Source of the DNA: Chondrosia reniformis
Lineage: Eukaryota > Porifera > Demospongiae > Chondrillida > Chondrillidae
Reading direction: 5' to 3'
Assembly (NCBI GenBank): GCA_947172415.1
Contig: OX359189.1
Location: 2,502,501-2,566,500 of the forward strand
DNA: 64,000 nt
In this document: in pieces, positions 1 through 64,000 of the stretch
Layout of the letters: every line of letters starts with the position of its first letter
How positions within the stretch are numbered: position 1 is the first letter of the stretch
The notes under the pieces: generated by a model
What the model saw: only the letters and a program-made list of their open reading frames with translations
The model's database searches: none
What the model was told of the DNA's origin: nothing
Position numbers and translations under genes: made by a program

Positions 1-220
1 TGAGATAGCGTGACCTGCCCTCACTTGTGTGATTGATCTTATATTATTTTCATTTCATATGTATTATGAGCACCTTGTGATCAATAGCTGTAAAACTTTC
101 ATAATTGCTACATATGAGCATTGCTAACATGATATAGAAAATTGTTTTGGATGCTTCAACATTTATTTAAGCGATGCCACAAGTTTTTGACTCAAATTAC
201 TAGTTCTTTTATGGTTTCAG

Positions 221-752
221 GTTCTGTTTTGTACTATTGCAGAATTACAGGCTTCACTGGTGTTCCTACATCATCCATTGCGACATTGAGCTGTGTAGTA
301 GCAGATACTAGTGGTAATTTGCAATGCAGTTGGACCATGTCTACTGGAACCTGTCCCATTAATAATATAGCTGCTATTAACTGTCGTAAGTTAATAAGTG
401 CATGTAACAAGTTACTGGAAGACATGATGGCAAACTTAATTAAAATTATTATTAATGTTCTCTGTCACATCCTACCAATTGTATAATTTAAGAACTATAA
501 TTATTTGCTACTCTCAGAATCTGCAACAACTTAATTAGTAATGTTTTCTAATATATATTATTTGCTATGATGTACTGTATATACTTATAAACACTTATAT
601 ACATGTATCTTTTTGCTTTCACAGAATTTAGTGTTGGTCAGGTTGCTGGGATTGTTATTGGAATAATCATTTTTCTTCTGTTGGCCATTGGTTTACCAAT
701 CGTCTTTGGAGTCTGGTATTACTTTAGGGCTCGTTGTCCTATTTGCAAGTAG
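221..752 (+). CDS. C-terminal part of a single-pass membrane protein (partial)
   Basis: Two exons can be joined, 221-385 and 625-752 (CAG acceptor, C|GTAAGT donor, ACAG acceptor), and the frame stays open to TAG at 750-752. The first exon is an extracellular, cysteine-containing stretch (YYCRITGF, LSCVVADTSG, LQCSWTM). The second begins FSVGQVAGIVIG, continues as a hydrophobic membrane helix of about 25 residues, and ends in a short basic cytoplasmic tail, YYFRARCPICK. The exon layout (phase-1 ectodomain exon followed by a TM exon) resembles the SRCR receptors further along the window. The 5' part lies outside the window, so the ectodomain family cannot be named. The coding nature is likely; the function is unknown. 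Confidence 0.6.
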
Positions 753-979
753 AAGAGATGTAACCATCTCACTAGTAGCAGAGATGTGACTATCTCAGTA
801 GTAGAACAGTGCTTACTTATAGTACATAAGGTGTAGTGTGTGCATAGCTTTGTACTGAGTAGTGTATTTGATTGCTTTATGATTTCAGCTGAAAAGTGTT
901 AAATGCATGCCTTGGCACTAGTATACGCAAGGTATCAATAATAGGAAAGCGATTGCACAACTGTTTCTGATTTTAAAAA

Positions 980-3900
980 ATGGCTACCGTGGAGGAGTGG
1001 CAGTTGTTTCTTGAACAACTAGCCACGAAAGATTCACGGTTGCAGAGAGCAATAGCCATTATATTTGGTGCATTAGTAGCTGATGCTTCAGGTAAGTACA
1101 TTATATAGGAATAAAGTGCATGGTAACGAACAGTTTAATCATATATACACGTATACAAATATCGTCAAATGATTTATAGAATAATATTCGAAGTACATAT
1201 ATTATACATGTCTTACAACCAAATTATTATCCATACTTCTTCTCTGTGTCTACCTATTTCTATGGCAACGGACCTTTTTTATAATTTTGAAGCTCCGTGG
1301 AATTTGTTTCCATAGGTCAGCCATTGCATTGGATATACAAGATGGATAGACTAAAGGATGTACTGAGGGGAGTTGATAAACCAGAATTTTTTGAACCATC
1401 AGCTAATCCTTTTTATCAGCTTGAAGTGGGAGCACAAAGCCCTTATGGTGATGAGATGATGGTTGTCTTGGAATCACTGGCATCATGTGATGGTAAGCTT
1501 GATGTATCCATGTATGGGTTATTTGTAAGTAGTAGGAGTACAGTTGAGGCTACGTGATGGTAAATGTTAGGGATACAGTTGAGGCTACGTGAGGTGTATT
1601 GCTTGTATTGCTCTTTTGAGGTGAGCTTTACTCCTTGATCAATTAGGTTTTAATCTGGAACACCTGAAAAAGACCTTTCTTGATAGCTATGCGCCCAATA
1701 TTAAGAGTAGTGTTGAGTACAATGTTTCAATGAAACATGACCCTTCAGTGAAGCTGCCTGTAAAGACTCCTTGGGTTAATATTCTTATCAAACACTTTGT
1801 GAAGGTTTCATTGGATCAAGTTGAAGATACAGGTAAGGGAGGGGTGAGGTGATGCAGACATTCTTACTATTCAGTGCAATTAGATTCACTTTTTATTTAA
1901 CAGGAATACTCCAGAGGTAGGTTTTCATGTACATTATGTAGCTATACATTAAAAACAGTTTGCTATGCATTAATTGTATTTGATAGTTAACTATTATAGA
2001 TAATTTTTAATTGCCATTTTCTAATCCTCAAAGTGGTCTTGTAAAACTGCCTTGAATATTGTCCCTTCTTCAGTAATCTTTTCTGCTGATCTATGTACGT
2101 ATGTGCTATATAAGACACACTCGTTATAGAGGACATCTTACACTCAATTGCATATATAATTGCTACAGTACGTATATATATATATATATGTACATAATCA
2201 CTGATGATAATCAAACCACAACTATTTAAGTATATGCTCCTATCTACAGCGGACCCACATAATGATGATCCTGATGCCATTGTGTGTGGTATTCCACTGC
2301 TGGCTCTTTGTGCTGCCCGTGGAGAGACACTGGAGGAGATACTTGTAAAGTTGAACAGTTTCTTTGGTCACTTTCAGAAGCAGAGTGTCATCTTATCCAC
2401 AGATCTCCTTGCTACAAGGTATGCAGGGCTGAAGAGAGGGGGGGGGCAGGGAGGTATTCCCACCTCCCCTAGACATTTGGGAAGTTAATATACAGCTTAA
2501 TATTATATACCATTGCCACCCTAAATTTTGAAACTTTTTATTTTGCTCCCCCCGCTCCCTGGCCCCAAGTTTGTATACACACATATACACATACACATAC
2601 TGTATGTCTTCTCTGATTTACATTCTCACTACAAGGTGAGAGGTGAAAGGTGGGAGGTGAACACCGTTTGTTGTTTGCAAAATCAATATTATCACTCTAT
2701 GATTGTCACAGAATGTTTATTTGTCTTTTTTTATAATAATTTGTTAGTCTGGCAAGCCAGACCTTGCTTTCACTCTTTGTTAAAATGAAGGAAATGTCAT
2801 TGATGTCAATCATTCTTGTACGTAATTATAGTGTAGTACAGGTACATGGGATTTTGGAAGTTTGATGTTATAAGTTGGAAATATATTTGTGGTTGGCTCA
2901 AACAACACAATTGTCTCACACAAAAGTTTTCAACAGCGAATATACATAATTCTAGGTTGACCCAGACCACAAAAATATTTCTACACAAATATTTATTGCC
3001 TGAAATTTCCCCGAATTGGGGTGTGTCCTACTGTAGTAGTTAAATCAATTATTCCATATAAGGAATGGTGCTGTTATATTGGAATTATGGATGCTGTTGT
3101 TATTCCATGAAGGCTTATCTATGAATGCATAACAACAACTAGTGGAATAGAGCTAATTGACTTGTTGAAAAATGTCACTGAAGAATTGAGAAATCCAAAT
3201 CGTCATGTTCCACTCTCTGATGATTTGCAGCTTGCAGATCACATGTCTGATGTACTAAAGGCCGACCAATCGTGGACAGCTCTTCAAGCTAGCCAACACT
3301 TTGGAATGGCATGAGGTACACTTGAAGAAACTTGACACATTATTAAAAAAGGATCAACTTGATGAGAAGAGCTTTTAGAAATTCCCCTTTCTTTGACTAC
3401 ATATGTATGCATGTACACACCGCTAACCGTAGTAAGCATTTGTTACAGCAAATTGAATATTCATGTGCTGGTCTAGCCTTGTGTAGTAGAGGTGTGTAAA
3501 GAGAAGACTCTTGTATCCTCATGCAAAGTTCTCGCCAGGTTTATTTCCATATATATAGACCTTTTACTGTAGAGTAGATGTAATATTTAGTTTTTAAATT
3601 ACTCGTGTGTGCATTTAAAGTTTTTGTCCACACACTGTTCATCCCCAAGTCCACTCTGTATCAATAGTGGTAGTTATAAATTGAGTGTACGTATACATGT
3701 TATACTTTACATATGTAAAACCTTACCAATAGCTGTACATTTTCTGTATAACACTACATATGTATGTAGAATTAAGAGCCTCAGTGTACTTATGTATGTA
3801 GAATTAAGAGCCTCAGTGTACATATGTATGTAGAATTAAGAGCCTCAGTGTACATATGTATGTAGAATTAAGAGCCTCAGTGTACTTATGTATGTAGTTA

Positions 3901-4760
3901 AACCTAATAAGTGATACTTTAGTGCCTGTGGTCGTAGGACAGGTAGTTACTCTGTTTGCTCCGTCTCTACAGGTATGCCTGCCAACTTCAAATCTGCTGT
4001 CTTTCTTCTGCTGAAGGGGATGGCTGGTTATGAAGAGACTGTTCGAATGGGAATAGCATCAGGTACTGATGTTTGTGGTGTGTCATGTATTGTAGCATCA
4101 GGTACTGATGTATAGTATGTGGTGTGTCACGTATTGTAGCATCAGGTAATCTTGTTTATAAACTGTATCATATGTACTGATGTACAGTACGTATGTGGTG
4201 TGTCATGAAAAATCTAATATATTATTTTCCTACATGCTATGCCTATTCTGTAAAAAAGCCTATAGGGGAACTAAACCTGAAGAGAGCTTTGAATGAAGAT
4301 ACAGGGGTCTTTTCTTCCTTCTTTTCCTCTCTTTCATCTTCTTCTCCACATGGTCAGACAGCTGTTTCTGGGAATTCCACCCTTCATCAGTGATCCTGGG
4401 AGTCTTTGTCGTTTTCTTTGTCTTGATCTTCTGTGAATCCTTAGCTCTCTATGCTAAATCTAGAGACCATGTATTGTAGCATCAGGTAATCTTGTACGTA
4501 TATACACTGTATCATATGTACTGATGTTTGTGGTGTGTCATGTATTGTAGCAGGTTTAACTGTTGTACTCACTAGTGCTGTGAAGTTTAGATCAAAAGCT
4601 TTTAATCTCTATAGGAGGCTGTACCTGTAGTCGAGTGATGTTTGTTGGAGCTTGTTTGGGAGGGTATTATGGGTTGAAGGCTATTCCTTACGAGTGGATT
4701 GCTAAAACCAAGAACATTCCAAGAGCTGTGGAACTTGTCCAAAAGCTTTTCCTTAAATAA
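980..4760 (+). CDS. ADP-ribosylglycohydrolase family protein, J1-crystallin type
   Basis: Seven exons fit: 980-1091, 1316-1492, 1647-1832, 2250-2418, 3113-3312, 3973-4062, 4615-4760, giving 359 codons. Family marks are GALVADASGQPLHWIY near the N terminus, NDDPDAIVCGIPLLAL in the middle and SGGCTCSRVMFVGACLGGYYGL-type sequence split over the last junction, which is the pattern of the J1-crystallin branch rather than of canonical ARH1/ARH3. Known members hydrolyse ADP-ribose linkages or serve as lens crystallins in jellyfish; which applies here is not visible. Exon 5 has no GT donor in frame: the frame reaches TGA at 3312-3314, and the phase is only restored by ending at 3312, which gives a GA-AG intron. 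Intron 6 carries tandem copies of the exon-6 donor and a dispersed repeat. The start ATG at 980 opens the frame directly before a normal CAG|GTAAGT donor. Confidence 0.82.
3760..3898 (+). repeat. 32-bp tandem repeat, four copies, in intron 5
   Basis: About four copies of a unit containing TATGTATGTAGAATTAAGAG followed by CCTCAGTGTACA/T. Copies are nearly identical, so the array is young. It lies within intron 5 of the ADP-ribosylglycohydrolase gene. Confidence 0.9.
4045..4170 (+). repeat. Tandem copies of an exon end plus splice donor
   Basis: The exon-6 end AGCATCAG|GTACTGATG is repeated about 40 bp downstream, and again as AGCATCAGGTAATCTTG; another copy sits at about 4475-4500. Each is preceded by TGTGTCAYGTATTGT. 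Several potential donors of similar strength therefore follow each other. Confidence 0.8.
4206..4441 (+). repeat. Dispersed repeat family A, near full length
   Basis: Runs from AAAAATCTAATA through CCTACATGCTATGCCTATTC, a pyrimidine-rich middle and GGGAATTCCACCCTTCATCA to TTCTGTGAATCCTTAG. The same 235-240 bp sequence recurs at 8882, 17162, 23776 and (reversed) 56980. No coding capacity; no clear terminal inverted repeats were seen. Probably a non-autonomous element. Confidence 0.85.
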
Positions 4761-4989
4761 TTTTTGACTTCTTGACAGATGATTTCTTTTGCAGTACTTT
4801 AAGGGTAGTATGATGTTAACAGAGTAAATCATTTTAAAGTGATCTCTGTGAACTGATATATCAAACTCTCAAAGCCTGAAAATATCCCCTGTCAGTAACA
4901 TTAATTATGTTGTATGCATTTGTAGTTGACTTCTTTATTATGATGATCTTACATCTACATGTACATATACGTACGCCTAGTAATATTAT

Positions 4990-5140
4990 TCAGTCACTGA
5001 AGAAGACCCTCAGGGTCGAAACGACTGACCAGAAGATTTACCAAGACAAACTGCGTTTTTAGACGCTCAAGAGTTAAAAGATGTACCATCTTAAAGATAA
5101 GTTTAACGCAGTTAGAAGAAATCCTTATTCATTAGTATTA
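4990..5140 (+). repeat. Dispersed repeat family C with hammerhead-like core
   Basis: Begins CAGTCACTGAAGAAGACCCT, with a GACCC-TCA-GGGTC hairpin followed by GAAAC, then CAAACTGCG, TTTTTAGACGCTC, and ends GTTAGAAGAAATCCTTATT. Related copies are at 7645-7845, 21115-21210, 28140-28215, 30500-30612 and 41262-41345. It lies in the roughly 750-bp gap between the ADP-ribosylglycohydrolase and FN3 genes; the rest of that gap is AT-rich with nothing recognisable. Confidence 0.75.
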
Positions 5141-5511
5141 TTATTGTCAGCTCATTCAGATAAAGTGAATCATCACTGATTATAGTGAATGGTAACTAAT
5201 CACTTCCTTGCAGTTAGTATATGAGGGAAAACACTGTGAGTATTGTCATGGTGATTGAAGCAGTCCTATAGTCTTGATTCCTTCAATTGCTTCTTTTGTA
5301 TTTTTCCTACTAACATGATGATTGAGAATGATTATAATTACTTCATTATCACTTGAATTATTCATGTAAACAATGTACCCACTAACAGAACTTAATACAT
5401 TGACTGAAAAAAAAATGTCCATGCATGTAAGTTTTGAAATGAACTAGGAGTATATAGAGATGATTAAATCATTGAGTCTCTGATTGCATGAAGAGTAGAA
5501 GGATGAACGTA

Positions 5512-8500
5512 TCAAAATGTATGAAAAGAAGTGGAGACAATCGCTGCCAAAGTACCACATAGTAGTGCCAATATAACACTTGGAAATATCCCTGCAAGAG
5601 AGAGGATAGAGAATATTTATCATAAGCATATACTATTTACTATATGTATACATCACATGTACATTAATATGCATGGAAAGAGATGTATATAAAAGTGGAC
5701 ATATGTATGTATGTATGTATATATATATACTAGCTATCACAATAGGTGTTATGTGTTCCCATACCAAAGCCACTGCCTGGACTAGCTAAAGAGAGAAAAG
5801 AAAAGAAATTTACGAGCTTACACAATCTGTAGTAGTTACATTGTTAAATTCCTATTAACTGTCTTAATGAATGTAAATTGGCTAATTACAGTATATAATG
5901 CCTACACCGTAACAACAATTTAGGAATCACGCCACAGATAAATAACTTTTCATATATGCTACTTGATATTTATGAAGACTCATTGGCATTGCTGTACGTT
6001 GTTCAATATGTCAGTATATGGGCAGGTAACAACACAATCTGATACAAACCCTTAAAATCTTTAATAGCAGCTATTCAGAATTTGCAGCTGTTTCTTGTAC
6101 AAGTGTATACAGTTTTATATTGAAAGGGTACAACCTTAACTCTTACTGTAAAGCATATATAAACACTAAATACTGCTCATGCATGGGACCACTTGCTCAA
6201 GAACTTACTAAGATTATAATCATTGCTGAAAGCAGAAGTCTCTCCAGATATACTTGTGATAGTGACAAAGTACCGCAGTCTGTCACCAGACACCGGTTGC
6301 CCATATCGACCCATGATGGCTATCTTATTAATTTCCATCAGATCAAGCTGGTTTGTCTCAATGTCAACCATCTGACCAGTATTTAAGTCTTCAACTTTCA
6401 CCTATATACGTATGAGTTCAAAAACAAGATGCTTGTATATACAGTACACATACGTATAGTATCAAGTTTTTGAGCTTATCAATACTTATAATAATATAGG
6501 TACGTATATCTAACAATATGTACAATAATTGTACTGAGAATAAAGAAATATTATACTCACTGAAATATTGGCAACTTGTGGATCAAGAATATTAGGGAAT
6601 CTATCACCGCTACATGACCATGACAGTATGAGGCTGGTAAGATTTACACCAGGTGTGAACATCAGGTTTCCGCATCCTACGTGGATGCATATACGTATAT
6701 GCCATAAGTTTGCAAAAATACAAATTGTATATGTATACATAATGTGAATAGCTTTTGCATCATTGGTTAGCTGTAAGCTCAAGGATTACTGGAATTCCCA
6801 GAAACAGCTACATATTCTAACCCAGAGAACCTGAAGGTACGTACATATAGAGACTGGAGTGGTTCTGAACGTTCTCTAAATTCTTCAGTTAATTGTTTAT
6901 ATACATTTGTGGTTAGATTTTTTATATATTACATGTACAAAATACTAGTCAATACTGCTAGCTGAAAAGTAAATCTTTGAGAAACAGACACACTACTAGT
7001 GCAACCACAGTGGTATAGCAGTCACAGCCTTATGTACTTCTCACCCAATACATACCATATCATCCACATTACTATGCGGAATGAAAGGAATACGAGGGTA
7101 CATGACATGAGAAAGAAAGAAAGTCTAACTGTATATGCTAAGTCACACGTATATAGGAAATTGTATTTTAGTCTATTTCCGTGGACATGTCAAACATACC
7201 CAGAAAATGGGAATGTAGAATGTTCATTGAATGATTGCAACAAATACAATATAAACAATATTGTCAATTAAGAAATTATACATGAGATACACAGATATAT
7301 AGGTAGGTGGGCAGGTTCATACACATACCTACTGATAGAGTTGTAAAACTACTATTAACCAGTGTACTTGCATCCCCATTAGAAGTCGTTTGGATACTGG
7401 CAGTGTAGTCAGCAGAGAAGCCCAGATACATGAGTGTGAAAGACGTCTTATTTCCCAAGATATTAAATGATCCCTTAGCAGCAGTGGTTGCTGGTCCATC
7501 TAAAGTGATTTTAAACCCAATATCTGAAGCATTTTCATTCTAAAATAGAAAGGAAGTAATTTATCAATTTATATACCAGTTAATATACAAACTGCTGATC
7601 TATACATATACATATACGTATACGTACCTTTAAACTAGATTATTATTTAGAATATTTTTGAAAGGATCCTTTTTTGACTTTTAGAGTGTCTAAAGACGCA
7701 GTTTGTTGTCTCTCTTGATTGTCAGATGTTTCAACTCCAAGGGTCTTCTTTAGTGACTATGTCTGTAGACACTCTAAAAGTTGAAAGATGATCCTTTCAA
7801 AAGATAAGTTCTACACAGTTAGAAGAAATCCTTATTCGGAATATTATCCAAATTCAGCATAATACCTAGTCTCAAACACTAACATATGACTAGGCAGATG
7901 TCTTTAAGTTAAACTGATAACCACAACTTCAGTCAGATCATTATCCATGCATATGCTGTGCTATAGGAAATCAGTGCAATTATTTTTATAATGTAATTCA
8001 TGTTATTCAGAAAATGTCGGAGAAGGAGAAGGTGGAGAGCAGGAAGGTAGGCTGGCGGAGGAAGTAATGACTGGAGAAGGAGTGGGAAGAAGATCTAAGA
8101 TGGTGGTCTATAACTAGACCATCTGAACTTGGTAGATTTACGCATGTGTAGTTTAACGGACGACCCTTGCTACAGGGAATTTTTGCTGATGTCCAATTGA
8201 GTATTGATTGATTGAATTCATATCAGATCAGGGTCACGACTATAATAGTTTATATATGTATATAAACTACACACTAGAACTAAAAATAGGAATATTATAC
8301 ATATAAAATCTGTGGGTAGGAACGAAATTAATAAACAGTGCTATTAATTAGATGCATCATATTCCACATGCATAAAGGGATATATATCATGTCACCTCCG
8401 GTGGTTTCCAGGTCAGTACAGCCCTTTCATGGGTAATATTCTCCACTTGGACCATAGTTGGTGGATCTACGTATATAATATATATGATTAGTATTATTTA

Positions 8501-9764
8501 TTTTAGCCTTACATATATAATTTTTAAAATTAATTAAGTATACAATACTTCACAAGCGTATATGTAAGTAATACCTTATAGGCATGTACTGATGAAAGGT
8601 GAAATCTTTAGATTATGAAAGATTAGTCTTACACAAAACATCTAAATGGATTATTATTTTCAATAGGCTAATTAAGTCTGTTGAATAATTTTCATTCTCA
8701 GAAAAAAAGTTTTCTCCTTTGCGTCCCTTTCAATTAAGATGCCTAGATGGTCACGGCTTACCATAGTATACTGTATACTGATTACACCCTTACAATTATT
8801 TAGATGAATGGATGGATTGTTAGCCTTCCAAAGGAACTAATATTGCGTAGCCCCAAACTGCTATCTACCCTCCATATTTTCAGGAAAATCTAATACACCA
8901 TTTTCCTACATGCTATATGCCTATTCTGTAAAAAAGCCTATAGGGGAAGTAAACCTAAAGAGAGCTTTGGATGAAGATACAGGAGTCTTTTCCTTTCTTT
9001 CATCTTTTTCTCCTCCTTTCATCTTCTTCTCTACTGGGTCAGACAGCCGTTTCTGGGAATTCCACCCTTCATCAGTGATCCTGGGAGTCTTTGTCTTTTT
9101 CTTGATCTTCTGTGAATCCTTGGAATCATGGTGTCTTGGCAAACTATAAGGGGTTATCTTATACCCAGCTAGTCTCACATAGCCAGACCACTACCAAGAC
9201 TCCATATTTATTCAAGAAACTAATACTTGTATCTGGTGGTTTGGGATACACCATCAGGTCTAGGGATATTGAATGTCAATTTACCTGGGGATAGTATTTT
9301 ACAAAATCAAAATGGAATCATAAATTAAACATCCTCCCACATCCTCAAAATTATCATGAAACTAGTGGATCCACTATGAGGATTTAATTATTAAGTTTAT
9401 AACTATTACAATCAAAATGATATACTTCTACTTGAAATCATTATGTTTTCGCAACAATGCATGCAACTGGCACCATAACCCACAAAATACATACTTCCTT
9501 GAAAACATTTCCGAATTGTACGTAGACAAAGACAACATGTGTTTATCTAGTACAAAACTAGGAACCGCCAAAGCTGCAACTTACTAGGCTGTCCGAATAC
9601 AACTTGGAAACTTACAAAAAGTATACAGAAACCTACAGGAAATGAAAGCATATATTGTATCTAGACTAAGTGCGATGGATTAGAATTCGAACACTAACAT
9701 AGAGCAATAAGATTTGGTAGAAGTAACTAGTAAAGAACTTACCGTATCCTACGACACTCGCCAT
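5512..9764 (-). CDS. FN3-domain protein with C-terminal membrane anchor
   Basis: Seven exons join in phase: 9764-9743, 8466-8396, 7539-7329, 6676-6561, 6401-6209, 5785-5765 and 5591-5512, giving 237 residues. The first fibronectin type III unit runs from DPPTMVQVENITHERAVLTW to YTASIQTTSNGD. A second FN3-like unit has LTSLILSWSCSG and ends LRYFVTITSISGETSAFS. A 21-nt microexon encodes SPGSGFG, followed by the hydrophobic IFPSVILALLCGTLAAIV and stop a few residues later, so the tail is almost absent. The inferred N terminus MASVVGYD is not a signal peptide, so either the protein is tail-anchored or a signal-bearing first exon was missed. It resembles the FN3 cell-surface proteins common in sponges; ligand unknown. 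Confidence 0.65.
7645..7845. repeat. Family C foldback composite
   Basis: Contains GAAAGGATCC and GACTTTTAGAGTGTCT on the left, answered on the right by AGACACTCTAAAAGTTGAAA and GATCCTTTC. The hammerhead-like core (reverse strand) lies between the arms. It ends with the family tail AGTTAGAAGAAATCCTTATT. Located in intron 2 of the FN3 gene. Confidence 0.7.
8882..9121 (+). repeat. Dispersed repeat family A, near full length
   Basis: Same order of blocks as the copy at 4206: CCTACATGCTATATGCC, GCCTATAGGGGAAGTAAACC, the pyrimidine-rich middle, GGGAATTCCACCCTTCATCA, TTCTGTGAATCCTTGG. In intron 1 of the FN3 gene, so opposite to the direction of transcription. Confidence 0.85.
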
Positions 9765-10096
9765 GTCTCCCAAGCAGTGCTGTTTAGGTCGAACGATATA
9801 CACTAACTAACATGACCATAAAAGGCACGTGTAGATAGAATGAGCTCATAGCGTCGCCCCTGCTCCGGAAGAGAGCAGACGGACGGAGCGCATGACACAT
9901 TGCTTTGATCAGTTACTTTTTATACAATACATAGAATTCCTCATATGCCAGCACACATTTTCAAAATAATTAGGTATTAGCTGGAATTCCTTCAAACTTC
10001 CCTACAGCCAAGTGCAATCAAGATGTTCACATTGCCTTGGTATATCAAGATAGACCTTATTTCCTGTGCTAACCTCGGCTTCCAGTAAAATCAATA

Positions 10097-10254
10097 ATGT
10101 CGGCAGATTCATCTTCCATCGTGTATGTGCGGAGACCATCTACAGTTACGATCTCACAGCCTATTCATTTCCGGCGAATAGAGCTGCCATTATTAGCTAT
10201 AAGCATAGGCGTTTCTGTTATGTCATGTTTTCTTCGAATTTCGAACGAAACTAG
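10097..10254 (+). CDS. Possible small ORF or orphan first exon
   Basis: ATG at 10097 opens 53 codons (MSADSSSIVYVRRPSTVTIS at the start, LPLLAISIGVSVMSCFL near the end) and then TAG|GTAAAA, which could be a donor or simply read on to TAA. It lies 333 bp from, and divergent to, the FN3 gene start, in CpG-richer DNA than its surroundings. No downstream exon was found before the dioxygenase block. It may be the first exon of a gene lost or interrupted by the duplication. Product unknown. Confidence 0.25.
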
Positions 10255-10510
10255 GTAAAATCGACGCATTCACGATGCTATCTCGACGTTTCGCCCGAAA
10301 AGAGCTTCTAGACTTAAAGATTTTCTACGCAGGAATTGAAACTACACGTGTTTGTGCAACTCATGATCCGCCATTTTTAATGAAATTCCGTATTCCGTAT
10401 TTCATTCCGGTTTCCGCGTTTTACTGCAGGCCCTTTTACGAATAGTCACGGGGAATCACGCATGAACACTTCCGCATTCTGATATTTATATTGGCAATGC
10501 AAATACTATA

Positions 10511-11518
10511 CTAATCTGTGTCTTTCTTGATGAAGGCAGCCACTAACATTCCATAATATGTGGGTGCAAGCCGGCACAGAAGGTGTGAATCATACGTAGC
10601 TCTCCCCTCAACCTCAGCTGACAGTATGCCATGCAGGATGCAAAGCCCATAGATACCACATGAGTATTTTTCCATGTTAGTAGGTTTCTGTAGCCACTGC
10701 TCAGCAACTCTATATGTAGTTTTATCCCACATGGCTGAGCGCTTCTCTGTAGTCTTAGATGGTTGGGTTAAATCACCTAAACCAAGTGGAGTGCATTGTA
10801 CCCAGTGCTCAATACTCAAATCAAAGGTGAGCGCCGTTGCAGATGTGGGGAAAACCCATCTTGGATCTGGGAGGTACAAGGAGAGTTTGCAGTCTGTCTC
10901 ATGGTTATGGGAAAGATCACCAGTGGCAATATAAAGCACACGCTTTTGCAAGCTATTTAGAAATCGTGCAATGGACTTTCCAAATTTGATAAGTTCGGAT
11001 AAAGGCTCTTTGTCTGTCCGCCGTTCAGAGTTACTGAAAATAACTACCTTCAAGCCAGCACTGGTGAGATCCCGAAAGAACCACAGAGGAACGACCTCGC
11101 TCCATCGAAGCGGTGCTTCGTATTCAGTATGAAACGCCGTGATTCCATTAGCCGGGATGTTGTCTCTCTGCAAATGTTCAATAAATGCTCTCGCCAGATC
11201 CGAGTCCAAAGTAACATTGACATCGTACTCCTTCCACTGCCCCATCCATTCCGCGTTTCCTTTAGCTCTGGAATTTAAGTAAATGGCAAAACTGTTCCTT
11301 AAGTACATTCCGTGCGGCGTGTTGAGGAAGATGACCTCTGGTCTCGTTGCTTTGGCCATTTCGGCTGCCTCGCGAAATGCTCTGAATAACGTCCGGCAGT
11401 CCTTCTTTAGCGTATTCGGCAGAGCCTTTATGCGATCGGCTGTTGCTGTTAATTCCTCTCCTCCGTCGAAAACCATGGACCCGTGAGGGAGAGCCAAGCT
11501 ACTGACAATCGGCATCAT
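10511..11518 (-). CDS. LigB-type (class III) extradiol dioxygenase-like protein, copy 1
   Basis: Intronless 335-codon gene. Motifs of the class III extradiol ring-cleavage dioxygenase fold are present: LPHG with His12, LNTPHG with His69, a SEVVPLWFF segment near 141-148 matching the conserved xxVPL strand, and GDLSH with His204; the C terminus has APTYYGMLVAAF. His12 and His69 are the expected iron ligands. Family members open catechol-type rings or form DOPA-derived pigments; the substrate here is unknown. The second start, at 11515, matches the only start available in copy 2 and is probably the real one. A TATA-like GTATATAGG lies about 50 bp upstream and CCAAT about 30 bp upstream. Lack of introns among intron-rich neighbours suggests horizontal transfer or retroposition. 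Confidence 0.85.
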   Translation of the reverse strand: MMPIVSSLALPHGSMVFDGGEELTATADRIKALPNTLKKDCRTLFRAFREAAEMAKATRPEVIFLNTPHGMYLRNSFAIYLNSRAKGNAEWMGQWKEYDVNVTLDSDLARAFIEHLQRDNIPANGITAFHTEYEAPLRWSEVVPLWFFRDLTSAGLKVVIFSNSERRTDKEPLSELIKFGKSIARFLNSLQKRVLYIATGDLSHNHETDCKLSLYLPDPRWVFPTSATALTFDLSIEHWVQCTPLGLGDLTQPSKTTEKRSAMWDKTTYRVAEQWLQKPTNMEKYSCGIYGLCILHGILSAEVEGRATYDSHLLCRLAPTYYGMLVAAFIKKDTD

Positions 11519-11540
11519 GAGGGTCGGATCTAGGATTTTT

Positions 11541-11575
11541 CCAATTGGGATTCACTCGCGATCGCCTATATACTC
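11541..11575 (-). promoter_or_regulatory. TATA and CCAAT motifs of dioxygenase copy 1
   Basis: On the minus strand GAGTATATAGG is followed by a CCAATTGG palindrome, 25-60 bp before the start codon. Both are kept in copy 2 (14799-14836), though nearby bases differ, which suggests that they matter. Confidence 0.5.
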
Positions 11576-12171
11576 GCCATTAAATTTGATTTTTATACCG
11601 TAAAGCTACAATTGTACGCGCGCAGAAATTTATGCAATTTTGGAAAATTTGCATGGCCTCTAACAAATTTATGTGCTTTTTATTTATGCATGTTTTTTGT
11701 CTATCAAGATTAAGCAACATATTTTATTAATGCGCGCCATAAACAGATCAAGAGAGAGTGGGTTGTTCATATCTCAATATTGAGTATGTGGCTCAGGGTA
11801 GCAGTCTATCACCTGTATCCTGGCTGTGGATGTCCCAGATTATGTAATTACTGACAACAAATCAATACACATGCAATGCTTTAAGAGAAACCTTACAATG
11901 GGTGTTTCCACTTTGGTGACTTCCACATAAGGTTCTTTATTTCTTATATATATATTATAGGTTTCTGTAAGAATTCACAGACACGGAAATGAGTCTTATT
12001 TATTATAGTTCACCTGCTACAACTATGTTCTCATGTTCTGTGTGGGTCAATTGCCATTAAGCAATAGGACAAGTGCTTTGTGAGGTAGGAACAAGCTATT
12101 GGCAGCTGCTAGGGAGATTATGTCATGGTAGCTGTATATACTATGCATGTAGAAAAAATGGTGTATAATTG

Positions 12172-12172
<1 letters not shown>

Positions 12173-12207
<35 letters not shown>
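12173..12207. repeat. (TTA)n microsatellite
   Basis: About ten TTA units directly at the end of duplicated block 1; an (ATA)n run follows at 12299-12313, just before the foldback element. Confidence 0.9.
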
Positions 12208-12313
12208 GAGTACAATAAATTAGTAAAACGGGGAAATATACTAACACCAGAAATTAAAATACAACCTTAACGTAAAATTTAAATTTTACAATGGATAAAT
12301 AATAATAATAATA

Positions 12314-12563
12314 ACTAGAAATATTAAAAATTTTCTACAAAAATAGTGAAGATGTAGGGATGGCATAAAAAGTAGAGAAACAAGAAAGGGATGTTACACA
12401 GTGAAGCATTAGCTGTGCATGAATCATACAACACCCTTGCTTGTAGGATTCATGTATAGCTAATGCTTCACTGTGTGACATCCCTTTCTTGTTTCTCCAC
12501 TTTTTATGCCATCCCTACATCTTCACTATTTTTGTAGAAAATTTTTAATATTTCTAGTTTCTG
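12314..12563. mobile_element. Near-perfect foldback element (snapback MITE)
   Basis: Arms of about 105-110 bp start AACTAGAAATATTAAAAATT and end AATTTTTAATATTTCTAGTT. They enclose a short loop around CATACAACACCCTTGC. Inner arm sequences CACAGTGAAGCATTAGCT and AGCTAATGCTTCACTGTG also pair. Arm identity is very high, so the insertion is young or maintained. No coding capacity. It would form a long hairpin when transcribed. Confidence 0.9.
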
Positions 12564-12638
12564 TATTTTTTATGGAGCATGGGCTAGGAATTAGATTCAT
12601 ATAATTAAAATCATTTTGGTTTCGCAATCTTCGACTGA

Positions 12639-12864
12639 TTATGACGTCATTAAAATGGCGACTTTATTGAGGCCTTGACTCTAGGGTCATGAAAACCGTC
12701 ATGCTCAATAATAGCGTTATCGCTCTCGCTTCTACAAAAGAATACAGCTCGGAAAATTTGCAGTAGTTTCGTGTAACAATTAGTCCAAAAGCTTATATAG
12801 TTTTTTAGTTATGGCTGACGAAGAAGAAGAAGAATATGAAGAAGACGAAAATGGGAATTTTTAA
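12639..12864 (+). other. CRE-like promoter and 17-codon acidic micro-ORF
   Basis: ATGACGTCAT (full CRE palindrome) at about 12639, a TATATAG motif at 12794-12800, and ATG at 12811 followed by MADEEEEEYEEDENGNF and stop at 12862-12864. It looks like a promoter plus the start of a gene, but nothing downstream continues it. It may be the 5' end of an element or of a lost gene. Confidence 0.25.
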
Positions 12865-13038
12865 GGTTTATTATTTCGCCAGCGGGACATATTCGCTTGC
12901 TTTTAAGGTCTATTTAGAGTATGTATATTGTATATTTAGCCATACATAGCCTTGTTTTGTCGATTTTCGGCCTATTTCGGGATTTCGCTCCTATACCAAT
13001 GTATGGGGAAAACGAAAAAAACCGTGTCATCCCTACAT

Positions 13039-13060
13039 AGGGAGTACTACCGTACTCCCT
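13039..13060. repeat. Short perfect hairpin
   Basis: AGGGAGTAC and GTACTCCCT flank TACC. It lies between the micro-ORF region and the LINE remnant and could mark an element end. Confidence 0.5.
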
Positions 13061-13079
13061 GATAATAACAATAATCACA

Positions 13080-13712
13080 CTAAACCATAAACTCAATGTT
13101 GACTGCTGCACTGTTAGGGAGGGATGCAATTACCAATGTAGCATTCCCAACCTGGATGGCAACGGAAATCCTCTGCATTAGGAAGGCATGTGACTTTGGT
13201 TCTCCAGTCACCATCCTGAGACGCTTGCTAAGCTCCCTCAGAAAAGCCCTGGCCTTGGGACCTATAGAGCCACATGTCTCCATAGCTACTGGCTGGAATC
13301 GATAGATGCTGTCGAGGTGAGCATACTTCTTGGCCTTTTCCTCTTCAGCATGAGAGGCAGCCCCTCCTGGCTCTATGGCAGCTCTCCGGGAGTGTGATTG
13401 ACAAAAAGTGTCAATACATGTGGCATCCCATACTAAGTACTTTCCCTGTTCCCAGGGGACCATGGTCATTCCATCAGGGCGATTCCCGTCTGACCGGTGA
13501 AGCCCAGAAGGTTCCAGCCACGACGGGATTTTCGCAGCTGTGAGAGCATGTTGGATGATGTTGTTCACTGCGTTATGGCGCGGAAATCTTCCTTGGCTGA
13601 ACCTACAACTTAGACCATGCCTGGCAAATTTATCTGGGGGGATAGAATTTACTGTGACACCGGTTCCGCGTTTTAGAGAGAGCCCTGGTTGCCATACTTT
13701 ACGAATAGTCAC
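13080..13712 (-). mobile_element. LINE ORF2 C-terminal remnant
   Basis: An open frame of 210 codons contains ARHGLSCRFSQGR, RPDGMTMVPWEQGKYLVWD, GPKARAFLRELSKRL and HAFLMQRISVAIQ. I recognise these as the conserved domain that follows reverse transcriptase in a group of invertebrate non-LTR retrotransposons. The reverse transcriptase itself is missing. The first 15-20 codons of the frame run into duplicated block 2, so the retroelement part ends near 13660. It is a 5'-truncated fossil wedged against the duplication boundary. Confidence 0.65.
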
Positions 13713-15440
13713 AACGAATCACGCATGAACACTTTCACATTCTGATATAATATTGGCATGTAAATACTAATTTGTGTCTTTCTTGATGAAGGCAGCCACT
13801 AACATTCCAAAATATGTAGGTGCAAGCCGGCACAGAAGGTGTGAATCATACGTAGCTCTCCCCTCAACCTCAGCTGACAGTATGCCATGCAGGATACAAA
13901 GCCCATAGATACCACATGAGTATTTTTCCATGTTAGTAGGTTTCTGTAGCCACTGCTCAGCAACTCTATATGTAGTTTTATCCCACATGGCTGAGCGCTT
14001 CTCTGTAGTCTTAGATGGTTGGGCCAAATCACCTAAATCAAGTGGAGTACATTGCACCCAGTGCTCAATATTCAAATCAAAGGTGAGCGCCGTTGCAGAT
14101 GGGGGGAGAGCCCATCTTGGATCTGGGAGGTACAAGGAGAGGTTGCAGTCTGTCTCGTGGTTATGGGAAAGGTCACCACTGGCAATATACAGCACACGTT
14201 TTTGTAAGCTATTGAGAAATCGTGCAATGGACTTTCCAAATTTGATAAGTTCGGATAAAGGCTCTTGGTCTCTCGGCCGTTCAGAGATTGAGTTACTGAA
14301 AATAACTACCCTCAAGCCAGCACTCGTGAGATCCCGAAAGAACCACAGAGGAACGACCTCGCCCCATCGAAGCGGTGCTTCGCATTTAGTACCAAACGCC
14401 GTGATTCCATTAGCAGGGATGTTGTCTCTCTGCAAATGTTCAATAAATGCTTTCGCCAGATCTGAGTCCAAAGTAACATTGACATCGTACTCCTTCCACT
14501 GCCCCATCCATTCCGCGTTTCCTTTAGCTCTGGAATTTAAGTAAATGGCAAAACTGTTCCTAAAGGACATTCCGTGCGGCGTGTTGAGGAAGATGACCTC
14601 TGGTCTCGTTGCTTTGGCCATTTCGGCTGCCTCGCGAAATGCTCTGAACACGGCCCGAAAGTCCTTCTTTAGCGTATTCGGCAGTGCCTGTATGCGATCG
14701 GCTGTTGCTGTTAATTCCTCTCCTCCGTCGAAAACCATGGGCCCATGAGGGAGAGCCAAGCTACTGACAATCGGCATTATGAAGGTCGGATCAAAGATTT
14801 TTCCAATTGGGATTCACTCGGGATCACCTATATACTCACCATTGATTTATATACCGTAGAGCTACAATTGTACGCGCGCAGAAATTTTTTGGAAAATTTG
14901 CATGGCCTCTAACAAATTTATGTGCTTTTTATTTATGCATGTTTTTTGTCTATCAAGATTAAGCAACATATTTTATTAATGCGCGCCATAAACAGATCAA
15001 GAGAGAGTGGGTTGTTCATATCTCAATATTGAGTATGTGGCTCAGGGTAGCAGTCTATCACCTGTATACCGGCTGTGGATGTCCCAGATTATGTAATTAC
15101 TGACAACAAATCAATACACATGCAATGCTTTAAGAGAAACCTTACAATGGGTGTTTCCACTTTAGTGACTTCCACATAAGGTTCTTTATTTCTTATATAT
15201 ATATTATAGGTTTCTATAAGAATTCACAGACACGGAAATGAGTCTTATTTATTATAGTTCACCTGCTACAACTATGTTCTCTTGTTCTGTGTGGGTCAAT
15301 TGCCATTAAGTAAAAGGACAAGTGCTTTGTGAGGTAGGAACAAGCTATTGGCAGCTGCTAGGGAGATTATGTCATGGTTACACACCTAGCTGTATATACT
15401 ATGCATGTAGAAAATATGGTGTATATTATTTTTATTATTA
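13663..15440. repeat. Duplicated block, copy 2
   Basis: Direct repeat of 10409-12185. A small insertion (TTACACACC) near 15376 and loss of a short stretch near 14888 are visible differences. The unit length is almost unchanged. Confidence 0.85.
13767..14777 (-). CDS. LigB-type (class III) extradiol dioxygenase-like protein, copy 2
   Basis: Intronless, 336 codons, differing from copy 1 at about 26 positions by hand alignment, including a two-residue insertion (SNSISERPRD against SNSERRTDK). All the presumed metal and active-site motifs (LPHG, NTPHG, EVVPLWFF, GDLSH) are unchanged. Most changes fall in loops, and the frame is fully open, so both copies are probably functional. The start at 14777 corresponds to Met2 of copy 1. 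TATA and CCAAT motifs are kept upstream. Expression divergence between the copies is possible but cannot be seen. Confidence 0.85.
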   Translation of the reverse strand: MPIVSSLALPHGPMVFDGGEELTATADRIQALPNTLKKDFRAVFRAFREAAEMAKATRPEVIFLNTPHGMSFRNSFAIYLNSRAKGNAEWMGQWKEYDVNVTLDSDLAKAFIEHLQRDNIPANGITAFGTKCEAPLRWGEVVPLWFFRDLTSAGLRVVIFSNSISERPRDQEPLSELIKFGKSIARFLNSLQKRVLYIASGDLSHNHETDCNLSLYLPDPRWALPPSATALTFDLNIEHWVQCTPLDLGDLAQPSKTTEKRSAMWDKTTYRVAEQWLQKPTNMEKYSCGIYGLCILHGILSAEVEGRATYDSHLLCRLAPTYFGMLVAAFIKKDTN

Positions 15441-16204
15441 CTAATTTTCCACATGCTCACCAGCACTATAGGGCCAAACTGCCCTATGAGGCACAAAACA
15501 ACACAATAACAAACATGTCCTAGTGATACAATAATACATAACCATATACTTAACTCAATAGTCATGCAGTTCAGCAACAACAAAAAAGGAGGCAATTGCT
15601 TCATTTATAAGGTAAGGTAAGAGAGGCTGGCATTCGGTGCACCACGCATTACACTCAAACAACCAATTGGTAACATGCTCCACCTTCCCTGCCTGACACT
15701 CCCAACATGTCCTCTCCTCTCCCTGAAGCCCCCGCCCACCGTCCACTCTCAATCATGAGGGGGGCTGTCCCACCTCTCAACAACATCATCACTCATGACT
15801 CTTGCTGGCCACATCCAAGCACTGTGATTTATCACCATTCTCCTTAAGTAGCCACAAAATAACCAACTTCGGTTTGGTGTGCTAAGCTCACATGACCATT
15901 CCTCTTCACTCATCCTCCTCGCACAATATATTATAGCTACTCACCACACAAAGTATAGCCACAAGGGGGGCCAACTCATACATGTACAGAAGATCTATAT
16001 ATCAGATGTCAATGGTGCCATCAAGACACAACTAGTATACCCTTACATTCTTATTGCTTTAGAAGTGTATATTGTCGTGATCAGTGACAATAGACAATCT
16101 GGCATTTATATACACTTTTGCCGAGTATTTTGTGCCATGACCCAGTATTATAGATATTCAAAAAACCACAGTTGTGGTCGGCTTCCTGTTTGATCTGGTT
16201 CAAG
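15441..16204 (-). mobile_element. Possible LINE 3' remnant and otherwise empty gap
   Basis: Minus-strand translation near 15700-15600 gives RTCWECQAGKVEHVTNWLFE with further cysteines, like the C-terminal CxxC...H...C zinc-binding segment of LINE ORF2. A second open piece lies at 15900-15770 in another frame. Both are short and decayed. The rest of the gap to the CBS gene shows nothing recognisable. Confidence 0.4.
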
Positions 16205-19200
16205 ATGGCGGACACAACTAACAACGGTAACCCAACTGGTATGCCAGAAGGCTACATCCCTCCTGATGTTGCTCCGAAATGTACCTGGAGTCTCGGGAAA
16301 AGGCCAAGTGACTCAGTTCATCACCACGAAGATCCAAGGTAATATTGATGGGCATCAATACCCACAAAATGTTTAGACATTAATATTGTTTCTTTGTTTC
16401 TTTAAATTTGAAAGGCATACATACTATGGCAATGTCTTGCTATCCATTTGCGTACTGTATTATTGGTATTTTTCTATAACCTATAATGATTACGTAAATC
16501 CAATAACTATAAATGACGATTCTTCCGTACTTGATAGCGAGAAGCTGCCCCGAACTGAGATTCTTCCAAACGCTTTGCATTGCATTGGTCAGACGCCCAT
16601 GGTGAGATTAGATAAGATCGCAAAGAAGGAAGGCTTAAAGTGTGAACTGTGTAAGTTGTAAAACACATTGTCAGTTGAACATTCTTGTACATTTACCACT
16701 GCACATAGGCCCACCATGGTATATATTATACGTACATTATTGTTGTAACGATGTGGGGTGTGTGGTGTGGGTGTGTGATGGGTTCATAATAAGCATTGTG
16801 GTTCTAGTGAGCCTTGGCATTCTGATAAAGGCCAAAGGTGGAATGTGGCAGAGGGTCAATAAAGCAAGGATACTTGGATGTACACATAATTGGGCATGAC
16901 AGTAGGTATGGTAGCTGATTATGATAAACCCTACATTTAGTTTATGAGGTTCAGATTTTGTAATGTGTCACTTCTCTGGGAATTCACACTAAAAGGAAGT
17001 TAAGCGAGTTACATAGTTTATTGAGAATGATGTTGTCATATCTCCATCTATCTGGTCACAGCAGTTCTGCACTCCATTACAAGGCACACAAAGGAAGTGC
17101 GAAATGTTCTATAGTCTAGTCACTTATTTACATCTACAACAAATTGTTAAAAAACATAACTGATGAAAAATCTAATACCTACATGCTATGCCTACTCTTT
17201 AGAGAAGCCTACTCTTTAGAGAAGCCTACTCTTTAGAGAGGCCTACTCTTTAGAGAAGCCTACTCTTTAGAGAAGCCTACTCTTTAGAGAAGCCTACTCT
17301 TTAGAGAAGCCTACTCTTTAGAGAAGCCTACTCTTTAGAGAAGCCTATAGGGAACTAAGCCTGGAAAGAGCTTTGGATGAAGATACAGGTCCTGGAGATT
17401 TTTCTTTTCTTTCTTCTTCTTCTCCACTGGGCCATGCATGATGCATTATATATATGCATTGCAAGTTAATATACCTATATGCTTTAGTTTAATTGTAAGC
17501 TTTCAATAGATATTTTTCCAGATATTTGTAAAGTAAACAATTTTCAGTAATGGAGTCATGTAATAGCTAGGAAAATAAAACACAAAATGAGGACCACAAG
17601 TAAATAGTGCGGATACTCTTATAGTCATCCTCAGTGTGTGTCTCTGTGCAACTAGCTAGTTATGGCCACATACGTAGCTGGAATTATTGATAAAATTTAA
17701 AGGTCTAATAATTATAGGTACGTTTGGATGGAAGTAGGTACTATGTAAGTACTAAATGATTATATTTTTCTCTCATGTTTCCTATGCAATGAGGGAGTAA
17801 AGCAGATATACATTATGACTATGTGTTGCTTGCATGGAGTTCCTCTTCATTCATATATTTTTACACTCAGTGGCCAAGTGTGAATTCTTCAACGCTGGAG
17901 GATCTGTGAAGGATCGCATCGGACTGAGAATGGTAGAGGAAGCTGAGAGATCTGGCCAATTGAAGGATGGTGATACTATCATAGAACCAACGTCAGGAAA
18001 CACAGGTCAGTCTCTTGCTACACAAGACCACCTTCCATCACATTAGTGATACAAGATCTCACTGATAAACAGATAATTAATTAGTTTGTTTTTCAATTGA
18101 TTTTTAAGATGGAGGCATAAATGGTACATTGTTGTGACAATTGTAGTCCAGTAACAGAGCCCTTTTGTGGTCAGAGTATCACTAATATCCTGTATGTATG
18201 CATTGTACCAATCCAGCCACCAATATTGGATCAATTTAGCACCTGGTACCATGTAAGTATGTACTTATCACTTGTGGTGATTCTATTTAACTGTACCACT
18301 AGGTATTGGACTGGCCCTGGCTGCTGCTGTGAAGGGATACAAGTGTGTAATTGTAATGCCAGAGAAGATGAGTGGAGAGAAGGTAGCTGTTCTGAGGGCT
18401 CTTGGGGCAGAGATAAGGAGAACACCCACCTCAGCTTCCTTCAATTCACCAGGTAAGTACCCACCTCTCCGCTTCCTAATCGCTTCCTAATCACTTCCTA
18501 ATCGCTTCCTCTCCGCTTCCTCTCCAGATTGTAATCCATTTATTAGCAGGAGTGTTACTATTGTTTTCACATGTATTTTAGAGTCCCACATTGGGTTGTC
18601 ATGGAGACTGAAGAATATGATCCCAAACTCGCATATCCTGGACCAATATCGCAATGCTGGTAACCCTCTGGCACACTATGATACCACGGCCGAGGAGATC
18701 ATACAGCAGTGTGGAGGTGAGGGATCAGATACGAACAGTACCTGTCTGACTAAAATTGAATTGTGTGGTCCACCTGAGCTGTGTGTGGTCAACCTGAGCT
18801 GTGTGTGGTCAACCTGAGCTGTGTGTGGTCAACCTGAGCTGTGTGTGGTCAACCTGAGTTGTCTGTGGTCAACCTGAGTTGTGTGTGGTCAACCTGAGTT
18901 GTGTGTGGTCAACCTGCATGAGCTGTGTGTGGTCAACCTGAGTTGTGTGTGGTCAACCTGAGCTGTGTGTGGTCAACCTGAGCTGTGTGTGGTCAACCTG
19001 CATGAGTTGTGTGTGGTCGACCTGAGCTGTGTGTGGTCAACCTGAGTTGTGTGTGGTCAACCTGAGTTGTGTGTGGTCGACCTGAGTTGTGTGTGGTCAA
19101 CCTGCATGAGTTGTGTGTGGTCGACCTGAGCTGTGTGTGGTCAACCTGAGCTGTGTGTGGTCAACCTGAGCTGTGTGTGGTCAACCTGAGCTGTGTGTGG

Positions 19201-22200
19201 TCAACCTGAGCTGTGTGTGGTCAACCTGAGCTGTGTGTGGTCAACCTGAGCTGTGTGTGGTCAACCTGCATGAGTTGTGTGTGGTCGACCTGAGCTGTGT
19301 GTGGTCAACCTGAGTTGTGTGTGGTCAACCTGCATGAGTTGTGTGTGGTCAACCTGAGCTGTGTGTGGTCAACCTGAGTTGTGTGTGGTCGACCTGAGCT
19401 GTGTGTGGTCGACCTGAGCTGTGTGTGGTCGACCTGAGCTGTGTGTGGTCAACCTGAGTTGTGTGTGGTCAACCTGAGCTGTGTGTGGTCAACCTGAGTT
19501 GTGTGTGGTCAACCTGCATGAGTTGTGTGTGGTCAACCTGAGCTGTGTGTGGTCAACCTGAGTTGTGTGTGGTCGACCTGAGCTGTGTGTGGTCGACCTG
19601 AGCTGTGTGTGGTCGACCTGAGTTGTGTGTGGTCAACCTGCATGAGTTGTGTGTGGTCAACCTGAGCTGTGTGTGGTCAACCTGAGCTGTGTGTGGTCAA
19701 CCTGAGCTGTGTGTGGTCGACCTGAGCTGTGTGTGGTCAACCTGCATGAGTTGTGTGTGGTCAACCTGAGCTGTGTGTGGTCAACCTGAGCTGTGTGTGG
19801 TCAACCTGAGCTGTGTGTGGTCAACCTGCATGAGTTGTGTGTGGTCGACCTGAGCTGTGTGTGGTCGACCTGAGTTGTGTGTGGTCGACCTGAGCTGTGT
19901 GTGGTCGACCTGAGCTGTGTGTGGTCAACCTGAGTTGTGTGTGGTCAACCTGAGTTGTGTGTGGTCAACCTGAGTTGTGTGTGGTCAACCTGAGTTGTGT
20001 GTGGTCAACCTGAGTTGTGTGTGGTCAACCTGAGCTGTGTGTGGTCAACCTGAGTTGTGTGTGGTCAACCTGCATGAGTTGTGTGTGGTCAACCTGAGCT
20101 GTGTGTGGTCAACCTGAGCTGTGTGTGGTCAACCTGAGCTGTGTGTGGTCAACCTGAGCTGTGTGTGGTCAACCTGAGCTGTGTGTGGTCAACCTGAGCT
20201 GTGTGTGGTCAACCTGCATGAGTTGTGTGTGGTCGACCTGAGCTGTGTGTGGTCGACCTGAGCTGTGTGTGGTCGACCTGAGCTGTGTGTGGTCAACCTG
20301 AGCTGTGTGTGGTCAACCTGAGCTGTGTGTGGTCAACCTGAGCTGTGTGTGGTCAACCTGAGCTGTGTGTGGTCAACCTGAGCTGTGTGTGGTCAACCTG
20401 CATGAGTTGTGTGTGGTCAACCTGAGCTGTGTGTGGTCAACCTGAGTTGTGTGTGGTCGACCTGAGCTGTGTGTGGTCAACCTGAGCTGTGTGTGGTCAA
20501 CCTGAGCTGTGTGTGGTCAACCTGCATGAGCTGTGTGTGGTCAACCTGAGTTGTGTGTGGTCAACCTGAGCTGTGTGTGGTCAACCTGAGCTGTGTGTGG
20601 TCAACCTGAGTTATAAATTTTTAGTACATTAACTTTTATAAGAAAATTTAGTTATACTTGCATAAATAAATTTGCTTCAATTAACTCTTTGATATTTATA
20701 TTCATGCTTCACTGTACTAACCTCTTTAATTAGGAAAAGTTGATATGGTAATTTGTGGAACTGGTACTGGAGGCACAGCAGCCGGTGTTGGTAGAAAAAT
20801 GAAGGAAAAGATTCCGGATTGTCAGGTCTGCTATGCCATCACATGTACATATGTACAAAACATGCATATAACAATTATCTTTTCTTTTCTAATAAGGTTG
20901 TAGGAGTGGATCCCAAAGGATCCATTCTAGCTCTTCCTACAGAAGTCAACGAGACTGATGTCACATCCTATCATGTGAGAGTCATGTGATTTCCTGAAAA
21001 TTACAAAATGTTGCCTTTCAAGTTTTCATCCTTACACAATAGCAAGCTATACATAGTTAACTGCATACATATATATATCATCATGTTTTAGCCAGCATAC
21101 AGCATAAATTAGATGATAAGGATTTCTTCTAACCAAACTTATCTTCAATCACTGAAAAAGCCCCCCTGGGTAAAAACATCCGAATCCTAAAGTGTAAACT
21201 GCAGTGACTCAGGGGGGTGGATAGCCAAACTTGGTCCTATTAGAGAGCTGGCTGCATTATAGAAAACCTTATGTACAGTCCATTATACAATTTCTGCTTT
21301 AAGATCCATCTTCAATCACTGAAGATGGTGGTCACATCCATAATTCTGATGTGATCACTTACACAATTTTACTGTATAGAGGACATTTATCCTACCAATT
21401 AAGTGTAATAAGTCATATGTTGCTATATGTGCATACCCACCTACGTAGGTGGAAGGGACGGGATATGATTTCATTCCAACAGTCTTTGATCGCTCTGTGA
21501 TTGACAAGTGGTACAAGTCAGATGATGACGAGTCATTCCATTATGCACGAATGCTAATTAAGGAGGAAGGATTGCTTTGTGGTCAGTTAGAGCATTTAGA
21601 ATATAAGAATATATAAACAGACAAAATCACTGTTCATCACATAAGTGTGGGGCTTGCTCAGGATTGCCCCATTAAACAGTAGGACAACTCCTTCTCTGAA
21701 CAGTAGAAATGAAGTTTTGTCTTTTTGAAGTTATGATCAGTTGTAGTGTTCCTCATTGTGTTCAAAGGGTCTGTGCCTCTTCTTGTTCTTAATGTTAGGG
21801 GGTAGCAGTGGTTCGGCTGTAGCAGCTGCCATCAAGCTCGCCAAGGACCTGAAACCAGGACAGAAATGTGTTGTTGTACTACCAGATTCCATCAGAAACT
21901 ACTTGTAAGTCAAATATGTGTATGTTGTTTAATATAGTTGTGGAGTTTATCGGATTAAGCAACCTCAATTAATTTTTTATTCTGATGGTTATACATAAAG
22001 AAATGGTTTCTAATATATCAGAAATTTATGCAAAGCTTCATAGAGGGGAAGTAGGGGATTCCCCTCTCCTAGACAGACTGTCTTCTCTCCTGGTATGAGT
22101 ATATGGACTTAGGGTAACCCCCTAAAAATTATTACATCTAGATCAGTGATGCAGTAAATCAACTATCATCATAGCCTTGCACAGGCTGCTTAGTGCAATT

Positions 22201-24314
22201 AACTCCCTAAAGGTTAAACCTATAGAACTGTGAATGAGAATACGCTATTTCCTTCATTACTCCACTATTCAGTGGGTGTGATAGCTTCTGTGTCCTATTC
22301 TTTAGGAGCAAATTTGCAAATGACAGTTGGATGATTCAGCATGGCTTTATGAGCAAGAACGAGGAGAGTGCTGACAAATGGTGGTGGAACAATAGCATCA
22401 GTCACTTGAAGCTTGTTAAACCATTGACCATAAAAGGAGATACAACTGTCCAGCAGGCTCTGGACATTATGAACAAGTACATGTGACCTCTATATATTGT
22501 CCAGCCGGTTCTGGACATTATGAACAAGTACACGTGATCCCTATATGTTGTCCAGCTGGCTCTGGACATTATGAACAAGTACACGTGACCTCTATATATT
22601 GTCCAGCCGGCTCTGGACATTATGAACAAGTACATGTGACCTCTATATGTTGTCCAGTAGGTAAACCTTTAGTTTAGATGGCCACACCCACCGGAAGTGG
22701 GCAGGGTATGGTCGGCTTGTGCTGTCCAATTAACTGAATCCTTCCGAATAAGATGAATTTTGTGAAACAAGTGCATACTTTGAGTTAAAAAACCTACTAC
22801 CACCCACACTCTATGTACGTACTTGGCCAATTCACAGTGATTGTTGCTCTCCATGTTTTTTCCCTCTAAGTGAAGTTAGAGACGAAAACTACTTGTCATT
22901 AAATTTATATCACTTTGTTTATTTATGTACATTACACTGTGCGTGTGTGCGTTAACTAAGTGTTAATTTAATGTCTTCACATACGTAGGGAGGGATTTGA
23001 CCAGCTCCCTGTAGTAAAGGAGGAGGAGTAAGTAATATTCTTGCCATACAAACACAAGTACTCCCAGTATTCTTGTTGACCATACCCATCACTGTTGATT
23101 CAGTGATATGAGTATATGAATGTATACTGCAGTTTTTATTGTTTGATGCAGCAAATTGTTGCTATTCAGATCACTTGTACTTATGTCTGTACTGCAGTGA
23201 AGTTCTTGGAATGGTAACCCTGGGCAGCTTGATGGCCAAAGTTTTGAATGGCAAAGTAAAACCAACAGATGCTGTTGGAAGTGTCCTTTATGGGCAATTT
23301 ATCATGGTATGTATGCAAATGTATCAGTTATAAATTGTGCTTGTGAGATGTTTGATTAAAGACTAGTACTACATGTATACCTGAATTATTGGTTATGTAG
23401 CCTATTTAAGTATTTCAAGATGTTATCTCTTCATCCTCAGCTCAATCAGTGTGATACTTTGGGAAAACTGTCTGCCACTCTGGAAAAGGACCATTTTGCA
23501 ATCATTGTGGAGAACAGAAAGTTGGGTAAGTAGTAATATCTGTTGCTCCTTGCTATTAGTTACATCGCCTTGACAACCAAATGTTGCAAAACTGCAAACC
23601 TGGAATTCTCTGTTCTGTTTGTAATACGTACTGTACGTATATGCATTATATAGAACCATCTTCATAGTATACAATAAACCTTCAATTATAGGCTTGGCCT
23701 TTCACTATGTAACTGCTCTTTAAAGTTGCACAACCTCATCTTTGTTATCATTACTTTGAGCATTGAGCATACACATGAAAAATCTAATACACCATTTTCC
23801 TACATGCTATGCCTATTCTGTACAAAGGCCTATAGGGGAACTAAACCTGGAGAGAGCTTTGGATGAAGATACAAGAGTCTTTTCTTTCTTCTTTTCCCTT
23901 CTTTCATCTTCTTCTCCACTGGGCCAGACAGCTATTTCTGGGAATTTCACCCTTTATCAGTGATCCTGGGAGTCTTTGTCTTTTTCTTTATCTTGATCTT
24001 CTGTGAATCCTTCATGGATTATTTCACATGGTATGACCTATATTGTTATTATGCAACAGAGAATAATCTATACTTAGTTATGTACTGATTATTATCAATC
24101 GTGTGAAAAGGCAATAGCTACACGTTTGCTTTGCATATACATATTTTATACATGCGTGCATTCAAAATGACTAAGACATTCGTCCTTCACATTCAGTACT
24201 ACTCTTTTTAATCCTTATTTACTTATAGGGGGCCAGGATAAGAAGATTGTTGTTGGAATTGTAACCTCCATTGATCTTGTCAACTATATTGTTGCCAATG
24301 ATGAGAAGAAGTAA
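16205..24314 (+). CDS. CBS: Cystathionine beta-synthase
   Basis: Fourteen exons join in phase to 521 residues: 16205-16338, 16538-16650, 17871-18005, 18303-18452, 18582-18716, 20734-20825, 20897-20974, 21449-21581, 21799-21904, 22306-22476, 22989-23027, 23198-23306, 23441-23525 and 24229-24314. The enzyme condenses serine and homocysteine to cystathionine (PLP-dependent transsulfuration, cytosol). CTWSLG and HHHEDP keep the cysteine and histidine that bind heme in vertebrate [13 protein letters not shown] holds the PLP lysine, and EPTSGNTG and the GTGTGG phosphate loop are present. A C-terminal CBS-domain pair follows ([47 protein letters not shown]), so the AdoMet-responsive module is present. 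Exon 10 ends at a weak AA|GTACAT donor that has been tandemly copied. Confidence 0.95.
17162..17435 (+). repeat. Family A repeat with internal 17-bp minisatellite
   Basis: A family A copy in which the segment usually reading CCTATTCTGTAAAAAAG has become about nine tandem copies of CCTACTCTTTAGAGAAG (17191-17345). The 3' part of the element is shortened. In intron 2 of CBS. Confidence 0.85.
18760..20611 (+). repeat. 1.85-kb minisatellite in CBS intron 5
   Basis: About 90 copies of TGTGTGTGGTCAACCTGAGC, with GTCGAC variants, AGTT variants and an interspersed longer unit carrying CTGCATGAG. The pattern of variant units suggests higher-order amplification. It lies wholly in intron 5 of CBS, between the donor at 18717 and the exon at 20734. 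No promoter or coding function is implied. Confidence 0.97.
21115..21210. repeat. Family C repeat fragment
   Basis: Starts with AAGGATTTCTTCTAAC, the reverse of the family tail, then CACTGAAAAAGCCCCCCTGG, a degenerate core. A further CACTGAAGATGGTGG fragment is at 21315. In CBS intron 7. Confidence 0.5.
22448..22655 (+). repeat. 51-bp tandem repeat copying the end of CBS exon 10
   Basis: Four copies at 22448, 22499, 22550 and 22601. The first contains coding sequence (GTCCAGCAGGCTCTGGACAT and ATTATGAACAA) plus donor GTACATG and 22 bp of intron; the others are intronic copies, so four equivalent donors follow each other. The unit is a multiple of three, but each contains an in-frame TGA after the donor, so only the first donor gives an intact protein. 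Confidence 0.92.
23776..24013 (+). repeat. Dispersed repeat family A, near full length
   Basis: ATGAAAAATCTAATACACC to TTCTGTGAATCCTTCATGG, with all internal blocks of the 4206 copy. In the last intron of CBS. Confidence 0.85.
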
Positions 24315-24440
24315 CTTACATAATCTATAAACTTATCTAATCTAATTCATGAAAGCAATAAATGTGTATGTTTAGAATTATAGAAATATGGATCAAATAT
24401 ATTTTTGAATCAAATTGCTATATAATGTGTATACGTATAT

Positions 24441-24560
24441 ATGGCCCAGTGGAGGAGAAGAAAAGTAGAAGGAGAAACTCCTATATTCTCATTCAAAGCT
24501 GCCACTAGGTGCAGTAGTTCCCCATAGGCCTTTTACTTTAAAGTAGATGTAGCACGCATG
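24441..24560 (-). repeat. Repeat family A, divergent subfamily B
   Basis: GGCCCAGTGGAGGAGAAG, AACTCCTATATTCTCATTC, GTTCCCCATAGGCC, TTTACTTTAAAGTAGATGTA. Other B copies: 3498-3592, 32260-32395 and 47220-47345. It sits in the 870-bp gap between CBS and the kinase gene, which otherwise holds only AT-rich, TACGTA-rich DNA. Confidence 0.6.
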
Positions 24561-25187
24561 TACTAGTGACCTCTAGGTTCATATATATATATATACAATG
24601 TGTGTGATGAAGATACAGCCTTCAAATAAGCATGTTGCATTAATTTGGCTTTGGTTAACCTGCCATGCATAATCTTCCTTAAAACTATAATGGAAACCAA
24701 ACCTGGAACTTATAGTAGCATATACAATACAGATTAATTTTATACACCGTGTGTACGTACATAATTTTCATGTACCAAAAGCTATGTACGTAGTCTCACA
24801 GATTTATACATATATAGTATCTCCCATTATCTTATTTCCAAGTATCTGTCAATTCCTATGTCTGTGGATGATAGCAATTGTAGTAGTTCATTAGCATTTC
24901 AAAAACAACAACAGACCATAGAATACCATATAAGGAAGCATATATATACGTATGTACGTACATATTTAACTTACTGTATCTCTTCAGTAATTTCATATAT
25001 AAAATGCAATTCTTTCATGTCAACCTGCAGTATATATATATACGTAATTTTGTTTCCAGCTGTGATCTGAAACTACATGTAACACCTTTAGGCTTAAAGA
25101 TGCTGTTTCCATTTTGAATGCACCTAATTAACTGAATGTTTTTCCATAAATAAGTGAAAAATCTACAGCACTAGTACTGCAATAATA

Positions 25188-26369
25188 ATGGCTTCCCAAG
25201 CTGAACAGACTGTGTGCAAGACTACACCAGATGAGAAGATCCAGTCTCCTGATAGTCTAATGCATCCAGCGAATAATACTTCTAAGAGTAGTTTGACTAA
25301 GTGGGAAATTGATCGAAAAAGTGTGACATTCGTAAAAAAGTTAAGTTCTGGCCAACTTTGTGAGGAGTGGCAAGGACTGTTGAACAAGAAGGCTGATGTA
25401 GTTATTAAGACTTTAAAGGAAGGAGTGATAACTGTTGCAGACCTCCTACAAGAAGCACAATCCTTGAGCTCCCTTTGTCACCCAAAGATCATTGCATTAC
25501 AAGCTGTAAGTACTTTAGAGGAGCCAATATATATAATCACAGAGTTGATGGAGCATGGTAGCTTACAAGATTACTTAAGGAAGGATAGTCAGTCACTGAA
25601 GGAGAAGCAACTGATTAGTATGACAGCCCAGGTTGCAGAAGGGATGGCCTACTTGGAGTCACAATCCTTCATTCATTGTGATCTGAGAGCACAGAATGTG
25701 AAAGTAGGCAAGAACCTCCTATGCAAAGTGGCAGGATTTAGTATGGCAAAGCAAATGGATGTTTATATGGCACCTGAAGATTTCAAGGTACGTATATATG
25801 CATATATATATATATATATATATATTTGTATTACCAACTAGAGAATATGTATATAGATATATAGTCAATTATTCTATTATATAAATTTAGAGACTTAAGA
25901 TTTTTTCAATAGCATTTCTCAACATTTATATATAATACTCATACACATATCTGTATAAATGTGCATATATATATACTATAATAGGCATAAATAGTGCGTA
26001 TTTACTATTATATATTGTTATGATATTGTATTTATACATGTACAGTTTCCTATTAGATGGACAGCACCAGAAGGCATATTGTACAACTGTTTTACTGTGA
26101 AATCTGATGTTTGGTCATTTGGTATTCTGTTACATGAGACAGTCACATATGGAGAACTCCCTTATCCTGACATGAAGAAGGTCCAAGTGGTGGAATCAGT
26201 ACCTCACGGTTATCGGATGCCACAGCCAGATAATTGCCCAGAGGTACTGTATGGTGTCATGCTGGATTGCTGGAATGAGAATGCCGATTTGAGGCCTTCA
26301 TTTAAGACACTGCAGTGTAACCTTAAGGGAATCCATGAGCTTCACGGAGCTGAAAGTGCACATGAATAA
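25188..26369 (+). CDS. Solo Src-like tyrosine pseudokinase
   Basis: Two exons, 25188-25787 and 26046-26369, give 307 residues: about 35 unique residues and then a Src-family-like kinase domain (SLTKWEIDRKSV, QEAQSLSSLCHP, EEPIYIITELMEHGSL, VAEGMAYLESQSFIH, KFPIRWTAPEG, KSDVWSFGILL, CWNENADLRPSF). There is no SH3 or SH2 domain. Lys74 and Glu89 are kept. The glycine loop is lost (LSSGQLCEEW), HRD is HCD (163-165), and DFG is GFS (183-185), so the metal-binding aspartate is missing. The activation loop is short but has a Tyr in the Src position (DVYMAPED). Catalysis is therefore unlikely; a scaffold or decoy role is an inference. A stop in the second exon and an AATAAAG at 26461 end the gene. 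Confidence 0.88.
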
Positions 26370-26798
26370 GATAACAGTGCTAGATATAGCATTAACCTAT
26401 AATAGGCAGAACATGTGACCACATGTGTGTGTACAAGTTAAAATAATATACTGTATACTATAATAAAGTTTTGTCTTAATTAATATTATCAATAATACAA
26501 ATATAACCTTCAGAGTATGTACACTAGTAATCATAAACTAACGCTATATATATGTACATATTGTATGGACAGGAATTTTGGTGAGAAGAATATTTGTCAT
26601 ATGCATATTGCTCAAATTATGGCTTTTGTGGGTTTTACTGACAAGACAGTAACTGTTGTTCTCCTATACGTATATGTTCTGTGTAGTTTGGCAGTTAAAG
26701 TATTGCAAGGTGGATTGCTCTCAAAATACCCATGCATGCAATCTGCCAAAATAAATTCCCTTCCAAAATGTCTGGTTATATGGTATATATGTAAAATT

Positions 26799-26900
26799 TA
26801 AGATACCATTTTCCTACATGCTATATGCCTATTCTATAAAAGATATTATATTATATAGAATATTATAGAATATTCTGTAAAAGAGCCTATAGGGGAACTA
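26799..26900 (+). repeat. Family A 5' fragment
   Basis: ACCATTTTCCTACATGCTATATGCC and AAAGAGCCTATAGGGGAACT, separated by an AT-rich expansion. The surrounding 900-bp gap (26370-27280) has no other recognisable feature. Confidence 0.65.
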
Positions 26901-27280
26901 TATAATATATATACATAACGTACCATGTAGTGAGAATAAGATTTTGTCTATATATTATATACGTATATACATATACATACCTGGTCAATCACAAACATAC
27001 AGCTCAATCAATTGAAGGTAAAAGTACATACATATGTATGTAGGTGTAAATTAACTCTTCAGTGAACTTGAAAATTAACTTTAATGAAAGATTACAGATA
27101 AGGCCCAGTAATTACGTTTTCATATTTAGTCCTCCTGTCACCATAAACCATCAATACTTTACTAAGCTACAACTAACACATGATTCAAAGTAACAAACTA
27201 TATTAAATAAAATAAGTACATACGTACATCTATTATATAATTAAAACTCTTGTGTTTGTATATAATTCCATGGATACATG

Positions 27281-29290
27281 TTATTGTTCTACACTTTCTA
27301 GATGCATGTCCTCATTAGAAGGAGATTCTTTAGGAGAAACAACATCCCCATAGTTCGGTGGTGGCTCATTAGCCAATCTTGACATCATCACTGTTTCTGC
27401 TCCAGACATAGCAATTCTGTATTGCTCATCTTCAGAATACTCTAATGCTTTGTTATTGTGCTAAACATAAATAAGAGAGAGAGAGTACTACACATGTGAT
27501 TGAAATACAGTGAGAATTGACAGCAGGCCTAGGATCATTATGTATGTAAAGATTGTGATCCTTCCTTTATTTTGTAAATATACGTACGTATATACGTATA
27601 TATAACATGTAGGGAATTCAGTTAATACCTTTATATGTTAGGATTTAATATGATGTCCATGTACGTACAGTGTGCAAGTTAGGTTCTATGCGCGTGGGCA
27701 AACTTCACTGTTATATACTTTGGGTACATATTATAATGCTCTATAGGAAGATTAATACTATTTGTTATATACGTATATCACATGAAAGATACACGCATCA
27801 AACTAATCATACCGACATGTTCATAAAAATAATGACAGTTATTAATTGCTTACAGTTACGCTGAGATCTCCATGAGGGGAAACTGTATTGTTTCTGTTGT
27901 TTTTTGATTTAATAAGGATAATTACGGTAACAATAGCAAGGCATAGAGCAATGCCCAAAACAACAGGAAGTGTCACACCCAACACAATACCAACAATCAA
28001 TCCATCTGATATGCCTAAAAGAAACAGAAAACAAACAATGCTTTCTAGATGTTCTAGACGATAGGGATTCCTTTCGCACCAAACATAATTATCTTTGAGA
28101 TGGTTCATCTTTTATTTGTTGAACAAGATGGTTAAAATTGATTAAAATGTCCGACTTCTCAAGATACCAAACTGTATCTTTAGATGCTTACAAGACTATA
28201 GATGTACCGTCTCAAGGCTTTTATTGTACATTTAGAACCTCAACTTACAAGTTATATATGGCTCATCATCACAAGTGTGACCGGGGGTGTGATAGAGAGT
28301 GCACTGGTCTAAAGCATCTTCATCTCCCTCACACACAAAATGATCTCCTTGATACACCTGTAAAGAACCTCTTGCTTCTTTGGAAAAGTAAAGTGCCCCT
28401 CGGCTATAGCCAAGCTGTCGACATGAAACATCTGAAGCTTCGGAGCTCCAGAAATCTCCACAAAGTGCCATCCACCCGATTCCAAAAGGGTTTATCTCTA
28501 AGATACCGCTGCCTTCATTTCCACCTTGCAGTCTTAGATCAAAATGATTTTGTTGGGATAGACCTTAAGATAATGAACATATGTACATACAGTATATCAA
28601 AAGCAAATTCTAATGGTTATGATTCATTAAAATGACCTATTCCTATTATAACAGAGCTATCTTATAATGGTAGATTCTGAACTGATTCTAACAAAGCAGG
28701 ATTTACAAGAAAAAGGCAAAAATTCCCAGGGTCACTGATGAAGGGTGGAGTTCCCAGAAACAACTGTCCGGTCCAGTGGAGCAATAAAGAATGAGAAGAT
28801 TGACAGCTATTTAGTGACAGGTGAGTAGACTCAAGTATCAGTTGTGGGTTATAGGGACCCCCATTGTTGTTAATTTCTGAATTAGTGTACACATATTTAG
28901 TCTATAAGTACATACGTAGATAGGTAGTGTAAATTGCTTTTAATTGTATTTAAGGATTAGCCTTAAATGTTTTAAGTTTCCAGAGCTATTTGAGTACTGT
29001 TAGTTATGACATTAAAACTGCATACATAATGTCCTTTTTGTTTTATAATTATTGTATTGAATAAGCAACTATAGATTCTGTATTGCGTCTCCTCAAAATT
29101 AAAATGCTTTTAGTTATTAAATTGGAACCTAAAGGATATTTTATCCAAAGCTTACATTGTGTCAAAGAAATTAGTGTATCAATTTGCTAACAGATATCTA
29201 TATTTATTACTTATGCTTGTTTACTTATAGCTGACCTTCTTGAACAAGAAGACTTGTAACAATAAACAAGTTATACAAGATTGACTCCAT
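27281..29290 (-). CDS. Single-SRCR type I receptor with PPxY tail (copy 1)
   Basis: Four exons in phase: 29290-29236, 28563-28249, 28014-27854, 27460-27281; 236 residues. Exon 1 is a signal peptide (MESILYNLFIVTSLLVQEG). Exon 2 is one scavenger receptor cysteine-rich domain with VCEGDEDALDQC and six cysteines (group A pattern). Exon 3 is a membrane helix (IVGIVLGVTLPVVLGIALCL) followed by basic residues. Exon 4 is an acidic cytoplasmic tail with EYSEDEQY and PPPNY, a PPxY motif typical of WW-domain ligands. SRCR proteins in sponges are large, variable families thought to act in recognition; a single-domain receptor fits that. Each domain is on its own exon with symmetric phase-1 borders, which favours exon shuffling. 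Confidence 0.85.
28706..28782 (-). repeat. Family A fragment, reversed
   Basis: GGGTCACTGATGAAGGGTGG and TTCCCAGAAACAACTGTCCG match the reverse of the 3' half of family A. In intron 1 of SRCR receptor copy 1. Confidence 0.65.
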
Positions 29291-29462
29291 GTTTTCTTTC
29301 CTCATTACACCATGATACCACTGTTACTATTTATATACAAAGTTTACACAAATAGACCATATATAGTCAACATATTATATATATAATATGTGTATGTACT
29401 TTATTTGATAAAACCTATATTTGTACATAATAAGGTAGTGTTTGGCTTGAGAAGATCAATCT

Positions 29463-31643
29463 GTCTGGTTATTAGAGATGGTTGTGTCAATCACACTTGT
29501 ATAGTCAGGGGGAGGTACTGCAGTAATCTCTGATAAAGTGACTCTCTCTCCAGAAAGTGTTCCATTTGATTCAATTGGTCTTTGCTGTTCATATTGAACT
29601 ACTCTCTCATCACGAATGGTGTCAGCCAGCTGTTAAAGAAATAAAATGTGTCATCATGAAATAGGTAATATGAACCTCTCTTTATCACTATACCAATATG
29701 ACATTTACTGTATATCTATCTCCTGTATGCATACATATGTGCCTACATATAATTGTTGAAAGTATGCATGTACATACAGTATGTATGTATGTAATGTTTC
29801 ACTGAGAAGAGAGGGGGAGGAGAATTCAATTCCACAATCATATTTCCATAAAGAAAAGGCACTCATTTAGAATCAAGTAGCATCTGCAGCAATAAGGAAG
29901 GCATCAAGACACATGCACTAATACTAACGCCTGTTTGTCTAATTTGAGCTTGTTGCCTGCGTTGTGGCCTGTGTTGTGGCCTACGTCTCTGCCTCTCTCT
30001 AATTTCAGCATCATACTGCGCTTTAGCCTTCCTTGACTTGCAGCACATTACCACTATGATTGCAATGACAATGCATAATGCAATCAGCAGTACCAGAGGA
30101 AAGACAATGCCTGCAGCAATCCCAGCAATCAAGGCATCAGTGGTGCCTATATAGTTAAGGAAATAGAATACAATATTCTCTCAGATTGTGGCTATATACG
30201 TACATACATTCTGGTAGTCAAAAGGTGGTTTTACAGAGGAACAACTTGTGCATGTATAAGCACTGTCAGGGAATCTGTTTCAAGTTACTAAATGAACCTG
30301 GCATTTTATCTAGTTTTTAAAGTGTTCAAATGCGTGTTAGAGTACATACAATCTAAAATGGTTCCCTCTTAGAGTAATGGGCTGATTATAATGCTGGACA
30401 AGATGAATCAGCCCAATTGAATGGGTGATATCACCTACATGTTGCATGAGGAAAACATGGGGAAATCTATAGCCTAAGACTTCTGAAGACCAAGCCATCA
30501 AGCTCTGATGAAGAGTCCCAGTGATGGAACATTCCTAGACAAAAACTGTGCTTTTAGCCACTCAAAGATTAGAAAGAGAGAAAATTCAAAACAGTAAGAA
30601 GTCTTTATTCTATTATGGGGAAAATCTCTATGAACAGTATATTGCTTGGCAATTGTAACCAAGTGTAAGAGTACCAGTTGTTCTGGATTAGGTTCTCAAT
30701 GATTGTGTCCCTTTTTCTTGCTTCCTTTTATTAGAAAGTACACATAGTTGTGTTCTGAATATCTATGTCAATTACGTATTTATGAAATATTTTATCATAT
30801 CCTTTCCCTATTTGTACATCATGTTGTTAAATTTATTGGACAGCAAAACACTTACGTACATGTAATGTATGGTTCAGTTTGGCAGTTATGATTTGGAGTA
30901 GCAAAGAATTTGCAGTCAAAAAAGCTTTGTTCATTTCCACTGCATACAATATGGTCTGCGGAATAGAGATCCAGGGAACCTCTAGAGGTTGTTGAATAAG
31001 TGAATACACCTCCTTGAAATCCAAGGTGTCTGCATGCTACATTTGAATTTTCAGCATTCCAAAAATCTCCACAAAGTGCCATCCACCCAGTGCTCATTAC
31101 ATTGATCTGTAGGACACCATTGCTTGAGTCTGATCCTTCACGTAATCGTATGAAATTTCTCTGTACTCCTTGAGAACCTGTACCTCCTGCAGAAATATGT
31201 AACCATTCTGTACTAGGTATACTTCATTAGCTACGTTAGTGTACAATATATAACAGTACATATACGTAGCTATTGTTGAGCTGCCTGCAATCCAAGTGCA
31301 ATCTGTCCATCTCTAATAGAAACACTATACTTCATTATATGATTGCATTTAGGTTAGTGCAAGTAACTCCATTACTTCATTCTTTAGATATTGTTAATAT
31401 TGACTTAGAGAGAAGTTCAGCATTTGTATATACACAAATGAGCCAAGATTAATCTCTCTAAACACATTAAACACATCTCAGTCTCAGATACACAAAATAT
31501 CATTCTGAAGCATTTTGCAGGAATCATGTACTATTGCATTGAAAAGACATTTAATAGTAGCATCCTGTGACAGTGTTTAGTCTCTCAAAGTGAAAGGTAT
31601 AGCTTACCTGAACCATAGCTTGAACTACCATTGTACAGTAGCT
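29463..31643 (-). CDS. Single-SRCR type I receptor with PPxY tail (copy 2), 5' end unresolved
   Basis: Exons in phase: 31643-31608 (YNGSSSYGSG linker), 31186-30860 (SRCR domain: GWMALCGDFWNAEN, VCSGNEQSFFDC, six cysteines), 30146-29929 (ALIAGIAAGIVFPLVLLIAL, then a long Arg/Gln-rich segment RRRPQHRPQRRQQ) and about 29634-29463 (tail with PPPDY). It is clearly a paralogue of the neighbouring receptor: same exon order, same phases, same tail motif. The signal-peptide exon was not found; it should lie between 31644 and about 32600. The GS-rich linker exon and the arginine-rich juxtamembrane stretch are additions not seen in copy 1. Confidence 0.75.
30500..30612 (+). repeat. Family C repeat fragment
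   Basis: AGCTCTGATGAAGAGTCCCA, GATGGAACATTCC, CTGTGCTTTTAGCCACTCAA and AGTAAGAAGTCTTTATTCT. It has the CTGATGA core of hammerheads but GGAAC instead of CGAAAC. In an intron of SRCR copy 2. Confidence 0.55.
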
Positions 31644-32003
31644 CTAAAAAGCTACAAAGGGTACTGTAAAGCTTAAAGACTATAACATTAACTAAAAAAA
31701 GCTTGTATATCCAGTCTGTGTCTATAATTTACACTGAGTGTAGTTCAAACTAACCAAATTGATGTACTATCAGTATTAAACTGAATACTGGAAACTCCAT
31801 CTTTTCTCATAGTACCTCCCACAAGTTTGTTTTTGTATATACTGTGTTTACATAGTTGACACTCCCACTGATTAGCATCTGTGAGGGACTTAACCACAAG
31901 AGAACAACAAATCTTGTACATTGACTTTATAAGAGCAGATACTGTATCCTGTATCCACTGTAAGGCCATGCACCATGCACTAACACTGAGTGAGACCTAC
32001 ATG

Positions 32004-32137
32004 ACCCAGTGGAGAAGAAGATGAAAGAAGGAAGAAAAGACTCCTGCATCTTCATCCAAATTAAGCTCTCTTCAGGTTTAGTTCCCCTGTAGGCTCTTTT
32101 ACAGAATAGGCATAGCATGTAGGAAAATGGTATCTTA
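32004..32137 (-). repeat. Family A 5' part, reversed
   Basis: ACCCAGTGGAGAAGAAGATG to TGTAGGAAAATGGTATCTTA. Lies in the gap between SRCR copy 2 and CFAP68, a likely place for the missing SRCR first exon. Confidence 0.75.
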
Positions 32138-32711
32138 TGTACATGTATTGTAGAGGTTATGACATGAGAAGTCACTGTGGGGTGTGGGGATTAATATTTA
32201 GAAGGAAACTGCTTCAGCTAACCATGTAGATTTACTATGTCCAAACAGTGTATCTGCATGGTCAAGTGAAGTGAAAAAAATTCAAAGTAGAAGGAGAAAA
32301 CTCTTGCGTCCCCATCCAGAGCTCTCACTATAGGTTTACATAGTTCCTTATAGGCCATTTACTCTACAGTAGAGTATGCTTAAAATGGTGTGTTAGATTG
32401 TTCATGTAACTACGTACGTATGTGAGGACACTATCAGGGTTTCTTTCAGGGCAGAGGGGGCATGCCCCCTCCCTTGAAAATGACAAATGTTATATGCTAT
32501 ATACGTATGTGCTAGAATGAACATTGGTGCACTAAACATGTTCCCCCCCTTGCTAAATACTCTGAAAGAAGCACTGACTATTATTTAACTACGTATATAG
32601 ATGAAGAAATTTTAAATCATAACAGACTTTATAAATTTACTCATTAAAACATATACAAGGATGCAGGAGTGGCTGTGGTATATACGTATCTATCATGGAG
32701 TGTTAGTAAGT

Positions 32712-33938
32712 TCAAGTGAGGGAATCTTTAAGCTGCTTTGAGGTAGCATTCTCAGGTGTTCCATATGCTTCTCGTGATGCAGTCAAAAACGAACTGTATT
32801 CATCCTTCAAAGTGGGTGGATCCAACAGAGGCTGATGGCCTGGAAAGGCTTTTGGTTCTTCTGGAAACAGAACAGAACAGAACACACAAACTGCAAAACC
32901 ATTTACATTTGTTGTCAGCAAGAATAATTACCCCTGGTCAGTGCTACACCAATTATTATGCTACCACTAAAGTACGTAGCTGGTGAACCATGTTAGTTCT
33001 ACGTATATACCAATTACCACTCATTATGAACATACGTATTTGTAGTTTCACAACTAGCTCCTCACATAAGGTTAGGAGGTACGTACGTATGAAGGAGGGT
33101 TGGAAGGTATGAAACCATTTATGTACTTATTAATAGCTTATTCTTCCAGTATTCATGTACTGCCTAGTAGCTACTTACTGGCTCCTTGTTTAAACACTTT
33201 GGATTCTGCTGCCTTGGGCTTGTTGTATGCTGAACTGTATGTTGACTCAAAGTAATGACTGTACTGCACAGGAATGACAGAAGATGTTAAGTACATACAG
33301 ACTATAGCAAAGTAAAACCCAAGCTTAAAAACCTGCTGAAACAATTTCATAGTCAAATCTTTTAGACATAATTCTTCTCCTGAAGAGATAGTGTGTAGTA
33401 GATTAAGGGTGTTCCAGATACAGAGGAGTAATCTAATATTCTACATAAGTTATACACTCTACAGTAAAAGGCCTATCAGGAAAGTGAGAAATTTGCAGAT
33501 ATACAAGGTTGGACTGTACACATAGGATTATATCATTATGTAGTGGAGTTCTATACGTTAATCCTTGTACTCTTTCATTACTGCCAAACAAATTTATGAA
33601 CATTGCTCATACACTCAGCCACTTCTAATATTTATCAACCTACACAAAACTTTGGTAACTAACAGTTCCTGTCCACTATTATATTTTATTAAGTCATCTT
33701 TGCTCACCTGTGATGGCAAAGGCTTGCTTCGGCTCATACTTTTAATGTCAAATTTCTCCTCGTTCCAGTTCCCTATTAGCGTATCAGACGAATAGCTTTC
33801 TTCATTGGTAGTTACTTTCCAACCAAACGTGTTTAGCTTCTCCTCAGATGAGTCCGAAAGCAGACTTGTGTGTCCTGTTGCTTCAGAAAACCCTTTAAAC
33901 GTTGGCTTGGCGCTAGTATTTAAACTCTGAGAGGTCAT
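32712..33938 (-). CDS. CFAP68: Cilia- and flagella-associated protein 68
   Basis: Three exons in phase, 33938-33708, 33263-33179 and 32860-32712; 154 residues. It matches human C11orf1/CFAP68 as I remember it: FGWKVTTNEESYSSDTLIGN, WNEEKFDIKSM, KPLPSQYSHYFESTYSSAYN and FPGHQPLLDPP. CFAP68 is a microtubule inner protein of motile-cilium doublets. Sponge choanocytes and larval cells bear motile cilia, so expression there is expected. It starts 145 bp from TMEM218 on the other strand. Confidence 0.88.
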
Positions 33939-34083
33939 TCTGGTTGTTTCTGATTCTGTTATACGACCGAAGATAGATGGTCAACCATTTTTCTGGTAAC
34001 TAGGCAACTAAAGGGGTTTCCCAAAGATACAAAAAGATGGCCGTCTGTATTAACAGTGGCTAGAGCGTTGTGATCGAATTGAA
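33939..34083. promoter_or_regulatory. Bidirectional ciliary promoter with X-box-like site
   Basis: 145 bp between divergent start codons. At 33995-34008 the minus strand reads GTTGCCTAGTTACC; against the RFX X-box GTTGCC-N-RGYAAC it has one mismatch in the second half-site. RFX factors drive ciliary genes in animals. There is no TATA box. Confidence 0.5.
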
Positions 34084-34924
34084 ATGGCCTTGGTTTTGGG
34101 AATCGGTGTTGGCTTACTAATACTGATAATTCTGTGGATTGTTACAATTTTATTGGTCGTCATATTAGCATTTCTACGCAAAGCAAGGTCAGCTATGGTC
34201 TGACAGCATATTGTACAGGAACATCATTAATAAACAACTGATCTTACCACGATAGTACTTTAAAAATGTAATTTGCTAACGTTGTGGATGTACTTTGCAC
34301 GTAGACATGACATCAATTGTACTACTGCCTAATATGTATAGACTTATATTGCACTGTCCTATTGTTTATAACCGATGTAGATATGCCATACCCGTTGTCA
34401 TATTGTTGTCTGTGCTGATAACACTGATCTTATTAACTTTGCCAAGGTCTAACTCTACCCAACCAAATCTAGAAGTAAGCTATTCTATTGTCAGGTATAG
34501 CGTATACTATAGTATTTGTAAACTCACCATTCGGTAGTGTAAGCTTATTATAATGTAAAATAGCCACGCAATGTAATATGATTATTTTGGTTGCTAAAGT
34601 GTTTAGATTCTGTATGCAGTTGTATTTGGATTTTTATCAAATGTTAATTTAGAAGATACTAACTACAAATATAATAATAACAAATTAAAAAAAAACTATG
34701 GCAATATATATTATATGCATGACTGTTTGTTCACGAAATCTTGATATGACAACAATTTTATCCTTTTTTGATATCAGGAGGTTGACACAATATTCTTTGG
34801 ACGTGTGGTTCTTCTTGGTCTGTTGGCAGTTTCTCTTGTTATTGGGGTCATTGCAGTGTTTGTATTTTATGCTGTACCAGAGATTCATGCTGGTCAAATC
34901 AACTCATCATGGAGTAAACTATAG
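34084..34924 (+). CDS. TMEM218: Transmembrane protein 218
   Basis: Three exons, 34084-34187, 34381-34474 and 34778-34924 (114 residues; the last acceptor could be 3 nt further on). Matches human TMEM218 in length and plan: MALVLGIGVGLLILIILWIV, RYAIPVVILLSVLITLILL, then VDTIFFGRVVLLGLLAV and a short tail (QINSSWSKL). Three membrane helices are evident. TMEM218 acts at the ciliary transition zone with the Meckel/Joubert module. Head-to-head with CFAP68. Confidence 0.87.
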
Positions 34925-35046
34925 TTGTGCTAAATCACAATTCTTTTTATTGCATGTGTAATATTATTACTTTCTTGTTTATTTTGAAAAAGGAGAAATG
35001 TAATATACTTATCACTTGTGTTTTCCACAATTATCAGTGAACCAAT

Positions 35047-35933
35047 ATGGCGGAAAATTATTTATATCTTGTGACAATTATGTGTATTTTCCCGGTGCTT
35101 GTTTCGAATGCAGAATCTGGTGAGATATGCAAACGATAAGTCTACACCTAAGTTCGTTGGTAACTGTTGGATACCTCATTTGAGGCTTTTTCTAGTTACC
35201 ACGCCCATCACGGCAGGTGGGGCACACCCTCCTTTGATATCGTTAAAAATCCGGCCGTATATCTACTAGTTGCGAGATTAGTGCCAACTTGGCAATGTCT
35301 ACCATTTAAGTTTGTCTGGGTGCCATGCAGCTTGTTACACGCCATGTATTATTGTACGTATAATCGTAAAGGTGTAAATATGTACGTACAGTATATGATT
35401 GTAGCATTACAGGGTTCAGAGTAGAGATGTAGTCTGCTGAAGATTTATATTAACAAGCAAACTGCTATACTAAAGTTAATAAATCATTTGGTATAGCATC
35501 AGATATATATATACTTAGTGGAGATTTATAAGATACCTAAAAAGTGATTGTGGCTAGCTACACCATTTTGTTCTAATTATCTTCAGGTTTCTCTGACACG
35601 TTTCTTGTCCAAGTTATACTAGGTGTCACTCTCCCAGTTGTTTTTGTGGCTGTCTTGTTGATTGATGTGTGTCTAATATGTCGGTGTATCAAAAAGCTAC
35701 AAAATAGAAGAGTTCGTAGGATTGGAACAAGAAACTGTACATCACAAAACAGAGACGCTGTGCCACCTCACCAGCCTCCACTTGCTGCTCCACACAGGCT
35801 TACAACATACAATCACCTCAACACTCCAGCAGTGACTAAGCCATATCCTCCTGTGCCAGTAGCACCTCAACTCACTACTCCACCTGTACCTGGTGGAGTA
35901 GAAGATGATCCGCCTCCTCCTTATCCAGGATAA
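35047..35933 (+). CDS. Small type I membrane protein with proline-rich PPxY tail
   Basis: Two exons, 35047-35119 and 35587-35933; 139 residues. Exon 1 is a signal peptide (LYLVTIMCIFPVLVSNAESG). The mature ectodomain is only a few residues. The membrane helix is FLVQVILGVTLPVVFVAVLL, followed by a CxxCRCIKK juxtamembrane segment and a tail of about 85 residues rich in proline, ending DDPPPPYPG (PPxY). Plan resembles Shisa/WBP1-like adaptors, which recruit NEDD4-type ligases through PPxY, but no family-specific cysteine pattern is present. The helix shares GVTLPVV with SRCR receptor copy 1. Confidence 0.75.
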
Positions 35934-36529
35934 CCTGATTCAGAATCTCGTACAATTGACTGTATATATATCATATACTGTATAACAGAGTGTGTTTTTA
36001 TATGACTGTTTGTGTTTCTATCCTTTTGATAAGGAATCTCCAGTTTTATTTATATTATTATTATTATATGGGTACAACATTATTTCTAGTAATACAAAAT
36101 GGATGGTTCTGTTTTCAAAACAAAACAGAGTTCATATATACCTGAGGGAGCTTGGATACACAGCATTGCATGTAAATGTTTTTACTGTATAAGCAACTTG
36201 AGGTAGTTATATTATGCAACAGAAACAAGACTTAATTTGATCATTTGGCTGGCCATGGTTCAGTGTATATTACCAATGATAATGTATGATGTAATGATTA
36301 TTCATATTTTTCTAGTAACAATATATGTAATTCTGTATGAACTCCTGCAATTTAACTTCTCAATGAAATCTATTTAAATTCTCTATCACCAAACCACAAC
36401 CATTAGCAATTACGAAGAAGGAATAAAATGAAAAGAAAAGCAATAGTACATCTATGAACAACAAAAGGAAGTCTAAACTTTGATATGTATCTCTGTTAAC
36501 AGTACAAGTCGTCATTTATTATATCTGCT

Positions 36530-38971
36530 TCAAGTAACGGAACTGTCCCTCCTTAGGTGAACAGAGTCCTCTGCACAGTACATGACTTACGTCCAAAACG
36601 ATGACAATGTTCTGAAGCTTCTTCTTGGAGGCTCCAGTCAGCTCCACTGCCGGACCAGACGACAACAGTAACATACAAGAGCATGGAAGAAATGGCAAAA
36701 GGTTTAACTATTGATCATCACTTACAGACACAACTTGTACAGTGTCTCCAATGAACAAGGCAAAGGGCTTGCATGCCTTAACTGTTCATCATTGGCAGAA
36801 GGGATTGAGAGGTTACTAAACCCAATATGAACAGTAACACCATTCCTACACACAAAGGGTTAGTTGGTCTCTCAGTACTACATCCAGCAGTGGTTATAAT
36901 ACAGTTTGGTACTGTTGATATAAATACCCGCTTTGGCTTGAAGGCTATAGCTACTTAATAAAAAGTCTCTAGACACCATCATCTGCAAGCAGTAAAGAGC
37001 CTAAACAAATCATTTCAGTGGTATCAATGAACGCACCATATATCTCATCATAGCCATCTTGTAGGCATTCTCATTGGCACAGGTTCCGCATATCATGGTC
37101 ATTACACAATTTAGAACCTTCATCTTCATCTTAAAACTTTGTATAGCTGCCTCTCTACTTGAGTTAATTAAGGTCAACTAATATAGGGGGATCAATACAT
37201 ATATTGGTCAAATATTATATTTATATGTATACGTACTTGTGATATATGTATAAACATAGGTACGTATTATAATAATACTGACCTATGGCTATATTGTTTG
37301 TACTACACAGTGCAAGTTATAAAATGTTCTCACTCCAGGATAACTGCAATCAAGTTAGCTAAATATTAAATATTGAAAATTACAGTAACTGAACTGTATA
37401 GAGGGGTAACATAAAATGCACTCTTTTACCAGCAAACCTGACATTGGGACATTGAGATCATCACATATAATTGGCCAATAATTGGTTTGGTTCAATGACA
37501 ATTACTTTGCTTCTTCTGAAAAGTTCTTAATGAACTGTGGCTATTGTAACAAATATCATTCCTTGTCATAGGATAGTTACTGAGTTGCTTTGCACTAGAC
37601 CTGTCACTGTTATTTATTATTCCTCATAACTGTTTATAACAATAATCTGGACTAGAACATTCTAACAAAGCTCTTAGTAATAGTCAATCACAAATAATCT
37701 GAAATGATTATCACACAAAGAATACAAACTGACATACCCTACCTCAAACAGGCCCCAGGGCTTTACTTTAAACTAAAATTGGAACAAGAATCACTATGAA
37801 ACCCAAGGAGCTAGCTACACTTCAACAGGAACAGCCAGATACCTGCTGTAGGGCATAGAGACACTTTAAGCTAATTGCTGATCTATTAAATGGCTTGTAC
37901 ATGGCCAAGGAGCTCTCCAGCTGAACACTGCCACATTTCTGGTTTGGCTGGAGAACATTAGCTGAGAGTTATGGACTAAAGCCAAACTGTATGAAAAACA
38001 AGTTTAGGATTCCTTTGGTTAACCTAACATTACCGTCCTTCTCACTTTTAGACACAATAATTTAAAAACTATAGCTAGTGTTATGGAAACAAAAATGAAA
38101 CTCACAGTTACTGTAGTTGAACCTGGGAATAAACATGCTGAAAATGTACTATTATTATTGGCCTGGATTGATATAGACAACTATAAGAACAATTCTTATC
38201 ATTCTAGTCAGACTTGAGGAAAACATGCCTGACATTTAAGAACAAAAAGTTCATACAACCAACCAAGTACAAATTACCATGGTTACATCTAAATAACAAA
38301 ATTGCCATAGCAACAGTTGCAATCCATGCCATCAATTGAGGCTGCAACTGAACAATTAGAATATTAACTTAGCTGGTAGTACAATGTCTTAATTTACACT
38401 TTTAAAAGTACAAATGAACTTTGATAAGAGCATGAATTTTCCCATGTACGTAACTATGAAGTTGTCCAGAGTACATATTAACTTTGTTCAATAACATGCA
38501 TGATTCCTAGGTACCAAAACCTCATAGAGCTGTGCATGTAGCATCTCCCATCATCTTGTCCAGGACTTTACAGTTGTTAAACTCACTGTGAATTCCATGG
38601 ACATTTTTCCTTGATCCAACACTTTCTTTCAATATCTTTTCCCACCTGAATGGGTTAAGCCAATAACTTTAATAGCAATTGTACTCAGTCCTCCTTGTTT
38701 CTTAATTGGGTATGTTGCTGGGCAACTAATATTTGACTTCTATGACAATTCTATAAATAGATGATGAATAAGTACAAATTGCAGTCTCACAAGTAAAACG
38801 CATTTTACATAAGGTAAAGATGCTGTATTCTAATCAAAAGAAAAAGAAACATTATAGACTTCATTAAAAGTTTCTCTAAACAAGATGACCTACCAATGAG
38901 TGTAGTTTAGGCATGGATAACGCCGAAGTTCCTCTAACTAGGCAATATTGTAATATTTGAACAACGGCCAT
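36530..38971 (-). CDS. Unresolved multi-exon gene (exon set incomplete)
   Basis: The 3' end is supported: exons 36845-36726, 36646-36591 and 36570-36530 join in phase and encode GVTVHIGFSNL, HASPLPCSLETLYKLCLG, ADWSLQEEASEHCHRFG and DSVHLRRDSSVT before a stop. Other good candidate exons are 38971-38894 (MAVVQILQYCLVRGTSALSM, possibly a mitochondrial presequence), one ending at 37037 (LNCVMTMICGTCANENAYK) and one with CGSVQLESSLAMYKPFN near 37920-37815. I could not join these in one frame and do not recognise the protein. The 37-kb exon recalls 4-aminobutyrate aminotransferase (CGSCxNENA), but nothing else of that enzyme is present. One or two genes, or decayed copies, are possible. Confidence 0.35.
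38273..38726. promoter_or_regulatory. Three X-box-like palindromes
   Basis: ATTACCATGGTTAC (38273-38286), ATTGCCATAGCAAC (38301-38314) and GTTGCTGGGCAAC (38714-38726). The last two differ from the RFX X-box consensus at one position each. They lie inside the unresolved gene region. Confidence 0.35.
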
Positions 38972-38984
38972 TTTGGATTCACAA

Positions 38985-40660
38985 ATTGATTGAGCAATAC
39001 ATATAGCACGAAACAGATAAGTGATTATTGTTAAATATGCGCTTGCAAGAGCTTGTGAAATAAAAGATCACTGCTAAAATAATCAAAGCCTTTTTTTCTT
39101 GGTTTAAACAGATATGATAATAATTATTAAGAAACCAGTGATTCTTATTATAACAAATGATTTATTCACAATGTCGCGTGTTGTGCATGAGACATGGCGA
39201 TTTACATGTCAATTCATGTGCTCGCAAGAGCTTGTGCATAATATTATGATTAAAATTAAGAATTTCCTAGTTGCTGATACAATTAGAGATTCATTGAGAC
39301 GTACATTGATAGCTTGCAATTGTTTATTAATTAACCAATTCTATTCATAGGGTCACTGTACAGTTTATGATTTGCTTCGCTGGATAGCCATGAATGATTT
39401 CTAATCGAAACTTAATAACAATAACAACTTGCTGAATAGGCCGGGTTATGTTCTGCATGTTGTCTATTGTTCTCGAACATGACCTCGAAAACAATAAGCA
39501 AAATTTCAATTCCACGATTTTCCGCCAAGTTCACGATGTTTCCCGCCGACAATTTCTAATAAATAGGCAAGGAAATTTTCAGTCTTTGGCCTCCGGGCTA
39601 TCAACTCTGGAGGTCTACTTTGGTGTGGATCGATGCGCCAACCATTCTTGGAGTACGAGTAATGGTACATGCCTATCCGAAGGGTCATCGGTGTTCGTAT
39701 AGTGGGGTGGTCTCTCTACCTATGGGTTAGTGCCTGGAGATGTATCTCACTATTAATCCTGCTTGTGTGTTAAATTGGCACTTGCGGATTCTTGCTATAC
39801 GACCCGTACCTGGAGGTTGGTGTGGTCCAGTGCCACTACGTAGTCGGTCAGGAAGCTATTGTAGGCTGCCACATCAGGTAATTGGTTTAGAAGCATTTGC
39901 ATTTGCATTTGGAATTTTATATGCGCATGTGTGCTCAATGTTTATGTCCTGTGCTGGTAATTATTGTATTTTCTCTAATTCTTTCCTTGTATAGTTCATC
40001 GATGGGTCCCTACTCTAAAGCGACCTGGCCGATCCCAATGAGCTAAAGTCTGTGTACAGTACTCTCAAGCTGCGTTGTGTGCACATGATGATTCTCATTG
40101 GTGGGAGTTTGTGGTCCGCCAGGGTCGGGCTTGTTCTGTCCGTAGCGTGAGGCATTGCAAGACTAGTAACTGGTCACAGGTCGGTCAGGTACGCCGGACC
40201 GTTCCCGAGCAACTTCTCTTACGACGCAAGTAGTGGAAGTGTCAAACAGAGTTGAGAAACCGGAGGCCTTTTGGGGCACGAAGTACTTCTACCTCCACGT
40301 GGTGTGCCCTGGGATCACTTTTACGCTCAATAAAGTGATGCGAAAAGAAGTACTGCAACACTGTTCCAGTAATACTCAAAAGGAGAAGAAACAACATGGC
40401 CTCTTTACAACCATGAAGAACTTGTTTAAGAACTACATTGTTTGAACTTTTTTTAATTTAAAACCATGAACATGTATGTTTCAGAATTGTCAAACAGAAA
40501 TGATCATTGTGCAGTGTATACAATCGCAATTTTCGATAATGACGAAGTCATAATGAGATTGGTATATTAAGATATACATTAAAATACAACCCAGCTCCTT
40601 GCAAATGCATACATCTTTGTAAGCATTCAGTATACTCTCGTAAATTATTGCGTAACAAGT
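38985..40660. other. Gene-poor stretch, CpG-richer than surroundings
   Basis: A 25-bp motif around CTTGCAAGAGCTTGTG is duplicated at about 39043 and 39221. From 39480 to 40330 CpG is frequent and several short frames are open (for example one with HWWEFVVRQGRACSV and cysteines near 40090-40230), but none has a start, a partner exon or a recognisable family. No element ends were found. Left unassigned. Confidence 0.4.
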
Positions 40661-40678
40661 ATTATTATATCATTCGTG

Positions 40679-40886
40679 TTGAAAGAAGAAAAAGTATAAC
40701 GAAAAAGAAAAAAGGAAAAAAGGGAAAATGGGAGGAAAGCAAAACGAAAAAGGAAAAAAAGGGAAAAATGGGAGGAAAGCAAAACGAAAAAGGAAAAAAA
40801 AGGAAAATGGGATAAAAGTAAAACGAAAAAGGAAAAAAGGGAAAATAGTAGGAAATTAAACGGAAAAGAAAAAAGGAAAAGAAAGA
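40679..40886. repeat. Purine-rich tandem repeat
   Basis: Imperfect units of about 40 bp built from GGGAAAATGGGAGGAAAGC and AAAACGAAAAAGGAAAAAA, almost free of pyrimidines. Could form triplex DNA. From 40890 to 42180 I see only a family C fragment (41262-41345) and AT-rich DNA. Confidence 0.85.
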
Positions 40887-42159
40887 TGTATATATATATT
40901 CTGCATTCTGCATTATGTGTACTCCAGAGAATCCTAACAGTGGCATTGTTGTTCCATGCCCATGAAACCCAGTTGACTGGGACAGTGCCAGAGTTAAGAG
41001 TACCACACCTAATTACTGGCAGAGAAGAATCATGGAAGCCATATGGATTAAGACCAGTGGTGGGCTGGAGTGATAAACTTGGACAGCGGTATGCAACTAC
41101 CTATATACAATGTGGAACCCTGTACTTATTCCACCCTAACACTCAGTATGAATTTGTTATTGTCGTGTCCTATTCATTATTTATTCATTTAAACACCCAT
41201 TTATCTTATTTTGACATCATCACTTTCTTTACTATAAATAGACCAATCTGATACCTTATACTTGTTCTACTGTAACTGATGAAGACCCACGTGGTCAAAA
41301 TGTCTTAGAAATTATTTTATTTTTGTTTGACTGCTACGTGACTGCTCAAGAAGCTTCTATATGTTTAAGTATTATAAAAGTACATAGACAGGTAGTACAT
41401 GTATATATTCATAATGTCATTTGTATAAGTGAAGAGGAATATATACACAATTTAAAGAAAAAGGATGAAAGAAGGTGAAAAAGAAAGTACACGAAAAAGA
41501 AAAAGAAAAAAAGATGATACACATAATTAAACATTTTACTTGCAGGTGTATCTTATTAGCTTCTCCGCAACAAGGTCTCAAAGACCTTCTTTTCTTTTTG
41601 TAACCAGTGGAAGACAGAAGTATTTCTGAATTTAAAGAGGGCTACATACTCTAAATGTACATAAATTTCCATATTTACATAAAAACAATGTAATATGTAA
41701 TTCATGCAAATCAACAATCATTACATCATTACTATATACTTAAAGAATACACAAATAATACTGCTTCTATAACTTTGTATACATAATTATTAATATATCC
41801 TTGCATTGACCCTTATACAATGTGGCGTATATAGAGAAGTATAATAATCTTAATAAGGTTTAGGTATATACATCAATTTGACTTACACTCTTCAGCAACC
41901 TATTCTTGCTCTTCTTTACAATTATTAATTTCCAAGCTCCAAGACTATTATACTGTGTGTAATTTCTCATTGTTAATATATATATATATACAAAATCTAG
42001 ATGGTTACAGGAAGCAGAACAGAACAACTACATTGCTAACCAAGAGGTTTATGTGCATAAAATACACGTTTTATACTTTATGTGTAGTGTCATGAGCTGT
42101 CAAAGGTTAATTTACATGCACATATCCTTCTTTGAATTCTATTACCCTGGCCTATAAAT

Positions 42160-42188
42160 TTTGGAAAAGAAAAAAAAAGAAAAAAAGC
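42160..42188 (-). terminator. Pol III T-run after tRNA-Ile
   Basis: On the minus strand GCTTTTTTTCTTTTTTTTTT follows one base after the tRNA, a strong RNA polymerase III stop. Confidence 0.7.
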
Positions 42189-42273
42189 TGCCCCAGGGGA
42201 GGCTCGAACTCCCGACCTTCGCATACCTCACTGCTTATAAGTACGACGCGCTAACCGACTGAGCCACTGGGGC
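42189..42273 (-). tRNA. tRNA-Ile (anticodon UAU) with an ~11-nt intron
   Basis: Minus strand: acceptor GCCCCAG pairs with CTGGGGC; D-arm GGCTCAGTCGGTTAGCGC; anticodon stem TCGTA/TGCGA with loop CTTATA and A; T-arm GGGAGTTCGAGCCTCCC; discriminator A. The stem only closes if about 11 nt (GCAGTGAGGTA or a shifted version) are removed after the base following the anticodon, which is the canonical tRNA intron site. Animal tRNA-Ile(UAU) genes usually have introns there. One D-stem pair is a mismatch. A long T-run follows the 3' end (pol III terminator). Confidence 0.92.
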
Positions 42274-42943
42274 AGGCCATCATAACAGCTCTCATTTTTG
42301 CATATAAAGTCACGGTACATCTATGCTTATCACGCGAAGAGTGTCAGGATAAATAACACTTATATCGAAAGCCAAAGACACAGCTAATAGTTCCAAAGCG
42401 AAACTTGTCATCATTGCTAGGAGACAAAACAAAGAGTATCGTTCAAAAAGCTACTTCTACCACTTTACAGGGAATTTCAACTAAATAACTTTTACCTGAT
42501 TGTAGCTATTTTCCACCACTTTAAAAATGCTATGAGAATTTGCAGATGCACCAGAAACAAAACTTTAATCCTACGTTTATACGAAGTACCTTTCACGTAT
42601 ATAATTATGCATTGGGCATGTGTATTCTTGGAAGCGTGGTTTGTGGGGCATAATGGAATTCATTAGTGTAATCCTACACATACTTGACTGGCCATTAATG
42701 ATATTCATTACTTCTTTGTTTGTATAAATCAACAAACACTGCTTACAGTAGCTGTCTGTATATGTGTCTTTTCAGCAGTATTTAATAGTTTGATAGCACT
42801 GAAGAACTATTAAATTTAAAGAATTTTGCATTCAGCGCTTGTCTAGATATATATCAGCCCAACGAACGAACCCTATTAAAGAACACATCCTATATTAAAA
42901 GTGTTAATTTCAGGGACGTCTTCATACGCTCTAGAGTCGAGCA

Positions 42944-45900
42944 ATGGTTTGGAGGGGAGAGAGGTACCATGTAGTGATTCTAGGATCTAATCGCGTTGGT
43001 AAGACGGCGTTTCTTCACCAGCTCGCCCATCGGGCCTTCAAAGAAGAAGTAGATGTCCATCTATCCAAAATGGAGGAAACTGTATCACTGCAGATAGCGG
43101 TAGATGGACAGACGCTAACTCTAGACAGTAAGATCTTCAGTGTGAATCCATATAGTGTTGTAGCTTAAGAATTACATCTGGTTAGCAACGGTCCGAACCT
43201 TTCGCATTTCCTTAAAATGCGAGTGTTGTTCGATCTAGAATGATAATGAGATCGTGAGATTCTGATAGTCCGTACAACGCGTGTGTGCCTGTATGCTCGT
43301 AGTTAGGATATTATGGTGTTTGCAGCTAAACATCTTTGTAATAGATAAAGGTGTCAATATTTAGTCGTTTATTTATTGTGGTATACAGATACTTTGGCGA
43401 ACAAACTGTAGCATCCCTGTTAGCATTAAACTGCATATAATTACATCATCTATCAGTGCAGTAGACTACACAACTGTACAATTTTTTAGGGGGAGGAGTA
43501 AGGAGAAGGGGAGGAGGGGCACTTAGGCTTATTCATCCCCTGCCCCCACTAATCTATAGTGAAGTGCTTTTAAATGATCTATTCAGGTTCATATACACTA
43601 TATTAAAGAAATAATGGATGGACTAGTCCCCCTACACTTGTATGTAGACAAGGTGGGATTACGGTGCTATGCAGTTTCAGACATCCTTAGTTGCTATGTG
43701 CTATATATGTTCATGATTATAGAAGTCATTACTTTTTCTTTATTGCTTCTATGTATAGTTACTGATACTGCCTACTCCAATGAGGAAGAGGTTAGTAATT
43801 CTGTCCTTACACATTTGTTCTATCCAATCGTATGATCAAGATTAATGCTACATACATGTCATATAAGTCTCACCCATACATGGTGCAATGTTGACATCAT
43901 TGTGCAATCATGATTGTAAGGCATTAACAATTTGGATGCAAGTAAAACAGCACAAGACTTAGTTTGCACCAGTTCCATTTCCTCTGTACAATTGATGCTC
44001 TATGTAGATTGTATATGTGGACACATGCATGCATGCATGGTTATTAATTTTACCATCATACCTCTTACTTAGCTTTCACAGTCAACTAGCGTCTTATCTG
44101 AGCAATTGTATTCATTGGCTGATGCCTGCATTCTAATGTATTCAGTGGCAGATAGAGATAGGTATGAGAGTAATATATTTGTATATGTCTAAATCTTATT
44201 ATTGCTGAGCTATAAAGCGAAGCAACTAATCTTGTATATTAGGTTATATTTATTTGCTATTGAATTGAATATGTAATCATAAGACTTTTACATATTACTT
44301 ATGTATAAAAATGTATTTATATTTTACATATGACAAATAATTCAGTTATTTGGTTCCTCTGACTTCATTTAGTTTTGCTTGGATTCAAACATTTTATAGA
44401 CGAGCTCTTAAAGCGAAAGGAAGGTGTGTTTCTGATTTCCTTACTAAGTACTAGGTATATATATATCTATATAAAGATATATGCAAATATTACTTACCTA
44501 CTTCCTCTATAATGTAGCACTCACTGTCCGAGTGTGTTACTTGGAAACAAAAGTGACTGTATAGCTCCGTTCAGACAAGTTCCCACTGACGATGGACAAG
44601 CATTAGCAGACATGTTAAATGTAAGGATTTACATACAGTGTGTTGTCTATTTAATTTATGCTTATAATCATGAATTTGAAGTATGATTTTAGTAGTTTAA
44701 GTTTTATATAAACTCTGAATACATATATAGTTATTATGTTGACCTTTATGTGATACCAAGCTTTGGGTGTGGCATGAAGTGAAGAATGTGTATACAGTAA
44801 CTTATATACACATACTATAAATTCATGGCTAGTCATACTAGCTATATAATTTGTATACAAGCTTTCTTGTAATAACTTGCACATTGTTCTTATCAGATAA
44901 AAAGCTGACGTGTCAACTTATTGTTGTGCCACTTGACCAAGGATATAAGGAAATACAGTAAAACCTTCCTACACGGTCATCCATATCCTAATTTGTCTAG
45001 CTGTATTGGACAGGTTACCAGATTATTCTGATTTTAAAATATATTACAAAGTTTACTGTTAATATTTGGGACTTGATTGAAGTGGCCATTTTAAGCAAGT
45101 AATAATCCTAGAGAGGTGACTATTTATATAGGTTCCATGATATATGTATATTTCTGTGTACTTTGCTGCCTTACATAATGAAATGTTTCCACTTAGTGAG
45201 TGCTGACTGTGCAATAATAACGATCACTATGTACTTGGGTAAACTGACCTACAGAGATCGTGGGTTGACACACGTTTCTGTATGTTGTGTACTTGTATCA
45301 GAAATAGCTAATTGTAAAACAACCAGTAGAGTGAATAGTTCAAATATTTTTAGAAACATAAACTCTCTTCACTTCAAACAATAATTATTGGTGATGAAGG
45401 AGTGTCTTTATACACAACTACAGTAATAACAACTGTCCTGTAATGAAGGTATGTATACAACGTATAGTACAGAAACAGAAGTATATACAGTACATATACC
45501 ATATATATGCAGCTCAGAGTATATGGTGATCAATACAATTATATACAAGTAGGATGGCATTGAATTGTTCATGTTTTACCTATCAATTATATAAATAGTG
45601 GGTAAACAGTGATCTGATTATCTTATGATATTATTATATACAAGTAAGGATGACTGGTGATAAATGATTAATATGAATATTACTAAATGAATGCGGTGTT
45701 TTGTATGGATCCTAGATCTATTCCTAGTTATTATATAGTTGCTTGAGAGTGTTTGAGTGTCTGGCGGTACCTGTAAATCTGTTTACTTCTTTTTGGATTC
45801 AGCTTTATCTGCCTACGTACACAGTGTGTGCATACATAAGCACACCTAACTAGACATCTCTTTGTCAGTACTGGTCAAGTTATCATTTCTACAAGCTATT

Positions 45901-46949
45901 GACCCCTATACTTGCCTGTGACAACATGGGAATTTTTCACTTTTGTATCACATGTGCATAGTATTGATTTCAATGTTGTTGTGGAAACAAGATTTTTGCT
46001 TATCTATTTAAAATAGCAATAGCACAATAGACTTATATACCTGTATATACTGTTTTTGCTCACACCTATATATGTAGTTGATAAATTTGAGACTATAGTC
46101 TCAGCCCTACCCATTGCACATTCCTGCCACACCCCTTCCTTTCAACTATAGATACATATGAAATAGGGAATTTCAAATTGGTCCTGTAACTGTTTCATTG
46201 AAAAAGAGTTGAATATTGAAACATGTTTTGACAGTTCAAAAAGTGTATATAAATGACTTCATGAATCAAATGTAACCAAAAGAGTTGCTTATAATTGTAG
46301 ATTTATGAGGTGATAATTGATACTACATGGCATCTGGCAGCCTCCATAATGTCCTCTCTGATTGGTCATAAATATGTATCTAAGCTAAAACTGGAATGTT
46401 ACCTTGTATTTTTGGAATTTGAGGATGAATCTATATATTTTACTCCTTTAAGGCACCATTTGATGACCTTGATAATTGTGGATAATATTGTACATACTAT
46501 TATAGTATTGTCATAGCAACAGACACTATGATTGGTTGTATGAATGCATGCATGCAAAATCCTGAAAAGTTACGTTATATTTTATATATACGTATATAGT
46601 GCCTCATGAATATTGTTTGCTGTAATTAGGTACCTTTTTTTGAAGTCTCTTGCAAGAATAGGGAAATACTAGAAAAATCTGTTCAACAATTAGTCAGAGA
46701 AATCAGGTATGGTACAAATTATATTATTATGTATATACGTAGCAATAATAATGACATTTTATTTGTATAATACGTACTTATATACATATATAACAATGCT
46801 TTTATGATGTACATTTTGCATAGTGGCAATTCATGTTATATTCATTTAGATTCCCCGTTTCTGACCCTTCAAAGCGAACTTCACTTAAGTCTGCTAATAG
46901 GAAGAGTTTGAAATCAGCTGACAGAATGTCAAATTGTGTCATTTCATAA
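42944..46949 (+). CDS. Degenerate Ras-like GTPase with CAAX box
   Basis: Seven exons in phase (42944-43127, 43759-43790, 44073-44161, 44373-44423, 44518-44620, 46630-46706, 46850-46949), 211 residues. P-loop GSNRVGKTA, GNKSD (NKxD) and FFEVSCKN (SAK-like) place it in the Ras subfamily; it ends CVIS, a CAAX box for prenylation, after a basic region (KRTSLKSANRKSLKS). The residues equivalent to Ras Gly12 and Gly13 are Asn and Arg, and the switch II DTAGQE is DTAYSNEEE, which removes the catalytic glutamine region and the DxxG glycine. It would be expected to bind nucleotide at the membrane but hydrolyse GTP poorly. Resembles RERG/RASL-type relatives; exact subgroup uncertain. Intron 5 is 2 kb. 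Confidence 0.87.
44953..45110 (+). mobile_element. Possible pogo/Tigger-type MITE
   Basis: Starts TACAGTAAAACCTTCCTACA, resembling pogo-group termini (TACAGTAGAACCTC...), inside intron 5 of the Ras-like gene. The other end is not clear. Confidence 0.3.
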
Positions 46950-47219
46950 TGCTTATTTACATGTATGTACAAACTTTAAATCTATCACTTTATATATATA
47001 TAACTGAATCATTTTCTGTATATACGTACGTAATCACTTCTTAACCCAAGTTTATAGAAAAACAGTTTTATACTTAATTTATCATTTTTTCTGCAATATT
47101 TAAGAACATACCATAATATGCTTGCTAGTATGTATATAAACCTAAGGGGACATTGTTATACATGTATATATATATTATAACACTAGTATTTGGCCTATAC
47201 ATGCGAAGAAGAAGAAGAG

Positions 47220-47345
47220 TAAGGATGGCCCGGTAGAGTAGAAGAAAAATTAAAAAAAACTTCTTGTATCACAGCTCTCATAGGCTCAGTTCCCCTATAT
47301 ATATATATATAGGCCTTTATTAAAATAGATGTAGCATGTATAAGT
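47220..47345 (-). repeat. Repeat subfamily B copy
   Basis: GGCCCGGTAGAGTAGAAGAA, CTCATAGGCTCAGTTCCCC, AGGCCTTTATTAAAATAGAT, GTAGCATGTA. The rest of the gap 46950-47838 is AT-rich; minus-strand AATAAA near 47760 probably ends the next gene. Confidence 0.55.
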
Positions 47346-47838
47346 AAAATGGTGTATTGATTCATGCAGTATATATATATATATATAAGCTGGGTTATGT
47401 TTTAATATTGCAAAGTATATAAACGTGTAAATACTCTCTCCATATATAGATGAGTTCAGAGTTTCAATCACTTCAGTAGAACAAAAAGGTTAATATCAAT
47501 ATCCCTAAATATTTAAAGAAGGGAGTACAATAGCAAGATACGTACATAAACATAAGAAGCATAGAACAACAGTACACATATATACACCTAGTTTTTATTA
47601 TGTATACAAATAAAAATCAGCAGCTGGAAATTATGTATATATATACCATGAAACAACACATAGACCCAGGTATATTCTGTATTTGTTTTTATGAGTATTT
47701 AAAAATGAATTTTAAAAGTACTTTGTTGAAATTTGTGTTGCTGATGATCAATAAGGTTTTATTCTCATAAATAATCGTAACAAGAACTCCTTATTCTTAC
47801 TGAGATTATATACACAATTGTATATTTCCCATGGCCAG

Positions 47839-49258
47839 TTACAGTAACTTACAGAATATGAGCACAGTGGAGCAACTGGAGTGAGTAATGCTTCCAGAAG
47901 GTGAAACAAACGCAGGACAGGTTGTATTTGGTGGTGTACATCCCATATCTAAATAATATAATACATGAAGAATAAATTTAGATCCAGAGTGGAAGCTTAA
48001 TTTATCACACTTATGCACATGTACATATAATTCCTATGTGCACCCAGCATGTGCATATATATATTATATTACATATTGCACTATCGCATTTTCTATTATT
48101 TAATTACTTAGTTGAACATCAATTTATGTATTTTTCTTTTTTTCTCCTGCATATTTTGAAGGGGTCTTCCCATTTAAAATAACATTATAAAATTTAATTC
48201 AATAGGACGGCCATTTTTGGCTATCCCAACACTATATAGTAGATACGTTGTACAACTGTACTCTCCGATAAACAAAATGTACTTATATGTATGTACATAT
48301 AAACCTTACAGTATTGAACAGTATATACAGTACATACTCTGCTTGATGTAGCAAGTATACGTACATACGTAGCCTGTATGGCGTCATGATAACATGCACG
48401 CATTCACTCTGTTTCTATAAACAGAATTATCCATGCAATTCCTATAATATGGAAGAGCTGTCAATATCAATATCTGCTTCGCATGTACGTAATTATATGG
48501 ATGGGAAGCATTCACAAGAACAGTAATATTGGAAGATTAAGGTATTACATTTATACATGCATGTCCTAGAATTTAATGCTTACACATATATAGTTTGTTA
48601 ATTAATTGTGTGTACGTCACTCAAACTTACACCCATTTTTTCTACGCATACATAGATCAAATGTTTTGCTATCCCATAGTCCATTGCTAAGGACATGATT
48701 GCATCTTACATATACAGTATCTACAGGAAGTGGCTCCAAGCTGCAATCCTCTGGAGGACAGATCATCACGAGTGAAGCCTTCTGGCACCTACTACTGCTG
48801 CTGTTACCAAAGTCACCCAACTTCAGAGTAACAGATCTTACACTTAGGTCTACATTAATTGTACTATTCACAGTGCTACTCTTATTGGCTACTGTCAGAA
48901 CCCATTCTAAATCCTGGCCAGCATCTGGATGGTCAATACAACATTCCAGGTTGGTGCGGCCCCTCTGACTAGTGCTGACTTTAATGGTCACATTCAATGA
49001 AGGTAGGATGTAGGCGTTGCCTGAATAAGTAGGAATATAGGTATATTTAGTCTATGTATGTAATATAATAAATATAATACATGCTACTTGTTATGTATAT
49101 TAAATGATTTTAATATACGCGTACAGCTAGCACGCCATGAACGATATCTAGTAGTAAAAATTTACTTGTAGATCTATAGACGACAATTATCAACGCTTAC
49201 CGGATAAATGTTCGCAGAAACAGATTAAAAATAGCGAAAGTAATTCGGTTGTCACCAT
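47839..49258 (-). CDS. Small secreted cysteine-containing protein
   Basis: Three exons in phase: 49258-49201, 49020-48631 and 47948-47839; 185 residues. The first exon is a signal peptide (MVTTELLSLFLICFCEHLSG). The mature protein has about 14 cysteines, several N-glycosylation sites (NVT, NKS, NST, NSS) and pieces such as NLECCIDHPDAGQDLEWVL and MICPPEDCSLEPLP. The end FCKLL and stop is followed within 85 bp by a poly(A) signal, so no membrane anchor follows. I do not recognise the fold. Confidence 0.65.
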
Positions 49259-49648
49259 TATTATACGTCACTGATTATGTATTGCATTGTACCAAGTACC
49301 GTCCCTTTGACACCAAAAATCATTGTACCATTTCCTCTTTATTGAATTAATTAGTCTAGCTTGCCATTATTACGGTAATGTACAATGTACGTAAAATATA
49401 ACGGGAGTGCACGCGATCTAACGAGGAAAACCAAGTAACGAGACAATGCACATGATGTCCAACATCAGTATAAGGCTAGCTACTTCTGTAGCATACAATA
49501 TGTGCAATCATCAACTATACGATGCCTTTCTCACATTGCAATGAACAATGATGTACTCCAATTGACATGCATACATAAATTAATGTGTGTAGAGGTAATA
49601 GTATATAAAAACATATACACAAGTAAGTGTATTTCTTTCAACGTTTCT

Positions 49649-52254
49649 TCAACCTATTAATATGCCTACACCAAACTTTGACTCTTTCTTAACGTGGTCC
49701 AACTGCCCGGTAAACATTACAGACCCAGGAAGTGGATCCAGCCTCTTCTCCATGCTCGCTGTCACAACCCAATGGCTGTTGATGGAGCTTTTGAACTGGA
49801 GGTTGCTGTTTGGGATATCGTATGAATACCCAAAGGTAAATTTGGAGTCACCTTGAAACGTGTTACCTTCCAGATTGGAAAGAAAAGTCAAGGAATCAGT
49901 GGCTTTGTGCAGATACGAGAGATCCCAGCTTAGGAGGCCGACTTTCCCAGCAGCTTCCCAATTCTTAGTTGCATACTTTCCTCCCAGACTTAGAGTTGCC
50001 CCTTCGACCCCCTGTGCTCTCTGTAACATGTATTCGGCTCCCAAGGCTAGACTAGGAGTGATGGCTTGTAAGTACTGACCGGCTGCTATAACAGAGTAGT
50101 CTGTAATGTCTGGATTAGCTACAACCATGGAGGCCGTATAGTCTGACCCTGCCTGATCAAACTGACCCTGATAGGCCACCCATTTTGACTCTTGTTGCTA
50201 GGTAACGATATTGAAAGGAATGCAAATCAACAATAGACTTTAATATACTGCACAATATAACATTTGCTTACTCTTGCTCGAGAGGTCAACTGTTTGATAA
50301 TGGCTTCCCATGTGCATTGTTTGTAGTACAAAATGGATAGCCAGTACCAACTGAAATGTGGTTTTATCACATTAAAAATCAATTATCAAAAATATGATGA
50401 AGAAATAGTCAACCTTCAAAGCTCTTATAATCAGATAATTTACATGTTCACTGAATTATGTAATCGTAACCACAAACTCAAGGGTTGAGAGAGATTTTAA
50501 AACTGGTTAGTTCCAGTAGTATGACAAGTCTAGAATACAGTGTTAGTCTATTCATGTGTTTCCTTAGTTTCGTGTGTATATCCCATTCAGAGGAATATGA
50601 CATTCTGATGACTCATTTACCTAGACTTGCTTAATTACTTTGATGGCCCAAAGTATGTGCATAAGTATTAGGAAGTGGTATCTCAAGTGTGCAGACGTAC
50701 TTGCATATTGACCCTGCACTTGAGTGACTTTGTGAGTTGGTGGGCAAACACCATCATAAAGTTTCCATTAGTAGAGTATTCTCCCATCATCATTGGACGA
50801 TACTACAAATTATACAAAAAATTAAAATACAGATACTTACATACATAAATGCATACATACATTTGATAACACACACACAACACACATAATCCATAGAAAT
50901 GCCTGTTTAACAACCTTTTAAACATGTACGTATGTAATAATTTGATAATGGAATATAATTAGGCAATCTTAGAGGATAAAGCATCATAATAATCCCAGTT
51001 TTCTGCAATTGAACCTTAAAAACGTAGACAGTTTGGTTTTCTTAAGTTGATCTGCCCAGCATTACAAGCAGCAGCCATTTTAATTACTTATGATTATTTC
51101 AGAAGCAGCTTGAAACCCTTTCTCAAATATTTTGGGATTATTCTACTGATAAAGTACACAAACCTCATTTTCCGATATCTGCTTTGTTCCTGTATATACG
51201 CCTCCGAATTGATAGGAGGCATTCTTATAGTCACTTGGTAGAACCAGCGTGTGGCTAGTCTGAAAGAATCGGCTAAGGCCCTTGTTTAGAATCAGTTTGT
51301 ATCCGTCCAGTGCAACAGGAAAGGAGTCTAACAAGAGAAAAAGAAATCATTTCTATGACAAACATGCAGTACTGAAATTAACTATTAGGTTTTGCAAAAC
51401 GTCCAAACAAACTCAATTTTGGTCGGATGCTTGTATCATTTCAATTGGCCTAACTGAAATTAACTATTAGGTTTTGCAAAACGTCCAAATAAACTCAATT
51501 TTGGTCGGATGCTTGTATCATTTCAATTGGCCTAACAATCTATTGATCTTTGAAATTCTGTCACCCTCTAATGCTCATGCACAACCCAAATTTGTGGCAA
51601 TAGGTCACTTCTGTGCAGCAGGTTCACCCTCATCACTTTGAAAGGGTCTCTCTTCTTCTACAAACTGTTGTTGTTACAATATATTTCTTCCCATTACTAC
51701 TAATCCTATTGGCCTACATACATCAAAGTAGTCCATTTCAATTTGAGTCCACATTTGATGTGTTTTCCCTGAATTTACTTGTGTATGTTTAAAGAAAGGA
51801 TTTTCAGGGAATACACTGTAGCTAACTCTGTTACAAAAGATCATATACAGTATACATTAACTGCATAATGTTCTACAATATACCACTGCATACTGCAATC
51901 ATGGCCTGTCAATGGTATCGTACAGTCTATATAGTCATAACCTATGGATAATATTATCATTGCATCATTGCAAAAATAGGACAGACTGTCTTACAGGAAT
52001 TGCAGAATTGAAAAGAATTAAAAAGAATTTAATCTACCTTTAACCCGCTTTCCTAATTCTTCAAAATCTCCTGGATTCTCGAGCTTCTTCGAGGCAGTCT
52101 CGTCTCCTGTTGGTAGAGTTGCAGTGAGCGGAGGTGGAGCAACAGCATGAGATAAATCTGGAGTGGGTTCCTTTTGGACTGGAGCACCAGCAGGGCCATC
52201 CGAAGTGCCTCGCGTTGGCTCTGAACTAGCAGAGGTTGATGATGAACTACCCAT
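49649..52254 (-). CDS. TOMM40: Mitochondrial import receptor subunit TOM40
   Basis: Four exons in phase: 52254-52038, 51327-51164, 50802-50701 and 50197-49649; 343 residues. The N terminus is a Ser/Pro-rich leader (MGSSSSTSASSEPTRGTSDG) as in animal TOM40. The beta-barrel of the protein-conducting pore follows: DSFPVALDGYKLILNKGLSR, MMMGEYSTNGNFMMVFAHQL, YLQAITPSLALGAEYML, FGYSYDIPNSNLQFKSSINS, and the C-terminal beta-signal region KFGVGILIG. The pore sits in the outer membrane with TOM22 and small TOMs. An upstream in-frame ATG (52341) would add 29 residues; MGSSS is preferred because the leader then matches relatives in length. The donor of exon 2 is GTTTGT, weak. Confidence 0.93.
51371..51534 (+). 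repeat. Tandem duplication of ~81 bp in TOMM40 intron 1
   Basis: Two nearly identical units from ACTGAAATTAACTATTAGG to TTTCAATTGGCCTA, differing at about one position, so a very recent event. Confidence 0.95.
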
Positions 52255-52425
52255 AGTCCGTTGATTTACTGCTGGACACGTGTTAGTACAATATTGTGCA
52301 ATAATTTTAGCAGATAAAACCGCCCCTTCTTTCGCAATCATTGAATATAAAAAACTACAAAAGTTACATTTGATAAATCAGACTTAAGTGAATGTTAATG
52401 AGGTTTAGTACTTCTACAGAAGTTA

Positions 52426-55134
52426 TTAACTTTTGTATGCAGAGCACTCGGCTTTGTGTGTCCTCCAATGTGCCTTTTGGCAGTTGGTATTGCAATAATG
52501 GACAACCTTACATCCTTTGCATCTCAACAATCTCTCTGGCTCCCCACCACAGAGAGCACACATCTTGACAACCTTCTTCCTCTGATCCAACGACATGCCA
52601 CAGTCCTCCATAGTAACATCACTGACAGTTGGTTCTTCATCCAAACCTTTCTCTTCCTCCTCTTTGGACTCCTTCATGATACCAGTTTCTTCATCATTTT
52701 CTAAAGATATCTGGGGAGTAAGCTCAGGAGTGTCGACATCAGCTGTAGTTTCCTCTGCACTGACCAAGTCATCATCTTTACCCTCAAATTCTTGTGTGCC
52801 TTGCTGCATACCACTCCCAGAAAGTGAACTTAGAACCTCAGATTCCCCCGGATCAGTCTTTTCTAGTGCTGGTAATTGTGTGTGAGTGGCAACGGGCGAG
52901 AACAATTCAGTATAATGGGGACTGGCAAGATTCTGTTTATCCACAGATAATATGTCTTGTTTTGGAATCCCTTTAATGTCCATATCCTCCTTGATGGCGG
53001 GTTCTAGAGCCTGCAGATTGTCATTAGACTGAGCATGAACTGTCTCTTCTTCAGCAGAGGAGTTTGGAAAGGAAGCATCTTTTTGACTAAATGACTTTTG
53101 AACATCCTTCTTCACCTCAGTCATTTCTCTGATATTTCCTTCAACTGCACCTTTAGAGATAGCTTCATTAAGGGAAGTACGGTTTACTTGGCCCTCAATG
53201 TCTCCTTCAGTTGAAGGATTCAGTGATTCAGTGGCAACAATCAAACTAGATCTCTCTCCACTTGTGTGGTCATCTTGGGTGTCTGTAACACCGTCTTTAG
53301 ATTTAGTGTCTTCAATGGACTTGTCTTGTGTAACTGGTTGCGTGTCCTTTGCAGTATTCAAGGACATTGGAGTATTCTGCAACTTGATATCTTCCTGTAA
53401 TTCCTCATACTTTGAATCTCCACTTATCACAGGATCCTCATTCTTCTGTGAATCTCCAACTTTGGCTGAATCTCCAACTTTAGCTGAATCTCCACCCTTC
53501 AGTGATTCTTCACCCTTGTCTAGTTCTGTATGCTGGATGCTCCTTTGACATTCGTCATCCGAAGAATCACTGTCACTTGAATCAAATTCATTCAAATCTC
53601 CTTGAACCGCATTCAGTCTTTGGGTTAACTTTGGGTCAACTTCAATTTTGTAAAATTCATCTTCGAATCCAAAGACTTCCCTTTTTTCTTTGTCTTTTTT
53701 CTTCTTCATTCTGGCAACATACTTGTCGATCCGTGCTTTGTTGACATCATCAAATCTACGCTTAACTTCTGTCACTTCAGGTCGTTTGTATTTGCTTGAA
53801 TGAGGGAAATGGGAGGATGGGAATTTTGAAAAATCAACGCAAATTGGTGGCACAGTGCCTCGAGGTTGCACAATATCAAGCTGGTGAATTTTGGGTTCAA
53901 GATAAAGTGATTTTAGTGCAAATTCCAACTTAGTTACTTCTTCTCTCTGTGAAAAAAATCGCATAAACTGGCGAGGCAGGTCATCCAACTCCTCCTGGCC
54001 AATCCAAATAGTTTTAATTTTAACTTGAAGCTTAAGGAGTTCTTCTCTGCCTTTCTTTGTCCGTTTTAAGATGCCGTTATCTAGGATCTGCCCCTGCCGA
54101 ATGAGGCAATCAAACAAATCTAATCCAGACAGTGTGAAAATCTCCTTATTTCCACGAATACTTTGTACAAAGTCAGCATAGAAATAAAATCGTGGCATCT
54201 CGTATATCATGAAAACTATTAGCAAACGCTTTATAACAGTAATATCTGTTGAGATAAAGGTCTGTTTCAGCTGCTTATAGAGAGGATCACTGGAGTGCAT
54301 GAAATCTCTTAGATTGTACATTTTGACAAAATCTGGAAACTGGTTGATGTGCATTGAACTTATGCCCACCATTGTCATAAAAGACCTTTTATCTGGTTTT
54401 CGGAAAAGTACATATTCCATCAGGTCTAGGGCTGCGGCGACTTGGAGGCGATGCTCGGTGAGGATCTTAACTACGTACTCGTACATCTCCATATAGCTAT
54501 CTCCTGCATTTGGTGGCACGATTGGTTGATGACTCGAGGCAAGCAGAACTTCTTCCTTTAAACGCTTAAATTTCTTTCTTCGAATGTGTGCAAAATCATC
54601 TCTACACCAAAGCTTACAAATTCGGTTGGCACTTGTCATCAAGAAGGACGATGTGGCATGCAAAGCCTCATGCCGTGTGGAATCCTTTTCAATGGCTTCG
54701 TAGTTCATCAACTCCATCATGTCATATAGTATTTCCTGATGAGTAACTTTTTGAGCATAATACTTTATCTCCATACCATATATCCTCATATCCAGGCCTT
54801 TCTCAAGCGTCTCAAATTCCGCCTTACTGCATGACATGTGTGTGGAGGGTACACTGCAGCGAAAGCATTTTGTCTCAACAACAACGGCCGGACCAGACTC
54901 CAGGAGGTACGCTTTTAACTTGAGGTTTTCGGGACTCGTGGAGAGGTGCCCCGCGCCATGCGCGCCGCAAAAGCGACACATCCATTTTTCATTATAAATG
55001 GAATTCATACATCTATAAGTGAAAAGGTTATGGCTATTGTCTCCGTACGTCATGTACTCCAACTTGTGGCGGAGATCAAAGGCAACTGTTAATATTGTTG
55101 AATAGTTGGCGTGAGATATCACCTCGGGAGACAT
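52426..55134 (-). CDS. Intronless MYND-type zinc finger protein
   Basis: 902 codons in a single exon. The last 40 residues are a MYND finger: CALCGGEPERLLRCKGCKV, then HYCNTNCQKAHWRTHKAEC. The N-terminal 480 residues look folded and contain cysteine pairs (MCRFCGAHGAGH, CFRCSVPSTHMSC) and mostly helical sequence. A charged segment (KKKKDKEKREVFGFEDEFY) and a long acidic, low-complexity region follow, with a short GDSAKV-type repeat near 590-620. MYND fingers bind proline-rich peptides; the N-terminal part is unknown to me. It is convergent with nothing and lies 171 bp upstream of the TOMM40 start on the same strand. Single-exon structure is odd for this locus and may reflect retroposition. 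Confidence 0.85.
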   Translation of the reverse strand: MSPEVISHANYSTILTVAFDLRHKLEYMTYGDNSHNLFTYRCMNSIYNEKWMCRFCGAHGAGHLSTSPENLKLKAYLLESGPAVVVETKCFRCSVPSTHMSCSKAEFETLEKGLDMRIYGMEIKYYAQKVTHQEILYDMMELMNYEAIEKDSTRHEALHATSSFLMTSANRICKLWCRDDFAHIRRKKFKRLKEEVLLASSHQPIVPPNAGDSYMEMYEYVVKILTEHRLQVAAALDLMEYVLFRKPDKRSFMTMVGISSMHINQFPDFVKMYNLRDFMHSSDPLYKQLKQTFISTDITVIKRLLIVFMIYEMPRFYFYADFVQSIRGNKEIFTLSGLDLFDCLIRQGQILDNGILKRTKKGREELLKLQVKIKTIWIGQEELDDLPRQFMRFFSQREEVTKLEFALKSLYLEPKIHQLDIVQPRGTVPPICVDFSKFPSSHFPHSSKYKRPEVTEVKRRFDDVNKARIDKYVARMKKKKDKEKREVFGFEDEFYKIEVDPKLTQRLNAVQGDLNEFDSSDSDSSDDECQRSIQHTELDKGEESLKGGDSAKVGDSAKVGDSQKNEDPVISGDSKYEELQEDIKLQNTPMSLNTAKDTQPVTQDKSIEDTKSKDGVTDTQDDHTSGERSSLIVATESLNPSTEGDIEGQVNRTSLNEAISKGAVEGNIREMTEVKKDVQKSFSQKDASFPNSSAEEETVHAQSNDNLQALEPAIKEDMDIKGIPKQDILSVDKQNLASPHYTELFSPVATHTQLPALEKTDPGESEVLSSLSGSGMQQGTQEFEGKDDDLVSAEETTADVDTPELTPQISLENDEETGIMKESKEEEEKGLDEEPTVSDVTMEDCGMSLDQRKKVVKMCALCGGEPERLLRCKGCKVVHYCNTNCQKAHWRTHKAECSAYKS

Positions 55135-55376
55135 CTTTTTTAAAAAGTTATATCACCTACGCAAGGAATAGAGGTAAAATATGTACAGACCATGTCATCA
55201 TATACATAGCTATTAGAGTAGCTATTAACTTTCGGTACACTAACTTACTGTGCAGATTCCACTTCCCAACAGTTCACGTGTACGATGTATCAGGTGATGT
55301 CGCAATTAAAAATGGCTATACGTATGCATATGTATATAAAAAACATCATTACACAAACAAACAAACACATCTGTAA

Positions 55377-58300
55377 TTATACGTCACTGTTATCTGCAGT
55401 AGGTTTTATACTTGATGCTGATTCCTTGTAAGGTACTTTCAGAACCCTGAATATTGGTTTTTGAGTTGACATTGCTGGGATTGGTAAATTTCCTGTGATG
55501 AGTTGTTGGTATGTCCTGCCCTGGTCAGTAGCTATGACCATTATATCTTTTTGGGGATCAGGATCGGAGGTCTGCAGTGGTTCGACTTGCTGAGCACTTT
55601 GTACAGTTTCAAAGTCAGAATGACTTAAGTGCCCCCCTAAGTAAACATTTTCACCTAAATTACTATCAGGGCAAGTTGCGTCACTGAGTCTGTTGTCATT
55701 TTCCAAAGAGTCACTAACTGGGTAATCCTTCCCATCATCATTTACAGTGTTTCTTCCTCTCTTTGATTCTCGTAGTACATACGCAGTATCTAACAATGTA
55801 CTGTGCTTTCTCTTTACTCCATCATCTTTAGCTTTAGCTGATAAAGACTTTGTTGACAATCTCCTTGTGTTGGCTTTCAAAGCTTCTTCTTCGCTAACTT
55901 CTTGACTTGCATGAAGTGATCCATAGCCTTCATCACGTACTGCAGAAACACAACCTTCCTTCTCCTCCTCTTCATCTGAATGATGATCAATATTTTCACT
56001 TTCTCTACCTTCTTCTGAGTCATGTTGGAGTAGTCTTGATCCATCTGGCCTCCTGTACTTGTATTTAATATGTATAATTTGTACTATCCTTTTGCATCCT
56101 ATATAAGCAAGTCTTAAAGCTCCGCAGCAAAAGCTTTCTACAAACCATCTTCTGACACTTTTGCAGCAGGTGGCTTGACTGTTTCTCTTTGCCCAACTTG
56201 CACTGTGAATGAATTGCATTGAGAGGAGCAGTAGGACAAAGGATACAGTAGGTAGAACGTAGGTCAGTATGTTCCAGATCACTTCAGAATCAGTAGAGTC
56301 TTCAACTGCACACTCTTTAGATGCGTCTAGGGTAAAATATGCACTAGATAAACAGGTAGGAATTTAAGATTAACTGAGGTTGCCATGGAAACTGTTTACT
56401 ACCCTTCAAAGGTCTTTCTGACATTGTAACTACGTATATGAGTAGCTTGAAGAATACATAGCATATAAAATGGAGTTGAAAAGTACAATATGTATATATA
56501 TACAATCACCTACCTCTTGAAAATGAACCAATAATGCGAGGACGAGATGAATCATCATTACTTGTGTCTGTAACATCAAGAAACAATACTTATAATACTG
56601 TATGTAAATAGGTTATGTATATATTAATTCCCTATGCAATTACTTTCCCAAATGAGCATAATTCTGGACAATCTCTATATCTAGTCATAATAATCATAAA
56701 CAGTGTACATACATATGTATATGACCAGATCATATAAATATGTATATGCCAATTACATGTACCGTAATTCGGGAAACTTTTGCGGGAAAAATTTCCATGT
56801 TAAAATATTTTCATGGTTGGGTTTAAAAACAAAAATATATTACCACGAGAATTAAGGATTACCAAAGGGATCATCATCCTTATTATTTCGTTGTTAAAAA
56901 TATTTCGTGTGAGAAAGTTTCATTGTTTGGGCCAACCATGAATATATTTTAATAACGAAAATTTCCCGAATTACATGTGCCAAGGATTCACAGAAGGTCA
57001 AGATAAAGAAAAAGACAAAGACTCCCAGGATCACTGATGAAGGGTGGAATTCCCAGAAACGGCTGTCTGACCCAGTGGAGAAGAAGATGAAAGAAGGGAA
57101 AAGAAGGAAGAAAAGACTCCTGTATTTTCATCCAAAGCTCTCTTTAGGTTTAGTTCCTCTATAGGCTCTTTTTACAGAATAGCATATAGCATGTAGGAAA
57201 ATGGTATCTTAGATTTTTCATGTATTCCATATCAACAAATTTATTCGGTTTGACATACACAAGCAGTTGCCATTGAAAATACACTAAGTAACCTTCAAGT
57301 GAACTGTCATGTGCTCAGTTCATTTTACACAAATCCATGTGTACATGTATGTATGTAGATACAAATGTACTGGTCACATGAGCATGGGGTAACTTACATT
57401 CACACTGGGACTCCCAAAATCCAATAGTATTGTGTGCACGGTCAATGTTCACATAAAACCCCATCAAAGCTATAGCACCAATAACAGTGCCTACATGTAT
57501 AGTAATGAGACAATAGACATTGTCACAACACTTATAATACGTATGTACATACATACATACATATATAGAGTGAAATGATGCGTGGAATACTTGTTGCAGT
57601 ATGTATGATCCAGTGAGCATCGGTAACACTCAATGACTTTTAAAACATTTTGACCTAAAGGTCTTATAATTGTATCTATACTGGTATATGTCATCAGTAA
57701 CGACAGTTGAGTTGCTCCATCCCTCAGGTGGTTGAATACTGCTATTTTATCCTCTAGGGTAAGAACTACATGCTTTGGAATTACTCTTCTCACTGCTCAA
57801 AGTAGCCATTTTGTTATCGCCACGAAGGCCGGATAATCCGATTAATTGGGGTGCAGAAAAGTGAGGTTCTACTGTATACTGTATATATTCTCTAGACACT
57901 CAAAATTGTTAAAAGATACGGTCACCTTTTTCTCGTTTCCTAACTCCAAAATAGTAGAAATTGCAGTCAGTAAAGCAAGGGGCATCCTGCTTGTCAGCTT
58001 CAGTTCCAAAACTTTGTCTCAAATACAACTGAGGAGGACATAGATGTAAACTATCACAAATGTGATTGTGTATCCCTGTATACACATGTGACATCCTTAT
58101 ATCCCCTATATCATAGCTATTATGGTCATCCATTTTAGAACATGTCTTTAGTACATACGTACATACCATTATATATACTTACATACGTATATACATACTA
58201 TTATATATACAGTGCAAGTTACTATATACTAATATAATATAATATAATATAATATACGTAATTAATAATTCATATGGCTCCAAGAAAGGCCGGACCTAGC

Positions 58301-61300
58301 AACCGAATGGGCATATTATCATAAAGTTTAGGGTATAAAACTCATTTTAAATAAAGGGATTTTTTATGTCTCCATTTGGTAGAAAACAGAGGACAATATA
58401 CATACACATTATATATACATAAGTATGTAGCATAGCATACGTATGTACACAAGCAATGAAAATGGTTTCATACAGGTATTTAAGGACACAAAAGTCTACA
58501 TTATGGATGCAATCAAAATGTCCATCAGAGTGAGGTCACCTTAGTTAGTCCAGAACCCCTTCAATTTCAAGGTGTCACAGTATATATGGACCACAAAACC
58601 TCACTTGATAAGGCAACAAGACAACAGCCATTTTCTCATTTATGGAATTAATTACAAATAAGTACATATGGTTAAACTGTATCAGCTGAATACCTGAGGT
58701 GGTATTATGAGGTAGAAACTCTTGGAGCTGTCATTGCTATGGGCAAAGGCTATCTTAATATCAGGTAATTCTGAGAAGAGAAATTTTAAGTTGTATCTGT
58801 TGAATGCAAGTTTCTTTGACCCTTCAAGAAATTCATCATTGTATGGCGACTGACTGACCCTCTACAAAAAGAATTAAATAAAAATAAACTTTGAAAACTA
58901 CACTAAACTAGTTGCCTTTTTGCATATAATAAGTACATATACATTGCTTCTTTATAATCAATTTGAATCAATCAATCACCTACGTATATAACTATAAACA
59001 ACATACACTATAGACTAAACTAAGTGATTGCAATCAATTAAACAACCACTGTTGATTAACTCACATTTAGGACTTCTAAAAATAGGACCTTCATCTTGTT
59101 GAATACTACTTCAGAAAGAAATATGTCTGTTGTACCAGAGTCAAGTATAGTGGAACCTTTGTTATACTACACCCAAAAAAACAAAGATTATTACCTAATG
59201 AGCATGCAGCCATCTTGACCTACGTAGAGGGGTAATCCCCGAGTAACTTCCCATAAGGCTGCAGGAAATAGATACTCTTGTGGTCTTAAACTGAAAATAA
59301 ACAAAAAGGCCCTCAGACACCTCTTGGCTGGGGACAGGAGACTTGTAGGGTACACACCACACAGGTCGTAAACAAACTAAACTAGTTATATGTTAACATT
59401 GAACGTACATATTCTTACACACATACATATATAAAGTCACAATTTTGCTTAAGATGCCAAGATAAAAAGCTACAAGAAGTGATAGAACTATTCCTAGTAA
59501 TAGATTTATTCTCTTGCAGGCAGCAAAGAAGTGAGCCATGAACCAGTGATTACTTTAGTGGAGTTAATTGATAACAAACAAATCACCCATATTACAAACA
59601 TCTACGTATGTATGTACACTGTAGATTGCTTTAGTAAAGTTCTTTTAAATTTGCAAAACATCAGTTACCATGCATTACAGCTTTCTAAAAACCCTCTGGT
59701 CCATATGTGTTTAGACAAATATATTCTTATACTGTACATATGTACATACAAGATCAGTGTATTGACACATTATTCCCCAAAACATTGTGAGCGGAGTGAC
59801 ACACTTACCTCTGTACAATCAACTCCTAGTGATTTATTGCCAACTCTCATATCTGTAATAGCCACTGTGTAGTAGTATTGTGGATTGGTTTGATGAAGGA
59901 GTGTTTCAAACTTGGGACCTTTAGCTCTCTCCAGCGGCTTTGATCCACCTAAATCCTAATATCAGCACATCAGCACATTATTAGAATTTTGATAGGAAGC
60001 AATAAAAATCCATAAGAATTGATAGGCAGTAATTGTTTAGATTTTTTTAAATTCCCAATACCTACATAAATCCTTATTATTAAAATGGCTTTATTTGTCA
60101 AGCATCATACATAGTTGTATACATAAGAGTTCTTATATTTACCCACAGAAACATAAGCCTCATGTCTTATTGAATAACAGAGATAAACCATTACTTCCTG
60201 TTAGTCACTCTTACCAAATGCCCCAATTGTTCATTCAGGACATTTCCAGTGTTTGCGTTGTCCAGGGGAGGACAGAGGCCCAAGCTAAACTCATCCTGTA
60301 GTTCCAGTGACTTCTTCAGCTGCTCCCAGAATGTTAATGATCCCTTTGGCTAATATTAATACAATACATTAGCCACTATATCATGTAATAAATAAAGTGT
60401 AGATTGACATATCCTGCAATACTTTGCAACTATCATTTACAGTAGGCAACAAAATTATAAAGCTTTCCCAAACTGTAATTTCTTTTCCTAACTCCTTGTT
60501 ACAGAAATCACCACTTACACGTAATAAAATTGATCATATTCAATAGTTATATTACATTCCTATGTATTACAAGGAGTCAAATGGTGATAAAGAGAGGTGT
60601 CTTTAGATTATAAATCACATTATTAAAGATAAAACATTCAAAAGACAAGTGGAACACTTAACCCACAAATCAAAAGGGTCTCTCTACCATAGTCACTTAC
60701 CTGTGCAAGGGAACTGTAAGCCATTCCCCAAATTCCCTGCCATGAGCTGTACCGAGGGAAAAACCCAGGTTGAGCTTTAGTTATGAGATCAAAGATGACA
60801 GGAAGTGAGAAATCTTGGCCATTTAGCTTGACTGTTAGAGTGTCCTCTATACGAAAGCCCTCCCATCCACCAGCTGTATACGAGACACTGACACTCACAT
60901 GACGATCAGTGTAGTTGGTGCTAACATCAAATGGAGACATATGTAGTGTATTCACAGTATGACAAACCAGACATTATTATAATACGCTACATGTTACTAT
61001 ATTTAGAATTGGTTAGGGATTTTTTTCTGGGAAGTCCCTTCTTTGTGCAACAGACAATACAATCATCAAAAAGATAAAATCAGATAGTTTGGATCTTAAT
61101 ACAGAATATTTATGCCGAAAATTCATATAAATATATACATACAGTATAAAAGAAATCATTAGTTTGGGTATACAAAAGTAATTTATACATTATATAGAAC
61201 AGGCCACCATTACTATGTATGTAGATGTACAAACGAATACATAGCTTTGAGACAAAACCTGTATTTATATATAACTAAAGTGACATTTTAACATTATTTG

Positions 61301-61945
61301 CCATCACAACATTTGAAAAAAACTAATGCATACTTTCCACCAGGAAGACCTCACCTTGAGTAATAGCTATCGATATTATAATCAGGATAGCTCGCTATTC
61401 CAGTGTTACTGGACCCAGTGTCCAGCATTAAGCTAAACTGAGAAACGAAACACAGAATTAGAGAGAGACTACCATCGAGTATGAGATTAACAGGCAACAA
61501 AAAGTTAACAAGAACAAGTTATGATTTTAGAGATATCTTGCGGGACGATTTCATATGATAGCATAGACAGCTAGATAAAATGAATGCGTTTCCAATGTGA
61601 ACATACTTCTTCTTTTCTCGCTCCAAATCTAAACGAGCAATAGTATCCGTCTGATGGTGTGCCTCCAGTAATCATAGTTAAAACGTTACCATTCGAAGGA
61701 GTCTGACGTGAAGATTTCCGTCGAGAACGAATTACAGGAGTCTTCTTATGCCTTTCCTTGTTCTTTGGTTTAGATTCGCCATTTCTAAAATAGAGAAAGC
61801 GGACTCCAAGGATGGGAAACAAATTCTTCAAGGTACTGATAAATCCACTGTCAGTGCTTCCAGAAGTTCCAGAAGATTCACCAGAAGATACGACCACGCA
61901 GAACAGGAAGAGACACAAACTGTAGCTTATCCTAAAGTGTTTCAT
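55377..61945 (-). CDS. Beta-secretase-like membrane aspartic protease with long tail
   Basis: Eleven exons in phase: 61945-61607, 61437-61355, 60920-60701, 60349-60215, 59955-59809, 59166-59065, 58861-58694, 58028-57926, 57490-57398, 56567-56514 and 56326-55377; 797 residues. Signal peptide (ISYSLCLFLFCVVVSSG), prodomain with RSRR furin-like site, first active site LDTGSSN, second LDSGTTD, and GTVIGAIALMGFYVNIDRA matching BACE1/2 just before the stalk. One membrane helix (TYVLPTVSFVLLLL) follows. BACE cleaves type I membrane proteins in endosomes and Golgi. Unlike vertebrate BACE (tail of about 25 residues), about 270 cytoplasmic residues follow, acidic and Ser-rich (DHHSDEEEEKEG, RRLSTKSLS). 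The paralogue (BACE1 or 2) cannot be assigned. Confidence 0.9.
56764..56974. mobile_element. MITE with 13-bp terminal inverted repeats
   Basis: GTAATTCGGGAAA at the left and TTTCCCGAATTAC at the right are perfect inverted repeats; flanks ATGTACC and ATGTGCC look like a 7-bp target duplication with one change. Inner parts also pair (CATGGTTGG / CCAACCATG). Non-coding. In BACE intron 9. A decayed relative may be at 2860-3015. Confidence 0.85.
56980..57222 (-). repeat. Dispersed repeat family A, near full length, reversed
   Basis: CCAAGGATTCACAGAAGGTC to ATGGTATCTTAGATTTTTC, directly abutting the MITE's right flank. All family A blocks are present. Confidence 0.85.
57640..57877 (-). mobile_element. 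Pogo/Tigger transposon 5' fragment
   Basis: On the minus strand TACAGTAGAACCTCACTTTT is a typical pogo-group terminus. About 85 bp on, the sequence encodes HVVLTLEDKIAVFNHLRDG, the first helix of the CENP-B/pogo DNA-binding domain. The frame is broken near its start, and the rest of the transposase is missing. In BACE intron 8. Confidence 0.7.
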
Positions 61946-62099
61946 TCTGTAAGTTGATAGATAAGTATATATAATTCAGATATGCCTTAGATATGGTACG
62001 CCATTTTAATTTTGGCGCGATCGCTGACATCTCGCAATTTATAACGACGCCTTTCGCGCGAATTGCTCAGTTACCAAAATATTTGCAATTGCACGCTAG
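61946..62099. promoter_or_regulatory. Bidirectional promoter with E2F-like sites
   Basis: 154 bp between divergent starts. TTTGGCGCGA at 62011-62020 and TTTCGCGCGAA at 62052-62062 both match the E2F core TTTSGCGC; they are among the few CpG clusters of the window. No TATA. Confidence 0.5.
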
Positions 62100-63795
62100 A
62101 TGGGTGACTTTGAAAGGAAGCGCTTAGAGAGAATTAAAGAAAACGAGGCTTATCTGAAAACGCTAGGTTAGAGACATGGATGAATGCTAGCGCATTATCA
62201 AGCAATTGCATTTCTAAATAATTAGTAGTTAGTTAGCAGCTAATTAGTCTTAGTATTTGAACATCACATTAATGGATTATACGTGCAGCCGTGTGCCCCG
62301 TAACCATATGACTAGTTGGCTTCCTTTTTGTATATATACCTTGGGTACATTAACAATAAATGTACCCGCACTCAATTCAAGTCATTGATATATATCCAGG
62401 GATTCCCTTTATATATATATAGCTAAAAGAATTGTGGCTACATCTCTATCTCAATATTACTTTAAGTGACTAGGGTTGGACATGTCTATATATGTAAATT
62501 CTTTTTGGAAAATTAACTTGAGGGATCCTAAACAGATTGACAATATATATTCAATGTGATGTTTCATCTCACTGACATATAAACACATGTACACCCACTC
62601 ACTCTTCTTCCTGTCCACAACATATAAACATATGTGGTCCATATAACCAGAATCATGTAGCTACCATGTCCTACATGATGGAGACCGTGGATTGGACTGG
62701 ATTGAAACATGCAGTAATAATTATTCACAATACTATATTCTTATATATATATTTCATATAATGTTACCTTATTAAACTCTACAGGCCTTGACTTGAAGAG
62801 TAGGCAAACTGAACTGAGCTTGTTCACAAATAGTAATCCATTGACCTCAGGACGAAGCAGGAAAAGGAAAAAGACGACATGCAGTGATGACGATGATGAT
62901 GAATGGGTGCCTGGAATGGAAGAAGCGCCTAAAAGGAGATCAAAGAGAAATAGTGGGTTATGTGCAGCAATCAAAGACTTTCATAGTCATTTCGTATAAA
63001 ATAAAGGAACATATATAGTTATATGATATAGATGTGTACATAAAATTTAAATTTCTGTTATTATGTTTAGTTTCAAATTCAGAAAAGTTAACAAGGTTTA
63101 GTGTACATATGTAGTTTACATTACTATATATTGTGTTCCTTTTTGATGTAAAGACATAAAGCCAGTTTCTTACAACGTAAACTCACTTTTTGAGGCAAAT
63201 GGTAAAGGACCACAAAATAGAAGAGCTCTCAGTGACATCACACAAACAGTTGTGAGTATATATACATGTATATGGTCTTTTGAGATATATACTGTAAGTA
63301 CAGTTATGTAAGTACAGCTATGTATAATAAATGGTGACCATTCCCAATGATTTTTATTTTGCCTTAGCCCAGTTAGTGACTCTCCTTATATGTACATACA
63401 TACATAAATATACACAAGCTGTGTTTGGCAATGTAATATTGTGTCATTATCATATATCCATCTATATAGACAAAAAAGATAAAAAGAGTTCTAGAGCAAG
63501 GTTCAATAGTAAATGATGAGAAAGACTGTCTCAGTAGACACTACAGGTCAAAAGTAAAAAAGCAGAACCAGGTGGAGTTCACAGATGAACAACTTCCAAA
63601 CTACTTCCTGTTCACTGAAGAATTAGACTTTTATGGCTTTACTGAAGAGCAGTGCGATTTGGCCTATGAAATGATGCATAGTGATCTTCAATTAGAATGC
63701 GCTAGGACTGAGAATGAATGGATGATTGACACAGATCTCTTTGATTCAGAACAAAACATGCAGGAGGAAGGATTTGATGGCTTTATTATTGAAGA
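62100..63795 (+). CDS. 5' part of an unknown gene, possibly cell-cycle linked (incomplete)
   Basis: Exons 62100-62166, 62785 to about 62993, 63154 (or 63162)-63251 and 63470-63795 carry one open frame; the last ends in GA|GTATGT and the gene continues past the window. N terminus MGDFERKRLERIKENEAYLK (a short charged helix, as at the start of CMR1/WDR76-type proteins), then a basic-acidic segment GRSRKRKKTTCSDDDDDEW, PKRRSKRNSG and RRALSDITQTV (an RxL-like cyclin-docking motif), then an acidic region with FTEEQCDLAYEMMHSD. The junction between exons 2 and 3 is uncertain (two donors fit). E2F-like sites upstream fit a proliferation role. Family not recognised. Confidence 0.55.
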
Positions 63796-64000
63796 GTATG
63801 TATATATAGGGTGCATGCGCTAAATGTATTATACTGTATTTTATAAGTAATACATAGGTACAAGCATATTACATACAATACTTTTACTAGTAACTGAGGT
63901 CGCGATTGCTAACCAATATACCGATTGCAATGTCTGGTCTGGACAACCGACCCAAAAAGTACTGTACAATATAATTATATTGATCAATAATTGTGATTCC
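63796..64000 (+). other. Intronic AT-rich DNA to the window end
   Basis: Follows a GTATGT donor and contains nothing recognisable. Confidence 0.5.

Follow-up and report, generated by a model that had tools for sequence, protein, structure and literature searches.

What does an intron-free pair of genes with the motifs of ring-cleaving enzymes encode in the sponge Chondrosia reniformis, and from where did it come? The initial annotation of the window (the whole stretch of 64,000 nucleotides of contig OX359189.1 that was analysed) had proposed a recently duplicated pair of class III extradiol dioxygenases, possibly acquired from a bacterium. Our reading, to which we give a probability of roughly 0.6, is that the pair encodes a LigB-fold metal-binding protein of the TK2203-like archaeal branch, belonging to its Asgard Cys-type, with a site of two His and one Cys. 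By inferred function it would serve MEMO-like redox or metal handling, or a non-extradiol oxidation, instead of catechol cleavage; the gene would have come from the archaeal side and later been duplicated in tandem. The features concerned are as follows.

10511–11518, minus strand: copy A, a LigB-superfamily gene; intron-free ORF of 335 aa with a PF02900 match, starting with MMPIV (second Met at 11515)
13767–14777, minus strand: copy B, a LigB-superfamily gene; intron-free ORF of 336 aa with H11, H68 and C288 as predicted metal ligands and W138, D202 and H205 around the site
10435–12185, minus strand: duplicated unit A, consisting of 3' flank, gene and ∼670 nt of 5' flank (blastn within the window)
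13698–15443, minus strand: duplicated unit B (blastn within the window; repeat search)
11638–11937, minus strand: upstream block of copy A, partner of 14887–15186 (repeat search)
14887–15186, minus strand: upstream block of copy B, partner of 11638–11937 (repeat search)

It was found that the interval 10409–15440 holds two complete single-exon ORFs, as annotated. Each is one uninterrupted frame from the first strand of the LigB domain to the C-terminal motif APTY[FY]GMLVAAF, which is also common to the Asgard relatives described below. Both genes are members of the LigB superfamily, in agreement with the initial annotation: the Pfam LigB model PF02900 was matched with E-values of 2.4e-13 (copy A) and 8.7e-16 (copy B), and the scores of the two copies, 50.3 and 58.2 bits, passed the gathering cut-off of 26.3. 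The NCBIfam models, including that of 3-carboxyethylcatechol 2,3-dioxygenase, did not reach their curated cut-offs (best 29.9 bits vs 286), nor did the AmmeMemoSam_B model (15.6 bits vs 26). The gene product is probably cytosolic.

The two units are 93.8% identical over 1766 aligned columns (blastn within the window). The tandem duplication is ∼1.75 kb long and carried along ∼670 nt of 5' flank, which bears out the earlier suggestion of a recent duplication with the promoter region; the stretch between the copies is AT-rich and contains a foldback element of 248 nt. The proteins agree at 308 of 334 aligned codons, with dS of 0.089, dN of 0.036 and omega of 0.40, and the comparison of nonsynonymous and synonymous differences gave a Fisher p of 0.0034 with rounded site counts. 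The coding sequences have been under purifying selection since the duplication. The upstream blocks showed only 3 differences in 300 positions, fewer than the coding synonymous sites (Fisher p 2.7e-5). A scan for bacterial-type promoters gave 26 against 18.0 ± 4.8 in shuffles, which was not useful because the model is bacterial and the host eukaryotic, and no Rfam family was found in 9000–17000.

Judged from the aligned residues, the class III active site is kept only in part. Residues were counted in a 44-row alignment of the window pair and its relatives, Asgard proteins included. The pair of His ligands that class III enzymes carry behind strands one and two is predicted in H11 and H68 from alignment and model position; H11 was present in all 42 rows having a letter there, and H68, W138, D202, H205 and H207 in 44/44 rows each. 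H205 takes the place of one catalytic His (LigB His195, MhpB His179). The column of the other (LigB His127, MhpB His115, DODA His119) is occupied by Trp138, in alignment register with His115 of E. coli MhpB; in the structure-search alignments, aminophenol and DHPA enzymes have Tyr in this column. The third ligand, Glu in the class and His in DODA, is Cys288 in both copies. This column contains 34 Cys, 9 Asp and one gap, with Cys in 32 of the 40 Asgard rows having a residue there, and Cys at this position and Trp at the catalytic-His column co-occur in 32 Asgard rows. The MhpB alignment is out of register at the third ligand, and Cys288 was mapped through the MEMO profile together with the MEMO/LigB correspondence given in the literature; hhalign comparison with E. 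coli YgiD (E 0.017–0.027) was too weak for residue mapping. The claim of a kept class III motif set therefore held for LPHG, NTPHG, VPL and GDLSH, all found in the pair, and for the two His ligands, but not for the third ligand or for one of the two catalytic His. Loss of the metal ligands, which had been named as evidence against a dioxygenase, was likewise seen in part: the two His are kept and the carboxylate is gone.

In the AlphaFold2 model (pTM 0.81), H11 and H68 come after strands 3–9 and 61–66, D202 and H205 come after strand 195–200, and C288 opens helix 288–305, within a block with a mean pLDDT of 57. The predicted site would hold Fe(II) or Cu(I) through H11, H68 and Cys288. Because it has Cys and not the typical acid, the activity is probably other than ordinary ring cleavage; the role may be MEMO-like redox or metal handling, or some non-extradiol oxidation yet to be named. 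In MEMO1, according to PMC11081632, the Fe/Cu ligands are H49, H81 and C244, the C244S and H49A variants are without iron binding, and C244 is equivalent to E242 of LigB.

A true class III extradiol dioxygenase that opens the rings of dietary, symbiont or pigment catechols is an unlikely alternative. The fold matches of the pair are mostly ring-cleaving enzymes, the PF02900 threshold was passed, and the two His ligands and H205, of the His195/His179 type, are conserved. Against this, in both copies the carboxylate is replaced by Cys and the catalytic His by Trp, the same pair of states recurs in 32 Asgard rows, and many of the Asgard hosts are probably anaerobes. Active members with deviant sites are known: besides the Tyr at the W138 column of aminophenol and DHPA enzymes, BvDOD has three His as ligand set (PMC11926856). 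The same paper describes LigB His127/His195 and DODA His119/His175 as substrate-contacting catalytic residues, and much activity was lost in H119A or H175A of DODA. MEMO1 with its His-His-Cys set was inactive as a dioxygenase on the substrates tried, namely gallate, protocatechuate, L-DOPA and others, as PMC11081632 reports. For MJ0403, an archaeal MEMO homologue, a proposed decarboxylase activity could not be demonstrated, according to PMC3857490. Taken from the sequences, the pair is probably distinct from MEMO, and a classical catechol dioxygenase role is unlikely.

The relatives of the pair were sought in 84,980 species genomes using exact 8-residue patterns of the copy B protein, by which diverged bacterial relatives could be missed. 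The 16 pattern matches led to 6 confirmed loci, 6/6 in Asgard archaea, with 27–30% identity to copy B over at least residues 3–330, and profile A1 had matches in 53 of 227 Asgard genomes. No direct relative of the pair was found by tblastn in plasmids and phages, and none in plasmids with an Asgard query; in viral contigs the copy B patterns had no match, and the alignment patterns matched 29 stretches, none of them a relative. The prokaryote-like affinity seen earlier was confirmed, but the presumed bacterial source was not supported: the prokaryotic relatives in the scan, the A1 matches and the tree are Asgard archaeal. The gene upstream of the Asgard family member in 8 loci is presumably TldD/PmbA-like, which is weak evidence since all 8 loci lie within one subclade. 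Among the literature matches listed, there was no description of this animal LigB-superfamily family, and the combination of 'extradiol' and 'Asgard' gave none; 'dioxygenase' is absent from the main text of the Amphimedon gene-transfer paper (PMC4784904), and PMC8195603 deals with another superfamily.

The family profile placed TK2203 first among solved structures (E 6.4e-23), followed by ring-cleaving enzymes, and MEMO was not matched; copy B alone gave nothing significant (best E 0.02). By Foldseek, the overall fold was closest to TK2203 (E 1.1e-16), and known dioxygenases ranked above MEMO (aminophenol dioxygenase 8.2e-14, LigB 1.0e-11, MEMO 3.1e-7). In profile–profile comparison, where E-values are relative because each database held one profile, the Cys-type (32 rows) matched the TK2203-type (9 rows) with an E of 5.3e-53 and Asgard MEMO (7 rows) with 7.2e-9. 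The distance to MEMO in these values makes a diverged eukaryotic MEMO paralogue scarcely credible, even though the Cys register is the same. In the MEMO profile alignment the family Cys fell on the MEMO Cys, His11 on the His of PHAGY, and Asp202/His205 on the MEMO Asp/His, with His68 one column away from the second ligand His. The MEMO model PF01875 had no match in copy B up to E 1 and weak matches in 2/8 members of A1 (best E 0.026, short of the Pfam cut-off), and MEMO and the Cys-type family were found together in 4 of the 6 Asgard genomes with confirmed loci.

In the tree, the window pair was grouped with 16 Asgard Cys-type rows (support 98/88), as sister to the Heimdall/Hod/Loki clade and not within one of its parts, on a long stem of 0.93 changes per column. 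The AU tests used groups named after the tree had been seen, and their rejections were only moderate: p was 0.03 for a group of all Asgard Cys rows that leaves out the window pair, 0.028 for the pair with the Asp-type, 0.0455 (a weak rejection) for the pair with three Hodarchaeota-side rows alone, and 0.079, no rejection at 0.05, for the pair with the MEMO outgroup, which counts in favour of the paralogue.

The animal lineage would have obtained the gene from an archaeal source, either by descent or by transfer; recent tandem duplication with the promoter region and purifying selection followed. With only Asgard relatives among the prokaryotes picked up, eukaryotes may have inherited the gene vertically from their archaeal ancestor, many of them then losing it, a reading that we entertain tentatively: the confirmed relatives in the genome scan were all Asgard and the pair is sister to the clade, although grouping with the three Hodarchaeota-side rows alone was weakly rejected. 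That an archaeon, Asgard or not, passed the gene on horizontally before the tandem duplication is possible but doubtful. Such a transfer is consistent with the placement among Asgard rows, the lack of introns and the composition of the copies, whose GC of 0.471/0.478 (window 0.371) was above 3/4 compared ORFs and whose CpG o/e of 0.73/0.69 was above all four (0.16–0.53). However, the porin ORF has a similar GC (0.476), animals also have single-exon genes, and the long stem and ∼30% identity argue against a recent donor. A retrocopy of an intron-bearing host gene is improbable; it would explain the lack of introns, and the ORF beside copy B is probably retroelement-like, but no poly(A) run was seen after the stop codons of either copy, no intron-bearing parent was found within the window by blastn, and the ∼670 nt of 5' flank that were duplicated with the gene show that the second copy did not itself arise by retroposition.

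Contamination of the assembly by bacterial or archaeal DNA is very unlikely. The genes are intron-free and prokaryote-like, and no gene was firmly named in the left flank (1–10410): none of 10 frames scanned, from 37 stop-free frames of at least 60 aa, passed a Pfam cut-off (best PF03747, E 0.021, below its cut-off), and two frames had no match among solved structures. On the other side, a cystathionine beta-synthase exon at 16527–16649 adjoins the pair, and ORFs of a tyrosine kinase, a eukaryotic porin and a MYND protein follow to the right of it; the AT-rich DNA and foldback between the copies, and a closest relative only ∼30% identical, also speak against it.

If the Asgard Cys-type reading is correct, the label 'extradiol ring-cleavage dioxygenase', which the gene would normally receive, would be a misannotation, the catalytic set being incomplete, and an animal protein would be linked to a family of Asgard archaea, a matter of interest for the question of which archaeal genes eukaryotes retained. 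The pair would also add to MEMO1 a second, separate family with this unusual site of two His and one Cys, and comparison of the two could reveal the purpose of such a site. The biochemical role of MEMO1 is itself unsettled. More speculatively, and with some doubt on our part, the two recent copies may mean that an animal has, besides MEMO, another family of His-His-Cys metalloproteins, of Asgard kinship and with a metal or redox role not yet described, perhaps left over from the archaeal ancestor of eukaryotes or transferred from it.

Compared with known systems, MhpB, LigB, 2-aminophenol 1,6-dioxygenase and DODA share with the pair the fold, the His ligands and the equivalent of second-sphere His205, but their third ligand is Glu, or His in DODA, and the Trp138 column is occupied by His or Tyr. 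The MEMO family (PF01875) resembles it in His, His and Cys at the site (here predicted), with Cys in register and an Asp-His pair alongside, but is a separate family by profile score, with its own His (EHSIE) at the Trp138 column and the second His one column off. TK2203 (PDB 5hee), a 'putative extradiol dioxygenase' of Thermococcus kodakarensis, is the best match by family profile and by fold and shares the PHG, SPH, WGE..P, SAD..H and PTYFGM motifs and Trp at the catalytic-His column, but its third-ligand position is Asp, in contrast to the Cys of the pair and of most Asgard rows, and it groups with the Asp-type; the existence of this sister group implies that third-position chemistry can change. 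Unlike the Asgard Cys-type proteins (L001–L006 and others), the window proteins have extra loops, of 13 aa at ∼21–33 and of ∼11, 14 and 11 aa between 216 and 280, the larger ones with low model confidence. With these proteins they nevertheless share ∼30% identity over nearly the full length, a full-length profile match, the WGExxP (WSE in copy A), PTYxGM and Cys-Gly motifs, and the same His/His/Cys, Trp, Asp and His set.

Both intron-free genes of the duplicated LigB-type pair proposed in the initial annotation were complete open reading frames lying in a repeated unit, and the proteins of both passed the Pfam cut-off for LigB; the pair is real.

Features of the gene pair and its surroundings
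10511-11518, minus strand: copy A, complete ORF, 335 aa
13767-14777, minus strand: copy B, complete ORF, 336 aa
10435-12185 versus 13698-15443, minus strand: duplicated unit, 93.8% identity
13080-13712, minus strand: 210-aa ORF directly downstream of copy B
12313-12559, between copies A and B: foldback (inverted repeat), 248 columns, 93.5% identity to its own reverse complement

The copies arose by duplication and have been under selection. The same residue was found at 308 of 334 aligned codons, and the sole internal length difference was 6 nt, which preserved the reading frame. The coding divergence was calculated to be dS 0.089 and dN 0.036 (ratio 0.40), with a significant deficit of amino-acid changes (Fisher p 0.0034). 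The upstream blocks 11638-11937 and 14887-15186 showed 3 differences in 300 nt, versus 19 in 226 at synonymous sites of the genes (p 2.7e-5); such near identity suggests that the promoter is conserved or that gene conversion has acted locally. The 210-aa ORF, which looks like the C-terminal portion of a polyprotein from a non-LTR retroelement, had no match in Pfam or PDB. The foldback was similar to a small mobile element, and no second copy of it was found within the window.

The sequence to the right of the pair was eukaryotic, with an adjoining cystathionine beta-synthase exon and, farther away, a tyrosine kinase, a eukaryotic porin and a MYND protein. To the left, no firmly named gene was found among the 10 of 37 stop-free frames checked against Pfam, two of them also against solved structures. 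Prokaryotic contamination of the assembly is very improbable, and was rated slightly less so than before because the left flank contained no firmly named eukaryotic gene. The frame at 1291-1554 (plus strand) was weakly similar to ADP-ribosylglycohydrolase (PF03747, E 0.021, below cut-off) and may be a single exon of a gene of that type. Positions 19001-20000 had a local GC of 0.54 (0.37 in the window overall) and strong GC and AT skew.

The pair belongs to the LigB superfamily and has Asgard affinity. With copy B as query, a pattern-based scan of 84,980 species genomes yielded 16 pattern matches and six confirmed relatives, all six from Asgard archaea (Heimdall-, Loki- and Hodarchaeota), with 27-30% identity over almost the full protein length; the bacterial source suggested earlier was thus not supported. 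Profile A1, built from the pair and these relatives, matched in 53 of the 227 genomes of the Asgard phylum. Against solved structures, A1 ranked the Thermococcus protein TK2203 first (E 6.4e-23), followed by ring-cleaving enzymes (best E 1.1e-4), and copy B alone had no significant match. No curated NCBI model was passed, the top one being 3-carboxyethylcatechol dioxygenase (29.9 bits versus 286 needed); AmmeMemoSam_B reached 15.6 bits (cut-off 26). In eight Asgard loci with Cys-type members, which have Cys at the third-ligand position (L001, L005, L010, L013, L015, L016, L017, L020), the upstream gene on the same strand is presumably TldD/PmbA-like.

An alignment of 44 rows was made from both copies, TK2203 and 41 Asgard rows (59 A1-matched places, 17 left out and one short row dropped). 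His11, His68, Trp138, Asp202, His205 and His207 (copy B numbering) were invariant in every row having a residue there. The third-metal-ligand column held Cys in 34 rows (both copies and 32 Asgard) and Asp in nine (TK2203 and eight Asgard), and one row ended short. A metal would be bound through two His and one Cys.

The AlphaFold2 model (input A1; mean pLDDT 72, pTM 0.81) predicted His11 and His68 after strands 3-9 and 61-66, Asp202/His205 after strand 195-200, and Cys288 as the first residue of helix 288-305, placements expected for a LigB fold. Of the two-His-one-acid iron site envisaged previously, both His are kept, and Cys288 would stand in for the acid. Confidence was low in the window protein's larger extra loops and in the block around Cys288 (mean pLDDT 57). 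In the Foldseek ranking TK2203 came out top, ahead of aminophenol dioxygenases, DesB, DHPA dioxygenase, DODA and LigB; MEMO was placed below these.

In a tree of 48 rows, seven of them Asgard MEMO sequences serving as outgroup, the pair joined 16 Asgard Cys-type rows (support 98/88) on a long stem (0.93). By AU tests of groups chosen post hoc, holding all 30 Asgard Cys-type rows of the tree together without the pair (p 0.03), joining the pair to Asp-type members (p 0.028) and joining it to three Hodarchaeota-side rows (p 0.0455) were mildly rejected, and joining it to the MEMO outgroup was not (p 0.079). Because the groupings were defined with the tree already in view, the depth of the pair is not firmly fixed; it may have originated by transfer, or may descend vertically. 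MEMO and the window family were both present in four of the six Asgard genomes with confirmed relatives, and are therefore separate families.

In excerpts of PMC11081632, MEMO1 binds Fe or Cu by H49, H81 and C244, the last being the counterpart of LigB Glu242; C244S lost iron binding, and dioxygenase activity was absent on the substrates tried. Part of another report (PMC9477392) doubts both its redox activity and its modelled copper geometry. Ring-cleaving members have two second-sphere histidines (LigB His127/His195, plant DODA His119/His175), and DODA H119A or H175A lost much activity, as an excerpt of PMC11926856 describes. By profile-profile comparison, the family Cys aligned with that of Asgard MEMO proteins, His11 with the 'PHAGY' His and Asp202/His205 with the MEMO Asp/His, whereas His68 was one column away from the second His. 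Compared with LigB/MhpB-type ring-cleavers, His205 was kept (MhpB His179), but Trp138 replaced the other catalytic histidine (MhpB His115). At this column, the alignments from the A1 structure search show Tyr in aminophenol and DHPA dioxygenases, so a change there alone would not exclude activity. Cys at the third ligand together with Trp138 makes ordinary extradiol cleavage unlikely, and the name "extradiol dioxygenase" finds no support; the proteins probably do not cleave catechols and may have a MEMO-like metal or redox role.
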